DNA of 64,000 nucleotides from Shinella curvata (GTDB lineage Bacteria; Pseudomonadota; Alphaproteobacteria; Rhizobiales; Rhizobiaceae). Made by a program: the position numbers and the translations under genes. Numbering within the stretch: position 1 is the stretch's first letter; every line of letters starts with the position of its first letter. Location of the stretch: positions 1 through 64,000 of the forward strand of contig NZ_JALJCJ010000010.1 of NCBI RefSeq assembly GCF_022899935.1, read 5' to 3'. Positions 1 to 64,000 of the stretch are shown here, piece by piece. Under the pieces are notes generated by a model. It ran no database searches, was not told the DNA's origin, and worked only from the letters and a program-made list of their open reading frames with translations.

Positions 1-89
1 TCCCACCCCGCCATTTGGCGTATCAAAAACCACCGAGGCTCTAATCGCAGCCGGATGAAAATTCAGTGGCAGGTCACAACTTCCATCGC

Positions 90-320
90 TCATATTTCCC
101 CGTGCGCTGGATCGTCGGCTGGGTCCGGGTCTTGCTGATAAGCGATGGCTTGATGCTCTGCGACGTTTTTCAGCGCCGCGTATGCTACCTTTGGAGCCCA
201 GCCAGCCTGAATGATTGCGTCGAATAGGTCGCGGACTGGTGCGTCGATCGCGATCTGGCAGTCGATCTGCATATCAACGTCGCTGGCGGAGTTGCGAGGA
301 GAAGGAATTGAAATCGTCAT
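90..320 (-). CDS. hypothetical protein, 76 aa
   Basis: Small acidic protein of unknown function. The ATG at 320 is preceded by a strong GGAGGAC ribosome site 4-5 bases away, which favours it over an upstream in-frame start at 365. There is no signal peptide or membrane segment. The middle reads as a helical stretch (DLFDAIIQAGWAPKVAYAAL) and the C-terminus is rich in Asp and Pro. It lies downstream of two other small leftward genes but is separated from them by a terminator, so it probably has its own promoter. I do not recognise a family. Confidence 0.55.
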   Translation of the reverse strand: MTISIPSPRNSASDVDMQIDCQIAIDAPVRDLFDAIIQAGWAPKVAYAALKNVAEHQAIAYQQDPDPADDPAHGEI

Positions 321-398
321 GGCGTCCTCCGAGTGGTGGATTTGCAAACGACGCACTATCCACAAGTGTTCCGAGAATGATCGCCTGGTGTGCTGGTC

Positions 399-423
399 AA
401 AAAGAGCCCCGCCGGAGCGGGGC
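399..423 (-). terminator. rho-independent terminator
   Basis: A 7-bp stem (gccccgc / gcggggc, loop cgga) at 406-423 is followed on the minus strand by TCTTTTT. It ends the leftward unit carrying the gene at 527-838. The stem and tail closely resemble the terminator at 1662-1690. Confidence 0.8.
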
Positions 424-526
424 AGTCTGTGCGTATCGGCCTAAACCACTCAAGTGGACGTCACACAATACCATACGGGTGATGGATAAGAACGCGGTCA
501 CAGCATGTTGACTGACGTGTGCACAT

Positions 527-838
527 CTAATCCCCCTCTCCAGAACTCTTGCCTTTGGAATCAATGACGATCTTGATCTGCCGGATCATCTCGGCGGCGT
601 CCAACAAGAGCGATTTCACGTCCTGGCTTGAGAGCGCGCCAACGTGACCTGTCACGCTGATCAGGTCGGCGCCCGCCTGCCGATAGGCTTCCTGACGCTG
701 GCTTTCGATTTCTTCGCGTGCGTTGATAATGGTCACATACGCGCGACCCAGAAGCCTAAGCTTCGTACTCTCCGGCAACCGTTCGACATCATTTGCAGCG
801 CGAATAAGCTCTGCGATGAAATCCGACAGTCCATGCAT
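527..838 (-). CDS. hypothetical protein, 103 aa
   Basis: Predicted mostly helical soluble protein with no recognised domain. It begins MHGLSDFIAELIRAANDVER and ends with a charged, Gly/Ser-rich tail. It lies 33 bases downstream of the leftward gene at 872-1090 and before a rho-independent terminator at 399-423, so the two probably form a small operon. The ATG at 838 is preceded by a modest GGACC motif. Function unknown. Confidence 0.55.
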   Translation of the reverse strand: MHGLSDFIAELIRAANDVERLPESTKLRLLGRAYVTIINAREEIESQRQEAYRQAGADLISVTGHVGALSSQDVKSLLLDAAEMIRQIKIVIDSKGKSSGEGD

Positions 839-871
839 GATCTAGGTCCGAGACCGGCTCAAAGCCGTCGG

Positions 872-1090
872 TTAGCCAGCGTCGCGGCCGTAATGTGCTC
901 TCGCTGTGGCTTCGAGCATCGGTTTGTCTGTCGCTGGGTTGAAGGTACCGCCAGGATATGCGTCAAGCAAATATTTCGCGAAAGCCTTTTTCGCGCCCGG
1001 GTCGCGACTGAACCACGGCTGTGACGTGATCTCATCGAAAACATCGCGCATCTCTGCGAGTTCCGATGGCTCGAAAATCCCAGAATTCAT
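872..1090 (-). CDS. hypothetical protein, 72 aa
   Basis: Small protein starting MNSGIFEPSELAEMRDVFDE, with aromatic and charged residues in the middle and a C-terminal ARAHYGRDAG. I prefer the ATG at 1090 because the longer in-frame start at 1111 is a TTG. It is first in a probable two-gene leftward operon with 527-838. Upstream lie two GAAC motifs spaced by seven bases and two inverted repeats, suggesting a regulated promoter. I do not recognise the family. Confidence 0.5.
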   Translation of the reverse strand: MNSGIFEPSELAEMRDVFDEITSQPWFSRDPGAKKAFAKYLLDAYPGGTFNPATDKPMLEATARAHYGRDAG

Positions 1091-1125
1091 CCAAACCCCC
1101 TGGGTTCCCAAGAACGTTTCAAAGG

Positions 1126-1140
1126 GAACCTCGGCCGAAC
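1126..1140. promoter_or_regulatory. possible LexA (SOS) box, weak
   Basis: The sequence GAAC-CTCGGCC-GAAC has the alphaproteobacterial LexA half-site spacing (GAAC-N7-GAAC), 36 bases upstream of the leftward gene at 872-1090. The spacer is GC-rich, unlike the A-rich spacer of the convincing site at 10011-10025, so chance is possible. A short inverted repeat (ccgaac / gttcgg, 1135-1152) overlaps it. Confidence 0.3.
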
Positions 1141-1188
1141 ATAGGAGTTCGGTCCCACGTCCGCAACGGGCGTGTAAACAAGGGGACG

Positions 1189-1213
1189 ATTAACCTGAAT
1201 TGTTTCGGTTAAT
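1189..1213. promoter_or_regulatory. inverted repeat, possible operator
   Basis: Perfect 7-bp arms attaacc and ggttaat are separated by 11 bases in the intergenic space between the leftward gene at 872-1090 and the rightward gene at 1275-1454. The AT-rich arms fit a regulator binding site in a divergent promoter. No regulator can be assigned. Confidence 0.35.
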
Positions 1214-1274
1214 GTTGAGTATGAATTGCGTTTTGATAAGAAGACGCGCCCAATCAAGGCGGAGGCGTATCGAC

Positions 1275-1454
1275 ATGACGTACGAAAACGGAATGCAGAT
1301 TATCTACGACGTTCTGAAAAAGGGTGTGTTCGTCGAGTTCAGGAGACGCTCGCACTATCTTGAAGGACCATACAAGAGCCAGCGGGAGGCTATCGGCGCG
1401 GCGGAAGACCATTGTCGTAAGCTAGGTTGGGATGCCGAACCCCAGCAGGGTTGA
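1275..1454 (+). CDS. hypothetical protein, 59 aa
   Basis: The ATG at 1275 is preceded by GGCGGAGG about 10 bases upstream, a good ribosome site. The protein starts MTYENGMQIIYDVLKKGVFV and contains a basic, aromatic middle (RRRSHYLEGPYKSQREA). There is no signal peptide, and the size is typical of uncharacterised rhizobial plasmid proteins. It is transcribed divergently from 872-1090. Function unknown. Confidence 0.5.
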   Translation: MTYENGMQIIYDVLKKGVFVEFRRRSHYLEGPYKSQREAIGAAEDHCRKLGWDAEPQQG

Positions 1455-1499
1455 CGACGCGACCAGTTATTTTCTGCAGGCCGGCTTTACCACACTTTC

Positions 1500-1652
1500 T
1501 CATTCACTAGCGGTGGCGGCTACAGCATCAACGTTGATTTCCGTCGGCGCGCCGCTTTCGCTGCTGAGGAAAGGCATGACTAAGATCGAACCGAATATCA
1601 CAATGAACATCGACAGCAGGCATAAGCCGATAATGTTGATGCGTCGGGGCAT
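1500..1652 (-). CDS. small single-pass membrane protein, 50 aa
   Basis: Starts MPRRINIIGLCLLSMFIVIF and contains one hydrophobic segment, roughly residues 7-29, followed by a short polar tail. The ATG at 1652 follows TTTTTGGAGAGCAA, a good ribosome site; an in-frame start at 1715 would lack one and would run through the terminator stem at 1662-1690. Basic residues before the membrane segment suggest an N-in orientation. Function unknown. Confidence 0.5.
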   Translation of the reverse strand: MPRRINIIGLCLLSMFIVIFGSILVMPFLSSESGAPTEINVDAVAATASE

Positions 1653-1661
1653 TTGCTCTCC

Positions 1662-1690
1662 AAAAAGAAGAGCCCCGCATCTAGCGGGGC
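1662..1690 (-). terminator. rho-independent terminator
   Basis: Stem gccccgc / gcggggc (1672-1690) with loop atcta is followed on the minus strand by TCTTCTTTTT. It is placed to end leftward transcription from the bacteriophytochrome operon, about 190 bases beyond the stop codon at 1883. Confidence 0.8.
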
Positions 1691-1727
1691 AATGAGGTTT
1701 GGACCAGTGCAGCAAAGTAACTGCCGA

Positions 1728-1851
1728 CGCGCGATCTTGTTCCGTTAGGGCAGGCCGTCACCATAGGTTTGGCTTCGGTGCCCCGCCTATGTTGTGAGAG
1801 CTCTGCAGGAGCTTGGGGAGATACCTTTGTGAACACCTGCCTCTCAGCTAG
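1728..1851. repeat. dispersed structured repeat, copy A
   Basis: About 110-120 bases resemble 26204-26321 at roughly three bases in four. Both contain GTCACCATAGGTTT, then a GTGAGAG...CTCTCAG stem whose inner base pairs differ between copies but still pair. It is noncoding between the terminator at 1690 and the bphP stop. It could be a mobile-element end, possibly carrying a structured RNA; I cannot name the element. Confidence 0.55.
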
Positions 1852-1882
1852 CATCGATAATCTCGAAGCGACGAGGCCAAGC

Positions 1883-4495
1883 CTAACGGTAGAGCACCGA
1901 TGAAAGTGCGGCCACGATTGCCTTTCGGCTGTAGGGCTTGCGTACAATAGGGACACTATCGAACATTTCTGGCAGTTCTGCACCCTCGCCGTACCCGGTC
2001 GCGAACACAAAAGGCGTTCCCCTCTTGTGCAATTCTTCAGCCACCGCGAAGGAAGTCGTTGGACCAAGATTGATGTCGAGGATAGCCAGGTCCGGTGGGC
2101 TAGCCCCGATCTGTACCATTGCCTGCTTTACGGAATTGGTCGTCACGACCTTCGACAAGCCCTCATCGGCGAGCATGGCCTCGAGGTCCAGAGCGATCAG
2201 CATCTGGTCCTCGACGATGAGCACGGAAGGGTTGGCGGCCTTAAGGGCGTTCGGGTGTGTGGACAGGTCGTTCGGCGTGTCGGTTGCCAGTGCCGACCTC
2301 GAGACGGTGAGCTTCACATGAGGCGGTGGGATCTTGAAGGTCGCCTCCAGCCCCGCGGGTTCGAAGCGGATCGCGCTTTCGCCATTGAGGTCGTAGGGAA
2401 CGCTACGCTCGATCAGGGCGCTGCCGAAGCCGCTGCGCGAGGGAACGTGTACGATGGGGCCGCCGTGCTCCCGCCAGCGGATTTCGCAGACTGTGTCGTT
2501 CGCCATCGTCCAGGAAATCTCCACCGAGCCAGTCGCGACCGACAGGGCGCCATATTTGGCGGCATTGGTTGCAAGCTCGTGAAACACCAGCGCCATGACG
2601 GAGAACGCTCTGCTGTCGAGCCAGACGGCGGGCCCGGAACAACTGACGGTCGATGCCTTGGTCCGATAGGGCTGAAGTTCCGCCTGCAACAGATCAGCCA
2701 GAATGCCGCCGCCATCGCCGCGCACCACCTGGTCATGAGCCACCGACAGGGCCTCGATGCGGCCCTGCAGCGTGGCGACATAGTCCTCCAGGGTGCTCTT
2801 GTGATGCTGCGGGCTCGTCACCAGCGACTTGATGACGGCCAGGATGTTTTTCACACGATGGCTCAGCTCCTGGTTCAGCATGCGCTGCCGCACCTCGGAT
2901 TTGCGCCGCTCGCCCGCCATCAGTTCGTTGTGGCGCAGAACGATTTCGACGATCGAAACCCGCGCGATTTCGGCGATTTCCCGTTCGGCCTCCGTCCAGG
3001 CCTGAGCCTGCGCCTTCACGGTTTCCTTCCAGATCGCGAAGCTCTTCCGGGGTGTGAGCCGGTCACCGAGCGGACCGGTCTCGTAGGTCTTTTCAGGGTT
3101 GCCTGCCCAGTCCAGCGTCTGCACCAGTTCCTTCCGGAAAAAGAGGAGGCAATCCGAGCCTGTCTGCGAGAGCGGAATGGCGAGCAGACCGGACACCCGG
3201 TCGCTATAGGCTGCGGCTTCCGGCACCTTCAGGGATAGCGTGTGCGTTGCCCAGACGCGGCCATCGCTGGCAATCCTGACGACCTCGAGAAGACGGGCGA
3301 CCGCATCCTCGGGCGGCGTGGCACGAAGGCCCGTCCATTTCCCGTCAAACATCAAGCCGACCCCGTCATTCGGCAGGAGCCGGGAAAACTCCTCCAGGCT
3401 CTGACTAAGCAGCGCTCCGACATCCTCGTGATGAGCCGAGAGAATGAGAAAACGGTCGAGGGCTTCACGAGTACCGGCAACGGCTGAGACGCGCTTGCGT
3501 TCCTTGAGGGATTTCAGGTGAAGCGAGAAGAATTCACCGAACACCTCCATCGCCACGCGCTGTGCCATGGGAAGCGCAAGCGGCGAATAGTGGTGGCAGG
3601 CAATCAGGCCCCAAAGCGTGCCATCGACAATAATCGAGATCGACATGGAGGCCGCGACCCCCATGTTGCGCAAATACTCGCAATGAATGGGCGAAACGCT
3701 GCGCAGATGGGCAAAACTGAGATCGAGCGGCTCGCCGGACGCATCCAGGACAGGGGTTACCGGCACCCGCTCGCCGCTGGCGTCAGCAATCACGCGGATC
3801 GTGTTTTTGAGATACAGAGCACGGGCTTGCTGAGGAATGTCGCTTGCCGGGAAATACTGGCCGAGAAAGCTCTCAAGATCGGCCCGTTTCGTTTCGCTGA
3901 CGACCTTGCCGGAGCCGTCCTGCTCGAAACGGTAGATCATGACGCGGTCGTAGCCGGTCGCACCCGCAACGATTCGACCTGCGCGCTGCACGAGACGGTC
4001 GACATCGGTGATGTCGCTGATGCGGCCGATCATTTCGCGCGCAATATGCAGCGGCTGGCCGACCACAGGCGCCGGCTCGAACTCGATGATGACGGCGGAT
4101 TTATAGTGGTGGATTGCAATATCGAAGGCGCGCTCGCCGCACATTACGTCCAGAAGGAGCGCGGGCCGCGCCGCCGTCGATGCGGTTGCGAGCGCATTGC
4201 GCAGGTCATGCAGCAACTTCTGGCCGACGACCTCGCCGACACCGCGACCGAGTAAATCGCGTTCGAAGCCCAGGATTGCCTGCGCATTCTCTGACACGCG
4301 CTCGATCGTCGTTAGGCCGATATCGCAGGCCAGTAGGCAACCATGCGACTGTATGCTGCCGGGAATATGGATAGGCTCTCGGTCGCAGGTATCCAGATTT
4401 ACAGGTTCATTGGGCGACAACGATTTCACTTTCAAAGCATTGCAGGGCGAAGGCGAAGACTGCGTTGGCAGACGCCGCGGCCCGTTCAACGTCAA
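1883..4495 (-). CDS. bphP: bacteriophytochrome HWE histidine kinase with C-terminal receiver
   Basis: Red/far-red photoreceptor kinase of 870 aa, cytosolic, using biliverdin. The order is: a PAS region with the chromophore Cys at residue 37 (DTCDREPIHIPG), GAF with PASDIP at 216-221 and the SPIHCEYLRNMGV loop at 268-280, PHY with the PRKSF tongue motif near 482, an HWE-type kinase with His546 (ELSHRVKN), FHELATNAAKYGALS and WRE, and a receiver from about 758 with phospho-acceptor Asp807. PAS-GAF-PHY-HWE-receiver is the architecture of Agrobacterium Agp2, often a bathy phytochrome; that spectral type is inferred. The start is uncertain: the ATG at 4495 lies 89 bases inside bphO, and a later GTG or TTG would put the Cys nearer the usual residue 13-20. 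It forms an operon with the biliverdin-making heme oxygenase upstream. No separate output protein is seen nearby. Confidence 0.93.
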   Translation of the reverse strand: MTLNGPRRLPTQSSPSPCNALKVKSLSPNEPVNLDTCDREPIHIPGSIQSHGCLLACDIGLTTIERVSENAQAILGFERDLLGRGVGEVVGQKLLHDLRNALATASTAARPALLLDVMCGERAFDIAIHHYKSAVIIEFEPAPVVGQPLHIAREMIGRISDITDVDRLVQRAGRIVAGATGYDRVMIYRFEQDGSGKVVSETKRADLESFLGQYFPASDIPQQARALYLKNTIRVIADASGERVPVTPVLDASGEPLDLSFAHLRSVSPIHCEYLRNMGVAASMSISIIVDGTLWGLIACHHYSPLALPMAQRVAMEVFGEFFSLHLKSLKERKRVSAVAGTREALDRFLILSAHHEDVGALLSQSLEEFSRLLPNDGVGLMFDGKWTGLRATPPEDAVARLLEVVRIASDGRVWATHTLSLKVPEAAAYSDRVSGLLAIPLSQTGSDCLLFFRKELVQTLDWAGNPEKTYETGPLGDRLTPRKSFAIWKETVKAQAQAWTEAEREIAEIARVSIVEIVLRHNELMAGERRKSEVRQRMLNQELSHRVKNILAVIKSLVTSPQHHKSTLEDYVATLQGRIEALSVAHDQVVRGDGGGILADLLQAELQPYRTKASTVSCSGPAVWLDSRAFSVMALVFHELATNAAKYGALSVATGSVEISWTMANDTVCEIRWREHGGPIVHVPSRSGFGSALIERSVPYDLNGESAIRFEPAGLEATFKIPPPHVKLTVSRSALATDTPNDLSTHPNALKAANPSVLIVEDQMLIALDLEAMLADEGLSKVVTTNSVKQAMVQIGASPPDLAILDINLGPTTSFAVAEELHKRGTPFVFATGYGEGAELPEMFDSVPIVRKPYSRKAIVAALSSVLYR

Positions 4496-4988
4496 AGTTC
4501 TGAGCTTCGTCCAAGAGTAATAGAAAGGACTGCCAGTGCGCTATGTCCTTTGACATAACGGCGAGATGGCGTGCGCCAAGAAATTCATCGAAACCGAGCG
4601 CAGCAGCCCTTTTTTGGAGGATTCGAGCACCGAGGGTGGAACCTTCGATCACGTAAAGCGCACCTAGCAAGGCGCTTTGGTTCGCAAGTCTCATGCCGAA
4701 ATGGGCATTGCGGATGTCAATTGCAGACAGGCCCAGGTCAACGTTGTCGCGCTCAAGCACATCGCTGACGGCAGTCGGCCGCCACTCCCAACAGACCGGC
4801 CAGGCAACGTGTCTCAGTGCTTCATCCATTGCAGCGCGGAACCTTGTCAGCCCCACCAGATAACGTCGATATTGATCGATGGTATCAAAGCCACCTACAA
4901 TTGAGTCAAGGCGCTGATGCGCCGCTTGAGTACGTTCCCTAAGCTCAAACCGTCGTTCGCTAATAGCCAATTCTACTTTTCCCTCCAT
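4407..4988 (-). CDS. bphO: biliverdin-producing heme oxygenase
   Basis: Converts heme to biliverdin IX-alpha, CO and iron, supplying the chromophore for the phytochrome encoded immediately downstream. The 193-aa product has the proximal heme ligand region LRERTQAAHQRLD (His24) and the helix YVIEGSTLGARIL typical of bacterial heme oxygenases. I chose the ATG at 4988 because the longer start at 5036 is a TTG without a ribosome site; the one before 4988 is also poor. The 3' end overlaps the annotated bphP start, indicating a coupled bphO-bphP operon. Confidence in function is high because both the motifs and the gene pairing agree. Confidence 0.88.
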   Translation of the reverse strand: MEGKVELAISERRFELRERTQAAHQRLDSIVGGFDTIDQYRRYLVGLTRFRAAMDEALRHVAWPVCWEWRPTAVSDVLERDNVDLGLSAIDIRNAHFGMRLANQSALLGALYVIEGSTLGARILQKRAAALGFDEFLGARHLAVMSKDIAHWQSFLLLLDEAQNFDVERAAASANAVFAFALQCFESEIVVAQ

Positions 4989-5096
4989 CAAGAGGTTGGG
5001 AGCATCGGGGCAAAATTCCCCACGCTGTATGTGCAAATATCTGTTTTTCGGGTGGAGGGACTTGCGTAGTCATCCCGATAAGGAGCCGCGCAAGAA

Positions 5097-5390
5097 CTAG
5101 GTCGTAGATGCTGCTCCGGCAAGGGCGTGGACGAATGACAAATGAAAAATCCCGCTGATGCCCGGTAGCGCTTCCTTCAAAAATGGCTTCGACCCCGTTC
5201 CAGCTTTTCTGGCCGTGCCAGCCGGCTTCATAGCCCGCCTTTCGCACCTCGTGCCGAGGAAAGCGCTCATAGGGGGATTTGAACTCCTGCAGGCAAACAA
5301 TGTCGGGTCTATCTTCGTCCACCCATCGCACGAGGATTCAAAGTCGTTCGTTAGTGCCGTTTACATTGTAGCTGGCTATTTCAAGCGCCT
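5097..5390 (-). pseudogene. exonuclease III (Xth family) remnant
   Basis: Reading leftward, a first frame gives ASYNVNGTNERL, then a stop. A second frame continues RWVDEDRPDIVCLQEFKSP and later GWHGQKSWNGVEAI. These match the N-terminal third of ExoIII-type AP endonucleases (NVNG, DIVCLQE, WHGQKSWNGV). The catalytic C-terminal parts (the YRH, DxN and SDH regions) are absent and the reading frame is broken near 5345, so this is a dead gene. It sits directly upstream of the bphO operon on the same strand. Exact ends are approximate. Confidence 0.75.
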
Positions 5391-5565
5391 CTCTTCTGGG
5401 TCGGGCGGTATTTAGAAGCAGGAAACCGCCCCGGATTTTCGAACGTTCCGAGCGGACTGGAGCGTTGCGATGATCGGCCAAATCCAATGCAGATGACTTT
5501 ATCGATGGTCAATCTTCACCATTGCAAAGATCTAGACCGATCCTATCTCTCGTCGAAAACTTGTA

Positions 5566-5611
5566 GAGCTGACGGAACTGACGAGCTGACGGAACTGACG
5601 AGCTGACGGAG
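5566..5611. repeat. tandem repeat, 17-bp unit, 2.7 copies
   Basis: GAGCTGACGGAACTGAC occurs at 5566-5582 and 5583-5599, with a partial third copy at 5600-5611. The last copy supplies the GGAG ribosome site of the gene at 5621. The repeats could influence its expression or could be slippage products. Confidence 0.85.
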
Positions 5612-5620
5612 AATGGTGCG

Positions 5621-5866
5621 ATGAAGGACGTTGCGATCGACATCCTGCTGGATGCAACCGAGATCATACCGCCCCGCCGATGCGCCCAGGCCCGCCGCGC
5701 AATGGTCTGCGCCTGTTGCGGCGAGAGTGGGCAACCCATGGATGACGATGGCTGTGGCATCTGCGATGGATGCCTGGGCATGCCGGCTTTGGCGGCAGAC
5801 AATCCGGATGGTCTTGATTATTCGGCGGCCTTCCCCCATCTATCGCTTATCACCCGTTATCGATGA
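5621..5866 (+). CDS. small Cys-rich (possible zinc-ribbon) protein, 81 aa
   Basis: The ATG at 5621 follows GACGGAG from the tandem repeat. The protein holds two paired-Cys knuckles, CACCGESG and CGICDGCLG, about 20 residues apart, which could bind one zinc ion. No other domain or membrane segment is visible. It stands alone between the exonuclease III remnant and a strong terminator at 5917-5948, so it is probably monocistronic. Zinc binding is an inference from Cys spacing; the family is not recognised. Confidence 0.6.
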   Translation: MKDVAIDILLDATEIIPPRRCAQARRAMVCACCGESGQPMDDDGCGICDGCLGMPALAADNPDGLDYSAAFPHLSLITRYR

Positions 5867-5916
5867 CTGCCTGCAGCGACGAGGTCTTGTCGCGCGTTCG
5901 TAGTTGTCCGGGTCAG

Positions 5917-5948
5917 AAGGGCGCTCCCCGAAAGGGTTGAGCGCCCTT
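5917..5948 (+). terminator. rho-independent terminator
   Basis: A 10-bp stem aagggcgctc / gagcgccctt with a 12-base loop lies 51 bases after the stop of the rightward gene at 5621-5866. The T-tract is short (ttta). It may also limit read-through from the convergent SRAP gene. Confidence 0.75.
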
Positions 5949-5997
5949 TATCATTCAGGCCGCAGCGATCACCCTGCTCCATCTCGGACGATCAGGC

Positions 5998-6588
5998 TCA
6001 GCCGACCTGCTCCACCGACAAGGCGCGCCCTGAAAGCGGCCTGATCAGGGGCTTTGCCGAAACGGTGGGATCGAGCCAATCGACCCACGCGTCCCGCTCC
6101 AGGATCACGATCTGACGATCGTGATAGGGCGCCATGTCGGGACCCGGCTCCATGGTGAGCATCGTGAAGGCCTCGCCGACGTCATCGGTCTCCCGCCAGA
6201 TCCCCGCAATCGCGAAGATCGGCTCACCGACCTTCTTGAAGAGCCATTTGTCCTTACGCTTCTTCTTCGGGTCCTTCGGGGTCGTGAATTCGTAAAAGCC
6301 ATCGGCGATGATGAGGCAACGGTTGGAGGCGAACTCTCGCCCTTCCGAGCGAAAATTGTAGACGGGTTTGCGGGCCGGGCTCGGCCAACTCCACCGACGC
6401 TGGACAAGCTCGCCGGCGCCCCGTTCGCCTTCGACGGATCGGACAATCGGCGCCGTGTCGGTAATCTTGATGTCCTCGCGCGCTTCGATGTTCGGCCGTC
6501 CCTCGGGAAACCGGATCTTGATCTTCAGGTGCTCGAACTCCTCGATCACAGATGCGAGTTCGACCATGAGGCGATAGTCATTGCACAT
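5998..6588 (-). CDS. SOS response-associated peptidase (SRAP, YedK/HMCES family)
   Basis: SRAP proteins form a DNA-protein crosslink with abasic sites in single-stranded DNA through Cys2, protecting the lesion from error-prone processing. Cys2 is present (MCNDYR). Other expected active-site parts are YNFRSEGREF near residue 77, the GFYEF glutamate near 97, and PYHDRQ, whose His acts in crosslink chemistry. The length, 196 aa, is a little under the usual 210-230. It lies 102 bases after dinB on the same strand and probably ends the uvrD-like / dinB / SRAP operon driven from the region with the LexA box at 10011, which fits an SOS role. Confidence 0.9.
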   Translation of the reverse strand: MCNDYRLMVELASVIEEFEHLKIKIRFPEGRPNIEAREDIKITDTAPIVRSVEGERGAGELVQRRWSWPSPARKPVYNFRSEGREFASNRCLIIADGFYEFTTPKDPKKKRKDKWLFKKVGEPIFAIAGIWRETDDVGEAFTMLTMEPGPDMAPYHDRQIVILERDAWVDWLDPTVSAKPLIRPLSGRALSVEQVG

Positions 6589-6690
6589 CGATCTTCGGCT
6601 CCATCCTTTTGATCAGCGCAGGGTGGCCAGTTGCATGTAACGCGGCCGGATGAGATTTCGACGCATTTCGCGGCGATTGTGGCCCCAATT

Positions 6691-7791
6691 CTAGATCTGC
6701 AGCTCGAACTGACTGGCTTCGTTTTCCTCCTCCTCGCTGAACGAGGAAAGCGTCAATCCGAGAAGGCGAATGCCCTTGGCCGTCGGAAACAGGGGGGCAA
6801 GGAGAGCGTAGCCGATGGCTTCGAGCGCATCGGCGGCGTTGATCGACGTTGGGACCGTGCGACTGCGCGTAATGGTCTGGAAGTCGGCATATTTCACTTT
6901 CAGTGTGACTGTGCGACCTTTCAGGTCCTTGCTTTCGCAATGGCGGGATACCTTGGTCGCGAGCGGTGTGATCTCAGCACGCGCGGCGTCAAGATCGAAG
7001 ATATCGATCGTGAAGGTGTCCTCGGCGCCGACGGACTTGCGCGGCCGATCCGGTTGAACGGCCCGGTGATCGATGCCTCGAGAGATGTTGTAGTACCAGG
7101 CGCCCGACTTACCGAAATGCTCCTGCAGGAAGGAAAGCGATTTCGCCTTGAGGTCGGCGCCGGTCAGGATGCCTAGCCGCTCCATCTTGGCTGCGGTTGC
7201 CGGTCCGACTCCATGAAACTTCTTGACCGCGAGTTCTTCGACGAAGGCCGCTCCATTCTTCGGCGTGATCACGGCCTGACCATTCGGCTTGTTGAGGTCC
7301 GACGCCATTTTGGCGAGGAATTTGCAGTAGGAGATGCCAGCAGACGCGTTGAGGCCGGTTACTTCCTTGATGCGCGTGCGAATGATCGTGGCGATCTCGG
7401 TTGCGATCGGGATGCCCTGCTTGTTGTCCGTCACGTCGAGATAGGCCTCGTCGAGGGAGAGGGGTTCGATCAGGTTGGTGTGTTCAGCAAAAATCTCGCG
7501 GATCTGTCCCGAAACCGCACGATAGACGTCAAAACGCGGTGGCACGAAAATGAGGTCGGGGCAGCGGCGCTTTGCTGTCACGGATGGGAGGGCGGAGCGA
7601 ACACCAAAGGCGCGTGCCTCGTAGCTTGCTGCAGCGACCACGCCGCGGGCGGCCGCGCCACCGACGGCGACAGGTTTGCCGCGCAGGTCCGGATTGTCCC
7701 GCTGCTCCACCGAGGCATAGAACGCATCCATGTCGACATGGATGATCTTCCTCGTCGGTGTGCCATCGTCCCCGCTCATTTCATTTCTCAT
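6691..7791 (-). CDS. dinB: DNA polymerase IV (Y family)
   Basis: Error-prone translesion polymerase, 366 aa. The catalytic acids are visible: Asp20/Asp22 in HVDMDAFYA and Asp114/Glu115 in SLDEAYLD. Next come helix-hairpin-helix motifs around KFHGVGPATAAKM and the little-finger domain. The C-terminal QFELQI may be a beta-clamp binding motif. The start at 7791 gives an ATGA overlap with the uvrD-like stop; a second ATG lies four codons later. It is the middle gene of a leftward repair operon (helicase, Pol IV, SRAP). A chromosomal dinB usually also exists in rhizobia, so this is probably an extra plasmid copy; that is inference. Confidence 0.95.
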   Translation of the reverse strand: MRNEMSGDDGTPTRKIIHVDMDAFYASVEQRDNPDLRGKPVAVGGAAARGVVAAASYEARAFGVRSALPSVTAKRRCPDLIFVPPRFDVYRAVSGQIREIFAEHTNLIEPLSLDEAYLDVTDNKQGIPIATEIATIIRTRIKEVTGLNASAGISYCKFLAKMASDLNKPNGQAVITPKNGAAFVEELAVKKFHGVGPATAAKMERLGILTGADLKAKSLSFLQEHFGKSGAWYYNISRGIDHRAVQPDRPRKSVGAEDTFTIDIFDLDAARAEITPLATKVSRHCESKDLKGRTVTLKVKYADFQTITRSRTVPTSINAADALEAIGYALLAPLFPTAKGIRLLGLTLSSFSEEEENEASQFELQI

Positions 7792-9857
7792 TTCCACATC
7801 GAGCGCATGCGTGCTCCAACATCGATCCGGATCTGCTTTGCACTTCGCTCGCTGGCGGCGGCCGAGACTTTCGGCCAACTGGTGGTCTCGAAGAACTGCA
7901 GGAGCGTCGCCGGAATGAAACGCGTCCGCGAGGCATAGACGTGCCGGTCGCCCTGGGCATTCTGGCCATGCGTGAAGAAGCGCTGCGGCGTGACGAGGCT
8001 CAAGCTGTCTCTCGCCCGGGTCATCCCGACATAGAGCAGACGGCGCTCTTCCTCGAGCTCCGCGGTGGTGCCGGCGCCGAGGTCGGAGGGGATGCAGCCG
8101 TCAACCACATTGAGCATGAAGACGGCGCGCCATTCCTGCCCCTTGGCGGAGTGGATCGTCGAGAGGATCAGATAATCATCATCGAGTAGGGGAACACCGG
8201 CCTGGTCGCTGGTCGCGTCCGGTGGGTCGAGGGTGAGTTCGGTGAGAAAACGCTCCCGGCTACCATAACCGCCGGCGATCTGCCCAAGTTGAATGAGGTC
8301 AGCCTTACGGGTATCCGCGTCTTCATGAATGCGATCGAGATGCGGTTCATACCAAAGGCGCGCAAGGCCGATTTCACCGGGCCATCCGCTTTCCGATTTG
8401 CGAAGGGCTGTCAGCAGTTCGACTAAGGCGGGCCAGTCCTCGCCTGTCTTGGGCGGCGGCGGGATTTCGGCGAGTGATTGAAGTGGCTCGGGGTCGGCGG
8501 TAATCGTGTCGAGGATCTTGCCCGCCGTCTGAGGCCCGATACCGGGTAGCATCTGCAGCAGGCGGAAGCCGGCAACGCGATCGCGCGGGTTCTGCGCGAA
8601 ACGCAATGTCGCCAGCAGGTCCTTCACATGCGCGCTGTCGAGGAATTTAAGCCCACCGAACTTCACGAACGGGATATTGCGGCGGGTCAACTCCACTTCC
8701 AGGGCGCCGCTATGGCTCGATGTCCGGAAGAGGACCGCCTGCTGCTTCAGGGTCATTCCCACTTCCCGGTTCGCCAAGACCTGCTCGACAATGTAGTTGG
8801 CCTGGTCTGTCTCGTCCTTCACCGTGACGAGCATAGGGCGCTGTTCGGATTCCCGGTCCGTCCAAAGGTTCTTGGTAAAGCGTTCACGGGCAAGATCGAT
8901 GACGCCATTGGCGGCCTTGAGGATCGGCTGCGTCGAGCGATAGTTGCGATCGAGCGTGATCACGTCGGCCGGCTTCGGCGAGAATTCCTTCGGGAAGTCG
9001 AGAATGTTGCGCACCGTCGCGGCGCGGAAGGAATAGATCGATTGCGCGTCGTCGCCCACAACGGTCAGGCCGCGGCCGCCGGGCTTGATACCCATGAGGA
9101 TTGAGGCCTGCAGGCGGTTGGTGTCCTGGTACTCATCGACAAGTACATGGTCGAAGCGGCCGCCGATATCATCGGCAAGCTCGGGGTCTGCCATCACCTG
9201 CGCCCAGTAGAGCAGCAGGTCGTCGTAATCGAGCACGTTCTGCGCCTGCTTGGCCTCGACATAGCCGGCGAAGAGCTGCTTCAACTGCTCTTCCCAGCCC
9301 ATGACATAGGGATAGGCCGATTTTAGGACCTCGTTGATCGAGCTCTCGGAATTGACCACGCGCGAATAGATGGCAAGGCAGGTGCCCTTGGTCGGGAACC
9401 GGGTTTCCATCTTCGAGAAACCGAGTTCGTGGCGCACGAGGTTCATCAGGTCGGCGCTGTCTTCCCGATCGTGGATGGTGAAGTCGACATTCAGGCCGAT
9501 CTGCTCGGCATACATGCGCAGGAGCCGGGCGCCGATGCCGTGAAAGGTACCTGCCCAGGCCAGCGCGTCGGTCATGACGGCAGAGTTGTCGCCGAGCACC
9601 TGCCGGCAGATGCGCTGCACCCGACGGGCCATCTCCGATGCGGCACGCCGCGAGAAGGTCATGAGCAGGATGCGGCGCGGATCCGCGCCATTGACGATCA
9701 GGTGACCGACCCGATGGGCAAGCGTGTTGGTCTTTCCCGACCCTGCGCCAGCAATGATCAGCAGCGGTCCGCCTATCCCGCCATCCGGTAGCCCGATCCC
9801 GTGCTCGACCGCCGCGCGCTGGCGGTCATTCAGTTTCTCCAGATAGGCTGCCGTCAT
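7788..9857 (-). CDS. UvrD/Rep/PcrA-type superfamily 1 DNA helicase
   Basis: 3'-5' ATP-dependent DNA helicase of 689 aa. Visible motifs in order: Q motif (LNDRQRAAVEHG), Walker A (AGAGSGKTNTL), Ia (LMTFSRRAASEM), II (VDEYQDTN), III (VVGDDAQSIYSFRAA), IV (LDRNYRSTQ), V (STIHSAKGQEW) and VI (VGMTRARDSL). I chose the ATG at 9857, preceded by TTGGGGTCAG, because the Q motif follows promptly; the in-frame extension to 9965 adds unrelated residues. It is the first gene of an operon with dinB (ATGA overlap) and the SRAP gene. The promoter lies in the 219-base divergent space shared with imuA, where the LexA box sits. It is shorter than chromosomal UvrD, so it is probably an accessory helicase for translesion repair. 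Confidence 0.92.
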   Translation of the reverse strand: MTAAYLEKLNDRQRAAVEHGIGLPDGGIGGPLLIIAGAGSGKTNTLAHRVGHLIVNGADPRRILLMTFSRRAASEMARRVQRICRQVLGDNSAVMTDALAWAGTFHGIGARLLRMYAEQIGLNVDFTIHDREDSADLMNLVRHELGFSKMETRFPTKGTCLAIYSRVVNSESSINEVLKSAYPYVMGWEEQLKQLFAGYVEAKQAQNVLDYDDLLLYWAQVMADPELADDIGGRFDHVLVDEYQDTNRLQASILMGIKPGGRGLTVVGDDAQSIYSFRAATVRNILDFPKEFSPKPADVITLDRNYRSTQPILKAANGVIDLARERFTKNLWTDRESEQRPMLVTVKDETDQANYIVEQVLANREVGMTLKQQAVLFRTSSHSGALEVELTRRNIPFVKFGGLKFLDSAHVKDLLATLRFAQNPRDRVAGFRLLQMLPGIGPQTAGKILDTITADPEPLQSLAEIPPPPKTGEDWPALVELLTALRKSESGWPGEIGLARLWYEPHLDRIHEDADTRKADLIQLGQIAGGYGSRERFLTELTLDPPDATSDQAGVPLLDDDYLILSTIHSAKGQEWRAVFMLNVVDGCIPSDLGAGTTAELEEERRLLYVGMTRARDSLSLVTPQRFFTHGQNAQGDRHVYASRTRFIPATLLQFFETTSWPKVSAAASERSAKQIRIDVGARMRSMWK

Positions 9858-10010
9858 CTGACCCCAAATTTTCCTAAGAAAAAATTCCTCATCCGTTCCC
9901 TCCACCCATCCCTTTGATCGGCCTTGCTGAATCGCAAAAGTCGACCCGTTGAAGGCGACCATCATGGTCGGGAGCGCCGTTTCGGGTGGATTGACTCACC
10001 CGCGCATTGG

Positions 10011-10025
10011 GAACAAAAAAGGAAC
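10011..10025. promoter_or_regulatory. LexA-binding SOS box
   Basis: GAAC-AAAAAAG-GAAC is a perfect match to the alphaproteobacterial LexA site (GAAC-N7-GAAC, equal to GTTC-N7-GTTC on the other strand), with the usual A-rich spacer. It lies 52 bases before the imuA start and about 154 bases before the divergent uvrD-like helicase start, so LexA could repress both mutagenesis operons. Confidence 0.88.
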
Positions 10026-10076
10026 ATATCAGCTTAAACAGCCGCTGGAAACCCCTGAAGGAGCGCACTTTCTGCC

Positions 10077-10835
10077 GTGTCGAAGCCTGCTCACAATCCT
10101 GTGCTTGCCGAGCTTCGCGAGCGGATCGGCCAGTTGGAAGGCAAAGCCGCCCGCGCCAAGGCTGTGCTGCCATTTGCAGTGCCGGAAATGGACAGGGCAC
10201 TGCCGGGCGGTGGCCTAGCCTTTGGCGCCCTGCATGAGATTGCGGGTGGGGGAGGCGGTACGATCGATGGGGCGGCGGCGGCGTTGTTCGTCGCGGGGAT
10301 TGCCGCTCGAACACGTGGCAAGGTGTTGTGGTGCATGACGCGCCCAGACCTCTTTTTTCCGGCGATTTCGCAGGCGGGCCTTCATCCCGATCGCGTGATC
10401 TGGTGCGAGAGCGACAAGGAGGAACAGGTCCTTTCGGCAATGGAAGAGGGGCTTTCGTTCGGCGGGCTTGCGGCCGTGGTGGGCGAGCTTGTGCGCCTGC
10501 CGATGAATGCCTCCCGGCGTCTTCAACTGGCGGCGGAGAAGACAGGCGCCATGGCGATCGTTCTTCGGCGATGGCGAAGGCAGAACGAGGCCTCGGACTA
10601 TGGGCAGCCGACGGCCTCGACGACACGGTGGCGCATCAGCACGCTGCCGTCCGAACGATTGCCGGTCGCGGGTGTCGGGAGGGCCCGGTGGCTGGCGGAG
10701 ATAATGCGTGTGAAGGCGGGTGAGTGCGCCGAGTTTGAAATTGGAGCTCCCGATGCCAAGGGTCGTGTCTGTCTACTTCCCACTTCTACCGGTCGAGCGG
10801 ATCAGGCGGCAGGCTGGCGAAGCCTTGCCGGCTGA
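10077..10835 (+). CDS. imuA: ImuA, RecA-like component of the translesion mutasome
   Basis: First gene of the SOS mutagenesis cassette imuA-imuB-dnaE2. The 252-aa product has a RecA/SulA-like fold (LPGGGLAFGALHEIAG in the N-terminal third, then a LWCMTRPDLFFPA strand) and acts with ImuB and DnaE2 in damage-induced error-prone synthesis. The start is a GTG; GAAGGAG lies about 15 bases upstream. The LexA box at 10011-10025 lies between this gene and the divergent helicase. The 3' end overlaps imuB by 83 bases, implying translational coupling. The canonical Walker A is degenerate, as usual for ImuA. Confidence 0.9.
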   Translation: MSKPAHNPVLAELRERIGQLEGKAARAKAVLPFAVPEMDRALPGGGLAFGALHEIAGGGGGTIDGAAAALFVAGIAARTRGKVLWCMTRPDLFFPAISQAGLHPDRVIWCESDKEEQVLSAMEEGLSFGGLAAVVGELVRLPMNASRRLQLAAEKTGAMAIVLRRWRRQNEASDYGQPTASTTRWRISTLPSERLPVAGVGRARWLAEIMRVKAGECAEFEIGAPDAKGRVCLLPTSTGRADQAAGWRSLAG

Positions 10836-12267
10836 CAAGCCGCTGGTCGTGATATCCCGCAGCGGCTCAAAACGCTGGATTTCAGCGGCCGATCCCACAG
10901 CGCTCAAACTTGGCCTCAGGATTGGAATGCCGGCCAGCAAGGCGCAGGCCATGGTCGCCGATCTCGTGATGGTCGATGCTGCACCCGCCGAGGATGCCGC
11001 AGCGCTCGAGCGATTGGCGCTCTGGGCACTCAGACAGTACAGCCCCGTCGTCGCCATCGATGGAACGGATGGTCTGGTCATCGACACCGAGGGGGCAGAC
11101 CACTTGCAGGGGGGCGAAGCGCTTCTGCTCTCCGGCCTCGCCAACCGGCTGCGCGCCCGGGGCCTGACTGCGCGCGCAGCCGTAGCCGACAGTTGGGGCG
11201 CCGCGCACGCGCTTGCACGATTGCTGGCTTCGGACACGACTGTCGTGCCGATCGGTGACATCAGCCAGGCCGTCATCGACTTGCCGATCGTTGCCTTGCG
11301 TCTTCCTGCGGAGACCATCCAAGGTCTGCGTGTTCTCGGCGTCGACACCGTCGGCCAACTCTCCGCCATGCCGCGGGCGCCTTTGACCCTGCGGTTTGGG
11401 CCGGAACCGGCGCGCCGGCTCGACCAGATGTTTGGCCGCGTCGCCGAGCCGATCGAGCCGATCCGCACTCCAGAGCTCATCGAGGTTGCCAAGAATTTTG
11501 CCGAGCCGATCGGTGCGCCGGAGACGATCGCGAAATATGTCCGTCGGCTCGTTGGTCAGTTGTCCACCCGTCTTGCCGACGAGGGGCTCGGTGTGCGCCG
11601 GTGCGATCTTGTCATTCACCGGGTCGACAATACGCGGCAGCATCTTCGTGCCGGCCTTGCCAAACCTGTCCGGGATCCGGCGCGCCTGTCGAAACTCCTG
11701 TGCGATCGCATTGAGACCATAGAGCCGGGCTTTGGCATCGAGAAGATGGTGCTCGTCGCCATCTTTGCCGAACCGCTCGAGGAGCGTCAGGTCGCCTCTT
11801 GCCTGATCGAGGAGGAGATCGCGGATGTCTCGCCACTCGTCGATATTCTCGGCAATCGCGGCCACCGGCTGTTCCGGGTCGCACCGGTCGCCTCTGATGT
11901 TCCGGAACGGTCCGTGCGGCGGATTGCTCCAACAGCGCCCGATATTGGCGAGGCCTGGGCCGTCAAATGGCCCCGGCCGACACGATTGTTCGCCAATCCC
12001 GAGCGCATCGAGGTCATCGCGCTTCTGCCGGACCAGCCGCCGGCGGTGTTCACCTGGCGCGGCAAGCGTCGGAAAGTCGCTCGCGCCGACGGCCCGGAAC
12101 GGATTTTTGGGGAATGGTGGCGGCGGCCGCGCGAATTCCAGGCAGTGCGAGACTATTTCGTGGTCGAGGATGAACTTGGCGAGCGCTATTGGGTCTATCG
12201 CGCCGGTGACGGCATCGATCCCGAAACCGGCTCGCATCTCTGGTTCGTGCATGGGGTGTTCGGATGA
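10753..12267 (+). CDS. imuB: ImuB, catalytically inactive Y-family polymerase homologue
   Basis: Hub protein of the ImuA-ImuB-DnaE2 mutasome; in other bacteria it binds the beta clamp and recruits DnaE2. The 504-aa product keeps the Y-family fold, but the polymerase acids are missing: the first motif reads [13 protein letters not shown] where active enzymes have two Asp, and the second reads [13 protein letters not shown] instead of DE. A possible clamp motif, HRLFRV, lies near residue 370. The ATG at 10753 follows TTGGAGCTCCCG and sits inside imuA. The stop overlaps dnaE2 as ATGA. Presumed SOS-regulated through the LexA box upstream of imuA. Confidence 0.92.
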
Positions 12268-15200
12268 ACTATGCCGAGCTTCAGGTCACGACGCATTTCT
12301 CGTTCCTGCGCGGCGCGTCGGGTGCCGAAGAACTGTTTGGGACTGCGGCCGCTCTCGGGATCGACACGCTGGGCGTCGTCGATCGCAACAGCCTGGCCGG
12401 CATCGTGCGCGCCTGGGAGGCGGCCAAGTCCACCGGCGTGCGGCTCGTTGTGGGTTGCCGCCTTGATCTCACGGATGGCATGTCCATCCTCGTCTATCCC
12501 ATGGATCGGCCGGCCTATTCGCGTCTGACGAGGATGTTGTCCGTCGGCAAGAGCCGGGGCGGGAAGGGCAATTGCCTGATCGATTTTGCCGATGTGGCGG
12601 ACCATGCCGCCGGAATGATCGGTGTTCTCGTGCCTGACGAAGCCGACGAGACCTGTGGTGTCCAGCTTCGCAAGATGGCGGACCTGTTTGGCGACCGCGC
12701 CTATGTCAGCCTGTGCCTTCGCCGGCGGCCGAACGACCGCATGCGCCTGCATGGCATCGCCTCTATGGCTCGCCGCTTCAAGGTGAGGACCGTCGTCACA
12801 AACGACGTCCTGTTTCACGAGCCCGGCCGGCGGCAATTGCAGGATGTCGTGACCTGCATCCGGACCAGAACCACCATCGACGATGTCGGCTTTGATCGGG
12901 AGCGCCATGCGGATCGCTACCTGAAAGCGCCTGAAGAGATGCATCGACTGTTCAGCGACTATCCGGAAGCTCTGGCCCGCACCCGCGAGATCGCCGCCCG
13001 CTGCACATTCGATCTCGGTGAATTGCGATACCAGTATCCGGAAGAAGCGATCGTGCCTGGTCTCGACCCACAGCAGTCGCTCGCCAAGTTCACGTGGGAA
13101 GGTGCTGCCGACCGATATCCCGAGGGGATTCCCCACAAGGTTCGACAGTCGCTACGACATGAGCTCGAGCTCATCCGGGCCATGAACTACGCGCCGTACT
13201 TCCTGACAGTCTTCTCGATTGTTCGCTTTGCCCGCTCAAAAGACATTCTCTGTCAGGGCCGGGGATCGGCGGCAAACTCGGCCGTCTGCTACTGCCTCGG
13301 CGTGACGTCGATCGATCCGGAAACCAATGATCTTCTGTTCGAACGTTTCATTTCCCAGGAACGCGACGAGCCGCCGGACATCGATGTCGACTTTGAGCAT
13401 GAGCGCCGCGAGGAGGTCATCCAATGGATCTACGACACCTACGGCCGGACCAAGGCGGCGCTCTGCTCCACGGTGACGCGTTATCGCGCCAAGGGCGCGC
13501 TACGGGATGTCGGCAAGGCGCTCGGACTGCCGGAGGACATGATCGGCCAGCTGTCATCCGGCGTCTGGGGCTGGTCGGAGGGCGTCTCCGAGCGACAGCT
13601 GAGAGAGAACAATCTCAATTCGGCCGACTATCGGCTGAAGCTGGCCCTGGAACTGGCGCAGCAGTTGATGGGCGCGCCGCGGCATCTTGGCCAGCACCCG
13701 GGTGGCTTCGTGCTGACCCATGACCGCCTTGACGACCTTGTGCCGATCGAGCCGGCTCGCATGGACGATCGCCAGGTCATCGAATGGGACAAGGATGACA
13801 TAGAGGCACTGAAGTTCATGAAGGTGGACGTGCTGGCGCTTGGCATGCTCACCTGCATGTCGAAGGCCTTTGCGCTGATGGCTGCACACAAGGGCGAGGT
13901 CTGGGATCTCGCCTCGATCCCTTCGGAGGACCCGCGCACCTATGCGATGATCCGCAAGGCCGATACGCTCGGCACCTTCCAGATCGAAAGCCGCGCGCAG
14001 ATGTCCATGCTGCCGCGCCTGAAACCCAATACCTTCTACGACCTCGTCATTCAGGTGGCCATCGTCCGGCCGGGTCCGATCCAGGGCGATATGGTCCATC
14101 CCTATCTTCGCCGGCGCGAGGGCAAGGAGAAGGTGGAATATCCAACGCCGGAATTGGAGGCGGTTCTTTCGAAGACACTCGGCATTCCACTGTTCCAGGA
14201 GAGCGCAATGAAGGTGGCGATGGTCTGCGCCGGCTTTACCGGCGGTGAGGCGGACCAGCTTCGCAAATCCATGGCGACCTTCAAGTTTTCGGGTGGCGTT
14301 TCGAAATTCAAGGCCAAGCTCGTCTCGGGCATGGTGAAGAACGGCTACACCGAAGGGTTCGCCGAACGGACCTTCAGTCAGTTGGAGGGGTTCGGTTCAT
14401 ACGGTTTTCCCGAAAGCCATGCCGCAAGCTTCGCGCTCATTGCCTATGCCTCCAATTGGGTGAAATGCCATCATCCCGATGCCTTCTGTGCCGCGCTTCT
14501 GAACTCCCAGCCGATGGGCTTCTATGCCCCGGCCCAGATCGTGCGCGACGCGCAGGAACACGGTGTGGAAATCCGGCCGGTCTGCGTGAACGCCTCACGT
14601 TGGGACTGCATGATCGAGGAGGTGGAAGGAAGCAAATGCCACGCTGTCCGCCTCGGCATGCGCATGGTGAAGGGGCTGTCGATCGCGGACGCCGCCCGTA
14701 TCGTTGCGGCCCGTGCGGATGAGCAGTTCACTTCGACTGATGATCTCTGGCGCCGATCCGGCGTGCCAACGGCCGCTCTTGTGAAGCTTGCCGAAGCGGA
14801 TGCGTTCCTGCCGTCACTCGGTCTCCAGCGTCGAGACGCCTTATGGGCGATCAAGGGACTGCGCGACGAGCCGCTGGCGCTCTGGGCCGCGGCCGCCGAT
14901 CGAGAGGCGCGCGAGGTCGCTGAACTGCAGGAGCCCGGCGTAGACCTCCCATCGATGCGGGCCGGGCATGAGGTGGTCGAGGACTATTCCCATGTTGGGC
15001 TTACCCTTCGCCAGCATCCGATTTCGTTCCTCCGCGAGGATTTGCGGAGAAAGCGCATGGTCACCTGCGCGGAGGCGATGTCTGAGCGCGACGGTCGCTG
15101 GTTGATGACCGGCGGGCTGGTCCTGGTTCGCCAACGGCCGGGTTCCGCCAAGGGCGTCATGTTCATGACGCTCGAGGACGAGACGGGCATCGTCAACGCA

Positions 15201-15527
15201 GTTGTATGGCCGACAATTTTCGAGCGCCAGCGGCGGCTGGTACTCTCGGCATCCATGCTGGCGATCAACGGGAAGATTCAGCGGGAAGGGGATGTCGTGC
15301 ATCTCGTTGCCCAGCGGCTTTTTGACCTGTCTGAAGACCTGAGCCGCCTCGGTGAACGGGATGAGAAGTTTCCGTTGCCTCATGGGCGGGGCGATGAATT
15401 CGCGCATGGAAACGGGGCATCGGATTCGCGAGAGCAGCGGCCGAAGGCTGCGGCACCTGCCCGGGACATATTCATTCCTGATCTGCTGATCGATCGCCTC
15501 AAGATAAAGAGCCGCAACTTCCACTGA
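12264..15527 (+). CDS. dnaE2: DnaE2, error-prone DNA polymerase III alpha subunit
   Basis: C-family replicative-type polymerase that performs damage-induced mutagenic synthesis with ImuA and ImuB. The 1087 aa match DnaE2 length. An N-terminal PHP domain begins [14 protein letters not shown]. The palm motifs [15 protein letters not shown] and [16 protein letters not shown] carry the catalytic Asp residues, and the fingers contain [11 protein letters not shown] and [22 protein letters not shown]-terminal OB fold includes [13 protein letters not shown]. Translation is coupled to imuB by an ATGA overlap. An 11-bp inverted repeat lies 16 bases after the stop. Chromosomal copies of this cassette are common in rhizobia, and plasmid copies are also known. 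Confidence 0.95.
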
Positions 15528-15542
15528 CGCTACCGATCTCGG

Positions 15543-15583
15543 CGCTAGTGCGCCCCCGCGATGAAGAACGATGCGCACTAGCG
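15543..15583 (+). terminator. hairpin after dnaE2
   Basis: Perfect 11-bp arms cgctagtgcgc and gcgcactagcg with a 19-base loop begin 16 bases after the dnaE2 stop. There is no T-tract, so it may be a transcript-stabilising hairpin or a rho-assisted end rather than a classical terminator. Confidence 0.5.
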
Positions 15584-15714
15584 ACGTCTACAATTACGAA
15601 GCGGCGTGTCAGAAGTCCTCAAACTGCAGGATATTCCTACGCTAATTTGCACAGAGCCGTACTCAGGCGGTAAATCGTGTTAAGCGCAGGTCGAACAAGA
15701 ACAGGAGTTTTATC

Positions 15715-15945
15715 GTGAGCGAACCGACCGTGGCCGAGACAACAGCCCGCATCTATCAATCGCTTGAGTCGGACAACGTGGACATTGACCTGCACATCGT
15801 TGCTCTCAAGGCGGCGTTGGCCAGAGAGGGTTTGAAGGAGGCTGTATTCGACCCGGCCAGGCTCCCGCACGGCAATCGTTCTGGCAGAAAGTTGATGCAG
15901 GCCTACTTCCGCCAGCGCGGGGTGACGGTAATGTTCTCGGCCTGA
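15715..15945 (+). CDS. hypothetical protein, 76 aa
   Basis: The GTG start at 15715 follows AACAGGAGTTTTATC, a good ribosome site. The protein starts MSEPTVAETTARIYQSLESD and ends with a basic stretch, GRKLMQAYFRQRGVTVMFSA. The sequence is soluble and helical, without Cys or a membrane segment. It stands alone after the dnaE2 cassette. The family is not recognised; some rhizobial plasmids carry small proteins of this size, but a function cannot be given. Confidence 0.55.
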   Translation: MSEPTVAETTARIYQSLESDNVDIDLHIVALKAALAREGLKEAVFDPARLPHGNRSGRKLMQAYFRQRGVTVMFSA

Positions 15946-16545
15946 TGAAGCTCCTTATGTAGCGCCCGCGAGACCGTCGCGGCTAGCTTCGTCCGGCACC
16001 TCATAGCACCGGAGAATGGAAAGCTGCCGATCATGGCTGTGACGCTGAAACGGTTCATCGAAATCCTCGCGGAAGTCGGCACGTCCGGTAATGCGCGAGC
16101 GCTTCATCGCACTATAGCGACTGGTGGCTGATTGACGGGGAACTGCAACTGGAAGAACCCTCCGGCTGCGATGATGAAGGGTTCGTGAAACCGGCTATCT
16201 CGGACTCTGAGGAGACCGGTTTGGAGGTTGGACAGGCGGCACACTGCACCCCGCCTCGCAGTACCTTTTCCATATCGTAAGCCACTGTATAGGCTTACGA
16301 TATGGCCACTATCATTCCCAAACAGGAGGCTTCCGCTCCAAGTATTCATTCGTTTCCAGAATATCGCAATTGCATCCGTGATCCGGGTGCAGGCCGTCGA
16401 AAAGCTTCAATTTTTCAATCAGGTGCAGAAAGCCCGCCGAGAAAGCGCACGAGATCAACCCGACGCGTCATGCCGGTCTTTCTTAATATGGATCGCACAT
16501 GGCTTCTTTCGGTTTCACCCGATATGGCGAATTTAGCAGTTCGAC
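15946..16545. other. 600-base stretch without a convincing gene
   Basis: Contains short out-of-frame ORFs only. One at 16034-16132 (33 codons) starts MAVTLKRFIEILAEV and then loses frame before LIDGELQLEEPSGCDDEG, suggesting a decayed gene. The main structure is the long inverted repeat at 16270-16305, listed separately. Confidence 0.5.
16270..16305. repeat. 36-bp perfect inverted repeat
   Basis: Perfect 14-bp arms ccatatcgtaagcc and ggcttacgatatgg are separated by an 8-base AT-rich spacer (actgtata). No T-tract follows, so it is not a normal terminator. The arms and spacing resemble an operator for a dimeric regulator or a recombination site. A weak ORF (16302-16652) starts inside the right arm. 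Confidence 0.85.
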
Positions 16546-17460
16546 TTGTTCGGAACGGGGGAGACGAGGGATCCGGAAAAGAAAGCCCAATCTCCGTCCA
16601 CACACGATGTGCGAGGTATCGGGGACGAAATCGAGATGGTCCGCTGGCTTGAAGAAACCGGCCGCTATCGTGTTCTGCGGAAACTCAAGGCACGCGCCAT
16701 TGCGAATGCGCCGCGGCCCGGCTTTCCAATGCGCGGCGTCATCGTCGATACGGAGACGACGGGACTTAGTGCCCGCAAGGACGAAATCATCGAGATCGGG
16801 ATTGTCGCCTTCAGCTTCGACAAGACCGGAAACATCGGTGATGTCACTGGTATCTATTGTGGGCTGCAGCGGCCGAGCATCGCCATTCCCGCTAACATCA
16901 CGCGCTTGACTGGCATCACGGACGCCATGGTGGCCGGCCAGACGATCGACATTGCACGGGTGCAGGCGCTGATCGCACCCGCCGATCTCATCGTCGCTCA
17001 TAATGCCGGCTTCGACCGCCCTTTCTGTGAAACCTTTTCCCGGGCCTTCGCGCCGAAGGCATGGGCCTGTTCGGTCTCCGAGGTCGACTGGTCGGCCCGC
17101 GGCTTCGAAGGAACGAAACTTGGCCGCGCCGTCGACGACTGCTTCGCGCTGCTCGAGGTCCTGGCCCAAAGCGGACCAGACCAGGGCAACACACCGTTCG
17201 CCGAGCTTTTCGCGGCAAGCCAGCGCTCGCGAGTGCGCATCTTTGCCGAGCACAGTCCCTTCGAGATGAAGGATAATCTCAAGGCCCGTGGATACCGATG
17301 GTCGGACGGGACTGACGGGAGGCCGAAATCGTGGTGGGTCGAGGTTGCGGACGACATGCTCGACGAAGAACTCCGCTATCTGCGCGCCGAGATCTACCGT
17401 TGGCCCGACGCCGATCCGCCGATCCGGCGCCTGACAGCTCTCGAGCGCTTCAAGGCTTGA
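16546..17460 (+). CDS. DnaQ-like 3'-5' exonuclease, probably missing catalytic motif III
   Basis: Belongs to the DnaQ/epsilon exonuclease fold. ExoI is clear (GVIVDTETTGL, near residues 65-75) and so is ExoII (IVAHNAGFDRPF). The C-terminus carries DNLKARGYRWSDG and KSWWVEV, a region seen in rhizobial homologues. In the homologues I recall, GTKLG is followed by about 14 residues that include the His of ExoIII before RAVDDC. Here GTKLG runs directly into RAVDDC, so that His is absent and activity is doubtful. The start is a TTG at 16546, right after an in-frame stop, while the family-like residues begin at once, so the 5' end may also be trimmed; ATG 16636 is an alternative. 304 aa. Confidence 0.75.
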   Translation: MFGTGETRDPEKKAQSPSTHDVRGIGDEIEMVRWLEETGRYRVLRKLKARAIANAPRPGFPMRGVIVDTETTGLSARKDEIIEIGIVAFSFDKTGNIGDVTGIYCGLQRPSIAIPANITRLTGITDAMVAGQTIDIARVQALIAPADLIVAHNAGFDRPFCETFSRAFAPKAWACSVSEVDWSARGFEGTKLGRAVDDCFALLEVLAQSGPDQGNTPFAELFAASQRSRVRIFAEHSPFEMKDNLKARGYRWSDGTDGRPKSWWVEVADDMLDEELRYLRAEIYRWPDADPPIRRLTALERFKA

Positions 17461-17512
17461 GCCATCATCAGACCGGTACAACGCCAAAGCTCGCAGCGGT
17501 TGGTAAATCGAA

Positions 17513-17710
17513 TCAGGTCTTCGGATCTGGTGGGTCAGCCGCCTCTGCGCAGACCATTTCCAGGAGATACGCGAGAAATTTCGTCTTTTTGCCAGCAGTG
17601 GGATGCCGCGCGTGGCGTTCGACTGTCGGCAAAATCTCCGATACGGTCCTATATACGATCTGGGAAATCTGTTCGTCGGTCAGCAGTTGTGATAGATCCA
17701 AGTCTTCCAT
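17513..17710 (-). CDS. small protein downstream of luxI (CinS-like position), 65 aa
   Basis: The ATG at 17710 follows GAGGTAAGACG, which overlaps the last codons of luxI, so translation is probably coupled. The protein is acidic at the N-terminus (MEDLDLSQLLTDEQISQIVY) and helical, with a basic centre. The layout luxI followed at once by a 60-80 residue gene recalls the cinI-cinS pair of Rhizobium leguminosarum, in which the small protein frees ExpR-dependent regulation from its antirepressor target. Similarity is by position and size only; I cannot confirm sequence homology. Confidence 0.6.
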   Translation of the reverse strand: MEDLDLSQLLTDEQISQIVYRTVSEILPTVERHARHPTAGKKTKFLAYLLEMVCAEAADPPDPKT

Positions 17711-17719
17711 CGTCTTACC

Positions 17720-18400
17720 TCAAGCTGCAACCAAGCGCGAAAGTCTGGGGCGTTCGGATATTTGGGCAGGTCCAGCGAGCGGACTTTCAACATCCGCGCC
17801 CAGATCAAGTAAGCTTCCGCGAATGCCGTAGTTACTGCGATGCCATTCGAGTGTTGCCGCCGTTGGGTAAGCGCAGAACGGAACGATGAAGTGTTCGTTG
17901 AATTGAGACGGTGCATTAAGCGGCAGCACGTCCCAGCCGGTGGAAAGAAACATGTTGAGCAGCTTGGGATAGGTTTCTACGATTAAGGCTTCGATGCCTA
18001 CCAGCAGGCAGTATTCGAGCACGCCGGCCATCTGACGGCTGGAGACTGCTACACCATCTATCGGACTGCCATCGATTGTTGCGACACACCGCGTCCATTC
18101 ATAGATGGTGTTTCCTCGCGGGGGTGATCTATCGCCCATCAATTGCGGGTACACATCTGAAAGCAGATGGGGCTCTGTGGTCGGCAACAGACGGGAGTAG
18201 CCAACAATCTCGCCGGCGTGGTTTAGCTGCGGAAAATGAATAGCCCTAGGCCCGTCGAACTGGTCAATTTCTCGGCCATCAGGCCGGCGGATGTCATTCC
18301 ATCCCAGACGCTCGACAAACTGTTGGTGTCGAAAACGCCAAACGTCTTCCATCAGAGACGACTGTCGTGTCGCCTCCTTGCCCCAAAGCACTTTTAGCAT
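17720..18400 (-). CDS. acyl-homoserine lactone synthase (LuxI family)
   Basis: Makes a diffusible AHL signal from S-adenosylmethionine and an acyl donor. The 226-aa product has the conserved LuxI residues: Arg and Trp in WRFRHQQFVERLGW, the acidic pair in EIDQFD, Arg in GYSRLLPTT, and YEWTRCVA. The ATG at 18400 follows a GGGGG stretch; an in-frame start at 18451 lies within the palindrome region and is unlikely. It lies downstream of a luxR gene on the same strand, with a palindrome 50-71 bases upstream that may be the LuxR-binding site, giving positive feedback. The rather long C-terminus recalls CinI-type enzymes; the acyl chain cannot be predicted. Confidence 0.92.
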   Translation of the reverse strand: MLKVLWGKEATRQSSLMEDVWRFRHQQFVERLGWNDIRRPDGREIDQFDGPRAIHFPQLNHAGEIVGYSRLLPTTEPHLLSDVYPQLMGDRSPPRGNTIYEWTRCVATIDGSPIDGVAVSSRQMAGVLEYCLLVGIEALIVETYPKLLNMFLSTGWDVLPLNAPSQFNEHFIVPFCAYPTAATLEWHRSNYGIRGSLLDLGADVESPLAGPAQISERPRLSRLVAA

Positions 18401-18449
18401 GGCAAACCCCCATTTGCTCAGGGAGCATGGCAAGCTTTCAGACGTCCTC

Positions 18450-18471
18450 AAATAGGCGGTTCCGCCTATTT
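18450..18471. promoter_or_regulatory. palindrome before luxI, probable lux-type box
   Basis: Perfect 10-bp arms aaataggcgg and ccgcctattt are separated by two bases, centred about 60 bases upstream of the luxI start and overlapping the luxR stop codon. The length and symmetry fit a LuxR-dimer site. On the minus strand no T-run follows it, so a terminator role is less likely. Confidence 0.7.
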
Positions 18472-19207
18472 ACAACTTAAGAATTCCTTGCCGAAAGGCC
18501 TCCGCGACCGCCTGTGGGCGGTTGACGGCCTCGAGCTTTGACGCCGCACTATCGATCAGATGACGAATGGTACGCTCGGAACGATCGAGAATCTGACCGA
18601 TTTCCCAGTCGGTTTTTCCATCGGCGCACCAAGCTATGCATTCGCGTTCGCGCGGCGTGAGCGTAATCGATACTCGAGGCGCGACCCGCGCCTTCCTCTT
18701 GATCAAATTCCTCAAATAGTTATGGGCGTAGATCGCGATTACATGAAGTGCATTGCGATGCTCAAGCGGTAGCTCAACCGTGTGCCCAGCAAAGCTTACG
18801 ATCCCCTGCATGCCTTCCGCAGCGTGAATTGGGACACTTAGACCGTCGCGCATTCCATATTCAGCCGCTTCATCCATCACGAGCTTTGATTTGGCGGGCA
18901 TGTCGTCATTGCAAACGGTCTCAGACCACAAGAACATGTCATCTGTCCGGAGAGACCGGCGAATGACGGGATCGGTGTGGACGTAGTTTTGCGAGAGATA
19001 ACGCTCAAACCAGCCAACAGGCCATTGATGTCCGATAAAGTAAGGGTCGATACGCTCATTCGCCTTGGGAATTCCAGATATCGCAAACATCTCTATGCCG
19101 AAAAATGAGGCAGATACCGTTAGCCCTTTGAGAATTGCTTCCTCGTTATCCGCACACCGCGCGCATTCAATAAATTCGAACATGGCGTTGGCTATATCAT
19201 TCGACAT
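18470..19207 (-). CDS. LuxR-family quorum-sensing transcriptional regulator
   Basis: 245 aa. The N-terminal autoinducer-binding domain has typical positions (WPVGWFERYLSQNYVHTDPV with the Trp, Tyr and Asp-Pro of AHL receptors, and GMRDGLSVPIH). The C-terminal GerE helix-turn-helix reads LTPRERECIAWCADGKTDWEIGQIL. It is encoded just upstream of luxI and the small third gene on the same strand, so it is the likely cognate receptor, acting at the palindrome at 18450-18471. The ATG at 19207 gives the normal family length. Not to be confused with the second LuxR (TraR-like) at 54254-54958. Confidence 0.9.
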   Translation of the reverse strand: MSNDIANAMFEFIECARCADNEEAILKGLTVSASFFGIEMFAISGIPKANERIDPYFIGHQWPVGWFERYLSQNYVHTDPVIRRSLRTDDMFLWSETVCNDDMPAKSKLVMDEAAEYGMRDGLSVPIHAAEGMQGIVSFAGHTVELPLEHRNALHVIAIYAHNYLRNLIKRKARVAPRVSITLTPRERECIAWCADGKTDWEIGQILDRSERTIRHLIDSAASKLEAVNRPQAVAEAFRQGILKL

Positions 19208-19332
19208 GTGCTTGCCCCGTTATTGCGTTCCCAAGACACAGGCTAACGCAAAGCACAACAACAATCGATTGCATTTTCATTCGCCACACGCTTATTTAAC
19301 TATCGGTGAGATTGCGGCTGACGGAGAGTGGC

Positions 19333-19500
19333 ATGCTGGCATGGGAAAAGCTTCTGCTTGCGCGTATTCGCGCTGATTTCCAGCAGAATGTTCCGGCAGC
19401 TGACTGCCTGCAAAACGTCCGGGCAATGTTTGATAATTTGGGGAGGGCTGAGGCTCGCCCGGTAAAAAATGAGCCCGACGATAAGAAAAATATCGCGTAA
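19333..19500 (+). CDS. hypothetical protein, 55 aa
   Basis: The ATG at 19333 follows ACGGAGAGTGGC. It starts MLAWEKLLLARIRADFQQN, a likely amphipathic helix, and ends in a charged tail (VKNEPDDKKNIA). It is divergent from the luxR gene. No family is recognised; a tiny regulatory or structural protein is possible. Confidence 0.4.
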   Translation: MLAWEKLLLARIRADFQQNVPAADCLQNVRAMFDNLGRAEARPVKNEPDDKKNIA

Positions 19501-19760
19501 GACGAGGCCCACTTTCACGCACTATATTACTTATACAAGCGGCGATGAGCGCAGGCCAAATACGAGCTTTGCTCGGTCGCCGATTTGCGGGCGCCAAATG
19601 TGACAGCGCCTAAAGCAGCCGGGCGAAATTTGATCGAAAGCCAGGATGGCTTCTAGCACGGATGGATAGCCAGACGCTGTTATCGGCGAGGTGCGGGGGC
19701 CATTGAACGGCCTCGACTGATGTTCATGCCTACCCGCCATCGGCCCAACTATTCGAAGGT

Positions 19761-20454
19761 CTACCGTGACCTGAACGCTTCAATCATCGCCTTTGTGACG
19801 TCGCCGGGGAAACAGACCGGCGAATATCCGCCCGGTTTGCTATAGTCGCTCCGTTTGCCGCAGCGCCTGCCTGCCCGGTCGCGGCTATATGGACATGCAC
19901 ATGAACTCGGATAGGAGTCGAGTGATTCCACGATAATGCGCTGGATCAAGACTGAGTCCGGAACGACGGGGATGGCAACCTCGATCTCCTCCGGCTTTTT
20001 CTCCTTTTTTGCCGGTGCGGCCTTCGTCTTGGTCTCTGTTTCGGAAAGGAAGCGGGTGGCGATCCATCCTTCATGCTGGGTGAGATCATCTCGAATTCTG
20101 GACCCAATCTCCCGCTTGCTCCATCAGGAAGACCAATCTCCCGGCGTCGAAACGATCGATGATAGGATCGGTCGTCGAAGGACCCGACCGAAATCCGACG
20201 CGCTTGCCCGACACATAGCGGATAGGTGCATCGGCAGACCGAAGCCCCAAGCCATCGCTGGAGGGCGTTTCAACCTTCGCGCTTGAGAGCTCGCGCGTCG
20301 GCTTTGCGGAGACTTCTACAGGTTCGATCTCTGCCGCCCGTTCAACGCGAGAAGGCACCACATCCTGGGACGAAGGCACGGTTGATCCATCGTCCGTCGG
20401 TTTGACGAACGCGTAGATCAGCAGGGCGCCTATGAGCCAGTATCGCTTCTTCAT
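19761..20454 (-). pseudogene. SH3-domain secreted protein, broken by a single frameshift
   Basis: The first frame (20454 to about 20096) encodes a membrane anchor (MKKRYWLIGALLIYAF), a Pro/Glu-rich linker and the start of a bacterial SH3 domain (VGFRSGPSTTDPIIDRFDAG, then DWVQ). One extra A near 20096 then causes a stop. Read in the next frame, the domain continues IRDDLTQHEGWIATRFLSE. A Lys-rich linker and a Cys-rich tail follow (SCACPYSRDRAGRRCGKRS, YSKPGGYSP, stop at 19761). Together they make a normal protein of about 230 aa, probably periplasmic and wall-associated. The shift could be real or a sequencing error. The tail motif recurs in the lipoprotein at 25524-25946. Confidence 0.85.
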
Positions 20455-20586
20455 CCCAATCCCCGCCCGAATTCTGGCTCACATGAAGCCGGACGACAAG
20501 TCTAGGGTGAGAATGAAGTCTGATTTCCCGGTCATCGTGAATTTGCTACTATAGCCCCTCGTGATGGGAGGCTGGACAATGACAGG

Positions 20587-20709
20587 ATGGGATCGCCTGG
20601 ACAGGACAATGACTATGCTAGCGCGCAGCCCACATCGTCTGTGTGGCGCGGTACCCTCGTCATGGCGCTCGTGCTCTTCGCGGCGGGGCTGGTCATCGGC
20701 TGGCTCTAG
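20587..20709 (+). CDS. possible 40-aa single-pass membrane protein
   Basis: The frame starts MGSPGQDNDYASAQP and ends in a hydrophobic segment (TLVMALVLFAAGLVIGWL) followed at once by a stop. The ribosome site is doubtful: GACAGG is close, and GGAGG is about 17 bases away. It lies in the gap between the SH3 pseudogene and the recombinase. Supported only by the coherent membrane segment. Confidence 0.35.
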   Translation: MGSPGQDNDYASAQPTSSVWRGTLVMALVLFAAGLVIGWL

Positions 20710-20751
20710 AGCCGGCGGCCATCGCTTCAGCGCCGCGCCTATCGAGCCGCT

Positions 20752-20781
20752 CTCGAGCGGATTTTTCCGCATCCGCTCGAG
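20752..20781. terminator. hairpin downstream of the recombinase gene
   Basis: Arms ctcgagcgga and tccgctcgag with a 10-base loop lie 31 bases beyond the stop of the leftward recombinase gene. The loop has a T-run on the plus strand, but the tail lacks one. Probably an end-of-transcript hairpin for one or both flanking genes. Confidence 0.45.
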
Positions 20782-20811
20782 TACTATCATCGTGGGTTCG
20801 GTCTTGCTGGC

Positions 20812-23169
20812 CTATTCGGCTTCCCAGACCTGGTTCAAGATCCTGGCTGCCAGTGCTGCCTTGTCCTGTGGTAGGAACCTACCATAGTGCTGCTGCACCA
20901 CATCCGGCGTATCCTGGATCGCATAGCTCGCCTGCTCGTAGGAACCCGTCTGCTTGAGGATGTGGGTTGCCAGGATATCGCGAAGGTTATGAGGACCATG
21001 CGGTAGCAAGCCCTTGATGGCGCCACGACCGGTATAGGGATTGTAGATGCCGTACCGCTGGATCACGGTCCGCCAGGCTTCATAGAACGTGGTGGAGTCG
21101 TATGCCGCATCAAGGCTCGTCGTCTTCACCGTCTTGACGAACAACGTGCCAGGATCCTTGGCGCTGCCGAGCAGCACACCGCGATGCTTGTCGATATAAG
21201 CCTCAAGGTATTTGTATAGGTCGAGTAAATCCGGGAGAATCAAGCGGAACGGCTTCTGGCCGAAGAACGATGAGCTGGCATTCTTGAAGGCGACCGACGG
21301 AATAAGCACTTCCCAGCCGCCATCACGATCGCTCCAGCGCAGTTCACCGCACTTCATGTCTTCGAGGCGGCGTTCGGATGTTGGGAAATTCCCGCGCGGG
21401 CAGACGCGCAACTGCCTCAGGTTCTTTTGGCGAAGGCCGAGATGCAGGCCAAGGCGCAACAGCAGAAAGGATCGAACCGCTTCCGCCGCCGGCCGCGGGT
21501 AGCGATCTTCATCTGGCATGCGTTTAAGGATCTCGTCGGTGATCTTGCGGTACTCCGCGAGCGGGCTGTCGGCTTCGAGAACGCACATGATCGGCTCGAA
21601 CGGATCGCGATGGACGCGCGCCACTCGCTGGATTTCCTTCGAACGGTTGGCGGCATGCCGGTGAAACGCATCACACGCGCCGTTCCAGTCGCGGGTAGCG
21701 AACTCGATTTCCTCCGGTGCAATCAGTCCATCGATCGGTCTGACATTCTTCACAAGCTCCGGGTGCTGTCGGATCCATCCTACCTCCGCGCGCGTGAGTG
21801 CCTGAGCCACCATCAGCATGTCTCCTTCCCACTTCGTGTAGAAGCCACGCCGTTGCTCGCGCCATTGCAGATACCAGTCCCAGACACCGGGAAAGATCAG
21901 CAAGCCAAAGCTCAGGTGACTGAGCGGCACGCCTCGACCTTTGATGATGCTCGACGGGGAAGCGGCAAGTGCGCCGAACATCAGGCCGAGATGTTCGATC
22001 TTTTGAGAGGCGGTTTCTTCACCCCAGACCCCGTTGCGCTGCAAGCCGATCGCCGTCAACGTCGAAGTCTTGAACCGGATCAAATCGGCCATTTCCATTG
22101 CGAGACGTGGCGGCGCGTCGACGACACCGGACAGAAGGTCCGGATCGTCGAGTTCCTCAGCCATATTCTGGTTGGCATTAGCTGCAGATGCCCGGGTGCG
22201 GGGCGAAAGCGAACCGCCGCCATAGGTGACACCAGGAAAGCGGATCGCATAAGGCTGCTTGCTGGCTGCCGCCTGGTAGCGGCGGTACTCAGTCGAACCT
22301 GAGATGATTATTCGGCGGACCCAATCGAGGATCTCCTCTCGCTTTGTGAAGGGCAGGGTGTTGAAGTCTTCCGGTAGATGTACGGAAATGCGCCGACGCT
22401 CGGCCGGGCTGATGTCGCCGAGGTCATGGCCGTAGAGGGAGCGTGCCTGATGCGGCAGCTTCGCCTTGAAATAGCCTTCCGACAACCGATACCGCTGCTC
22501 GATCCGCCGCAGGATGTCGAAGCTGGCAACCGATCGCGGGACACGCTCGCCCTGGATCCAGGACAGAAGTGTCTTGCTGTCAAAGGCCTCGGTCAGGCGA
22601 ACTACGGCGCGGTAGAGCTGCCAGTAACTGTCACCGAACCGGCGCATCTGGTAGATGAGCGCATCCTGAAAGCTCGCGGGATCGTCGGTTGCTTCAAATA
22701 GTGGATTCGGAAACGGGTTGATCGGCTTTGGCGCAGGACCGCGTTGCGCAGATGTGTTCCGAGCAAAAACCCCGTCGGCCGCAGCGCGCTTCGGTTCTCT
22801 GGTCGAGGAAACCTGCGCTGTCTTTTTGACTGCTTCAGTTTTGCTCATCCGGGTATACTGCTTTGCCGGCCGGGCGTCTTCGCTAACGGGAGGCGCCTTA
22901 AGCCATAGCGTGATCGCGTCCAGTGCCGGCCGCAACTGCTTCCTGAGTTCAGCTGTCATTTCGTCTTCGACCCCGCAAGCCTCTCCGATCGCGGTCCAGT
23001 CGAGATGGCCATTCAGGATCGGCGGTCGCTCGCGGTAAATGATGAGGCTGATCAGATAGGGGCGGAGATTCTCCAGCACCCGCTTTGAGGATATCGGTGC
23101 AATACGCACCTCGCAGAATTCCGAAATTTTTCGCTGAAAATGACGTGATGAAAGATCGTGTTTGGGCAT
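20812..23169 (-). CDS. large tyrosine recombinase/integrase-like protein, 785 aa
   Basis: The C-terminal third carries the tyrosine-recombinase catalytic set: Arg580 in LGLRQKNL, a Lys in VAFKNASS near 629, His727 and Arg730 in HNLRDILATHIL, and the nucleophile Tyr762 in VVQQHYGRF. The N-terminal 500 residues have no recognised domain and make this about twice the size of a phage integrase. The ATG at 23169 is chosen; an open extension to 23418 has biased composition and no ribosome site. It is divergent from hipBA. The protein may move or resolve this accessory region; no attachment sites could be identified. Family assignment comes from catalytic residues only. Confidence 0.75.
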   Translation of the reverse strand: MPKHDLSSRHFQRKISEFCEVRIAPISSKRVLENLRPYLISLIIYRERPPILNGHLDWTAIGEACGVEDEMTAELRKQLRPALDAITLWLKAPPVSEDARPAKQYTRMSKTEAVKKTAQVSSTREPKRAAADGVFARNTSAQRGPAPKPINPFPNPLFEATDDPASFQDALIYQMRRFGDSYWQLYRAVVRLTEAFDSKTLLSWIQGERVPRSVASFDILRRIEQRYRLSEGYFKAKLPHQARSLYGHDLGDISPAERRRISVHLPEDFNTLPFTKREEILDWVRRIIISGSTEYRRYQAAASKQPYAIRFPGVTYGGGSLSPRTRASAANANQNMAEELDDPDLLSGVVDAPPRLAMEMADLIRFKTSTLTAIGLQRNGVWGEETASQKIEHLGLMFGALAASPSSIIKGRGVPLSHLSFGLLIFPGVWDWYLQWREQRRGFYTKWEGDMLMVAQALTRAEVGWIRQHPELVKNVRPIDGLIAPEEIEFATRDWNGACDAFHRHAANRSKEIQRVARVHRDPFEPIMCVLEADSPLAEYRKITDEILKRMPDEDRYPRPAAEAVRSFLLLRLGLHLGLRQKNLRQLRVCPRGNFPTSERRLEDMKCGELRWSDRDGGWEVLIPSVAFKNASSSFFGQKPFRLILPDLLDLYKYLEAYIDKHRGVLLGSAKDPGTLFVKTVKTTSLDAAYDSTTFYEAWRTVIQRYGIYNPYTGRGAIKGLLPHGPHNLRDILATHILKQTGSYEQASYAIQDTPDVVQQHYGRFLPQDKAALAARILNQVWEAE

Positions 23170-23411
23170 GCTTATTCCGTTTCTCTCTGGCACCGGTGCC
23201 GAGGGCGAGCGGAAATAGGGGCCTGCCTTTAACAAAGCATGTAAGGTTGGCATGACTGAAGATCTGGCACCACCAGTCAGAAAATAATATGAAGGATATA
23301 TAAACAGATCAATTCTGAATGGATGATCCGTATTTATATCTTTTTGTTGACCGGTCTCAGAATGTTTGGGATAGGATTGCCTAATCCACAGAGAACGATT
23401 GGGTCGGTAGG

Positions 23412-23726
23412 ATGGCACGGTCTGGTTCAGATGCCTTGCAGGAAATCGGACAGTTGCTGAAGGCTACCCGTAAAGGCCGGCAACTGACGCAGGAGCAGGT
23501 TGCCGACATGGCGGGCATATCGCGTCCCCGCTATCGCGAGATAGAAGCCGGAAGCAGTGCTGCGCGCACGACGACCCTGATCAACATCGCCCGTGCTCTC
23601 GGACTTGAGCTGATGCTTATACCGCAGGCGATGGTTCCGGCCGTCGATGCGCTGCTGCGACCGCATGACGATCTCGACGATCTCCCAGCATTCATGGCTC
23701 ATGCAGATGGGGACGAGAATGCCTGA
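23412..23726 (+). CDS. hipB: HipB-like XRE antitoxin/regulator
   Basis: 104 aa with one Cro/XRE helix-turn-helix (LTQEQVADMAGISRPRYREIEAGSS, about residues 26-50). In HipBA systems this protein binds operator DNA and neutralises the HipA kinase. The ATG at 23412 follows GGTAGG. The 3' end overlaps hipA by 8 bases, so the two are translated together. The acidic C-terminus (HDDLDDLPAFMAHADGDENA) may contact HipA. It is divergent from the recombinase gene, with about 240 bases of possible operator region between them. Confidence 0.88.
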   Translation: MARSGSDALQEIGQLLKATRKGRQLTQEQVADMAGISRPRYREIEAGSSAARTTTLINIARALGLELMLIPQAMVPAVDALLRPHDDLDDLPAFMAHADGDENA

Positions 23727-24972
23727 AGCTTCATCCGATCCGAGATCCATCTCGTCGCTCGACGTGCTGCTGAACGATATGAAGGTCGGCACGATCGTCA
23801 GGACGCCCGGCGATTTCAACGCCTTCAGTTTCGAGGACAGCTATCGCGCATCGGGCGGCTTCCCAGTGCTCAGCCTGTCTTTTCGAGCAGTCACTGGCGG
23901 ATTGCGCAAGGACCCGAAACCCGTCGCCAGAGCGTTGCCGGCGTTCTTCGCCAATCTGCTCCCGGAAGACAAGCTGCGCGAGGCAATGGAAAAACACCAC
24001 GCGGGGAGTGTCCGCGCGGGAAACGATTTCGATCTGCTCGTCGCACTGGGTTCAGATCTGCCAGGCGCTGTCCGCGTCGTGCCGAGCGACGGGACGATTG
24101 CCCGTCTCGACAGTCTGCCCGCTACCAAGCCGAAAGCCCGGTTTTCGCTCGCCGGCGTTCAGATGAAGCTTTCGGTCATCAAGAACACGGGGAAGGGCGG
24201 TGGACTGACGTTACCGATCGGCGACGAGCAGGGGGCCTACATTGCCAAGTTTCCATCGACCTCGTTTCCCGGCGTGTCGGAAAATGAATATGCCAATCTT
24301 GCACTGGCTGAAGCCATCGGCATGGAGGTTCCGGAGCGTGAACTCGTCGAGCAATCAGAGTTCGACGGTATCCCGAAGGAGTTCGAGACGCTGTCGGACG
24401 GTAGAGTCCTGCTCGTCAAACGTTTCGATCGTGGCTCAAACGGCGAGCGGATCCATATCGAGGATTTCGCGCAGGTATTCGGCGTCTATCCTTCGCGGAA
24501 ATACGAAGGAGCTGCATATCATGATATCGCCGCAGCCTTGACCGTTGCCGTTTCATCCGACGCTGCGCTCGAATTCGTCCGCCGGCTGGCTCTGGCTGCC
24601 ATGATAGGCAATGGTGACATGCACCTGAAAAACTGGTCGCTGATCTATCGCGGAGCGGGCGACAAACCGGAATTTGCGCCTGTCTACGACGTGCTCTCGA
24701 CAATCCCTTACATCCCAGCAGATGCAATGGCGCTGTCGCTTGCTGGCGAGCGCTCCTTCAAGGCATCGAATGCGCAACGATGGAAAGCCTTCGCCAATCG
24801 CGCGCGCTTGCCGGAAGCGGCCGTGCTCAAAGCGGTGGTCGATACGGTCGAGCGCGTCAACGACGTTTGGTGGTCGCTGCCGGAACGTAGTGTCGCTCCG
24901 GCGAGAGTTCTCGAGCGTATCGATACACATGTAAGGCTGATGACGCCTATCCTTGGCACGTGCGCGGAGTGA
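23719..24972 (+). CDS. hipA: HipA-family serine/threonine kinase toxin
   Basis: 417 aa. In Escherichia coli, HipA phosphorylates glutamyl-tRNA synthetase and induces dormancy. Visible parts are the N-terminal HipA domain (LNDMKVGTI, PAFFANLLPED), the activation/autophosphorylation segment RFSLAGVQMKLSV, the catalytic loop GNGDMHLKNWSLI with the catalytic Asp, and the metal-binding Asp in FAPVYDVLST. The ATG at 23719 follows GGGGACGAGA and lies inside hipB, giving coupled expression. The sequence looks intact, so this is probably a working toxin that may help keep the replicon. The target in this host is inferred, not shown. Confidence 0.9.
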   Translation: MPEASSDPRSISSLDVLLNDMKVGTIVRTPGDFNAFSFEDSYRASGGFPVLSLSFRAVTGGLRKDPKPVARALPAFFANLLPEDKLREAMEKHHAGSVRAGNDFDLLVALGSDLPGAVRVVPSDGTIARLDSLPATKPKARFSLAGVQMKLSVIKNTGKGGGLTLPIGDEQGAYIAKFPSTSFPGVSENEYANLALAEAIGMEVPERELVEQSEFDGIPKEFETLSDGRVLLVKRFDRGSNGERIHIEDFAQVFGVYPSRKYEGAAYHDIAAALTVAVSSDAALEFVRRLALAAMIGNGDMHLKNWSLIYRGAGDKPEFAPVYDVLSTIPYIPADAMALSLAGERSFKASNAQRWKAFANRARLPEAAVLKAVVDTVERVNDVWWSLPERSVAPARVLERIDTHVRLMTPILGTCAE

Positions 24973-25042
24973 CGATCCGGCCGAACGGTAGCCGAGCCCT
25001 GTCCTAGCCCGCGCGCCAGTTCTCCTGGCGGTGTCGAAAATC

Positions 25043-25170
25043 GCCGGGATTTGACCCGGTTTCTTAGTTTATCATAACCCACGCGTAGCTATAGAATTGC
25101 CTTTAATTCCAAACCTTTGCGTCGCTTCAGCAGGGGCAGGCCCAAATGAAAACCGGGTCAAATCCGACCG
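25043..25170. repeat. inverted repeat pair, possible IS21-type end or small nonautonomous element
   Basis: The 3' arm aaaccgggtcaaatcc (25152-25167) is the reverse complement of ggatttgacccggttt (25047-25062), about 90 bases apart. No open frame of note lies between them. The 393-base gap from hipA to the gene at 25366 holds little else. The next bases, read outward on the minus strand, give TGTTGAATATC, which would suit the end of an IS21-like element. Confidence 0.5.
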
Positions 25171-25365
25171 ATATTCAACATCACCGACATTTGGACACGC
25201 TCCGTATGCCTCAAATGGATCATCATCGAGCGGCTCTAGTTCGCTATCGCCATGCAGTATGTGCGTTCTGATGCGAACATCTATGGGCAGGGTACTAGCC
25301 TTTCCTAACGTAAGCGGGTTTCTTGTAGCCAAAACGGCCGCTCACTTGTGGTTCGGACCGCTAAG

Positions 25366-25503
25366 TCAGTGGCAATGGACGCTACCAGTCTTTTTCTCCA
25401 TATGGCAGCATTGGCCAGGCGGCGAACTCTTTCGGCAACCGCCTCCATGAGCCAGAGCGGAGGTGCCGATTAGTAGGGTGATGAAGGCAATGGCAATTCT
25501 CAT
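25366..25503 (-). CDS. secreted Cys/His-rich peptide, 45 aa
   Basis: The ATG at 25503 follows AAGGGGC. A short signal peptide (MRIAIAFITLLIGTSALA) is followed by a mature peptide of about 27 residues with two Cys/His clusters, HGGGCRKSS and CCHMEKKTGSVHCH. The ending recalls the KTGxxHCH tail of small periplasmic YHYH-type proteins, where it may bind metal. It begins 20 bases after the stop of the lipoprotein gene at 25524, so the two probably form an operon. The metal role is inference. Confidence 0.6.
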   Translation of the reverse strand: MRIAIAFITLLIGTSALAHGGGCRKSSPPGQCCHMEKKTGSVHCH

Positions 25504-25523
25504 GATTGTGCCCCTTCGCATCG

Positions 25524-25946
25524 TCAGTAATAGCCTCCAGGGCGTGACCAAGCGCTACGACGTCCGCACCTATTTCCGGCCGCGTCAGTCTGCCAGTCAT
25601 ATTGGCAGTTTCCGCGATACGCTGTGTAACCACCTCCGCTGCAATAGTGATTGGCGCAGTAAGCGACAGTGCCACCAACAAGGGCGACGGCAACCAATGC
25701 TGCAGCGGCTTGGTTTTGGTTCTGCACCATCTGGAAGCATGAAGCTGGCATGATACCACGTCGCGATAGCTCGAATTGGATCTTGTAGCGCAGCGTATCG
25801 TCTTGGCTCTGGACATAGGATCGACAGAGGGCGGCTTGGCTCACCTTTTCCGGCGCTGTCCCCATCTCCGCCTGTGTTGTCGTGCATGCCGTCAGCGCAA
25901 ACGCCATCAATGCGCAGGTCGCCCCGCGCGTTAAATCCATCCCCAT
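25524..25946 (-). CDS. putative lipoprotein with C-terminal Cys-rich motif, 140 aa
   Basis: The signal segment ends in a lipobox (AFALTAC), so it is probably lipid-anchored. The middle has a hydrophobic Ala/Val stretch (AAAALVAVALVGGTVAYC) that could insert in the membrane. The C-terminus (CQYDWQTDAAGNRCGRRSA, WSRPGGYY) shares spacing with the tail of the SH3 pseudogene at 19761-20454: Cys-x-Tyr, Asp-x-Ala-Gly-x-Arg-Cys-Gly-x-Arg-Ser, then Ser-x-Pro-Gly-Gly. The ATG at 25946 follows AGAGGGAGAGGGCC. It is cotranscribed with the small secreted peptide at 25366. Function unknown. Confidence 0.7.
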   Translation of the reverse strand: MGMDLTRGATCALMAFALTACTTTQAEMGTAPEKVSQAALCRSYVQSQDDTLRYKIQFELSRRGIMPASCFQMVQNQNQAAAALVAVALVGGTVAYCANHYCSGGGYTAYRGNCQYDWQTDAAGNRCGRRSAWSRPGGYY

Positions 25947-26034
25947 GGCCCTCTCCCTCTTATCGCGAAAAGAGAAGCATTAATTCAAGCAGGAGTCGAG
26001 CCGGGTACGACCAGAGGCTACTGAGCTCAGTGCT

Positions 26035-26190
26035 TGAGAGGGCTTCCCTTCAAGGCTATTGGCCGGATGGCTCGCTCGGCGCTGTTGTTGTCAATCTCGA
26101 TGCGGCCGTCGGTCAGGAAGAGCTTCAGACCATTCCAGTATTTGGCGGGTAGGCCAAAGGTTTGCCGAGCGGGGATTTAATCGCGACGCG
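26035..26190 (-). pseudogene. IS66-family transposase (TnpC) remnant
   Basis: Reading leftward, one frame gives AKYWNGLKLFLTDGRIEIDN followed directly by NSAERAIRPIAL. This is the conserved C-terminal DDE block of IS66 transposases, including the last catalytic Glu. Just upstream the matching residues KPLAY are in a different frame. Everything before and after is missing, and no IS66 terminal repeats were seen. Confidence 0.85.
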
Positions 26191-26203
26191 GGCACCGACA
26201 GGT

Positions 26204-26321
26204 GCTCTTGTTGCATTGGACCGGCGGTCACCATAGGTTTCGCCTCGATGCCCCGTCCATGATGTGAGAGGTCCGCCGGGGCTTGGAGCATCGTCTACGG
26301 ACCCCTCTCAGGTCGCAAGCC
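26204..26321. repeat. dispersed structured repeat, copy B
   Basis: Resembles 1728-1851 over its full length, with the identical block GTCACCATAGGTTT and a GTGAGAG...CTCTCAG stem. Inner pairs differ in a compensating manner (tccg/cgga here, gcagg/cctgc in copy A). It directly adjoins the IS66 remnant, which favours a mobile-element origin. Confidence 0.55.
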
Positions 26322-26483
26322 CGGCGTCCATGATCAACATGTGATTGCGGATATGAATGAGGCATGAATAAGAACAGCTCCCGTTAGGGTTGGTACTGCG
26401 CTGCCAATATTCAGCCTTGCGTGTTCCTCAGGTTGCACATATCGTCACGCTGGTAAGTGGCTCTATCGATGGGGGACACGGAA

Positions 26484-26828
26484 ATGGGTGGAAAAGTAAG
26501 GTTACCGCCAGCCATGCAAATCGGACGAAAAGTCAGGTTGCCGCTGGCGACGCCGATGGAAGATATCGATTTCTTGAAGAGCATGCTCCACGGGGCACTT
26601 CCGCTGGCAGCAAGAAATGATGTGATCCTCGCACATTTTTTGACTATGGCGTACGAGCACGCTATCGACTTGCTATCAGGAAAAGTCCCGATCCAAGCGA
26701 AAACACCGCCGCAAAATGGATTGACTGTGTACAGATCGTCCGAATGGACGAGGATCACGCGCCCACGGTCGCGCGGACGGGCTCGCGTCGGTTTTGGTAA
26801 TGTGACTGGGGACGAGGTTGATGGTTGA
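26484..26828 (+). CDS. hypothetical protein with internal repeat, 114 aa
   Basis: The ATG at 26484 follows GGGGGACACGGAA, a better ribosome site than the in-frame ATG at 26469. The N-terminus contains two copies of a short motif, GGKVRLPPA and GRKVRLPLA. A helical region follows (FLKSMLHGALPLAARNDVIL), and the tail is Arg-rich. No family is recognised. The gene call rests on the open frame and start only. Confidence 0.35.
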   Translation: MGGKVRLPPAMQIGRKVRLPLATPMEDIDFLKSMLHGALPLAARNDVILAHFLTMAYEHAIDLLSGKVPIQAKTPPQNGLTVYRSSEWTRITRPRSRGRARVGFGNVTGDEVDG

Positions 26829-26935
26829 ACTCTATTTTAAGGCGAGTAAGCTCAGGATGACTATCGCCTTGGGATTGAGTTTGTTCATGGTTGTGCCATG
26901 CTGAAACAACTCAACTGAGTCGGGGGGATTCAACC

Positions 26936-27172
26936 GTGGGCCAGACCAAACCGTTCGAGAAAACACGTCGCAATTTAAGCAGCACCGAGCAGCGCGCGGT
27001 GGCATACCTCAAATGGATTGAGGGACATCTCGGTAAGAAATACAAAATGGTCCCATACTTCGCCGCCATGATGATCGAGGAGATCAATGAGGGCGCCGTC
27101 ATCGACGGGAGGGCCGAGCCTCAGTTGGCCGTTGTCGATGCTTTGGCCGCGCTATCCAAGCCATCATCCTGA
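26936..27172 (+). CDS. hypothetical protein, 78 aa
   Basis: The GTG start at 26936 follows CGGGGGGATTCAACC. The protein starts MGQTKPFEKTRRNLSSTEQR and has a helical middle (GKKYKMVPYFAAMMIEEINE). Its 3' end overlaps the convergent gene at 27121-27300 by 52 bases, so one of the two calls may be wrong or shorter. Family unknown. Confidence 0.4.
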   Translation: MGQTKPFEKTRRNLSSTEQRAVAYLKWIEGHLGKKYKMVPYFAAMMIEEINEGAVIDGRAEPQLAVVDALAALSKPSS

Positions 27173-27300
27173 TCGGTGACGTAGTTCCGTAGGATGTCGC
27201 GAGCTGCGCGGGGAGAAACGTCCAATTCCCGCAGGTGGCGAGCAACCTCGCGCATGTGTTTTATCAGCTGCGGATCCAGTGCCTTCCGTTGCTCAGCCAT
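27121..27300 (-). CDS. hypothetical protein, 59 aa
   Basis: The ATG at 27300 follows GAGGGAGAGAATCA, a strong ribosome site. The protein is basic and helical at the N-terminus (MAEQRKALDPQLIKHMREVA) with a possible helix-turn-helix-like stretch (LDVSPRAARDILRNYV). It is convergent with and overlaps 26936-27172. No family is recognised. Confidence 0.45.
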   Translation of the reverse strand: MAEQRKALDPQLIKHMREVARHLRELDVSPRAARDILRNYVTDQDDGLDSAAKASTTAN

Positions 27301-27459
27301 TGATTCTCTCCCTCGTTGTGAAAAGCGTATCACGCAGCGTAAAGTAGGGACAGTGGTGCACTATAGCGGATCAACGGTAAGTGCTGCTTCGCTCGCACGT
27401 TGATACAACCGTTGTGTTTTCATCTTGTGGGGTAACGGCTGTACGGCAGTCTTTATGGC

Positions 27460-27939
27460 TTAGCTTGGTAGGCGTACTTGGCAATCTCTCATTTCCGAAG
27501 GGTTGCCATCTGCAATGAGCGAACCTTTCTGAACCAAAGAAATTAGACGCTCATGCAATGCCATGTCGCCGACCTGCAAATATGGGTAGTGGCTCAGGCC
27601 GAGAGCCCTGCCGACGATAAAGGCAACCTTTTTCCATTCCGAAGTGGCTTGCGAGAGTAGCAAAGCATCAAAGTGATCGATAGGTGCGGACGCGAGACCA
27701 TCTGCGGTTACAATACGGAATGGTGCATTATCGGCCATAAGCTTTTCCCATTTCCGCTGGTTCAGAATGTCTTCATCAGCGGAAACGAGACTTTCGCGAC
27801 CGAAAAGTGTTGCCAGTTCATTGCCAGGTATGATGGAAACGGCCTGAGCAGACTGGATCACTCCATCAGTGCCATTGCCCCATCTGACGGGCACACGGAT
27901 GCCTGTAACATCGATCACATCGTATGAGCGACCCGCCAT
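27460..27939 (-). CDS. DUF3658-domain protein, 159 aa
   Basis: The C-terminal half (WKKVAFIVGRALG, then YPYLQVGDMALHERLISLV and MRDCQVRLP) resembles DUF3658, usually found fused behind DUF1835 in proteins of unknown function. The N-terminus begins MAGRSYDVIDVTGIRVPVRW and is not recognised, so the usual DUF1835 partner seems absent or diverged. It starts 9 bases after the stop of the leftward gene at 27949, so the two form an operon. The assignment is from memory of the family's closing motif. Confidence 0.6.
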   Translation of the reverse strand: MAGRSYDVIDVTGIRVPVRWGNGTDGVIQSAQAVSIIPGNELATLFGRESLVSADEDILNQRKWEKLMADNAPFRIVTADGLASAPIDHFDALLLSQATSEWKKVAFIVGRALGLSHYPYLQVGDMALHERLISLVQKGSLIADGNPSEMRDCQVRLPS

Positions 27940-27948
27940 TCTCCATGC

Positions 27949-28446
27949 TCACGCCAGGCGAAAGGCAAATTCTCTGGCTGAATGCTGCCCAAACCAGACG
28001 ATCAACCGATCTGCATTGTCCGCGTTCGACCAGAAGGCGTGAAGGCTGTTCTCAATGTCCCAACCGCCCATATTCCACCACGCTGCGCGTGCAGAGGTGC
28101 GTAGATTGACAATGGATCCGCTGACCGTCATGGCGCTGCGAACCGCAAGGCGAGTGAGAAATGACCAGTGAATGGCCGAGCGATTCTGTTGCTCAGGCCG
28201 TCTTGCTTCTGCACCGATGGTCTCAGATCCACAGTTCAAGGGGCACTCGTTAATCCGGCGCAAAAGGCGCTCGATCTCGGGCGATGGCTGTGCATCGGCG
28301 TTCTCGAACTGAGCCCGGCTCCGTGCGGTTGCATCCTGCTCATACCAAGCGACTAGGGCGGATGCTATCTTCTGCGCTGCTACAGAGCTTCTTGCAGCTC
28401 CATTTTCCTCGCACCATGCGTTGAGAATTTTCTCAAGCATCTGCAA
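27949..28446 (-). CDS. hypothetical protein, 165 aa
   Basis: First gene of a two-gene leftward operon with the DUF3658 gene. It is largely helical with two Cys in the middle (CPLNCGSE), a Trp-rich segment (AAWWNMGGWDIENSL) and a C-terminal WFGQHSAREFAFRLA. No signal peptide or membrane span is visible. The region 28447-28728 upstream is a noncoding divergent spacer shared with the KaiC-like gene. The family is not recognised. Confidence 0.6.
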   Translation of the reverse strand: MQMLEKILNAWCEENGAARSSVAAQKIASALVAWYEQDATARSRAQFENADAQPSPEIERLLRRINECPLNCGSETIGAEARRPEQQNRSAIHWSFLTRLAVRSAMTVSGSIVNLRTSARAAWWNMGGWDIENSLHAFWSNADNADRLIVWFGQHSAREFAFRLA

Positions 28447-28728
28447 GTCCGCGGGCGAAAGCGCTGCCTTTTATGTCGGTTCCGGTTGATTGCCCATACC
28501 ACGTGTCCTCACCTGCAAAAGGCAAGCAGGGGTCCTCAAGCGTGCAGATTATCATCGTGGCCTTGCCCGAGGCGTACGTCTTCACATCCGATCATAGGAA
28601 AGGCCGTACCAGGAGCCCGAGTGGCACCGCGCAGGGCTTGATGCCCCAAACCAAAAGGTCGTGGGTCATGAGGTCGCCAGTACGCCTGCGTCCTTCGAGC
28701 CGATTGCCTGAGTACGCCCCACTCTGTC

Positions 28729-30270
28729 TTGTTCGCGAGTCCAAGGATCAGGTTCCGCGGCAAGATCGCCGAGGTCAAGTTCAATGACCGAGCTCGTGCA
28801 GGCGTCGAAGGCCTCGATCTCATATTGGCAGGCGGCCTCCCGTCTCGTCGCCTCTATTTGCTGGAAGGCGCTCCTGGATCAGGCAAGACCACCTTGGCGC
28901 TGCAATTCCTCCGCGAAGGTATAAAGCAAGGCGAAAAAGCACTCTACATCACCCTTTCCGAGACGAAAGAAGAGCTTTCCGCTGTCGCGGCATCGCATGG
29001 ATGGAACATCGAGGAGTTCGACATCTTCGAATTCAGCTCAGCCTCAGAGGTCTTCGGCGACGGCCGCGAACAGTCGATCCTGCACCCCTGGGAGCTGGAA
29101 CTCGGAGAGACGATCCGGCTCGTCCAAGAAGAGGTCGAACGCGTCAAGCCGAAGCGCGTGGTGTTCGATAGCCTCTCGGAAATGCGCCTACTTGCTCAAG
29201 ACCCGCTGCGCTATCGTCGCCAGGTTTTGGCGCTGAAGCAGTTTTTCTCGGGACGCGACACGACCGTCATCCTCGTCGACGATATGACGGGCAACGATTC
29301 CGGCCGCGACGTGCATCTCCACAGTCTCTGCCACGGGGTTATCACGCTGGAGCGGCTGACGCTCGATTTCGGCGCGGCTCGCCGTCGCCTACAGGTCCAG
29401 AAGCTGCGCGGGGTAGACTTCATTGCCGGTTATCACGACTTCACTATCCGCACCGGCGGTTTGGAGATCTATCCACGCTTGATTGCCTCTACCCACCATG
29501 CCGAATTCCTGGGCGAAATCACCCCGAGTGGTGTTGCCGAGCTCGACAATCTCCTGGGAGGTGGACCGTTGCGCGGGACGAGCACGCTGCTGACGGGCCC
29601 CGCGGGAAGCGGCAAGACGACGATTGCCCTGCAATACCTTTACGCGGCCTGCGAACGCGGAGAGCATTGCACCGTCTACGAGTTCGACGAGCGGATCGGC
29701 ACGCTGCTGGCCCGCGCGCGAGCGTTCAGCCTGGATTTCCAGAAGCATATCGAAAGTGGCGTCCTGACGATCCAACAGATAGATCCGGCCGAAATCTCGC
29801 CCGGGGAGTTTGCCGCGCGTGTGCGCCATGAGGTCGAACGGCGTGGATCACGCATGATCGTCGTCGATAGCCTGAACGGGTACCTGGCAGCGATGCCGCA
29901 GGAACAACAACTCATCCTGCAAATGCACGAGCTCCTGTCCTATCTCAGCCAGAAGGGCGTGGTGACCTTCCTGATAAATCCGCAAAATGGCCTGGTCGGT
30001 TCAATGTCTACGAACCTGAACATTTCCTATGTGGCCGATGCGGTCATCTTACTTCGATTCTTCGAGGCCGGTGGCAGGGTACGCAAAGCAATATCTGTGC
30101 TTAAGAACCGTGGTGGGGTCCATGAGGACACGATCCGCGAGCTGCGCATCGACCGAGACGGTGTCCGTGTGGGTGATCCGTTGTCCAGGTTTAGGGGAAT
30201 ATTGACCGGAACGCCGGAATACACGGGGGCCAATGAGCCCCTGATGGAAGATCGAAGTGGCAAAGACTGA
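28729..30270 (+). CDS. KaiC-like double-domain RecA-fold ATPase
   Basis: 513 aa with two KaiC/RecA domains. The first has Walker A GAPGSGKTT near residue 46 and a catalytic acidic turn YITLSETKEE; the second has Walker A GPAGSGKTT near 290 and YEFDERI. Outside cyanobacteria such KaiC homologues, often next to a histidine kinase, are linked to stress or slow timing rather than proven clocks. No kaiA or kaiB is seen. The only in-frame start is the TTG at 28729, without a clear ribosome site; typical homologues begin near NDRARAGVEGLD, so the N-terminus is uncertain. The 3' end overlaps the hybrid kinase by 14 bases, a strong sign of joint function. Confidence 0.85.
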   Translation: MFASPRIRFRGKIAEVKFNDRARAGVEGLDLILAGGLPSRRLYLLEGAPGSGKTTLALQFLREGIKQGEKALYITLSETKEELSAVAASHGWNIEEFDIFEFSSASEVFGDGREQSILHPWELELGETIRLVQEEVERVKPKRVVFDSLSEMRLLAQDPLRYRRQVLALKQFFSGRDTTVILVDDMTGNDSGRDVHLHSLCHGVITLERLTLDFGAARRRLQVQKLRGVDFIAGYHDFTIRTGGLEIYPRLIASTHHAEFLGEITPSGVAELDNLLGGGPLRGTSTLLTGPAGSGKTTIALQYLYAACERGEHCTVYEFDERIGTLLARARAFSLDFQKHIESGVLTIQQIDPAEISPGEFAARVRHEVERRGSRMIVVDSLNGYLAAMPQEQQLILQMHELLSYLSQKGVVTFLINPQNGLVGSMSTNLNISYVADAVILLRFFEAGGRVRKAISVLKNRGGVHEDTIRELRIDRDGVRVGDPLSRFRGILTGTPEYTGANEPLMEDRSGKD

Positions 30271-32377
30271 CGTGCAGCGCGAAGGCCAGCGTATCCTGGT
30301 CAGCGCCCCCTACGGAAGAGATGCAGACAGCGTCGCAACCCTACTGCGCGAACAGGACTATCTCGTTTCCATTTGCCGGGACTTGGTCGAAATTGCCGCG
30401 CTCCTGAGCGAGGACATCGGAGCCATCTTATTGACCGAGGAAGCCCTTGTGGGTGGCGTTGCGGTCCTTCGTGAGGCTCTCCAGCACCAACCATCCTGGT
30501 CCGACGTTCCCTTTACCCTGCTCGCCGCGCCGAGAACCGGCCGTACCCCAAATGTGCGGTTGTCGCAGCTCGCCTTGTTCGATCTTGCAAGCAACAGCGT
30601 GGTCCTGGAACGACCGCTGGGGCGCGCATCGCTCTTCAGCGCTGTCGCCTCGGCGATGCGCCTGCGCCAGAAGCAGTTCCAGATGCGGGACCGCTTGACG
30701 GATCTCGACGATAGCGAGACCCAATTGCGCCTCGCCACGGGAGCCGCTGGAATCGGGATCTGGGATTTCGATCCGGCAACGGAGGCGCTCCGGTGGGATC
30801 GGCGCTGCAAGGCGATGTTCGGGCTCGACGCCAATGCACAGATCAGTTTCGAAGGCAGTTTCCAGAAAGGTGTCCATCCTGACGACCTGCAGATGTCGAT
30901 CGATGCCATCGCGGCTGCGCTGGTGCCGGAAGGCGGTGGCCGGCTCGAAATCGAATATCGGGCGATTGGGATCGACGATGGCGTCGAACGCTGGATTTCG
31001 GCCAAGGGCGGGGCGATCTTCGCCGATGGCAAAGCGGTTCGCTTGATTGGGACCGTCATCGACATCAGCGAAAGGAAGAGGACGGAGGCGGCGCTTGCTG
31101 CTTCCGAAGCGGCGCTTCGAGCGGAGCGGGAGGCCCTCGACCAGCTGAACCGCACGCTGGAGGAGCGCGTGGCGCAACGAACCTCCGAGCTGGAGGCGGA
31201 AGTCGTGGCGCGCAACCAGGCCGAGGAAGCGCTGCGGCAGGCACAGAAGATGGAAGCAGTCGGCCAATTGACCGGCGGCATTGCCCACGACTTCAACAAT
31301 ATGTTGACCGGTATTATCGGCGGGATCAGTGTCGCAAAGCGCCGCATCGCCAGCGGACGACTGGAGGAAGTCGATCGTTTCATGGACGCGGCCACGGAGT
31401 CGGCCAACCGAGCTGCAGCGCTGATCGCGCGCCTGCTGGCATTCTCCCGCAGGCAAACGCTCGACTCCAAGCCGCTGGACGTCAACGCCCAGCTTGCCGC
31501 GACGGAGGAGCTGTTGCGCCGGACGCTCCCCGAAAACATCGCCATCGAGGTCGTGGTCGATCCGAATGCTGGAAATGTCTTGGCGGACGTCAACCAGCTG
31601 GAGAGTGCTTTACTCAACATGGCGGGCAATGCGCGCGATGCCATGCCCGACGGTGGCCGGTTGACGATCAGAAGCGAGCGTAGGCTTGTCGACAACAGCG
31701 AAGCACGCTTGCTGCAAGGGGTCAAGGCTGGCAACTATGTTGCGATTTCGGTCACTGATACCGGTGTCGGTATGCCGCCTGAAATCCTGGAAAAGGTGTT
31801 CGAACCATTCTTTACCACCAAGCCGATCGGGCAAGGGACAGGGCTTGGCCTGTCGATGATCTATGGCTTTGCGCAGCAATCCGGGGGGCAGGCGAATATC
31901 GATAGCGAGCCGGGCGCAGGGACAAGGATTTCGCTGCTTTTACCGGCAACGGACGGTGAGGATGCGCTCTCGTCGAATCTGGCCGATCAGGTGTCCGAAA
32001 GTGGCGAGGGGCAAGTCGTGCTTGTCGTAGAGGACGACCCGTCCGTGCGGCTACTCATCTGCGAGGCGCTCGGAGAGCTCGATTATCGGGTCCTCGAAGC
32101 TGCGGATTCCGCACCGGCGGTTGAGATTTTGGCCTTCGGGCGCCTGATCAACTTGATGATATCGGATGTCGGGCTGCCGGGGATGACTGGTCGCCAGCTC
32201 GCCGAGGTCGCCAGGGCGCATCGGCCGACTTTGCCCATCCTATTCGTCACGGGCTATGCGGAAAACGCCGCGACGAAAGCCGGCTTTCTTGGAACCAACA
32301 TGGCAATGATCGCTAAGCCGTTTGCGATCGAGGTGCTGGCTGCAAAGATCGCGGAAATGGTTGAGGTTGGGGCCTAA
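30257..32377 (+). CDS. PAS-domain hybrid sensor histidine kinase with C-terminal receiver
   Basis: 706 aa, soluble. The N-terminal 130 residues look like a degenerate receiver ([18 protein letters not shown]). A PAS/PAC domain follows (about 150-280, ending [17 protein letters not shown]), then a coiled coil, the H-box [13 protein letters not shown] with His344, ATPase motifs ([31 protein letters not shown]) and a receiver from about 587 with Asp637 in ISDVGLPGM. The GTG start lies inside the KaiC-like gene, so both are made from one transcript. The stimulus is unknown; the lack of membrane segments suggests a cytosolic signal. Phosphotransfer between this kinase and the KaiC-like ATPase or a separate regulator is possible but not shown. 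Confidence 0.9.
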
Positions 32378-32445
32378 AGCACACGCACCGGCACCGTGGC
32401 GCGGTTATCTCGAACGAACCTACCTCGCGCCATCGATAAGTCCCT

Positions 32446-32867
32446 TCACGCGGCGAGCAATGTGCCCATCTGAAACGGATTCGTCATGACGTGCATGCCT
32501 TGGTCGAGATGGCCATGATTGAGGACCGCGTTCTCGCCATGACCGGTTATGAAGAGGACCTTCAGATCGCTGCGCTTTACCTGGGCAGCGTCGGAGAGCT
32601 GGCGGCCATTCATGCCATTCTGAAGTCCCACATCGGTGATCAGGAGATCAATGGGAATGCTTGAGTTTAAAATCTTCAGGGCCGAGGAGCCGTCGCCGGC
32701 CTCGAGAATCGTATAAGCGAGCTCCTCGGGTTGTTCGGCGGCGACCATTCGCACCAGCGGTTCGTCGCATCCATGACCAGCACCGTCTCACCGCGTTCCG
32801 CGCGCGCAGGCTCTACACTCGAGTTCAAGTCGAGCGGCTGAGGCTCCGCGTTGCTCTCGGCTGGCAC
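32446..32867 (-). pseudogene. response-regulator / hybrid kinase receiver remnant
   Basis: Leftward frames 32867-32676 (ERGETVLVMDATNRW) and 32754-32446 (LAYTILEAGDGSSALKIL, then LLITDVGLQNGMNGRQL and KVLFITGHGENAVLNHGHL) together make one receiver domain, joined by a frameshift near 32745. The N-terminal kinase is absent. Its phospho-acceptor LITDVGLQNGMNG and overall form resemble the receiver of the intact hybrid kinase next door, so it may be a decayed paralogue. Confidence 0.75.
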
Positions 32868-33069
32868 CCGATTATCGACGATCTCTTGTCGTCAAATCGG
32901 CTTGTTGTCGCGGGCTGGCTCTGCATCAGCGCATCAAAAGTTCTCGTTGTTGGCGCCGAAGGGGGCTTTTGAGAAAGAGCCGGTCCGACAATTCTTGGCT
33001 CACCCAATATGCGTAGACGATTTCTCCACTCCCTAACGGCGAAGTCTGAGTTGCATCTGCTGCGTCCGC

Positions 33070-33336
33070 ATCCCCCGCAAGACCGCGTTGCAATTCCTGG
33101 ATTGCCCGTTCGCTGTGCATGGAGCGGCCATCACGCTGTTCGACGAGCCGACATCCGCCCTCGATCCAGAAATCGTGTCCGAAGTGCTCGATACGATGAA
33201 GAGCCTGGCGCGCGACGGCATAACCATGGTTTGCGTCACCCACGAAATGGCCCTTGCCCGCGCCGCTGCCGACCGGGTGACCTTAATGAATGACGGCACC
33301 GCTGACTCAAAAGTTCATGATACGTTCGTGGTATGA
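33070..33336 (+). pseudogene. polar amino-acid ABC transporter ATPase remnant
   Basis: The frame from 33088 gives LFDEPTSALDPEIVSEVLDT followed later by VCVTHEMALARAAADRV. These are the Walker B, D-loop and switch-His region of GlnQ/HisP-type ATPases. Just upstream, in a different frame, DRVAIPGL is a trace of the signature helix (QQRVAIARAL). Walker A and the N-terminal half are missing. Confidence 0.8.
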
Positions 33337-33882
33337 AAAGTCGAACGGTCTGCATCTTACGAATACCCTAGTCTGGCTGCCGAAAGTTCCATAATAAGTC
33401 TTATGTGATAAGTTATAACATTACATCGCGTTACCGCGGCGCCCTATTACGAGCTAGCAGCTGAGTTCACAAATATTTCCAGCATCAGAGATGCTCCCCA
33501 CGAAATCCTCGAACTTCGAGACCTCGCCAAATATCAACGTTGACATCAGCACGTTGTCGCGGGCTGTCCGAAATTTAAGTACAAATTCTGTTCAGTGGCA
33601 TGGCGGTGTGCACCCTGCATTCCGGTACGAGAACGACGCAACGACGGCATGATAACAGAAAACAACGAGCGCCTGTCGGACAGCACCGCCCGGAAACAAA
33701 CCAATCCCGCTCTCTCGTGATGGCGTCCTGGCACCGGTCCGGATCTTCCACGATCAACCCGCAAGGGATCCGCTAGCAAGCTGCGGCCGCTTGGCTTTGC
33801 CTGCGCGGTGATCGCGCCCGGCCCCGCGCCTTTTCGGAGCCATCGAGCGGGAATTGGCCCGCTCCCGGATGGAGCCTCTCAA
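33337..33882. other. noncoding stretch, 546 bases
   Basis: No frame with good coding character or ribosome site was found; AT content is locally higher around 33370-33480. It probably marks a boundary between decayed DNA and the plasmid leading-region block that starts at 33883. Confidence 0.5.
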
Positions 33883-34059
33883 ATGTCGCACGATCTCTCT
33901 CTCGCACAGTCCCACGCCTTTCAGCTTTCCCGCGACCTCATGGTCCCGGTGACCGTCTTCGAGGTCGACGGCGAATATGGCGTCCTTCCTTCTGACGAGA
34001 TCGACGCCAGCGACGACCTCGAGATCATTCATGAATTCCATCCATTTGGGGCTCACTGA
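33883..34059 (+). CDS. hypothetical plasmid protein, 58 aa
   Basis: The ATG at 33883 follows GGATGGAGCCTCTCAA. The protein is acidic (MSHDLSLAQSHAFQLSRDLM, then VFEVDGEYGVLPSDEIDASD). It resembles the very small acidic proteins that open the leading region of rhizobial plasmids, with the Toprim gene following. Function unknown. Confidence 0.6.
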   Translation: MSHDLSLAQSHAFQLSRDLMVPVTVFEVDGEYGVLPSDEIDASDDLEIIHEFHPFGAH

Positions 34060-34126
34060 GCCCCGCTTTGCCGTTCCGGCTGCCGCTTGCGAGCCGGCGG
34101 CCGCAAGGGAGGCTTCGCCGCGCCTG

Positions 34127-34267
34127 ATGAATGAATTGTCGAATCCTGCAATTGCCAGGCGCGCCCTTGCGGCCTTTGCTCTTCGCGCCCGTCCGAAGCT
34201 GCCGCGCAAAAGTGCGGCAAGGAAACAGATGAAAGGTCGGCCGCCACGTGGCCGGAAAGAAGAATGA
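34127..34267 (+). CDS. possible small basic protein, 46 aa
   Basis: Starts MNELSNPAIARRALAAFALR and is strongly basic at the end (KLPRKSAARKQMKGRPPRGR). Its TGA overlaps the ATG of the Toprim gene as ATGA, which would suit coupled translation. There is no good ribosome site, and the basic composition could simply reflect GC-rich DNA. Confidence 0.3.
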   Translation: MNELSNPAIARRALAAFALRARPKLPRKSAARKQMKGRPPRGRKEE

Positions 34268-35241
34268 CGAGAGACGAAATCGAGAAGCTGCGCGAGATGG
34301 TGGGCTGCCAGGTGGTGCTGGAACCTGTCGGCTTCGCCCTCGATGCCAAAGAAAGCACCAAGCGCGCACTCAAGTATCGCCGTGGCGGCGAGATCATCAT
34401 CGTCACGCATTCAGGTCGCGGATGGTTTGATCCTTTGAGTGACGCGAAAGGCGACATCTTCGGTTTGATGACCGCGCTCGAGGGATGCGACTTTGCGGAG
34501 GCATGCGAGCGGATCGCCACAATTTCCGGACTCCAGCCCACCAATGCAACGTGGAAGCAAGAAGATCTCCTGCCCGCGCCCCAAGCCTCTATCGCCGAGG
34601 CATGGGCCCATCGTCGATCACCGTGGCCGGGTTCCGCCACATGGCGGTATTTGCGGTGGCAGCGGTCACTTCCCGCATTCGTGATTCGCGCTGCCATCAA
34701 TCAAGATCTGCTGCGCGAGGGGCCCTACGCAAGCATGTGGGCGGCGCATACGGATGACATCGGCAATGCAACTGGCTGGGAGGGCCGCGGACCTGAATGG
34801 CGCGGCTTCGCGACCGGCGGGAGCAAGACCCTGTTTCGGCTTGGTGCCCGACACGCAAAGAGGCTGTGCGTCACCGAAGCGGCGATCGATGCCATGAGTT
34901 TGGCCGCGATCGAAGGGATGCGACCGGGAACCGCCTATCTGAGCACAGGCGGAGGCTGGGCGTCGGCAACCGCGGCGGCATTGCGACGCCTTTCCGAGTT
35001 GCCTGACGTTCAGCTTGTCGCGGCGACGGACGGCAATTCTCAAGGTGATGTCTATGCCGATCGGCTGCGCGCTCTTGCGGAAGACGCCGGTTGCTCGTGG
35101 TTGCGCCTGCGGCCGCCCGCTGATGACTGGAACGAGGTGCTGAAGCAGAGAGAAGAGTGGAAGAAGGGTGGAGAGAAAGGCCGTGCCGCATGCCCGCCAG
35201 CCGCATCAAGGGAGGCTTCGCCCGGCTGCGCCGGCCCTTGA
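34264..35241 (+). CDS. DUF3991 and Toprim-domain protein (primase-like)
   Basis: 325 aa. The N-terminal half (MTRDEIEKLREMVGCQVVLE, GGEIIIVTHSGRGWFDP, GDIFGLMTALEG) fits DUF3991. The second half is a Toprim_2 domain with the conserved Glu in RLCVTEAAIDAMSLAA and an acidic motif VQLVAATDGNSQGDVYADRL. Such proteins in plasmid leading regions are thought to help convert entering single-stranded DNA to double strand; that role is inferred. The usual second acidic pair is weak here. The C-terminus ends in a low-complexity tail (AASREASPGCAGP) that may come from read-through into GC-rich repeat DNA. Confidence 0.8.
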   Translation: MTRDEIEKLREMVGCQVVLEPVGFALDAKESTKRALKYRRGGEIIIVTHSGRGWFDPLSDAKGDIFGLMTALEGCDFAEACERIATISGLQPTNATWKQEDLLPAPQASIAEAWAHRRSPWPGSATWRYLRWQRSLPAFVIRAAINQDLLREGPYASMWAAHTDDIGNATGWEGRGPEWRGFATGGSKTLFRLGARHAKRLCVTEAAIDAMSLAAIEGMRPGTAYLSTGGGWASATAAALRRLSELPDVQLVAATDGNSQGDVYADRLRALAEDAGCSWLRLRPPADDWNEVLKQREEWKKGGEKGRAACPPAASREASPGCAGP

Positions 35242-35352
35242 CCCGGCCGACGGGCAAGCCGGCGATCCGGAAGGGGTTATGAAGGGCTGAAGAGGAAGGC
35301 GGGGTCGTTAGGATCTCGGCGCTTCGGTCCGCCAAACCCGAAGGAGCAGCCC

Positions 35353-37044
35353 ATGTCCAACACCTCCGTCATCCGCAAGGTCTTTGAGGGGCCCGCGACC
35401 CGCCAACAAATGTTCTCGCTTTTCGATCGTCATGCCAAACGCCCGACGCGCGGCGAGGATGAAGCCGCTGCACTTTACGCCGGTGAGTGGTTCGAAATCT
35501 CGGAGGCCGAACACGACTACATGTTCGAAATCCTGCCACCGCTGTGGATCCGCGGGTCGATGTTTGCCATGCGGGAGTTCATGACAGGTTCGGTCACCTC
35601 CATCTTCTTCGCGCTTCAGATCGACGGGGTAGTTCGCCATTTCCACGGCTATTGCGACCTGTCCGACGGCTCGGCCGTGGAAGCGATGCGGTTGGCGATC
35701 GTCGAACGTGAGAGCCGACCGGTCCGCGCCATGACGCGCGATGAGCGCCTCGAGCACATCTGGAGCGCCACTGTCGACGCATATCGTGGTTACGCGGGCG
35801 ATCGCTGGCCGCCGGCGGTGCGAGGGCAGCGCACGATCATGCTTTGGAGTGGCGCCAACGGGACAATCCTGAAGCTCCTGGATGATCTGACCGATGATGA
35901 GGTCTCCGCCAAGCTGCCGGTGCAGTTCCGCCACCTCCGTCTCGGTGTCCCGCCGTCGGAAATTGCCTATATGCAGGACTTCAAGAAGACCGAGGCCAAG
36001 CAACGTCTGTTCGGCGATGTCCGCGCCGGCCGGGTCCGCTTTCTGATCGGCAGTTCCGAAACGATGGGGACTGGCGTCAACGCCCAGCTTCGCCTGAAGG
36101 CGCTCCACCATCTCGACGTCCCATGGCTGCCGTCCCAGATCGAGCAGCGCGAGGGCCGGATCGTCCGCCAGGGCAATCAGCACGATGTCGTCGATATCTT
36201 CGCCTATGCCACGCAGGGCTCGCTCGATGCCAGCATGTGGCAGAACAACGAGCGCAAGGCTCGCTTCATCGCCGCCGCCCTCTCCGGAAACACATCGATC
36301 CGCCGGCTCGAGGACCTCGGCGAAGGCCAGGCCAACCATTTTGCCATGGCCAAGGCGATCGCCTCGGGCGACGAACGCTTGATGAAAAAGGCGGGGCTCG
36401 AAGCCGACATCGCCCGGCTTGAGCGCCTCCGCGCCGCGCATGACGACGACCTCTATGCGGTGCGTCGACAGATCCGCGTCGCACAGCGCGATATCGAGCA
36501 CGCGAGCCGGCGCATCGGGGAGATCGGCCAGGATATCGACCGGCTGGTCCCGACCCATGGAGATGCTTTCACGATGACGGCGCTTGGCCAGGTTTATGCC
36601 GAGCGCAAGGAGGCGGGCCGCGCTATCATGAAGGAAATCCTGACACTCGTGCAGCTCCAACAGGAGGGAGAGGTCCATCTCGCGACGATCGGCGGTTTCG
36701 ATCTCGCCTTCGATGGCGAACGGATCGGCAAGGAGAGCTTCCACTACCAGATCCTATTGCAGCGAACCGGTGCAGACTACGAGATCGATCTGGCCGTCAC
36801 GGTTACGCCTCTCGGGGCGATCTCACGGCTAGAGCATTCTCTCGAAGGGTTCGAAGACGAGCAGCGTCGGTATCGCCAGCAACTCGAGAGTGCCGAACGG
36901 CGCCTTGTCTCCTATCGGTCCCGCGATGGCGGCGTCTTCGCCTTCGCCGACGAGCTTGACGAGAAGCGTCGGCAGTTGAGGGAGAATGAGGCGCTTCTTG
37001 CTGCGGATATCATCGCAGGAGCAAGCCAAGCGCCAGTTGCATAG
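35353..37044 (+). CDS. DUF1419 protein fused to the C-terminal part of a plasmid helicase/methylase megaprotein
   Basis: 563 aa. Residues 1 to about 190 form a DUF1419-type domain (WFEISEAEHDYMFEILPPLW, MREFMTGSVTSIFFAL). From about 195 the sequence becomes the last part of the roughly 1600-residue SF2 helicase/methyltransferase of rhizobial plasmids: GVPPSEIAYMQDFKKTEAK, FLIGSSETMGTGVN, and motif VI as QIEQREGRIVRQGN, then a coiled coil. The methyltransferase and the Walker A half of the helicase are missing, so ATPase activity is unlikely. The simplest explanation is a deletion that joined two neighbouring genes in frame near 35935. The ATG at 35353 follows AAGGAGCAGCCC, so the fusion can be expressed. 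Confidence 0.8.
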   Translation: MSNTSVIRKVFEGPATRQQMFSLFDRHAKRPTRGEDEAAALYAGEWFEISEAEHDYMFEILPPLWIRGSMFAMREFMTGSVTSIFFALQIDGVVRHFHGYCDLSDGSAVEAMRLAIVERESRPVRAMTRDERLEHIWSATVDAYRGYAGDRWPPAVRGQRTIMLWSGANGTILKLLDDLTDDEVSAKLPVQFRHLRLGVPPSEIAYMQDFKKTEAKQRLFGDVRAGRVRFLIGSSETMGTGVNAQLRLKALHHLDVPWLPSQIEQREGRIVRQGNQHDVVDIFAYATQGSLDASMWQNNERKARFIAAALSGNTSIRRLEDLGEGQANHFAMAKAIASGDERLMKKAGLEADIARLERLRAAHDDDLYAVRRQIRVAQRDIEHASRRIGEIGQDIDRLVPTHGDAFTMTALGQVYAERKEAGRAIMKEILTLVQLQQEGEVHLATIGGFDLAFDGERIGKESFHYQILLQRTGADYEIDLAVTVTPLGAISRLEHSLEGFEDEQRRYRQQLESAERRLVSYRSRDGGVFAFADELDEKRRQLRENEALLAADIIAGASQAPVA

Positions 37045-37265
37045 GTGCGCTGCACAAATTGTGGGTGCAGTCCGATCAAAAATTCATCATAATGCGCGCA
37101 GCTGATGCACATGGCGGCTTCCTCCCAGTTCCGCCGCAGCAGCTGTTCCCCTCTGGAGGTTCAAGATCTCCACACTTTATGGGCTGCGGCTTTTGCCGGC
37201 GGCCCTTTTTTCTGTCGGCGTCAAGACGGTTTCCTCCTCTCTGATATGGACCAATGCACTTGTCT

Positions 37266-38516
37266 TCAGTTGCTCCAGAGGCAGGACAGCGGGACCGCGG
37301 CCAGTTTTTCGCCAAATGGGAGGATCTTGTCGCCGTCGTAGAGCACCCAACCCGCCTTGAACGCACCTCCGGTCGCTGCCGACACCTTTCGCAGCCCTTT
37401 GAAGTCTTGGGCGGTGACCGTCGCCGCGGCCTTTACCTCTAACCCGATGATGTCACCACTTTCATCTTCCAGAATGATGTCGACCTCGTCCTGATCCTTG
37501 TCACGATAGTGGTGGATTGTCGGTCGTGCATCGCTCCATGTCGTAAGCCTAAGAATCTCGTTGGCAACGAAAGTCTCCAGCAGGGCGCCAAGGACCGATC
37601 GGTCTTTCGCAATGCGATCTTGCGATAACCCGGTCAGTGCCGCGAGAAGTCCGCTGTCCAGAAAAAACAGCTTCGGAGTTTTCACGAGGCGTTTCAGAGG
37701 GTTGCGGAACCATGGTTCGATCCTGCGGACTAGGAAGAGGTTCTCGAAAATGCCGATGTAACGACGCGCGGTCTTGTCATCGAGACCGATCTGCCCGGCC
37801 AGTTGCGCGAAATTCAAAAGTTTCCCCGAGTGATGTGCAAGGGCGCGAAGAAGTTGCGGCATCTGGTCGAGGCGCTCGACATCGGCAATCTCGCTGACGT
37901 CGCGCTCAACAATCGCACGAATGTACTCTCTCGCCCAGGCAGAGCGACGACGAGGGTCGGTGCGGGCGATCATCTCGGGATATCCGCCAGTCAGTGCGCG
38001 TTCTACCAGAGCAGGTCCGACAATGATGTTGCTAGGAGCCTTAAGCTCGCCGGAGAATGCCCTGTCGACAAAATTACTCTTCTCCCGCAGGATCTCTGCC
38101 TGTCCCAGGGGCAGCAGTGTCACAACCTCCATTCGGCCGGCAAGGCTTTCCGACACTGTTGGAAGTGCAAGGATATTGGCGGATCCTGTCAGGAGAAACC
38201 TGCCCGGTCGTCGGTCGTTGTCGACGGCGCCCTTGATAGCGCGAAGCAATTCGGGAGCTCGCTGAACTTCGTCAAGGATTGCGGTATCGATCTGCCGCAT
38301 GAAGCCGACGGGATCGGCTTTGGCCGATGCCAGTGTCGTGTCGTCATCCAGAGTGAAATATGGTCGTTCCTTAGGCAATAGAGAGCGGACCAATGTGGTC
38401 TTCCCGCACTGGCGCGGCCCGTTCACCAGAACGACCGGCGTATCAGTCATCGCGATCGCCACGCGCGCAGATGCGCCCCTCGGGAAAAGCGCGTTACCCT
38501 TGAGATCGCCGGTCAA
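37266..38516 (-). CDS. AAA+ ATPase with DUF4143 and nuclease-like C-terminus
   Basis: 416 aa. The N-terminal AAA_14 ATPase has Walker A GPRQCGKTTL (residues 33-42) and Walker B TAILDEVQRAPE. The sensor region is RFLLTGSANIL. The DUF4143 domain follows, with LFFLDSGLLAALTG and a PD-(D/E)XK-like motif DEVDIILEDESGDIIGLEVK. The start is the TTG at 38516, supported by AGGAG eight bases upstream. Members of this family are widespread and of uncertain role; some are suspected in defence or mobile-element maintenance. It is opposite in strand to all neighbours in the leading-region block and looks like an independent insertion. Confidence 0.85.
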   Translation of the reverse strand: MTGDLKGNALFPRGASARVAIAMTDTPVVLVNGPRQCGKTTLVRSLLPKERPYFTLDDDTTLASAKADPVGFMRQIDTAILDEVQRAPELLRAIKGAVDNDRRPGRFLLTGSANILALPTVSESLAGRMEVVTLLPLGQAEILREKSNFVDRAFSGELKAPSNIIVGPALVERALTGGYPEMIARTDPRRRSAWAREYIRAIVERDVSEIADVERLDQMPQLLRALAHHSGKLLNFAQLAGQIGLDDKTARRYIGIFENLFLVRRIEPWFRNPLKRLVKTPKLFFLDSGLLAALTGLSQDRIAKDRSVLGALLETFVANEILRLTTWSDARPTIHHYRDKDQDEVDIILEDESGDIIGLEVKAAATVTAQDFKGLRKVSAATGGAFKAGWVLYDGDKILPFGEKLAAVPLSCLWSN

Positions 38517-38896
38517 ACGTCAAACTCCTGAAAGCATCTCTAGTCATATGTCCCATCCGGAAACTACCGTCGTCCAATTCGGAGTTCAAGCTCGTCCAAT
38601 CCGGAGTGGATCGCCGTCTATATCGGAGGACCAGAAAAGGAGAAAGGGAAGAAATTTGAAAGGCACCCGATCGCAGGTCGGCCAGCCTGGCGCTGTTGAC
38701 ACTCAACCGCCACCTCCTCATCCCGGTCCCTCGCCCTTCGCGGGGCTGTAAACCCCGCTCGTTCTTCGGAACAGGGCTGCTCGGTCGCAGTTGCGCCGGC
38801 CTGTCCGCCCCGCGGTCCGGAAAGTGTCTTCCAAAGGAATGAAGACAGAAAGGAGCGGCAGCCGTGCCGTTCCGCAACCGGACAGGAGCAACTTCC
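38517..38896. other. 380-base leader with hairpin
   Basis: Intergenic between the AAA ATPase and the ParB-like gene. A stem gcgggg (38740-38745) / ccccgc (38753-38758) with a 7-base loop sits about 140 bases before the ParB-like start. No coding frame is convincing. It probably holds the divergent promoters. Confidence 0.45.
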
Positions 38897-39499
38897 ATGC
38901 AAATCATCAAGATCGATCCGCGTGCACTGAACGAAAACGCCGACGATGCCCGCCAGTCGAAATCGCCCGCCCAGGCTGACGCCTTGCTTCTCGCCACGGT
39001 AAAGGCCGTCGGGATCATCCAGCCGCCGGTGGTCTCACCGCAGGTGGACGGTGGAAACGGTTATATCATCCAGGCCGGTCATCGCCGCGTGCAGGCCGCG
39101 ATCGCCGCGGGTCTCGAAGAAATCGAGGTCCTCGTCAAGGAGGCGGCGGACGACAACGGCGCCATGCGCTCGATGGTGGAAAACATTGCCCGCGAACCAC
39201 TGAACCCGGTGGATCAGTGGCGCGGTATCGAGCGCCTTGTTGCCCTCGGCTGGACCGAGGAGGCGATTGCCGTCGCCCTCGCGCTTCCCGTCCGCCAGAT
39301 CCGCAAGCTCCGTCTTCTCGCCAACGTCCTGCCGGCCATGCTCGACCAGATGGCCAGGGGGGACATGCCGAACGAACAACAGCTTCGCACGATCGCAGCC
39401 GCATCGCTCGAGGACCAGAAGGAAGTCTGGAATCCGTCCGCCCAGCCGCACGTGTCGTCCAGCTCCGCAAAGGCGCCACCGTCGAGATGGTCCGGCTGA
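38897..39499 (+). CDS. ParB-like nuclease-domain protein, truncated
   Basis: 200 aa; the normal plasmid protein is much longer. The ParB/Srx N-terminal domain is clear: LLLATVKAVGIIQPPVV, then IIQAGHRRVQAAIAAGL and MVENIAREPLNPVDQWRGIE. A helix-turn-helix region follows (LGWTEEAIAVALALPVRQIR). After ASLEDQKEVW the sequence turns into NPSAQPHVSSSSAKAPPSRW, which is an out-of-frame reading of the neighbouring gene, so the C-terminal part has been deleted. The ATG at 38897 follows ACAGGAGCAACTTCC. Similar proteins lie in the leading region of rhizobial plasmids and are not the partition ParB/RepB. Probably non-functional or partly functional. Confidence 0.75.
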   Translation: MQIIKIDPRALNENADDARQSKSPAQADALLLATVKAVGIIQPPVVSPQVDGGNGYIIQAGHRRVQAAIAAGLEEIEVLVKEAADDNGAMRSMVENIAREPLNPVDQWRGIERLVALGWTEEAIAVALALPVRQIRKLRLLANVLPAMLDQMARGDMPNEQQLRTIAAASLEDQKEVWNPSAQPHVSSSSAKAPPSRWSG

Positions 39500-40002
39500 C
39501 ATGCCCGGACAGCGCCCAGGCGCTGAAGATCGCCGAGAGCTTTGGCACAGCCCTCATCGACAGCGACGGGATCCGCGATCTCCATGAGCGCTTGATTTCC
39601 GAGACGGCAGATGCTCTTAGCGAAGGCCTTGGCGAACGCGCCATGCAGATCCACCTGCAGCGGATCGTAGGCGCCTATGTCGGATCCGCCCATGGTGCCG
39701 GCCAGTTCTACAGCAATGCCGTGACCCAGGCGCGCGACGCCACGGCCAAGGCTGCGAACGACGCCCGCGACGAGGATCTTGACGGTCCGGTCGGCTATGA
39801 CAGCGCCGCCCACCGCAAGCGGGAGTTCGCCGCTGACATGGGTATCCAGGCACACGCCCTGCGCATGGCTGCCGAAGGTGCCGTCGCAGCCTACAAGCAT
39901 ATCGTCGGTGAGGCCTGGAAGCCGTTCGATCGACCGGTCGAAAATCCTGGGCATTCCGTCGACCGCAAAGCCGCAGCAGCCCAGATGTCAGCCTTCGACT
40001 GA
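39487..40002 (+). CDS. conserved plasmid hypothetical protein, 5'-truncated, 171 aa
   Basis: Starts MVRLTCPDSAQALKIAESFG and continues through AMQIHLQRIVGAYVGSAHGA to a C-terminal AYKHIVGEAWKPFDRPVENP. Coding character in this frame begins upstream (about 39445, RVVQLRKGATVE), but no start with a ribosome site exists there. The likely history is a deletion joining the front of the ParB-like gene to the inside of this one. A strong terminator follows at 40041-40068. The function of the family is unknown to me. Confidence 0.6.
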   Translation: MVRLTCPDSAQALKIAESFGTALIDSDGIRDLHERLISETADALSEGLGERAMQIHLQRIVGAYVGSAHGAGQFYSNAVTQARDATAKAANDARDEDLDGPVGYDSAAHRKREFAADMGIQAHALRMAAEGAVAAYKHIVGEAWKPFDRPVENPGHSVDRKAAAAQMSAFD

Positions 40003-40040
40003 CGCCATCACGAGGGGGGTCGCCCCGCCGCAACCGTTCA

Positions 40041-40068
40041 GGCCGCACCTTCGGGGGCGGCCTTTTTT
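40041..40068 (+). terminator. rho-independent terminator
   Basis: Stem ggccgc (40041-40046) / gcggcc (40057-40062), followed by six T. It ends the rightward ParB-like / hypothetical unit. Confidence 0.88.
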
Positions 40069-40291
40069 CATGCCGGCTTTCGCGGAAGAAAGATGGAGAA
40101 GAGTTTCTGCCCGCGCCCGGGCGGCCCGTCTCTGGCGTCGGACCTGCAGGAGCCGCCCACAGCCCGCAACGGCTTCGCCGTCCTCCACGTCGTTTCGGCC
40201 GTTCCGGTGCAGGCCGCGGGCTCATAGCTCCTGCTTCTGGCCTCCGCGACGGCGCCGCTGATGGAGCGGCTCGCAATTGTGGAGATGAAAA

Positions 40292-41218
40292 ATGAGGACG
40301 ACGAACGAAAACCAGCGGACAGACATCTATTCCCGGATCACCGATCGGATCATAGAGGATCTCGCCAGCGGGGTGCGCCCATGGATGAAGCCCTGGAATG
40401 CCGGCAATACGGACGGACGGATCACTCGCCCGCTCCGTCACAATGGACAGCCCTACAGTGGCATGAACGTGCTTCTGCTCTGGTCGGAGCAGATGTCGCG
40501 CGACTTCGCGTCGTCGATGTGGATGACGTTCAAGCAGGCGCTCGAGCTTGGGGCGGCCGTTCGGAAGGGCGAGACCGGGTCGACGGTCGTGTTTGCATCC
40601 CGGATTACGAAGTCGCAGGCCGGCGAAAAAGGTGGCGAGGTCGATCGCGAAATCCCGTTCCTCAAGACCTATTCCGTGTTCAACGTGGAACAGATCGATG
40701 GGCTTCCTGAGCACTACTATCGCCGACCGGAGCCGGTGGAGGATCCTATCGCACGTATCGAGAACGCAGAACGGTTCTTCCGTAACACAGGTGCGATCAT
40801 CCGTCATGGCGGCAGCCAAGCTTACTACTCGCCGGTCATGGACTACATCCAGATGCCGCCCTTCGAAACGTTCAAGGACGCCGCAAGCTACTATGCCACG
40901 CTCAGCCATGAGGCGACCCATTGGACGGCGCCCGAGAGCCGCGTCGGCCGAGATCTCTCGCGCTATGCCAAAGACAGGAGCGAGCGTGCGCGCGAAGAGC
41001 TGATCGCTGAACTCGGCAGTTGCTTCCTATGCGCCGACCTCGGGATCGTTCCTGAGCTCGAGCCACGGCCTGACCACGCCTCATACCTTCAGTCATGGCT
41101 GAAAGTATTGGCTGGCGACAAGCGAGCGATCTTTCAGGCCGCTGCCCATGCTCAACGCGCAGCCGCATTCCTTCATGACCTACAGCCGGATAGGGAGGAT
41201 GCTCGCCATGCGGCCTGA
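40292..41218 (+). CDS. ardC: ArdC-family antirestriction protein
   Basis: 308 aa. The N-terminal ArdC ssDNA-binding domain (DUF1738) shows RITDRIIEDLASGVRPWMKP and NVLLLWSEQM. The C-terminal metallopeptidase domain carries HEATH (His206) and the downstream EELIAELGSCFL helix with a third metal-ligand Glu. ArdC-type proteins of plasmids such as pSa and R388 protect entering DNA from host enzymes during conjugation. The ATG at 40292 is preceded by a weak GGAG (about 40281). It lies in the leading region about 6 kb from oriT, consistent with early expression in the recipient. It appears intact. Confidence 0.9.
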   Translation: MRTTNENQRTDIYSRITDRIIEDLASGVRPWMKPWNAGNTDGRITRPLRHNGQPYSGMNVLLLWSEQMSRDFASSMWMTFKQALELGAAVRKGETGSTVVFASRITKSQAGEKGGEVDREIPFLKTYSVFNVEQIDGLPEHYYRRPEPVEDPIARIENAERFFRNTGAIIRHGGSQAYYSPVMDYIQMPPFETFKDAASYYATLSHEATHWTAPESRVGRDLSRYAKDRSERAREELIAELGSCFLCADLGIVPELEPRPDHASYLQSWLKVLAGDKRAIFQAAAHAQRAAAFLHDLQPDREDARHAA

Positions 41219-41232
41219 GTGCCTTGGGTGAG

Positions 41233-41406
41233 TTAGAGCCGGTCGCCGCGCTCAGCAGTGGCTGGCTCAGTCACCATTGCGGCAACGGCATGATCTTCGG
41301 AAACGCTCAAATCGAACGTCCCCCAGATCGACGGTTTCTGGGTGGCTGGTTTCAGCTTTCGGGATTGCTTGATTTCGACGATAAACGGCTTTGTCTGCTG
41401 ACGCAT
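41233..41406 (-). CDS. conserved small plasmid protein, 57 aa
   Basis: The ATG at 41406 follows TGGAGGAAC, an excellent ribosome site; the open frame further upstream lacks one. The protein starts MRQQTKPFIVEIKQSRKLKP and is basic at the N-terminus and acidic at the C-terminus. I recall close relatives in other rhizobial plasmids, but no function. It is convergent with ardC. Confidence 0.65.
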   Translation of the reverse strand: MRQQTKPFIVEIKQSRKLKPATQKPSIWGTFDLSVSEDHAVAAMVTEPATAERGDRL

Positions 41407-41893
41407 TGTTCCTCCAGGCGACGAATCGCAGCGCAACTCTATCGCGGCAGATTGGTCTCGCAAGCCGACTTGTTCGGAGATCACACTACGAGGGTGCATA
41501 TCTTCCCCGAGGCTATAGAAGGTGCTCGGGACCGGATGAGGCCATTTGGCCTGGGTTCCCCTGTGCGGATCGCCATTGTCGTTTCCTTTTGCCCAATCAC
41601 CGTGGCTCCATGTGCGGGCTCGATGGGGCAGGTCTGACCGGAGACCGGCTTCGCCTCGACCTCAATCCCGCAACGGCGCTGCGAAACTTTCATCCCCTGC
41701 CGGCTCCGCCGTCATTCCTCGCGCGACAAGAAAGTGTCTTCGCGCCGCCCTTCACGATGTTCCAGCCCTAAGGCCCACCCTTTGCGCTCGCGCAATGGGG
41801 ACCCCGGGGGGTGCGGTCAGGTCGTCCCCGGCCTTTGCGACTGCCATCGAGGCCGCAATGGAGCGGCCCGAAACAGCGAAAAGGAATACGACA
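41407..41893. promoter_or_regulatory. leader region before the DUF736 gene, with conserved repeat copy 1
   Basis: 487 bases without a good gene. At 41776-41840 lies a GC-rich block with the palindrome ttgcgc-tc-gcgcaa (41782-41795) followed by TGGGGACCCC and TCCCCGGCCT. A very similar block occurs at 42908-42975 before another small gene. This suggests a shared operator or leader element that controls both genes. Confidence 0.55.
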
Positions 41894-42205
41894 ATGGCTA
41901 CCATCGGCACCTTCACCTCCACCGAAAACGGCTTCACCGGCTCCATCCGCACCCTCGCACTCAACGTCAAGGCGCGCATCGCCCGCATCGAGAACCCCTC
42001 CGACAAGGGCCCGCAGTTCCGGATCTTCGCGGGAGCCGTTGAACTCGGCGCCGCCTGGCAGAAGCGCTCGGAACAGACCGACCGCGATTACCTCTCGGTC
42101 AAGCTCGACGATCCGAGCTTCCCTGCCCCGATCTACGCAACGCTCTCTGAGGTCGAAGGTGAAGATGGATACCAGCTGATCTGGTCCCGCCCGAACCGCG
42201 ACTGA
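41894..42205 (+). CDS. DUF736 family protein, 103 aa
   Basis: Starts [20 protein letters not shown] and has the typical DUF736 progression with [29 protein letters not shown] and [10 protein letters not shown] at the end. DUF736 genes are nearly universal in the leading region of alphaproteobacterial conjugative plasmids; their role is unknown. The ATG at 41894 follows AAAGGAATACGACA. The preceding leader holds a repeated palindrome (41776-41840), and a strong terminator follows. Confidence 0.93.
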
Positions 42206-42215
42206 GACGGCCCAG

Positions 42216-42240
42216 GCCCCGCCCGAATGGGCGGGGCTCT
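42216..42240 (+). terminator. rho-independent terminator
   Basis: A 9-bp stem gccccgccc / gggcggggc with a gaat loop lies 10 bases after the DUF736 stop, followed by TCTTCCCTCTC. Confidence 0.8.
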
Positions 42241-42503
42241 TCCCTCTCCCTGGACAAGCCGGAGACAGGCATCGAGCCCGTCTCCGGCTTTTCTGGTGCC
42301 ATACGAGAGGGGAGGTCTGCTCAGGAAGAGAGCGAGTGTGCCGTGTCGCGCGCGCAGCCTCAAGGACCTGGCGGTTCCCCCAAAATGCTGCGCATTTCGG
42401 CTCCCCCACCTGGCCGCTGCGCGGTCGCTGCCGCGCTCCTTGACCCCGCCCACGCGCCACGCCCGCGGTCGTCATCTTTCTCAAACATCAGGAGATGACG
42501 ACG

Positions 42504-42668
42504 ATGACCATCGAACAGCACATCGGAGAACTGCGCGCCGAGCTGCGGAATGCCTCTGACGTCAGCGAGCGCCGTGAGATCCAGTCCGAGCTGGATTGCG
42601 CTCAGGCGGAACTCGCAGTCATCATTGCCGAGCAGGACGGACGCCTGGAAGCGGAGCCGCCGTTCTGA
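42504..42668 (+). CDS. small coiled-coil protein, 54 aa
   Basis: Starts MTIEQHIGELRAELRNASDV and is rich in Glu, Arg and Leu throughout, predicting one long helix. GGAG at 42491-42494 fits the ATG at 42504 (9 bases) better than the ATG at 42495. It lies between the DUF736 gene and the gene at 43009, in the set of very small leading-region genes. Function unknown. Confidence 0.6.
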   Translation: MTIEQHIGELRAELRNASDVSERREIQSELDCAQAELAVIIAEQDGRLEAEPPF

Positions 42669-43008
42669 GCGGTACACCTGCAAAACATGTCTCATTTTTT
42701 TACACTCGCTGATGAGATTGACAGGCGCGATGTAATCGAGGCGTGGCAATTCTCCTTGCCGATAGTGGTCATCGACATCGGGAATGTTGCAGTCCGGTCG
42801 TCGGGCAGAAACCCGTCGCCGCCAGAATTTTCCCCGCTGCGGCGCGGCTCCTCGCGCAGCAAATTCAGTCGTCGACAGGTCCTCCGCTTTGCTGCGGCCA
42901 TTCGCGCCACCCATTGCGCGTGCGCAACGGGGACCCACGGTGCGGCCCTCCTTGTCCCGGCCTGCGGCCTATCCCCGCGATGTCAGTAATCGACAAGGAG
43001 AAATCATC
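42669..43008. promoter_or_regulatory. leader region before the 43009 gene, with conserved repeat copy 2
   Basis: 340 bases without a convincing gene. At 42908-42975 the block CACCCATTGCGCGTGCGCAA, then GGGGACCC and TGTCCCGGCCT, mirrors 41776-41840. The central palindrome ttgcgc-gt-gcgcaa (42914-42927) differs only in its two middle bases. It ends about 35 bases before the start at 43009. Confidence 0.55.
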
Positions 43009-43182
43009 ATGCAACGCCTCGCACAATTCCTCGCAGCCACCGGGCGTCAGCTTCGCAACCTCGGGAAAGTCGTCTGTCACCTGTTTCGCAAGGGCAAACT
43101 CGGGCTGAAGCTCGCAATCAAGATCCCGTTCCTCGTCGAGATCGAGGTCAGCGACGAGCTCGATGGCAAGCGGAGCGAGTAA
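43009..43182 (+). CDS. small basic protein, 57 aa
   Basis: The ATG at 43009 follows ACAAGGAGAAATCATC, a very good ribosome site. The protein starts MQRLAQFLAATGRQLRNLGK and has a basic amphipathic centre (KGKLGLKLAIKIPFLVEIE), then an acidic tail. There is no signal peptide. It shares its leader repeat with the DUF736 gene, so the two may be co-regulated. Family unknown. Confidence 0.65.
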   Translation: MQRLAQFLAATGRQLRNLGKVVCHLFRKGKLGLKLAIKIPFLVEIEVSDELDGKRSE

Positions 43183-43240
43183 CGCACGATCGGGTCACTT
43201 CGGTGGCCCGCTATCCGCCCGCTACAACATGTTCATTTGG

Positions 43241-43507
43241 CTAGGTGGCGCTCGTCCGGGCCTGATTGCAGGGGCGATATCCCTTGGCCCGCTTCTGGCG
43301 GGTAATCGAAAGAAAAAGCGCCACAGCGTCCTCTTCCCGATCGAAGTGATGGCTCATCCGTTGCCCGCGTCGTCCAATGCGTCCCCACAGCCGGGTAAGA
43401 CAGATTTCTCCGAACAAGGTAGGTGTAATGTCCATGGCGTAGTAGCGAGCCATGTTCCTGGAGGCATCCGTTCGTTCCACGTAGAGATGGTAGGGCTGTG
43501 TGGTCAT
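43241..43507 (-). CDS. WGR-domain protein, 88 aa
   Basis: A nearly complete WGR domain: YHLYVERTDASRNMARYYAM, LFGEICLTRLWGRIGRRGQ and FDREEDAVALFLSITRQK. WGR domains bind nucleic acids in PARPs and some bacterial proteins; stand-alone WGR proteins are common on alphaproteobacterial plasmids, function unknown. The ATG at 43507 gives the normal length; a longer TTG start at 43543 is possible. It is followed leftward by 43183-43240 and is convergent with the small gene at 43009. Confidence 0.85.
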   Translation of the reverse strand: MTTQPYHLYVERTDASRNMARYYAMDITPTLFGEICLTRLWGRIGRRGQRMSHHFDREEDAVALFLSITRQKRAKGYRPCNQARTSAT

Positions 43508-43694
43508 GACGACAGAATCGGAAATTATCCTACCGGCGTCCAACGAGTGTTATGAATCGTTCGGGTGCGATTGATTCATATCGGTGAAGTGTGTTCGGGC
43601 GACACGCCTACGGCGCACGGCTCAAGTCGCAAGCGACCGAAGCCCGCATACGGTCTCCGCCCATCCGGGTGACGATCCTGTCGCTTTCTATGGC

Positions 43695-44155
43695 TCATTC
43701 GCACCACGGCTTCCGTGCGCCGGACCATTTTCTAGCAAGGTCTTCGGCGACCAATGCTAGTCCAATCGAACGCCCGCCCCGCGCCACGATCCTGAGTTTG
43801 CGGCCGTAACGATCTTGGTCTCGGCCGTTCGAAGATACGAGAATGGACCAGCGTTGAGAAGCACGAGCAAGCGGCGCTTGGCCGCCTCACCCTTTTCTTG
43901 CTCGTAGGCACAGCGCGGAGGACTGAGCTCAGTGGCGTCAATGTCCGCGATCCTGATCTTCTGGCGCTGAAACCAGAATGTGTCGCCGTCGGCAACGCAG
44001 TTCACCCGTCGCCGTTCACCGCAAAGCGTAAAGTTGGCCGACAGGCCGTCCGCGTGCGCCGTCGCGACACCTGTCGCGGAAATGATGATGCCAGCAGCTA
44101 TAAGCATCGCGGTCTTCCCAATTGAGCGCAGGATGCGCGGCCCCTTCGTGTTCAT
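43695..44155 (-). pseudogene. thermonuclease-family (SNase-like) secreted protein, frameshifted
   Basis: Start [20 protein letters not shown] has a hydrophobic signal segment ending near THAHA-type residues (ATAHADG). Next comes the SNase-like core CVADGDTFWFQRQKIRIADI, then ATELSPPRCAYEQEKGEAAK. Near 43838 the frame breaks. In the next frame the family sequence resumes as GRDQDRYGRKLRIVARGGRS, then IGLALVAEDLARKWSG and ARKPWCE, with a stop at 43695. One frameshift therefore splits an otherwise complete gene of about 150 aa. The ATG overlaps the traG stop (ATGA), so the gene ended the traC-traD-traG transcript. Confidence 0.82.
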
Positions 44156-46113
44156 TTTGGATCTGCCTTGCTCGGTTCCGGGATGGTTTCCGATGAGGTA
44201 GCTGGACGATGAAACCGGTTCTGCCCGACACAGGTTTTCATATCGTTGCGCCGGAACCAGATTGCGCGACCGCATCTCAGCGGCGGATTGCCGGCGGTGA
44301 AGACAATCTGCTCGTCGGCGCGCATTCGTAGTACCTCATGCGGCTGGATCAGGGGCCTTGCTGCCAGCTGCTTCGATCGCGTCCGCGACGAGCCGCGCGC
44401 CTGAAAGCTGCGGCTCACCTGGTCGATCTCGACCGTCGTCATGCCGCAGCGGCGCGATATGTAATCCGCCGTCTCTGGATCATTGATGGCAGCGAAGGAA
44501 ATCCAGCTGGCGCTCTCGAACCACTTGCTGGATGCATCGCGCCCGCCATAGGTTTCCCGCAGCTGGCCGATAGACTGGTAGATCATGGTCAGCGTGATGC
44601 CGTATTTGCGCCCTGCATCGCGCGCTGTTTCCAGGATGCGCATATACCCGAGCCTCGCCACCTCATCCAGAAGGAACAGGGCACGGCCCTCGATCGCTCC
44701 ATCCCGATTGTAAATGGCATTCAGGAACGACCCTATGATGACGCGCGCCAGCCCGGCATGTGTCTCCAATGTCTTGAGGTCAATATTGATAAACACGTCC
44801 GTCTTGCCCGACGCGATGTCATCGGTGGAGAAGGCCGATCCGGAAACGAGCGCGGCATAGTTCTGGTAGGACAGCCAGTGTGTTTCCTTGATCGCATTGG
44901 CATAGACGCCGCTAAACGTCTCGGGCGTCATGTTCACGAAGGCCGCGACATTTTCCTTGACGAAGTCTGAGCCGGAATTGTCGTAGATGTCCTGCAGGCG
45001 CTGGCGCAGTTTGGGCTCGGGTTCCGACAGATTGGCCCGCACCTGGCGGAGCGTCTGCTGTTCTGCCGGCGTGTGGCCGGAAAGGCAGACGTCAGCAATG
45101 ATCGCGGTCAGAAGCTGAAGGCCTGACGCTCGGAAGAAGTCATCACGGACACCACTGGCGCGCCCGCTTTCACTCATGATCCATGACGCGACAGACGCAA
45201 TGTCCTCTTCCTTGGTGCCACCAAATTTTCCAATCCAGTCGAGTGCGTTGAAGCCGGTCTTCGGCTGGCGCGGATCGAGGATGCGGATCCTGCGCCCCGC
45301 CCCTTCCCGATGCTGTGACACCATCGGTGCTACCTCGTTCGACGGGTCGAGCACGATCAACGATCCACCCCATTTTAGAGCGGTCGGGATCGTCACCGAT
45401 GTCGTCTTGAAACCGCCGGAGCCGGCGAAGACGATGCCGTGCGATGACCCGAAGGAGCCGTCGAAGCAGAGTAACGAAGCTTTCCCTCCGTCGCCCCAGC
45501 TGTCCTTGTCATCCGCCCGGAACCCACGCGCCGCGGCGCCGTCGCGATCGACGCGATATCGTTCTCCGACGACGATGCCGCCAGTATCGGCGAACAGGCG
45601 TTCGGCCTCGCTTAACTTCATCCAGTCGGCCTCTCCGTGAAGCGCTCGCTTGCCGACAATCCGTTTGGGCTCCGGTCGAACGAAAGCTGCGTTTCCGATC
45701 ACGGCAACACGAAGCGCGAAACAACCGGCCATGAGCGCTCCAGCCGCACCGATCATCGTGGCGGTATCGAGATAGGCGAAGATCGATTTCCCCGCGGGCA
45801 CCTTGTCGGCGAATGCGGCCAGGCGCGATGTCTCGCGCGCCGCTGCCACCAATATAGTGCCGACGCTTCCAGCGACCACGCTCCAGCCAACGAACCGGAT
45901 GCTCCCCGATCCCGCCGACGCGAAGAGCCAGACAAGGCCAACTGCGGCGGCGGCAATGTAGGGCATCGCGATGCCGATCCTGCCGAACATCAAGCGTTGG
46001 GCTTCGGTCTTGCCCAACGGGGCAAGCGACTGGTCAAACCCGGAGACAACGATGGTGACCGCGATGATCAGCATGGCTGGCACGATGGCGAGAAGAACTC
46101 TATTCACCGTCAT
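44152..46113 (-). CDS. traG: TraG, conjugative coupling protein (VirD4 family)
   Basis: 653-aa ATPase that links the relaxosome to the mating-pair channel. Four hydrophobic segments in the first 150 residues anchor it in the inner membrane (for example [17 protein letters not shown] and [15 protein letters not shown]). The cytosolic ATPase has Walker [20 protein letters not shown] and Walker [13 protein letters not shown], then [15 protein letters not shown] chose the ATG at 46113, which overlaps traD by 14 bases. It is third in the leftward traC-traD-traG operon that starts at oriT, exactly as in Ti-type plasmids. The length matches Ti TraG. Confidence 0.95.
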
Positions 46114-46315
46114 TGCCGAATGCCTCTGCACCGATCGCAGTCAATCGTGCTCGCTCGCCGGCATCCGCTTTGAGCCGGCGGGCGAGTTCGAGCAATGCAC
46201 CCAGCAGCATCGCGCGCTTTTCAAACCTTAGACCCGCCTTCACGATCAGCCCTCCGAGCTCGATTTTTTCGCGCGTGTCTTTCTTGCGGGCGTCCGATGT
46301 CAAGGTTTTCGACAT
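46100..46315 (-). CDS. traD: TraD, conjugal transfer accessory protein
   Basis: 71 aa, starting [20 protein letters not shown] with a helical [20 protein letters not shown] segment. TraD of rhizobial plasmids is a small protein between TraC and TraG, presumed to assist relaxosome or coupling functions. The ATG at 46315 is preferred; the open frame further upstream is the shadow of traC. It lies four bases after the traC stop and overlaps traG. Confidence 0.85.
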
Positions 46316-46319
46316 GCGT

Positions 46320-46607
46320 TCAAGCCTCGCCAGCGCTGCTCGCAGCCTCGCCAGCCGGGTTCGCCGAGGTCTGCCCGCCGTTCGCACCTCCCCTCTCCTT
46401 CCCGTGCGATCCGGCCTTGCCCCCGCGAAACCGTTTCGCCACGTCCTCGAACGCCGCCTGAAGGTCGGCGTCGTCAATCTCGATCTCAGCAAGACCGGCC
46501 TTCAATGCGATGCGTCCGATCCGCTCGGCATCGCGGGTTTCCGCTGCCTTGAGTTGTTCTTGCATCTTGGCGATGTCATTTCTGATTTGTTGCGTTGATT
46601 TCCGCAT
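46320..46607 (-). CDS. traC: TraC, oriT-associated relaxosome protein
   Basis: 95 aa, starting [21 protein letters not shown] coiled-coil front half is followed by [20 protein letters not shown] and a low-complexity Gly/Ala tail. Ti-plasmid TraC is needed with TraA for oriT processing and probably binds DNA near nic. The ATG at 46607 follows AAAGGAGACAGGAA. It heads the traC-traD-traG operon and faces oriT. Confidence 0.9.
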
Positions 46608-46663
46608 TTCCTGTCTCCTTTGGCCTGAAAATCGATGCCGACAGGCAAAGGTTTTCAGACTGG

Positions 46664-46780
46664 AGTGCGGAACGCACTACTGTGAATCCTACAATCGCCA
46701 AGGGCGATGCTTTTGTGAATGATCCCATCCGTTCGCAAGGACGGATCCGAAGGGCGCAATTATACGTCGCTAATGCGACG
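46664..46780. other. oriT: origin of transfer (oriT) with RSF1010-like nic
   Basis: Lies in the 253 bases between the divergent traC and traA genes. The inverted repeat cgtcgc (46765-46770) / gcgacg (46775-46780) adjoins AGGGCGCAATTATA (46751-46764). On the minus strand this reads TATAATTGCGCCCT, matching the RSF1010/Ti nic core TAAGTGCG-CCCT, so the predicted nick is on the minus strand between plus positions 46754 and 46755. Two more short inverted repeats (agtgcg/cgcact 46664-46678; atcgcc/ggcgat 46694-46708) may bind TraC or regulators. Confidence 0.88.
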
Positions 46781-46860
46781 CTCTGCTTTTGCCCCCTGGC
46801 GGGGCCGTCCGCTCTCCACGAACACATTGAATTCGTTCGATCGAAGGAGCGCTTTCCGCC

Positions 46861-49800
46861 GTGGCCGTCCCGCATTTCTCAGTCAGCATCGTCGCCCGCG
46901 GCTCCGGCCGCAGTGCTGTGCTGTCGGCTGCCTACAGGCACTGCGCCAAGATGGACTATGAGCGGGAAGCCCGCACGATCGACTACACCCGCAAACAGGG
47001 ATTGCTGCACGAGGAGTTCGTCATCCCCGCCGATGCGCCGGAATGGCTCCGGTCCATGATCGCCGAGCGCTCGGTGTCCGGTGCCTCGGAGGCTTTCTGG
47101 AACCGGGTGGAGGATTTCGAGAAGCGGTCGGATGCGCAGCTCGCCAAGGACGTCACCATCGCACTTCCGATCGAACTCTCGACAGAGCAAAACATTGAAA
47201 TGGTCCGAGACTTCGTGGCTCGGCATATCACAGCTCAAGGCATCGTGGCTGACTGGGTCTTCCATGACGCGCCGGGCAATCCCCACATCCATCTGATGAC
47301 AACGTTGCGGCCGCTGACAGAGGACGGTTTCGGCTCGAAAAAGGCGGCGGTCACTGGACCCGACGGCAATGTGCTGCGCAACGATAGCGGCAAGATCGTC
47401 TATCAGCTTTGGGCCGGCGGGCTCGAGGACTTCAATGCGTTTCGCGATGGCTGGTTCGCCTGCCAGAACCGGCATCTCGCTCTTGCCGGGCTCGACCTTC
47501 GCGTCGACGGGCGCTCCTTCGAAAAGCAGGGCATCGAGCTGACCCCGACGATCCATCTCGGCGTCGGCACGAAGGCGATCGAGAGGAAGGCGGCCAGCGG
47601 GGATGGGAGGGCGGATGAGAAAGCTGCGCTCGAACGCCTGGAACTGCAGGAAGAGCGGCGGGCGGAGAACGCTCGCAGGATCCAGCGCAGTCCGGAGATC
47701 GTCCTTGACCTGATCACGCGGGAAAAAAGTGTCTTCGATGAGCGCGACGTCGCAAAGATCCTGCACCGCTACATCGACGATGCGGGCCTCTTCCGTAGCT
47801 TGATGGCGCGCATCCTTCAGAGCCCCGAAACCCTTCGTCTTGATCGCGAGCGGCTGGACTTCGTGACCGGGGTGCGTGCGCCCGCAAAATATACCACACG
47901 CGAGCTGCTCAGGCTCGAAGCCGATATGGCCAATCGAGCGATCTGGCTCTCGCAGCAGTCGTCGCATGGTGTCCGCAAGTCCGTGCTCGAGGCGACGGTC
48001 GGGCTCCACGACCGGCTGTCCGACGAGCAGAAAGCCGCCATCGAACATGTCGCCGGTCGCGAGCGGATCGCCGCCGTGATCGGCCGGGCCGGCGCGGGCA
48101 AGACCACGATGATGAAGGCGGCCCGCGAAGCCTGGGAAGCCGCCGGCTATCGTGTTGTCGGTGGCGCGCTCGCCGGCAAGGCAGCCGAAGGTCTGGAGAA
48201 GGAAGCGGGCATCGTCTCGTGCACGTTGTCATCCTGGGAACTCCGTTGGAACCAGCGACGCGGGCAGCTCGATGACAAGACAGTCTTCGTGCTGGACGAG
48301 GCCGGGATGGTGTCGTCTCGGCAGATGGCGACAATTGTCGAAATGGTCACCAGATCTGGCGCGAAGCTCGTGCTCGTCGGCGATCCGGAGCAGCTTCAGC
48401 CGATCGAAGCGGGTGCTGCGTTTCGGGCGATCACTGAGCGCATCGGCTATGCGGAGCTGGAGACCATCTATCGCCAGCGCGAGCAGTGGATGCGCGAGGC
48501 ATCGCTCGATCTGGCGCGCGGAGAAATCGGCAAGGCTGTCTCTGCCTATCAGGCGAACGGCAAGATGATGGGCTCCGAGCTGAAGGCTGATGCCGTCACC
48601 AACCTCATTGCCGACTGGAACCGCGACTACGATCCCGCCAAGTCGACGTTGATCCTCGCTCACTTGCGCCGTGATGTCCGGATGCTGAACGATTTGGCGC
48701 GCGCAAAGCTCATAGAGCGCGGCGTCATTGATCAGGGTTTCGCGTTCAAGACTGCTGATGGAGACCGCAATTTTGCCACTGGCGATCAGGTCGTCTTCCT
48801 GAAAAACGAGGGTTCTCTTGGCGTCAAGAACGGCATGCTGGGCAAAATCGTAGCAGCGGCGTCAGGTCGTATCGTCGTGGCGATCGGCGAGGGAGATGAT
48901 CTACGTGAGGTCAACCTCGAGCAGCGATTCTACAACAACATCGACCACGGTTACGCCACAACGGTTCACAAGTCTCAAGGCGCGACGGTCGATCGCGTCA
49001 AGGTGCTGGCATCTCTCTCGCTCGATCGTCACCTGACCTATGTAGCGATGACCCGTCACCGCGAGGATCTCGGCGTCTACTACGGCAGCCGATCCTTCGC
49101 CAAGGCCGGTGGACTCGTCGAGATCCTGTCGCGCAGGAATTCCAAGGAAACCACGCTCGATTATGCGGGCGGCAGCATCTATCAGCAGGCGCTCCGCTTT
49201 GCCGAGACGCGCGGGCTTCACATCGTCAACGTCGCCAGGACCATCGCGCGCGACCGTCTCGAATGGACGGTGCGGCAGAAGCAAAAGCACGCCGATCTCG
49301 CCGGCCGGCTTGCGGCCATCGGTGCCAAGCTCGGCTTCGCAACGTCGGCGGCGAGAACAATTCCCATCGCAGCAAAGGAGGCCAGGCCCATGGTTGCCGG
49401 TATTACGACCTTCCCGAAATCGATCGATCAGGCCGTCGAGGACAAGCTCGCGGCCGACCCCGCGCTCAAGAAGCAATGGGAAGAAGTCTCGATGCGCTTC
49501 CATCATGTCTACGCACAGCCAGAAGCGGCCTTCAAGGCGGCGAATGTGGATGCAATGCTGATCGATCAGGCGACCGCGGCGAAGGCGATTGCAAAGATTG
49601 CCGCAGAGCCGGAGGTGCTCGGTGCGCTGAAGGGCAAGACAGGGGTGTTCGCGAGCCGGGCCGATAAGTCGGACCGAGATCGGGCGCTTAGGAATGTCAC
49701 GCCGTTGGCCGATAGCATCAGCGACTATCTGCGCCAGCGCGGCGATGCAGAGCGGCGAAACCACGCTGAGGAGCTGGCGGTTCGGAAACAGGTCGCGCTT

Positions 49801-50181
49801 GAAATCCCTGCACTTTCGGCGAATGCAAAGAGCGTGCTCGAACGTGTTCGCGACGCCATTGATCGAAACGATCTGCCAGCCGGCCTTGAGTATGCCTTGG
49901 CGGACAAGATGGTGAAGGCCGAACTCGAAGGCTTTGCCAAGGCGGTGACCAAGCGTTTTGGGGAACGGACATTCCTGCCTCTCGCCGCCAAGGATGCCAA
50001 CGGCGAGGCGTTCCAACGGGTCACGTCTGGCATGAACGCAACGCAGAAGAGCGAGGTCGGCCAGGCCTGGAACACGATGCGGACCGTGCAGCAGTTGTCT
50101 GCTCATGAAAGAACTGTGACCGCGCTAAAAGCCGCTGAGGCCATGCGTCAGACCAAGAGCCAGGGACTGACGCTGAAATGA
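46861..50181 (+). CDS. traA: TraA, MOBQ relaxase-helicase
   Basis: 1106-aa relaxase that nicks oriT and unwinds the transferred strand. The N-terminal MobA/MobL domain has the catalytic Tyr25 (AAYRHC) and the metal-binding [11 protein letters not shown] (His135, His142, His144). The helicase domain has Walker [12 protein letters not shown] at 407-417, [19 protein letters not shown] and, near 700, [13 protein letters not shown]. The C-terminal 300 residues are TraA-specific. The start is a GTG at 46861 with GAAGGAG 12 bases upstream. The stop overlaps traF by 4 bases. Together with oriT and traCDG this is a typical Ti/pRetCFN42a-type DNA-processing system. Confidence 0.97.
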
Positions 50182-50744
50182 AGGTGCGCCATCGACATAG
50201 CGTGCTTCGGCGCATCCATCGGCTCGTCTGGTTCTATCGGATCAGCAGCGTCAGCCTTTTGACGCTCGGGCTTCTCGTGATGCTCGGTGGAGCCGGCTTC
50301 AGGGTCAATCTCACGCCGAGCGAACCGCTCGGTCTATGGCGCATTGTCGATCCTGATCGCCCGGTTTTGGTTGGTGATCTGGTCTTCATTTGCCCGCCCG
50401 ATACCGAGCAGATGCGCGAGGCGCGCTCACGTGGATATCTTCGTTTCGGTCTTTGCGACGGACAAGTCGCGCCCCTGATCAAGACCGTCGCAGCGATATC
50501 CGGACAGACCATCGAGATCGATGGCGCGGTGCGTGTCGACGGGAAGTCGCTACCCCACTCGCGTGTCGCACCGTGGGATGGCCAGGGGCGCGTGATGGCC
50601 ACTTATGACGGTGGTGTCGTTCCACCTGACATGGTGTTTCTGCACTCCGAGTTCCCGGGGTCGTTCGATAGCCGTTATGTCGGCCCTCTTCCAACTGACG
50701 GGATTCTCGGATTGGCGCAGGAGGTGTGGACCTATGCGCCTTGA
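50178..50744 (+). CDS. traF: TraF, conjugative signal peptidase-like protease (S26)
   Basis: 188 aa. A membrane segment ([18 protein letters not shown]) is followed by the S26 active site: Ser in [12 protein letters not shown] and Lys in [13 protein letters not shown]. In RP4, TraF matures and cyclises the pilin TrbC; the Ti homologue is thought to process pilin for the Trb system, which is not in this window. Its ATG overlaps the traA stop (ATGA) and its 3' end overlaps traB by 11 bases, so it is in the traAFBH operon. Confidence 0.93.
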
Positions 50745-51894
50745 CCATCTTCGAACGTCGGCGTTGATCATCGGCTCGGTCGCGGCTGGCTGGATCGGTT
50801 GGAGTGGCAATATCCTGTCCCTTCCGACCGTTATCTTCTTCCCGGTTATGTGGTCGCTCTCGGGAAGGCGCTGGCAAGCGGCCGCAGTTTCGGCAGCGTA
50901 TTTCCTGGCTGCGTCGCGAGGCCTGCCTCAAGGTGTGGCAAACTTCTATTCCTCGGATATCTGGCCTGGCCTGCTTCTGTGGCTGATCGCCTCGGTCGGC
51001 TTCGTCGTCGTGCATACGGCGCTCTGGACAGACGGCACAGGTTGGCGAAAACCGCTTCGCTTCCTGATCGCTTGTGTGATCATGGCGTTTCCGCCGTTTG
51101 GTATCACTGGATGGGCGCATCCGATCACCGCGGCCGGGGCTCTGTTTCCGGCTTGGGGCTGGTGGGGGATAGTTGCGATGGCAGCCGGCCTGGCCATGAT
51201 GACGACGCCCCGTTGGCCGGCTGCAGCCATGGCCCTCACGGGCATCTGGCTCTGGTCCGCCGCTGAGTGGACGCAGCCGAGTCTACCTGCGTCGTGGCAG
51301 GGTGTCGACTTGGAAATGGGGGCTTCTCTCGGTCGGGACACGAGCCTCGAGCGGCACAAAGCGCTAATCAAGATGGTTGGTCGTCAGGCGGCGGCTGATA
51401 TCGTTGTCCTGCCCGAGAGCGCTCTCGGCTTTTGGACGCCCACGCTTGCGAGGTTGTGGCGAACGGCGCTTTCCGGCACCAACACCACGGTGATCGCCGG
51501 GACTGCGCTCATCGACACGGACGGCTACGATAATGTGCTCGTTTCGATCAGCGCTGATGGCGCCACCATCCTCTATCGCGAGAGGATGCCGGTTCCCGGA
51601 TCGATGTGGCAACCGTGGAATAAATTGCTGGGAGAGGCTGGCGGCGCCCGGGCGCATTTCTTCGCAAATCCTGTCATCGAGGTCGTAGGCTCCAGGATTG
51701 CCCCGCTGATTTGCTATGAACAGCTCATTGTCTGGCCGGTGCTGCAGTCCATGCTGCATGATCCAGACGTCATTGTTGCTGTGGGCAACGGCTGGTGGAC
51801 GACCGGGACCTCGATCGTCGACATTCAGCGCGCAAGTGCACAGGCCTGGAGCCGCCTCTTCAGCAAACCCGTCATCTTCTCGTTCAACACCTGA
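50734..51894 (+). CDS. traB: TraB, conjugal transfer protein with nitrilase/Lnt-like domain
   Basis: 386 aa. Several membrane helices fill the first 180 residues (for example [20 protein letters not shown]). The second half resembles the carbon-nitrogen hydrolase / apolipoprotein N-acyltransferase domain: Glu in [11 protein letters not shown] and catalytic Cys in [13 protein letters not shown]. Ti-plasmid TraB has this form, and its substrate is unknown. The ATG at 50734 follows GCAGGAGGTGTGGACCT. It lies between traF and traH in the same operon. Confidence 0.92.
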
Positions 51895-51907
51895 CTGGAC
51901 ATTCCCT

Positions 51908-52537
51908 ATGCTTGACGTCGCTCTTATCGAGAGATGTGCCGATCCTTCGCTCACGCCCGCCATCGTCGAGCAGTTCGTGGCGGCAGCCGGCTCCGCCGAT
52001 CCGTTGGCCATCACCGTGAAATCCGGCGGCAGGCTTGTCCTCGTCTCAAGACCGCAATCACCCGAGGCAGCGTTGGAGATCATGCGCCAGCATGTGGGAA
52101 AGGCGAGTGTTCGAGTCGGTCTCACGCAATATCCCGCCGGCGTTGGCATCACCGACATCGCTGAGCTCGATACTGCGCTTGTTGACCCCTGCGAGAATCT
52201 CAAGCGCGGCACAGCGCTGTTTGGCAAAATCTCCCGTATCGTGACGAAATGGTACGGTAGCCCGACGAGCAAGGAGGTTATACCTCAGATGTTCGAGGAC
52301 GCCGTCTACGCATGGCGCACCGGCGAGTTCGAGGGTACCAAGGTTTTTCAGGTTGAGGACCCGGGAGGGGCGACCTTCGTGAGCGGGAAGCCACTATCAA
52401 AACGTCAAACCGAGGAGGACTCTCAGGAAGTTGATGCGAAGCCGGGTGAAGAGGATTCCGTGCAGCCGCCCGTCGCAGTAACAGAAGTCGGCGCGGCCGA
52501 GATGCGCATCGACCTGTCGAGGATTGGCGGCCGGTAG
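51908..52537 (+). CDS. traH: TraH, conjugal transfer protein
   Basis: 209 aa, starting MLDVALIERCADPSLTPAIV. The middle (VRVGLTQYPAGVGITDIAEL, then LVDPCENLKRGTALFGKI) fits a lytic-transglycosylase-like fold as in TraH/VirB1-type proteins; catalytic residues are not obvious to me. The acidic C-terminus is disordered. It begins 13 bases after the traB stop, without a strong ribosome site, and is last in traAFBH. Confidence 0.88.
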   Translation: MLDVALIERCADPSLTPAIVEQFVAAAGSADPLAITVKSGGRLVLVSRPQSPEAALEIMRQHVGKASVRVGLTQYPAGVGITDIAELDTALVDPCENLKRGTALFGKISRIVTKWYGSPTSKEVIPQMFEDAVYAWRTGEFEGTKVFQVEDPGGATFVSGKPLSKRQTEEDSQEVDAKPGEEDSVQPPVAVTEVGAAEMRIDLSRIGGR

Positions 52538-52545
52538 CTGACCGA

Positions 52546-52923
52546 TCACGCTGCGGGCAGCGCGTACCGGGTCAAAACAGCTTCCTTGCCGTCCAAGCTG
52601 ATTTCGATCACTTCGTTTAGCAACTCCTCACCCTCCGCCAGATCACGAAGAACTATATCAAATAGCTCTCTCTGCAATGCAGGGGTAACGAAGGGTACAA
52701 TGATGACCAAGCCCGCGTGCAGCTGTTCTCTGCTGTAAAGCTTCCGGAAATCTCGCGCATTGTTTGTGACGAACGTATAGTCCTCTGCCACGATGCGCGG
52801 CATGAGGTCCCAGTCTGCCTCACCGCTCAGTCCCAGCCAGTTCACGTGGAAGCCATCGTGGCCGTTGTCCTGCGCGACGGCCACGAGTGATGTATGAAGG
52901 CATTCGTCGATCAGAAATTTCAC
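52546..52923 (-). CDS. PIN-like toxin (DUF5615 family)
   Basis: 125 aa, starting MKFLIDECLHTSLVAVAQDN, with the PIN-like acidic residues (LIDECL, then DWDLMPRIVAEDYTFVTNNA and RDF). DUF5615 proteins are predicted RNases paired with DUF433 antitoxins, as here. The ATG overlaps the antitoxin stop by 4 bases. It is convergent with traH, ending 8 bases from its stop. Toxicity is inferred from family and arrangement. Confidence 0.85.
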   Translation of the reverse strand: MKFLIDECLHTSLVAVAQDNGHDGFHVNWLGLSGEADWDLMPRIVAEDYTFVTNNARDFRKLYSREQLHAGLVIIVPFVTPALQRELFDIVLRDLAEGEELLNEVIEISLDGKEAVLTRYALPAA

Positions 52924-53552
52924 GACAATGAGCCGGCGCGCTTTACTTCTGGTCTTGTTCCGAGGGTAAGGCGCTTGGTGGACGTCGCCGTGATCCCGAA
53001 ATCGGAAAGCTTGCGGGGCCTACCCCTTGCAGGATGAGCCGCGGCCCAGATTTCGGACAGCTCAACCATGCGGGAGGTAAGCGCCGGATACCCGTCGACG
53101 ATCTCCTGTATGCTCGCGCCCTGCCTCCTCATCGCTGCAATCGCCCTTACAGGGACGCGCGTTGACTTGAAGACAGGCTCTCCACCCATAACGCCCTTGC
53201 TGCTTTCGACAATAGCTTTTGCCTCGCGCAAAGCTTCAGCTCGCGCGGCCAATTGTTCCCTCGCCCGGGCGACATCGACAATCAAGTAGTCATCCGCCCG
53301 AACCGTATCAGCGTGCGGGTTTTCGTCGATCGTGTCGAACAAACGTTTGCGTCGCTCAGCTGAGAGGATCGAGCCGACGCCATACCAGAGTTTCAACCGA
53401 AGGAGATCGTCATCGGATAAAACGCGACCTTCACCGCCAACGGAACCGGCAGATATGACGCGCTTGTCGATGGCGTTGTGGACGGACTTGACGGCGATTT
53501 CGCTCAACGCTGCGGCTTCGGTCGGCGTATACGCACGATAAGAAGTTGGCAT
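52920..53552 (-). CDS. DUF433-domain antitoxin
   Basis: 210 aa. The N-terminus looks like a MerR/HTH-type segment (YTPTEAAALSEIAVKSVHNA). The C-terminal DUF433 domain reads VFKSTRVPVRAIAAMRRQGA and IQEIVDGYPALTSRMVELSE. Of the two ATGs, 53552 is better spaced from AAGGAG. It is first in a two-gene toxin-antitoxin operon with the PIN-like toxin, and probably autoregulated. Such pairs stabilise plasmids. Confidence 0.85.
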   Translation of the reverse strand: MPTSYRAYTPTEAAALSEIAVKSVHNAIDKRVISAGSVGGEGRVLSDDDLLRLKLWYGVGSILSAERRKRLFDTIDENPHADTVRADDYLIVDVARAREQLAARAEALREAKAIVESSKGVMGGEPVFKSTRVPVRAIAAMRRQGASIQEIVDGYPALTSRMVELSEIWAAAHPARGRPRKLSDFGITATSTKRLTLGTRPEVKRAGSLS

Positions 53553-53621
53553 AATCATTCTCCTTGGGAAGAAGATATATCGCGCCTGCCCACATTTTTG
53601 AAGCCCTTTGAACGAAATCCT

Positions 53622-53843
53622 TCAGGTATCGCTTGGTGGGCGCCTTAACAAATCAGCGGCTTGGATCTCGAGCGCGATCGCGAGTCGCTCAACCACATCA
53701 ATGCTTGCGTTGTAAATGCTGCGTTCCAAGGAGCTAATGTACGTGCGGTCAATCTCGGCACGATGCGCAAGCTCCTCCTGCGACAGGCCTTTCTGTTGAC
53801 GCGCCGCTCGCAAGTTTTGCGCAAAGACTTCTTTGATCTCCAT
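53622..53843 (-). CDS. XRE-family transcriptional regulator, 73 aa
   Basis: Consists of essentially one helix-turn-helix: NLRAARQQKGLSQEELAHRA, then IDRTYISSLERSIYNASIDV and ERLAIALEIQAADLL. The ribosome site is weak. Small solitary XRE regulators like this are common on rhizobial plasmids, and the target here is unknown. It could regulate the toxin-antitoxin operon next door. Confidence 0.88.
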   Translation of the reverse strand: MEIKEVFAQNLRAARQQKGLSQEELAHRAEIDRTYISSLERSIYNASIDVVERLAIALEIQAADLLRRPPSDT

Positions 53844-53987
53844 GTAGCGGAGATCAAACGCTTGAAGAGTATTCCTCCACGGAGTATTCTCTACAGAGGC
53901 CTATGGAGCGCCGTTGACTTCGATAATTCCTAGGCTTCGGCTCCGTGTGGCAAGGTGAAATGCCCGCCGGGTTATGGAGAATGTGAC

Positions 53988-54251
53988 GTGACGATGAAAG
54001 TTCTTATTGAAAAACGCGCATTAGAAGAGGCTGCAATAGCCGCAATCCAGTCACAACGCCGGCAAATGGCGGCTGACGAAGTTGTCTATGAGGAATTGCT
54101 AAGGGCCCAAAATGATCCGAGCATGCCGGCGTCCATCTCTGCACAGCTGCGCGATGAGTATTCAGCGCGACAAACAAAGTTGGCAGAGCAACAAGCGATC
54201 CTTGCGGAAACTTTGGACGCTCTAGGTTACGTACCCATTGTTCCAGTCTGA
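53988..54251 (+). CDS. hypothetical coiled-coil protein, 87 aa
   Basis: The GTG at 53988 is 9 bases after GGAG; an ATG two codons later is an alternative. The protein is helical and rich in Ala, Gln and Glu (LEEAAIAAIQSQRRQMAADE; LRDEYSARQTKLAEQQAILA). It is convergent with the TraR-like gene, with only 2 bases between stops. In Ti plasmids the antiactivator TraM (about 100 aa, helical) lies next to traR, so this gene is a candidate for such a role by position; I cannot show homology. Confidence 0.55.
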   Translation: MTMKVLIEKRALEEAAIAAIQSQRRQMAADEVVYEELLRAQNDPSMPASISAQLRDEYSARQTKLAEQQAILAETLDALGYVPIVPV

Positions 54252-54253
54252 AA

Positions 54254-54958
54254 TCAAAGCCAGCTTCTGTCTTTTGCAATGGCGATTAGATGGGGGACGG
54301 TGCTCGCAGCCGCTTTCTTTCGCGCCTTATCTAGGTGGTCTTGAACGGTGCGCGGACTCATCCCCAATATGTCTGCGATCTGCGGGCCATTTCGCCCTCG
54401 CGCCGCCCATTCGACGCAAAGCAGTTCCTTTGGAGAAAGCGTTTGTCGCGGGCCTACATCTACGCGAGTAGAACGGACCAGCGATCTATAGTGGACCGAG
54501 AGCAAAGCCTGAATAGCTTTCGCGCCATGCTGGGAAAAAGTAGTGCTGATCTCACGGCGCGGTGACGCGAGGGTCAGCATGAGCGTTGAAGCGAAACTAC
54601 CCTCCACTGCAACCGTAATTCCGGACCTGATACCGTGCGAGATCGCTTCGTTGCGAAAGTCCCTCATCTCTCGATCGTCGGTAGATTTCCACTGATCTGC
54701 CGACCAGGCGAAAGGCTCCCGTCGGAGACGAGCCTCCCGCACCACGGGATCGATACGAACGAGGTGTCGCTCCAAGTAGATTTTTTTCCAGGGCTCGGGA
54801 TAAGAGCTTAGTGTCCTGACGCGCATTCCCTCTTTCTGCAGGTAGGCAAACCGCTCAAATCCAATACTCGCCGCAAAATCTCGGAGCGCACCGACCATCA
54901 ACTCGTGACCCCTCGCAGAGTCGAGCTTATCGATAAGGCATCGGAACGCTTCATCCAT
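54254..54958 (-). CDS. traR: TraR-like LuxR-family quorum-sensing regulator
   Basis: 234 aa, the size of TraR. The AHL-binding domain has the characteristic FERFAYLQKEGMR, Trp and Tyr in YPEPWKKIYLERHLVRIDPV, and GIRSGITVAV. The C-terminal GerE domain (LSPKELLCVEWAARGRNGPQ, then IADILGMSPRTVQDHLDKAR) binds DNA. In Ti plasmids TraR activates tra operons at an 18-bp tra box; I found no clear tra box here. Its place beside the tra region supports control of transfer. The signal could come from the luxI at 17720 or from a traI outside the window. The gene symbol is by similarity. Confidence 0.8.
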   Translation of the reverse strand: MDEAFRCLIDKLDSARGHELMVGALRDFAASIGFERFAYLQKEGMRVRTLSSYPEPWKKIYLERHLVRIDPVVREARLRREPFAWSADQWKSTDDREMRDFRNEAISHGIRSGITVAVEGSFASTLMLTLASPRREISTTFSQHGAKAIQALLSVHYRSLVRSTRVDVGPRQTLSPKELLCVEWAARGRNGPQIADILGMSPRTVQDHLDKARKKAAASTVPHLIAIAKDRSWL

Positions 54959-55024
54959 AGCAAACCTCTAAAGTTCGGGGGCGGCATCGACGTGAAAGAA
55001 CGGCCTTGCGCGTGCGGTCGACTG

Positions 55025-56092
55025 CTAGCCGATTGTTCTTTCGATCACGGAGAGCCAGTTCTTCCACGCGATTTTTTCGATGAGACCTTCGCCGTATCCA
55101 TACTCCCGAAAAACGTCGAGAAGCCGTTGAAGTCCGGATGCGTCGCTGATCAATTTCGGTACATCGGCGCCGTCAAAGTCTGAACCTAGGCCGACACCGT
55201 CTTCACCGAGCTCGAGGATCAGGGCATCCATATGCCGGAGCAAGATCTCAGCATCCGGGACACCCGATCCGGCCGGCGGGGAGTGAAGAAACGTTGTTTC
55301 AAAGTTCAATCCCACCAGCCCCTTGGTGTCGCGGATCGCACCAAGCTGCCAATCGGTCAGGTTTCTGGCATGTGGGCAAATGCGATGCACATTCGAATGG
55401 GTGGCGACCAACGGCGCGTTACTCAACGCGGCAACGTCGCGAAACCCACGCTCATTTAGATGAGATAGGTCAACAAGGATTTTCTTGTCATTGCAGGCGC
55501 GCACAAGATCCTTCCCCGCGTCGGTCAGGCCTGGCCCGGTGTCTGGCGCAGACGGGTAGCGGAAAGGTACGCCGTGACCGAACATGTTCGGCCTGCTCCA
55601 AACCGGTCCGATCGAGCGCAGACCCATTCCGTAGAGCGTTTCGATCATTACCAAGTCGCGATCAATCGCCTCTGCCCCTTCGATGTGGAAAACGGCGGCG
55701 ATCGTGCCGCGATCCCTCGCCGCTCGTATGTCGGCCGCAGACCGGCACAGAGCGACCGCTCCGGCACGGTCAAGCTCGAACAAAATGGACGCCATGGCGA
55801 TGGTGGTCCGACGTGCATCGTCCATCGAAAGCGCCGGTGGTAATGGCTCATCGATCGCGAAGACCGACGCGCCCTCCACGACAGCTTCTGTCGGCGTGTC
55901 TGGCGAAGGCGCGAATACCGCAAACATGCCGCCAGCGAACCCTCCCTGTTTCGCGCGTGGCAGGTCAATATGCCAGTCGTCAGGGGAGCCCTTGGTGAAG
56001 AGGGATACCTTGTCGGCCTCGTCGGTATAGTGAAGCTTGTATAGAACGTCGTTATGCCCATCGAAGATGGGGATGAGGTTTCGTTCGGCCAT
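55025..56092 (-). CDS. membrane dipeptidase (peptidase M19 / renal dipeptidase family)
   Basis: Zinc dipeptidase of 355 aa that splits dipeptides, often including those with a D residue at the C-terminus. Metal-binding signs are FDGHNDVLYK near residue 10, Glu in VFHIEGAEAID, THSNVHRICPHARN with two His, and GLGSDFDGAD. No signal peptide is visible, so it is probably cytosolic. It lies at the end of a leftward cluster with a peptide ABC transporter, porin and serine hydrolase, and would finish degradation of imported peptides. A 131-base gap separates it from the hydrolase gene. Confidence 0.9.
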   Translation of the reverse strand: MAERNLIPIFDGHNDVLYKLHYTDEADKVSLFTKGSPDDWHIDLPRAKQGGFAGGMFAVFAPSPDTPTEAVVEGASVFAIDEPLPPALSMDDARRTTIAMASILFELDRAGAVALCRSAADIRAARDRGTIAAVFHIEGAEAIDRDLVMIETLYGMGLRSIGPVWSRPNMFGHGVPFRYPSAPDTGPGLTDAGKDLVRACNDKKILVDLSHLNERGFRDVAALSNAPLVATHSNVHRICPHARNLTDWQLGAIRDTKGLVGLNFETTFLHSPPAGSGVPDAEILLRHMDALILELGEDGVGLGSDFDGADVPKLISDASGLQRLLDVFREYGYGEGLIEKIAWKNWLSVIERTIG

Positions 56093-56223
56093 GTGAAATC
56101 TACCTGTCTATGCTCGCGCCGGACGGTGGGCGATGCTCAAATGGGGTGCATGATACCGGTAGCTAGGGCTAGATATTCGAGCTGCCCACTAGCTACCGAG
56201 TTGCAGGGGAATAGGTCGGCGCC

Positions 56224-57399
56224 TCACCCGGCGAGCTTTGCCCCAGCTAGCAGGTCTTCAGTGATTGAAGCGCGAAAAGCGCTCGTCTCGTCCGTGCCGT
56301 CAATGTTCATAAGGACGATCACAGCTTGGCTGTTGTCACCTGTCAAAGCCACAATGTTAGAGGCTCCGTTGTCACTGCCGGTGTGTCCAACCACCTTGCG
56401 CTTGCTTGTTTCCTCCTCAGTCCAACCAAGGCCCTGATAGGGATAAATCTTCCGGTCGACCTGCCGGCGGAGCATTTCCCGAGCGGTGGCTTTTGAAAGA
56501 ATGGGCGTGCCGTCGCGATGTTGTCCGAGCATGGCCTGTATCGCTTTTGCTAAATCAGTTACCGAACACCGAAGCATTCCTGCTGGCACGTCCGGATATC
56601 CTTCCTGAGAGAGCTCGACATATTCGCCGTTCTCAAATCTGTAGGGCTTGGCAAGAACGTTGGGAGAAAACTCGCGGAGATACCAATGCGCGTTGGTGAT
56701 GCGAAGCGGGGTTAGGATGTTCTCTGCGACATAGCTCGCAAAGTCCTTCTTGCTGATCGCTTCAACCAGGTAACCCGCCAAGGCAGCCCCGACATTGCTG
56801 TAGTCCCATTTGGTGCCTGGCTTTGCCTTCAGGAAAGACGTCTTCGGCGAATAGGCGCTGCCGCCCTTCACTAAATAGCTCTTGAGGAAACTTGAGAGGC
56901 TCTGCGTGGGGTCGCCCTCGACGGAGTAATCCCCATATCCTTCGTCAGATATGCTGGAGGTGTGCGTAATCAGTTGATGAGCAGTGATCGCCAAACGCGG
57001 GTGGTTCGGGTTTTTCACCGGGAAGTCGATGAATTCGTTCAAGTCCGCATGCAGGTCATAACCGTGGCGCTCGAACAGTTGCACGAGGGCAGAGGCTGTA
57101 AAGAGCTTGCTAACGGAAGCGAGATGGATCGGTGTCTGAGGGGTCATTTTTCTATTTGCCTTCAGATCGGCAAAACCAAACGATGACGCGTAGCGGACCG
57201 GGTTTCTTTTCGAAGTGATGGCAAAAGATGCCCCGACCACTTTGGCAGCCTCCATTCGTGCAGGGACACTCGCCTCGAACTCACGGCGCCAGCGCTCAAA
57301 CGCATCGCCCTTCTCTTCCGTCCCGGTCGCAAAGGCCACCGTCGGCATGAGCACCCCTGCAACTCCAATTTGGATCAGCTCTCGTCTCGTGGAATACAT
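56224..57399 (-). CDS. secreted beta-lactamase-fold serine hydrolase
   Basis: 391 aa. The N-terminus has a twin-arginine-like signal (STRRELIQIGVAGVLMPTVA). The class C fold motifs are present: SxxK as SVSKLF (near residue 95), YxN as DYSNVGA and HTG as VVGHTGSDNGAS. Members include D-aminopeptidases, D-Ala-D-Ala carboxypeptidases and esterases. Its place in a peptide-transport cluster next to an M19 dipeptidase makes a periplasmic peptidase acting on D-residues plausible, but an esterase or beta-lactamase cannot be excluded. Confidence 0.85.
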   Translation of the reverse strand: MYSTRRELIQIGVAGVLMPTVAFATGTEEKGDAFERWRREFEASVPARMEAAKVVGASFAITSKRNPVRYASSFGFADLKANRKMTPQTPIHLASVSKLFTASALVQLFERHGYDLHADLNEFIDFPVKNPNHPRLAITAHQLITHTSSISDEGYGDYSVEGDPTQSLSSFLKSYLVKGGSAYSPKTSFLKAKPGTKWDYSNVGAALAGYLVEAISKKDFASYVAENILTPLRITNAHWYLREFSPNVLAKPYRFENGEYVELSQEGYPDVPAGMLRCSVTDLAKAIQAMLGQHRDGTPILSKATAREMLRRQVDRKIYPYQGLGWTEEETSKRKVVGHTGSDNGASNIVALTGDNSQAVIVLMNIDGTDETSAFRASITEDLLAGAKLAG

Positions 57400-57499
57400 T
57401 GCTAGTCTCCTTGTAGATTTGTTTTCAGGGTTTTTTGTTCATCGACCATCGTGAACCGTTGTGTCGGACTCTGGTCGCTCGATTGATACTGCACGCTCG

Positions 57500-58501
57500 C
57501 TAAAATTCGCGTTCTATACTCACGAGGCCGCCGATTGCACTGTCGCGCACCCCCTCCTCCGTACGGAGGGACGTGAACGCGAATTCAGTGCTGATGAGAA
57601 GCGAAGGAATGAGTTCGTAGTCGATGCTGGCCGCGATCGCGTACTTCCCCGTGTCCGTGTAAGCAGCTTGGCTATTCAGAACCACCTCGTCAGACACGTG
57701 TAAGGAAAAACCCGTCCATGCAGCGAGCCGACCTTCCCAGGCTCCAAAGTAACCAGGCTCGGCGCGGCCGGAGCGGTATCCGACCATGGCAAACGTGGAA
57801 AATGAATCGCTCATCTCGAGATCGAGCCGAGCTTTTGCGGCGACTTGCTTGCCGACGGAGTCGTAGCCGATCACTGATCCTATCTGGATCCGATCAGCAT
57901 CGAGACGAATGCCAGCCACGGCATGCGGAACGACTCCGTGGACGATAAAGTCAGAATCGTCTCGGATTTCGCCCTGTTCGACACCAAACATTGCCGACCA
58001 GCCTTCATCGAAGCTCGCCGTGTAGCTGATTAAGTTGGTGAATGATGGCCCGTAAGCGACCACGTCATCGCTGAGGACCTCACCTGCCGAATTGAGCCAC
58101 ATATCAAACTGGGAGCTGGTGGCGCCAACAAGAACGCCGTTAAGTTCCAAGACGGCCTCCGAAAGGGTCACTCCACCACCTTCGTCTGATGCTCCGTCAA
58201 GGTCGATCGACAGAACGGATTTAAGCGCACCGAGATCCGTCTCGGATGCTGTGCTGAAATCGATACTGGCGCTTGACGTCGGAACCACTCGGCCCAGCAA
58301 TTCACCGGAATAAACGTCTTCGCCTCCGGATAGGTCAAAGGTCACGCTGCCGCTGATCTTTAGGCACGTTTCGCTTCCAGGGAGAAGGAAATACCCTTCG
58401 CCCCATGTGTCGCACACCTTCAGATACTCCCCGTCGTCTGCATTTGCCTGAAACCCGGCGCAGCTGGATGCAATCATGCAATATGCGAGTATGCGTCGCA
58501 T
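57500..58501 (-). CDS. outer-membrane porin (alphaproteobacterial Porin_2 family)
   Basis: 333 aa. A signal peptide (MRRILAYCMIASSCAGFQAN) is followed by the family's opening Cys pair (EYLKVCDTWGEGYFLLPGSE, then TCLKISG) and alternating beta-strand sequence, closing with Phe (VSIEREF). The ATG at 58501 follows GAGGAAACGACG. The sequence is acidic and diverged from the major rhizobial Rop porins, suggesting a dedicated pore. It lies between the ABC ATPases and the serine hydrolase, 63 bases after the former, consistent with peptide entry across the outer membrane. Confidence 0.88.
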   Translation of the reverse strand: MRRILAYCMIASSCAGFQANADDGEYLKVCDTWGEGYFLLPGSETCLKISGSVTFDLSGGEDVYSGELLGRVVPTSSASIDFSTASETDLGALKSVLSIDLDGASDEGGGVTLSEAVLELNGVLVGATSSQFDMWLNSAGEVLSDDVVAYGPSFTNLISYTASFDEGWSAMFGVEQGEIRDDSDFIVHGVVPHAVAGIRLDADRIQIGSVIGYDSVGKQVAAKARLDLEMSDSFSTFAMVGYRSGRAEPGYFGAWEGRLAAWTGFSLHVSDEVVLNSQAAYTDTGKYAIAASIDYELIPSLLISTEFAFTSLRTEEGVRDSAIGGLVSIEREF

Positions 58502-58564
58502 CGTCGTTTCCTCAGCATTGTTGAGTAAGCCCACAATTTGGGGCGTGATTTGAAGGCGCCCGCG

Positions 58565-59323
58565 CTACCGAGCGAAGCCCTCGCTGGCTTTCAGAAGTTC
58601 TTGGGTGTAGCGTTTGTGAGCCTCGCCAACGGCGAGCTCGTCCACAGCCAGCTCCTCCACCGCGCAACCGTTCTGCATGATCATGAGACGGTCGCACATG
58701 TGATGGATCACAGCGAGGTCGTGGCTGACCATGAGGTAGGTCAAGTTGCGCTCGCGCCTTACCTCGTTCAAAAGGTTCAAAACTTCTGCTTGGACGGACG
58801 CGTCCAGTGCAGAGGTTGGTTCATCGAGCAGCAGAATTTTGGGCTCAAGGATGAGCGCGCGGGCAATCGCCACGCGTTGGCGCTGCCCACCGGAGAGTTG
58901 GTGCGCATGGCGAAAGCGGAAACTTGCACCTAGCCCCACATCGTCTAGAGCTTGCCTGATGCGTCTTTCACCATCTGCAAGACCGTGTATCGCAAGCGGT
59001 TCCTGAAGGAGCCGGTCCACTGTTTGTCGTGGATGCAATGACCCGTAGGGATCCTGGAACACCATTTGGACGTCGCGATAGAATGCCTTCGGCCGACGAC
59101 TTGGCAAAGGCTTTCCAGCAATTGTCACGACGCCTTTCGCAATCGGGACGGCTCCCATTATCGCGCGGAGTAGCGTCGATTTGCCCGAGCCGGATTCCCC
59201 AACGAGGCCATAGGATCCGCCAGGCGCGATGGTCATGCTTACATCTTTTACCGCGTGAAACTGATCGAAGAAGACGTTCAGTCGATCGACGGTGAGAATC
59301 TTCCCATTTGCAGCGATGTTCAT
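58565..59323 (-). CDS. peptide ABC transporter ATPase, DppF/OppF type
   Basis: 252 aa. Walker A GESGSGKST, Q-loop MVFQDPYGSLHPRQ, signature LSGGQRQRVAIARAL, Walker B ILLLDEPTSALDAS and switch-His MVSHDLAVIHHMC are all present. The ATG at 59323 overlaps the stop of the partner ATPase (ATGA). The usual Opp-type C-terminal extension is short. It energises the dipeptide/oligopeptide permease encoded upstream. Confidence 0.93.
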   Translation of the reverse strand: MNIAANGKILTVDRLNVFFDQFHAVKDVSMTIAPGGSYGLVGESGSGKSTLLRAIMGAVPIAKGVVTIAGKPLPSRRPKAFYRDVQMVFQDPYGSLHPRQTVDRLLQEPLAIHGLADGERRIRQALDDVGLGASFRFRHAHQLSGGQRQRVAIARALILEPKILLLDEPTSALDASVQAEVLNLLNEVRRERNLTYLMVSHDLAVIHHMCDRLMIMQNGCAVEELAVDELAVGEAHKRYTQELLKASEGFAR

Positions 59324-60189
59324 TCCGCCCACTCCGCTCTCCGGTCCAGCACTGACAAGGGTGTTCGCCTGCCGCCGATTTTTGGCAGGCAATTAAGAAG
59401 GCCTTGGGTGTAGGGATGCTGAGCGTGCGCAAGACCCGAAGCTGCGAGTTCCTCGACGACACGGCCGGCGTACATAACGATGATGCGGTCGCAGAACGCG
59501 GAGACAAGTCCAAGATCATGAGAAATGAAAACCAAACCCATGCCGCGGTTTGACACTAGCTCATCCAGGATCTTCAGGACCTCTAACCGCACCGTGACGT
59601 CCAGCGCTGACGTCGGTTCGTCGGCGATCAGCAGTTCGGGACCGGCAATGAGCATCATTGCGATCATCGCGCGTTGGCCCATTCCGCCGGACACCTCGTG
59701 TGGATACAGGTCGAATACACGGTGTGGATCACGAATCTTTACGGCCGCGAGCATATCCAGCGCTCGCTCGCGCGCTTCTTTTACCCCCACGTTTTCATGT
59801 GTCCGCAAGGCCTCGACGATTTGCCGACCTATGCTCATAACGGGGTTGAGTGAGTATTTTGGGTCCTGCAAGATCATGGCAATGTGGCCACCGCGGAGTT
59901 TGCGTCGCTTCTGTTCAGGCGCTGCCAGGAGATCAATATCGGCAAATTTGAGGGCCTGCGCTGAGACGCGCGCATGCGGCGGGGTTAGTCCCATTATTGC
60001 GCGACCGGTTTGCGATTTGCCCGAGCCGGACTCGCCGACGATCGCCACACGTTCTCGGCCGATCGTAAACGTGACTCCGCGGACGACATCGGTAAAGCCC
60101 GTCCGTGTGGGATAGGATACCCTCAGATTTTCGACCTGCAAAAGACTGCAGGGCGCGGCTTTTCCCGCTGGCAGTTCTAACGTTTCCAT
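59320..60189 (-). CDS. peptide ABC transporter ATPase, DppD/OppD type
   Basis: 289 aa with Walker A GESGSGKSQT, Q-loop MILQDPKYSLNP, signature VSGGMGQRAMIAMML, Walker B LLIADEPTSALDVT and FISHDLGLVSAFC. The C-terminal region (HPYTQGLLNCLPKIGGRRTP) is typical of DppD, though the Cys-rich iron-sulfur motif is not evident. The ATG at 60189 follows GGAGACATATCA. It lies 16 bases after the permease stop and overlaps the second ATPase. Confidence 0.93.
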   Translation of the reverse strand: METLELPAGKAAPCSLLQVENLRVSYPTRTGFTDVVRGVTFTIGRERVAIVGESGSGKSQTGRAIMGLTPPHARVSAQALKFADIDLLAAPEQKRRKLRGGHIAMILQDPKYSLNPVMSIGRQIVEALRTHENVGVKEARERALDMLAAVKIRDPHRVFDLYPHEVSGGMGQRAMIAMMLIAGPELLIADEPTSALDVTVRLEVLKILDELVSNRGMGLVFISHDLGLVSAFCDRIIVMYAGRVVEELAASGLAHAQHPYTQGLLNCLPKIGGRRTPLSVLDRRAEWAE

Positions 60190-60205
60190 TGATATGTCTC
60201 CGGAT

Positions 60206-61132
60206 CTATTGACCGCTGCGCCGCGGATCGAGAGCATCGCGTAGCCCGTCGCCGAGCAGGTTGAACCCGAGGCTCACAATGACGATTGCAAGGCCTGGGG
60301 CTGCCGCGACCCACCACTGGTCGAGGATAAACCTGCGCCCGGATGCAATCATCGCACCCCATTCAGGCAGCGGTGGCTGTGCCCCAAGTCCTACGAACCC
60401 AAGCCCGGCTGCAGTAAGGATGATCCCGGCCATGTCGAGCGTGACGCGCACGATCAGGGAAGACGTGCAGATCGGAACGATATGGCGCAGAACCACGCGA
60501 GAGGGTGGTGCGCCCATAAGCTCCACAGCTCGGATATAGTCGACGTTTCGAACAGTCAGCGTCTCGGCACGCGCAATACGGGCGTAAGCGGGCCAGGATG
60601 TAATGGCGATTGCGAGTACAGCATTTTCAATTCCCGGCCCGAGAGCCGCCACGAAAGCAAGGGCAAGAATGAGCTGAGGAAACGCGAGGAAGACATCGGT
60701 GATACGCATCAAGATAGCATCGACCCAACCCCCGAGATAACCAGCCGTCGTGCCGACGAGAAGGCCTATCGGTGCGGCTATGATCGCAACGAGTACAACG
60801 ACGAAGAGGGTGATACGCGAACCATAGACGATGCGAGAGTAGATATCGCGCCCGAGATCATCCGTCCCAAACCAGTGCTGTAGCGAAGGCGGTTGGAGCC
60901 GTGCCCCGCTCAAATCGCCGACCAATGGGGAGTGCGTAGCGAGTAAGTCGGCACAAGCCGCGGCAATCAGCAATGAAATGATGATTGAGAGGCCCACCAT
61001 CGCCAGTCTGTTGCTTTGGAAGCGCTGCCATGTGGCGTAGGTGTGGCCCAGTCGTGCCTGCCACCGTGATGACGGCCGTTCTGAAGTTAGCCATTCGCGC
61101 CGCGTGATTGGCGATCGGTCAACGATAGTCAT
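60206..61132 (-). CDS. peptide ABC transporter permease, DppC/OppC type
   Basis: 308 aa inner-membrane permease. The N-terminal cytosolic stretch and first helix (LAMVGLSIIISLLIAAACA) are followed by the DppC landmark HWFGTDDLGRDIYSRIVYGS, five more helices, and the EAA loop (RAVELMGAPPSRVVLRHIVP). It pairs with the DppB-type permease encoded 85 bases upstream. The substrate is predicted to be di- or oligopeptides. Confidence 0.93.
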   Translation of the reverse strand: MTIVDRSPITRREWLTSERPSSRWQARLGHTYATWQRFQSNRLAMVGLSIIISLLIAAACADLLATHSPLVGDLSGARLQPPSLQHWFGTDDLGRDIYSRIVYGSRITLFVVVLVAIIAAPIGLLVGTTAGYLGGWVDAILMRITDVFLAFPQLILALAFVAALGPGIENAVLAIAITSWPAYARIARAETLTVRNVDYIRAVELMGAPPSRVVLRHIVPICTSSLIVRVTLDMAGIILTAAGLGFVGLGAQPPLPEWGAMIASGRRFILDQWWVAAAPGLAIVIVSLGFNLLGDGLRDALDPRRSGQ

Positions 61133-61217
61133 CGTGTGCTCCGTAAGAAGTGGCCGTGGATTTTCACATTCCGGATCTTGCGATCCGAACGACGCTGCAG
61201 TGGCGAGAAACGCGGGC

Positions 61218-62300
61218 TCATTGCACCCTCGTCCTCGGGTCGAGCATCCGGTAGAGAAGATCAGCGATAAGATTGAGCGCGATAAAGACCGAGCCTATCA
61301 GCACCGTGCCGCCGAGAACGGCATTCATGTCCGCATTTTGGAGCGAGTTGGTGATATAAAGGCCGATACCTGGCCAGGAAAACACCGTCTCGGTTAGTAC
61401 AGAGCCCTCCAAGAGGCTCGCATAGGAAAGCGCAATAACGGTCACGAGTGGGACGGCGGCATTCCTGAGCGCGTGGCACCACACAACGCGCGCCTCTGAC
61501 AACCCCTTCGCGCGGGCCGACACGATATACTCTTGGCTTAGCTCGTTCAGCATGAACGAGCGTGTCATGCGGCTGATATAGGCAAGGGAGAAGTAGCCAA
61601 GCAGCAGTGCCGGTAGGACGATGTGGTGGACGACACTGGAGAAGACGGTCCATTCGCCTTGGAGCGCAGAATCCAACAACAGAAGCCCGGTGATTGGCGT
61701 GAACGAATACTCGTAGGCAACATCGATTCTGCCGGGATAACCAACCCATTGAAGCTTCACGTAAAAAAGAACCAACAGCAGTAGACCCATCCAGAATATT
61801 GGAACCGAATACCCTACAAGCCCGAAGATCCGCACGACCTGGTCTGTCCAACTGCCGCGTTTGACGGCCGCTAATACGCCGAGTGGGATGCCCACGCACG
61901 AACCGATCAACGTGCCGAGCGTTGCCAACTCGAGTGTGGCTGGGAAAAAGCGGCGGAGATCCTCCATTACCGGATTTGTGGTGAGCACCGATCGGCCGAA
62001 GTCACCTTGCAGGACACCTTTGATGTAGATGTAGAATTGCTCGATCAGTGGGAGGTCGAGCCCCATCTCCCGTCGCGTGCGCTCAACGACTGCGGCAGGC
62101 GCGCGGTCTCCAAGCACGGCAAGCACCGGATCGACGGGAATGATCCGCCCTATGAAAAACGTTACAGCCAACAGGCCGAAATACGTTGTCATCGCGACCA
62201 ACAAAAAGCGGGCAAATTGGGCAAGGATTGCCAGCGTTCGCGTCCCGGCGCGGCTCATCGTCTGTCGGCTAGTGGAGATGTCCGAAGCTTGCAGCATCAT
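61218..62300 (-). CDS. peptide ABC transporter permease, DppB/OppB type
   Basis: 360 aa. The first helix (FLLVAMTTYFGLLAVTFFIG), the DppB-type GDFGRSVLTTNPVMEDLRRF, an extended periplasmic loop and the EAA motif (SARAKGLSEARVVWCHALRN) are visible. The ATG at 62300 is chosen because GAAGGATTAGGCAG precedes it and the binding-protein stop is 5 bases away; an open extension to 62354 is overlap only. Second gene of the peptide-uptake operon. Confidence 0.93.
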   Translation of the reverse strand: MMLQASDISTSRQTMSRAGTRTLAILAQFARFLLVAMTTYFGLLAVTFFIGRIIPVDPVLAVLGDRAPAAVVERTRREMGLDLPLIEQFYIYIKGVLQGDFGRSVLTTNPVMEDLRRFFPATLELATLGTLIGSCVGIPLGVLAAVKRGSWTDQVVRIFGLVGYSVPIFWMGLLLLVLFYVKLQWVGYPGRIDVAYEYSFTPITGLLLLDSALQGEWTVFSSVVHHIVLPALLLGYFSLAYISRMTRSFMLNELSQEYIVSARAKGLSEARVVWCHALRNAAVPLVTVIALSYASLLEGSVLTETVFSWPGIGLYITNSLQNADMNAVLGGTVLIGSVFIALNLIADLLYRMLDPRTRVQ

Positions 62301-62304
62301 CTGC

Positions 62305-63948
62305 CTAATCCTTCGTAACGTTGCCGACAAAGTTCGTGTCGAAGCTCGGGCCAAGCTTCAGGCCACGGACATTCTTTCGGACCCCCGCGACTTCGATTTG
62401 CTGAAAAAGCAGAACGAAAGGGCTGGTCTCCAGGACTGTGCGCTGGATGTCTTCGTACATCGCCCTGCGCTTGGCACTGTCTGTCTCCATCAACGCTGCG
62501 TCTGTCTTCGCTGTCAGCTCCAACACATGCCAGGCATTTCTCCAGGCAAGCGTGCTGTTCTTGCTTCGGTCAGAATTGTCGGTGTTCGAGGCAAAGGCCT
62601 GGGCATTGGAGTTGGGATCAAAATAGTCCTGCCCCCACTGGCCGATATAAATGTCGTGGTTTCGCGCCCGATATTTCGTCAACGTCTGCTTGTCGTCGCC
62701 AGGAACGATTTCGATGGTTATGCCGGCCGCGGCGGCCGTCTGCTGGATCGACTCCGCGATGCCTGTTACAGGTTGCGTGTTGCGCACATCCATCGTTACA
62801 GAAAACCCATCCTTTAGGCCGGCTTTCTCGAGTAGCGCCTTGGCTTTGGCGACGTCCAGTTTGAATGGCGTGTCGCTCAATTCCCCCAGAACGCCAGCCG
62901 GGAGAAAAGTTTGGTGGACGCGGCCTATACCCTTGATCAAGGTTTTGCCGATTGCGTCGTAGTCGACCAGATACTTGAACGCTTGCCGCACTTCCGGCGC
63001 GGCAAGGCGTTGGTTTTTCTGATTGAGCCCGATGTAGAAAACCGTGCCTTTCGGCGCTTCAACCAAGTCGACCAATTCGCTCTTGGCCATAGCTTCGAGA
63101 TCGTTGGGTTCGAGGTTTCGTGCAACGTCGATATCGCCAGCTTCCAGCGAAAGTCGCTGCGCGGCGCTCTCTTTCATGTGTCTGTACACGACACGGGCAA
63201 GCTTGGCCTTGCTGCCGTGATAACCTTCGTTGCGATCTATGACCACGGCTTCGTTCGCCCGCCACTCGCGGAGCTTGAACACTCCGGAACCGGCCGAGTG
63301 AGTTTTCAGCCAATCATTGCCGAAGTCACTGTCCCATTTGTAATCCGTGCTGGGGACCGCCGGTATCGCATGGTCAAGAACCAGTTTCTTGTCGACCACG
63401 GCGGACGAGGACGATGCCAGGCAGTTGAGTACGAAACTCGGTGCATACGGCCGGTCGACCGTGAACACGAAGGTATCGGGTCCTTCTGCTCTGGCTTTCT
63501 CCGTGACGTTGTCACCGGTAATACCGAATTGGCCGAGAATGAACGCAGGGGCTTTGTCGAGCTTGATGACGCGCTCGAAAGACCAGGCCACATCCTCTGC
63601 AGTGACTGGATTGCCTGATGCAAACGTTAGCCCCGGTTTGAGCTTGAAGGTGTAGACGAGACCATCGTCGGAGATCGTCCAGCTTTGCGCGAGATCGCCC
63701 TGGACCTTCGATGTGTCAGACACGTCGAACCGGACCAAGAGATCGTAGATGTTCGCGCTTATTTCGGCGGTTGACAGCTCAAACGCTTCAGCAGGGTCCA
63801 TCGTTATGATTTCGTCCAGGGCGTAACCCTGCACTAGGGTATCCGCTGGCGTTTCTGCCATCGCCAGCGGCGTTGTGGCAACGATGCTAGCCAGTACCGT
63901 TGCCATGAGCCACGTTCGCCGCGTGAAATTAGTTTTGCTGAAGTTCAT
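62305..63948 (-). CDS. periplasmic peptide-binding protein of the ABC transporter (SBP family 5)
   Basis: 547 aa. A signal peptide (MATVLASIVATTPLAMA, near residues 15-31) is followed by SBP_bac_5 signs: LTFASGNPVTAEDVAWSFER, RVVYRHMKESAAQRLSLEAG, DIDVARNL and FIG-type closing strands. It binds peptides in the periplasm and delivers them to the DppB/DppC channel. The ATG at 63948 follows GGGAGGATAAAA. It is the first gene of a leftward cluster of eight genes that also includes the porin, the serine hydrolase and the dipeptidase. The promoter should lie in 63949-64000 or beyond the window end. Confidence 0.93.
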   Translation of the reverse strand: MNFSKTNFTRRTWLMATVLASIVATTPLAMAETPADTLVQGYALDEIITMDPAEAFELSTAEISANIYDLLVRFDVSDTSKVQGDLAQSWTISDDGLVYTFKLKPGLTFASGNPVTAEDVAWSFERVIKLDKAPAFILGQFGITGDNVTEKARAEGPDTFVFTVDRPYAPSFVLNCLASSSSAVVDKKLVLDHAIPAVPSTDYKWDSDFGNDWLKTHSAGSGVFKLREWRANEAVVIDRNEGYHGSKAKLARVVYRHMKESAAQRLSLEAGDIDVARNLEPNDLEAMAKSELVDLVEAPKGTVFYIGLNQKNQRLAAPEVRQAFKYLVDYDAIGKTLIKGIGRVHQTFLPAGVLGELSDTPFKLDVAKAKALLEKAGLKDGFSVTMDVRNTQPVTGIAESIQQTAAAAGITIEIVPGDDKQTLTKYRARNHDIYIGQWGQDYFDPNSNAQAFASNTDNSDRSKNSTLAWRNAWHVLELTAKTDAALMETDSAKRRAMYEDIQRTVLETSPFVLLFQQIEVAGVRKNVRGLKLGPSFDTNFVGNVTKD

Positions 63949-64000
63949 TTTTATCCTCCCGTGGTCGGCTTTGCGCCGACTTTTGTCTGCAGTTCCCGTC

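Follow-up and report, generated by a model that had tools for sequence, protein, structure and literature searches.

Cassettes of imuA, imuB and dnaE2 (imuABC) are known from plasmids of rhizobia and Cupriavidus and are over-represented in rhizobial lineages; in one system, a plasmid imuABC speeds adaptation after horizontal transfer (Remigi 2014, PMC4151985). For SRAP genes, links to DinB, ImuA-ImuB-DnaE2 and a superfamily 1 helicase related to RecD have been described (Aravind 2013, PMC3765255). The predicted core of the alphaproteobacterial LexA regulon includes dinB and/or polB together with imuA-imuB-dnaE2, with GTTC-N7-GTTC as the motif, and in E. coli the divergent uvrA-ssb pair is served by one LexA site (PMC3323433).

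The locus described here lies in a 64,000-nucleotide stretch of Shinella curvata DNA (contig NZ_JALJCJ010000010.1, positions 1 to 64,000), referred to below as the window. It has in common with the imuABC cassette the three genes and their order, a LexA box ahead of imuA, and location on a large plasmid, but the main text of PMC4151985 mentions neither dinB nor a helicase, and hence no facing helicase-dinB-SRAP arm. The neighbourhoods described in PMC3765255 already pair SRAP with DinB or with imu genes; the present island, in contrast, has a helicase of the UvrD/PcrA-like type and combines helicase, dinB and SRAP in one arm that faces imuA across one box. Neither a helicase of this type nor SRAP is named in the section 7 text of PMC3323433 on the alphaproteobacterial LexA regulon. 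The E. coli uvrA-ssb pair likewise consists of two divergent SOS genes with one LexA operator, although it couples excision repair with single-stranded DNA binding, whereas the island couples two polymerase systems (PMC3323433). A description of the two-armed arrangement was not found in the open-access literature, where most matches were judged from the listing alone. The parts are individually known, and the two-armed arrangement is a new variant. Our main reading, to which we assign a probability of roughly 0.8, is that the locus represents an SOS mutagenesis island carried by a plasmid, with a single LexA operator serving two divergent operons.

Gene content of the island and its replicon

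An earlier note on this DNA had assigned helicase, dinB and SRAP genes to the left and imuA, imuB and dnaE2 to the right, and the six genes and their strands are as claimed (Table 1). It had also proposed ATGA couplings within both arms. These exist between helicase and dinB (7788-7791) and between imuB and dnaE2 (a 4 nt overlap, 12264-12267), while SRAP is uncoupled and separated from dinB by 102 nt. The longest overlap, of 116 nt, is between imuA and imuB.

Table 1. Coordinates of genes and predicted regulatory elements of the island
Feature	Position	Strand	Basis
SRAP (HMCES/YedK-like), form a (SRAPa), 196 aa	5998..6588	-	Pfam SRAP 84.1 bits, cut-off 27.1
dinB-SRAP gap, 102 nt, conserved promoter-like block	6589..6690	-	alignment of 14 gaps
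dinB, DNA polymerase IV, 366 aa	6691..7791	-	NCBIfam PRK02406 469.4 bits, cut-off 256
UvrD/PcrA-like superfamily 1A helicase, 689 aa	7788..9857	-	Pfam UvrD-helicase 207.7 bits, UvrD_C 160 bits
imuA -35-like element TTGACT	9991..9996	+	alignment; conserved spacing to box
LexA box GAAC-N7-GAAC, predicted operator of both promoters	10011..10025	+	exact match, GAACAAAAAAGGAAC
helicase -10-like element TATGTT, overlaps box	10023..10028	-	alignment of loci
helicase -35-like element TTTCCA, 17 nt from -10	10046..10051	-	alignment of loci
imuA, 252 aa, GTG start	10077..10835	+	NCBIfam ImuA_translesion E 5.8e-16, 58.9 bits, below cut-off 150
imuB, 515 aa, Y-family fold	10720..12267	+	Pfam IMS 37 bits, IMS_C 32.3 bits
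dnaE2 (imuC), error-prone DNA polymerase, 1087 aa	12264..15527	+	NCBIfam PRK05672 1387.5 bits, cut-off 939

The right arm has the make-up of an imuA-imuB-dnaE2 cassette, with co-directional, overlapping genes, an error-prone-type DnaE2 and a dead ImuB. ImuB has lost its catalytic residues: aligned pairwise to DinB, it shows Tyr in place of the first catalytic Asp and DG in place of the DE pair. The dinB product itself keeps the catalytic D and DE motifs (DMDAFY, SLDEAY) and scores above the Pol IV model cut-off. Homologues of imuA (E 1e-15) were detected in 96 of 297 family genomes.

The helicase was taken to start at Met37 of a long open reading frame. Alignments of most relatives begin at about residue 30-40. 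Of 13 two-armed loci examined, two pairs of which represent the same place, 11 have in-frame stop codons ahead of the start, at most 10 codons away in eight. Both observations favour 9857 over an upstream start at 9965, which was discarded. Although PcrA/UvrD are its nearest solved structures, the protein scores under every listed NCBIfam equivalog cut-off, those of uvrD, pcrA and rep included (best pcrA, 376.5 vs 911.2 bits), and the next-best match within the genome, at C11:692852, is only 34% identical. For these two reasons we classify it, from its sequence, as a UvrD-like paralogue and not as UvrD itself.

The window also encodes a coupling protein, a MobA/MobL relaxase-helicase, an S26 peptidase, TraH, and a LuxR-type regulator, and a VirB4/TrbE-type ATPase and RepC are found further along the same contig. 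The transfer and replication genes in this inventory bear out the suggestion of a conjugative replicon. At least the helicase-imuA core is present in nine other records of the plasmid collection, eight from Shinella, one of which is 4.6 Mb long and chromosome-like, and one from Rhizobium daejeonense. Together with the gene content, these records back the proposal that the island is probably transferable, and it may be transferred as one unit. An RNase_T/DnaQ-like exonuclease (16546-17460) was considered as a DnaE2 partner and set aside, as the incomplete gene table of NZ_CP131133, the one plasmid region inspected, lists no such gene next to the island.

The LexA box and its flanking promoter-like elements

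With the helicase starting at 9857, the arms are separated by 219 nt (9858-10076), as had been stated. The box in this gap lies 51 nt from the imuA start and 153 nt from the helicase start. It had been called the only good one, and it is the sole exact box within 5998-15527, but the window holds five against 2.11 expected, a number reached by 7 of 100 shuffles. Taken alone, the match is weak evidence for an operator, and weight should be placed on its conservation. A conserved GTTC-N7-GTTC direct repeat close to a promoter, as found here, corresponds to the alphaproteobacterial type of LexA operator. Genome-wide, exact boxes number 164 vs 81 for the reversed motif, and the single LexA match in the genome has an exact box about 50 nt ahead of its gene.

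In two-armed loci, imuA and helicase promoter elements flank one box. The imuA element (TTGAC at a fixed box distance) was found in 42/45 solitary imuA, 31/33 two-armed, and 4/72 solitary helicase loci, and the helicase element (TTTCCA-like, on the opposite side of the box) in 51/72 solitary helicase, 31/33 two-armed, and 3/45 solitary imuA loci, using patterns written after looking at the locus alignments. Nonredundant counts in the same order are 37/40, 11/13 and 2/47 for the former, and 31/47, 11/13 and 3/40 for the latter. The sequence TGATATGTTC serves as the helicase -10-like element in most two-armed loci and in many solitary helicases, while the imuA -10 is poor (CAAAAA or AAAAAA). Weight matrices trained on solitary loci only gave scores above the 99% shuffled level in 11/13 and 10/13 nonredundant two-armed loci. 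Left-out training loci passed in only 31/47 (helicases) and 32/40 (imuA) cases. Specificity is incomplete: cross-passing was observed for 7/40 solitary imuA with the helicase matrix and for 4/47 solitary helicases with the imuA matrix. Among two-armed loci, L069 and L077 pass neither matrix, and L135 does not pass that of imuA. Two boxes each were found in the separated-arm loci L064, L069 and L077; in the last two, the arms are about 480 nt apart.

Several loci retain the element of a gene that was not detected beside them. The imuA element is kept by helicases L029, L072, L074 and L166 (L074 and L166 being one contig), which are perhaps remnants of a lost imuA arm. Conversely, imuA of L090 retains the helicase element with no facing helicase detected, and L091 has dinB at that place.

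Among 75 assessable helicase loci, all 20 that face imuA have at least one box, and 47 of the 55 that do not have one within 200 nt; six of these 55 have no box within 500 nt, and in two more the only box is about 500 nt away. In a family sample that partly covers the same genomes, 35 of 59 solitary helicase promoters carry a box, and the reversed-motif control occurs in one. Some boxes ahead of solitary helicases are oppositely oriented. For imuA, 68 of 70 loci have a box no more than 300 nt ahead of the gene.

These data bear on the alternative that the box controls imuA-imuB-dnaE2 only, the helicase arm lying next to it without relation and being transcribed from a separate promoter, not under LexA, within its leader of about 160 nt. 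Such a division would agree with the shorter distance of the box to imuA and with distant helicases (≤ 72% identity), which mostly lack a box (5/27 have one). Close solitary helicases, however, mostly have their own box, many in the TTTCCA / TGATAT geometry and without imuA, and this geometry is retained in two-armed loci yet almost absent from solitary imuA. Furthermore, a consensus promoter was not found in the inter-arm gap or helicase leader by a generic scan, which performed no better than on shuffles (1 promoter-like element vs 2.1 expected; 6 terminator-like vs 7.7). The missing consensus promoter in the gap, like the poor imuA -10, also weighs against the shared-operator reading. A second candidate LexA box of the helicase, at 9884-9898, was rejected: it has one mismatch, GAAT for GAAC in one half, and its other, first half is lost in L001 and L002. 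The same imperfect form is retained in L004. We judge control of imuA-imuB-dnaE2 alone to be quite unlikely; the single LexA switch for both arms put forward in the earlier note is well supported by conserved boxes and shared promoter geometry, as far as sequence comparison can indicate.

SRAP and its upstream gap

The SRAP domain, Cys2 in the N-terminus MCN, and a conserved Glu and His indicate membership in the SRAP/YedK family. Residues 89-180 match YedK structures (E 1.1e-5), with Glu and His segments aligned; Cys2, Glu and His are presumably the catalytic residues, as in YedK. YedK/HMCES proteins form DNA-protein crosslinks at abasic sites.

SRAP follows a conserved promoter-like block. 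Its regulation, including its place under the single LexA switch, is therefore less certain in this island. The block, TCGAAATC ... TTACAT (minus strand, first base 6661), is present in all 14 aligned dinB-SRAP gaps, several of which are copies of one another. Its right part varies (TTACAT, TAGATT or TAGGTT), and the left part is shorter in L010/L221. The dinB-SRAP gap is the only place in the window where the pattern matches, and a stricter version matched three of five arm-type SRAPa loci. Left-arm LexA control might accordingly extend to helicase and dinB only, with SRAP as a passenger expressed constitutively from within the 102-nt gap. Besides the block, this is favoured by the absence of an exact LexA box within 250 nt of the four arm-type SRAPa starts and of the apparent fragment L253. 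Solitary SRAPa genes, in contrast, have their own LexA box in 7 of 11 cases, in the other lineage a different SRAP begins 9-12 nt past the helicase stop (two loci read), and the generic scan gave no terminator between dinB and SRAP. A passenger SRAP is a serious possibility, but one that we hold to be the less probable.

Helicase arms include SRAP in two forms and two gene orders, together with helicase and dinB. In Rhizobium and Agrobacterium loci, an apparent space of about 780 nt separating helicase from dinB is actually occupied by the second SRAP form.

Recurrence of the arrangement and proposed function

Comparison of gene order, which had been suggested as a check, revealed helicase and imuA head to head in 16 of the 48 genomes that have both genes, across 11 genera, against about 0.01 expected; in the remaining 32 they are non-adjacent. 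One alternative is that plasmid shuffling produced the layout by accident and that the arms have no common task. Their unequal histories speak for it: relative to Rhizobium daejeonense L001, identity is 96% for the helicase but 71% for dinB, 73% for imuA, 63% for imuB and 76% for dnaE2. So does the wider helicase tree, on which 11 changes of the imuA-facing label are required, seven or more of them forced, and none of the sampled deep branches faces imuA. Against an accident stand the number of adjacent pairs, the recurrence of helicase, dinB and SRAP in two orders and with two SRAP forms, and the clustering of the label on the tree, with none of 500 shuffles as low. We find it very improbable, still less credible than a box reserved for imuA. 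An ancestral helicase-imuA pairing was also dismissed. In the first tree, all six members of a distant clade faced imuA, which was a sampling artefact, as these rows had been chosen on that very criterion. The wider tree includes 20 further, non-facing helicases; there the clade faces imuA in six of seven rows and the deep branches lack the label.

For the island with one shared operator, we propose the following mode of action. Two sigma-70-type promoters would lie across one another at the single box, that of imuA with its -35 to the left and its -10 inside the box, and that of the helicase with its -35 to the right and its -10 overlapping the box edge. LexA bound to the box would block both. 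Upon DNA damage, RecA filaments would trigger LexA self-cleavage and both arms would be derepressed, yielding ImuA-ImuB-DnaE2 from the right arm and the UvrD/PcrA-like helicase with Pol IV from the left, while SRAP would be derepressed directly or expressed partly from its own promoter. Since the promoters overlap, RNA polymerase probably starts only one arm at a time on each copy. The helicase would probably strip RecA or stalled proteins off the damaged template; copying across lesions would fall to the two polymerase systems, and capping of abasic sites to SRAP.

Helicase, Pol IV and SRAP could, we infer, be physically part of the ImuAB-DnaE2 mutasome; the recurrent linkage supports a shared task and not a complex. 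A further-reaching idea, which we put forward as speculative and rather unlikely in full, is that the arms form one extended transferable translesion system, with overlapping promoters imposing a mutually exclusive choice of arm and the helicase dedicated to working with ImuAB-DnaE2 in the SOS response of Rhizobiaceae. If so, a damaged cell or fresh transconjugant would balance DnaE2 mutagenesis against tolerance by helicase, Pol IV and SRAP, the two arms competing at one LexA-gated site. Should helicase, Pol IV and SRAP be co-induced partners, mobile SOS mutagenesis would be a larger, modular package and the UvrD-like helicase a new candidate factor in ImuAB-DnaE2 action. The overlapping-promoter geometry would offer a clean model of one repressor site dividing output between two mutagenic programmes.

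Gene content of the island and its replicon

The six genes of the island, presented in the table, lie head to head in two arms, as described in the earlier note. Catalytic motifs are retained in DinB and, according to pairwise alignment, lost in ImuB, while ImuA matches its own NCBIfam model with a score below the cut-off. The helicase scores far under the curated NCBIfam cut-offs for UvrD, PcrA and Rep, and its next-best match elsewhere in the genome is 34% identical, making it a distinct UvrD-like paralogue. The 219-nt gap between the arms is correct provided that the helicase starts at 9857; stops in frame ahead of this codon were observed in 11 of 13 inspected two-armed loci (i.e. with the helicase facing imuA). 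The coupling suggested for both arms does not hold for SRAP, which is 102 nt distant from dinB and not translationally coupled.

Genes of the two arms, as identified in the window
Gene	Position	Direction	Identified by
UvrD/PcrA-like helicase	7788-9857	leftward from 9857	Pfam, NCBIfam
dinB	6691-7791	leftward	Pfam, NCBIfam
SRAP	5998-6588	leftward	Pfam, NCBIfam
imuA, imuB, dnaE2	10077 to 15527	rightward	Pfam, NCBIfam

Compared with the Rhizobium daejeonense locus L001, the helicase is 96% identical and dinB, imuA, imuB and dnaE2 63-76%; modules of the island may have been swapped by recombination. An RNase_T/DnaQ-like exonuclease (16546-17460) lies ~1 kb downstream of dnaE2 and is not annotated at the corresponding place in the incomplete gene table of plasmid NZ_CP131133.

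A conjugative replicon is confirmed by the genes for a T4SS coupling protein, a MobA/MobL relaxase-helicase, an S26 peptidase and TraH and by the LuxI/LuxR-type genes in the window, and by a VirB4/TrbE-type ATPase and RepC elsewhere on the same contig. Some portion of the island is matched by 350 plasmid-collection records. Single-place coverage of at least 80% is found in three, one of them 4.6 Mb long and chromosome-like, followed by five further Shinella records (77-78%) and one of Rhizobium daejeonense (72%). In addition, the relaxase-helicase (46861-50181) bears a C-terminal BID domain, to the left of the island a bacteriophytochrome histidine kinase and response regulator adjoin a heme oxygenase (1883-5036), and a KaiC-like ATPase overlaps a PAS histidine kinase with a receiver domain (28729-32377).

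LexA boxes and promoter elements

The box between the arms was proposed as the only good one, and this is valid only inside the island; the whole window holds five exact GAAC-N7-GAAC matches (2.11 expected). Another exact box (33313-33327), with one-mismatch boxes at 33465 and 33579, occupies a stretch without well-supported genes.

Among 77 helicase loci sampled from named genomes, the 5' part is present in 75. All 20 helicases facing imuA have at least one box, and the remaining 55 have it within 200 nt in 47 cases, only near 500 nt in two, and not at all in six. In a family sample of 59 solitary helicase promoters (i.e. without imuA as partner), derived partly from the same genomes, a box was found in 35 and the reversed control motif in one; boxes accompany 30/32 helicases at ~74% or more identity and 5/27 more distant ones. 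Boxes at both imuA-facing and solitary genes thus indicate that, in one group of genomes, the helicase is a LexA-box gene in its own right, whether imuA accompanies it or not. A box lies within 300 nt upstream of imuA in 68/70 loci. Arms are ~2 kb apart in L064 and ~480 nt apart in L069 and L077, and each of these loci has two boxes, as would be expected if LexA were required by both arms, although the usual flanking elements are missing from the box closer to the helicase in L069 and L077.

At solitary imuA genes, TTGAC lies to one side of the box at a fixed distance (imuA element); on the opposite side, a TTTCCA-like -35 together with TGATAT marks many solitary helicases (helicase element). 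Both signatures are present at two-armed loci. Using patterns written after inspection of the sequences, and with some places counted twice, the imuA element was detected in 31/33 two-armed, 42/45 solitary imuA and 4/72 solitary helicase loci, and the helicase element in 31/33, 3/45 and 51/72, respectively. After removal of sequences at least 80% alike, the counts are 11/13, 37/40 and 2/47 for the former and 11/13, 3/40 and 31/47 for the latter. Weight matrices trained on solitary loci only (pass level 99% of shuffled sequences) were passed by 11/13 and 10/13 two-armed loci. Judged by off-type passes (7/40 and 4/47) and those of left-out training loci (31/47 and 32/40), the matrices perform well without discriminating sharply. 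The comparison, through both elements at two-armed loci and boxes at solitary genes, supports the key suggestion of the earlier note, a single box common to both arms. Furthermore, nine imuA loci are faced by a dinB no more than 1.5 kb away, eight with the imuA element and seven with a helicase-type element; in L123 (L235 covers the same place) SRAP sits between imuA and the facing dinB. The bidirectional promoter thus appears to be retained while the gene behind it changes.

Recurrence of the pair and composition of the left arm

At the thresholds applied, 297 family genomes contain imuA in 96, the helicase in 90 and both in 48, a co-occurrence above expectation (Fisher p 8e-7, uncorrected for kinship). 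The two are head to head in 16 of the 48, from 11 genera; these pairs were chosen by eye, and ~0.01 are expected by chance. The imuA-facing label clusters on a tree of 101 helicases (0/500 shuffles as low) but requires 11 changes, at least seven of them forced. One distant clade faces imuA in 6/7 rows, and the deeper branches sampled do not. Because of these label changes and deep branches, the pairing has probably been acquired, lost or exchanged on several occasions, and the tree does not tell which.

In 99 sources, duplicates included, helicase-dinB-SRAPa (the SRAP form of the window) faces imuA in 13, the window included. Helicase-SRAPb-dinB, with a different SRAP, is found opposite imuA in 10 and without imuA in another 10, and the helicase alone in 37. 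With four helicase-dinB-arm loci, an apparent fragment of the arm and a partial match excluded, solitary SRAPa has its own LexA box starting 46-53 nt ahead of the start codon in 7/11 loci, and the control motif in none of the 11. Based on box counts at solitary loci, SRAPa, helicase and imuA each often bear a box when alone. The dinB-SRAPa gap contains a conserved promoter-like block and no LexA box, which counts against full control by a single switch. At L243, L245, L246, L247, L248 and L254, solitary SRAPa with a LexA box is accompanied by a second, oppositely oriented SRAP match (32-38% identical), the aligned portion of which starts ~100-190 nt upstream; one operator may be common to the two genes.

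Proposed working and relation to the resident system

Published work already describes plasmid imuABC cassettes (PMC4151985), SRAP linked to dinB or imu genes (PMC3765255) and divergent genes with a common LexA site (PMC3323433). The literature searched yielded no report of a LexA box at the gene for the island's UvrD-like helicase, or of a helicase-dinB-SRAP arm on the imuA operator.

Most likely, LexA on 10011-10025 would cover the -10 regions of both promoters, and DNA damage, through RecA filaments and LexA self-cleavage, would allow both arms to fire. Since the promoters overlap, with predicted start sites separated by ~10 nt, simultaneous occupancy looks impossible and competition between them is predicted. 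Judging from gene families, the joint task would be template clearing by the helicase, lesion bypass by the polymerases and capping of abasic sites by SRAP. Contig C14 of the genome holds another imuA-imuB-dnaE2 set, with its own box (L137) and a DnaE2 66% identical to that of the island. There is also a second dinB, with a box located ~140 nt outside the matched stretch, so that the plasmid island supplements a system already resident in the genome.
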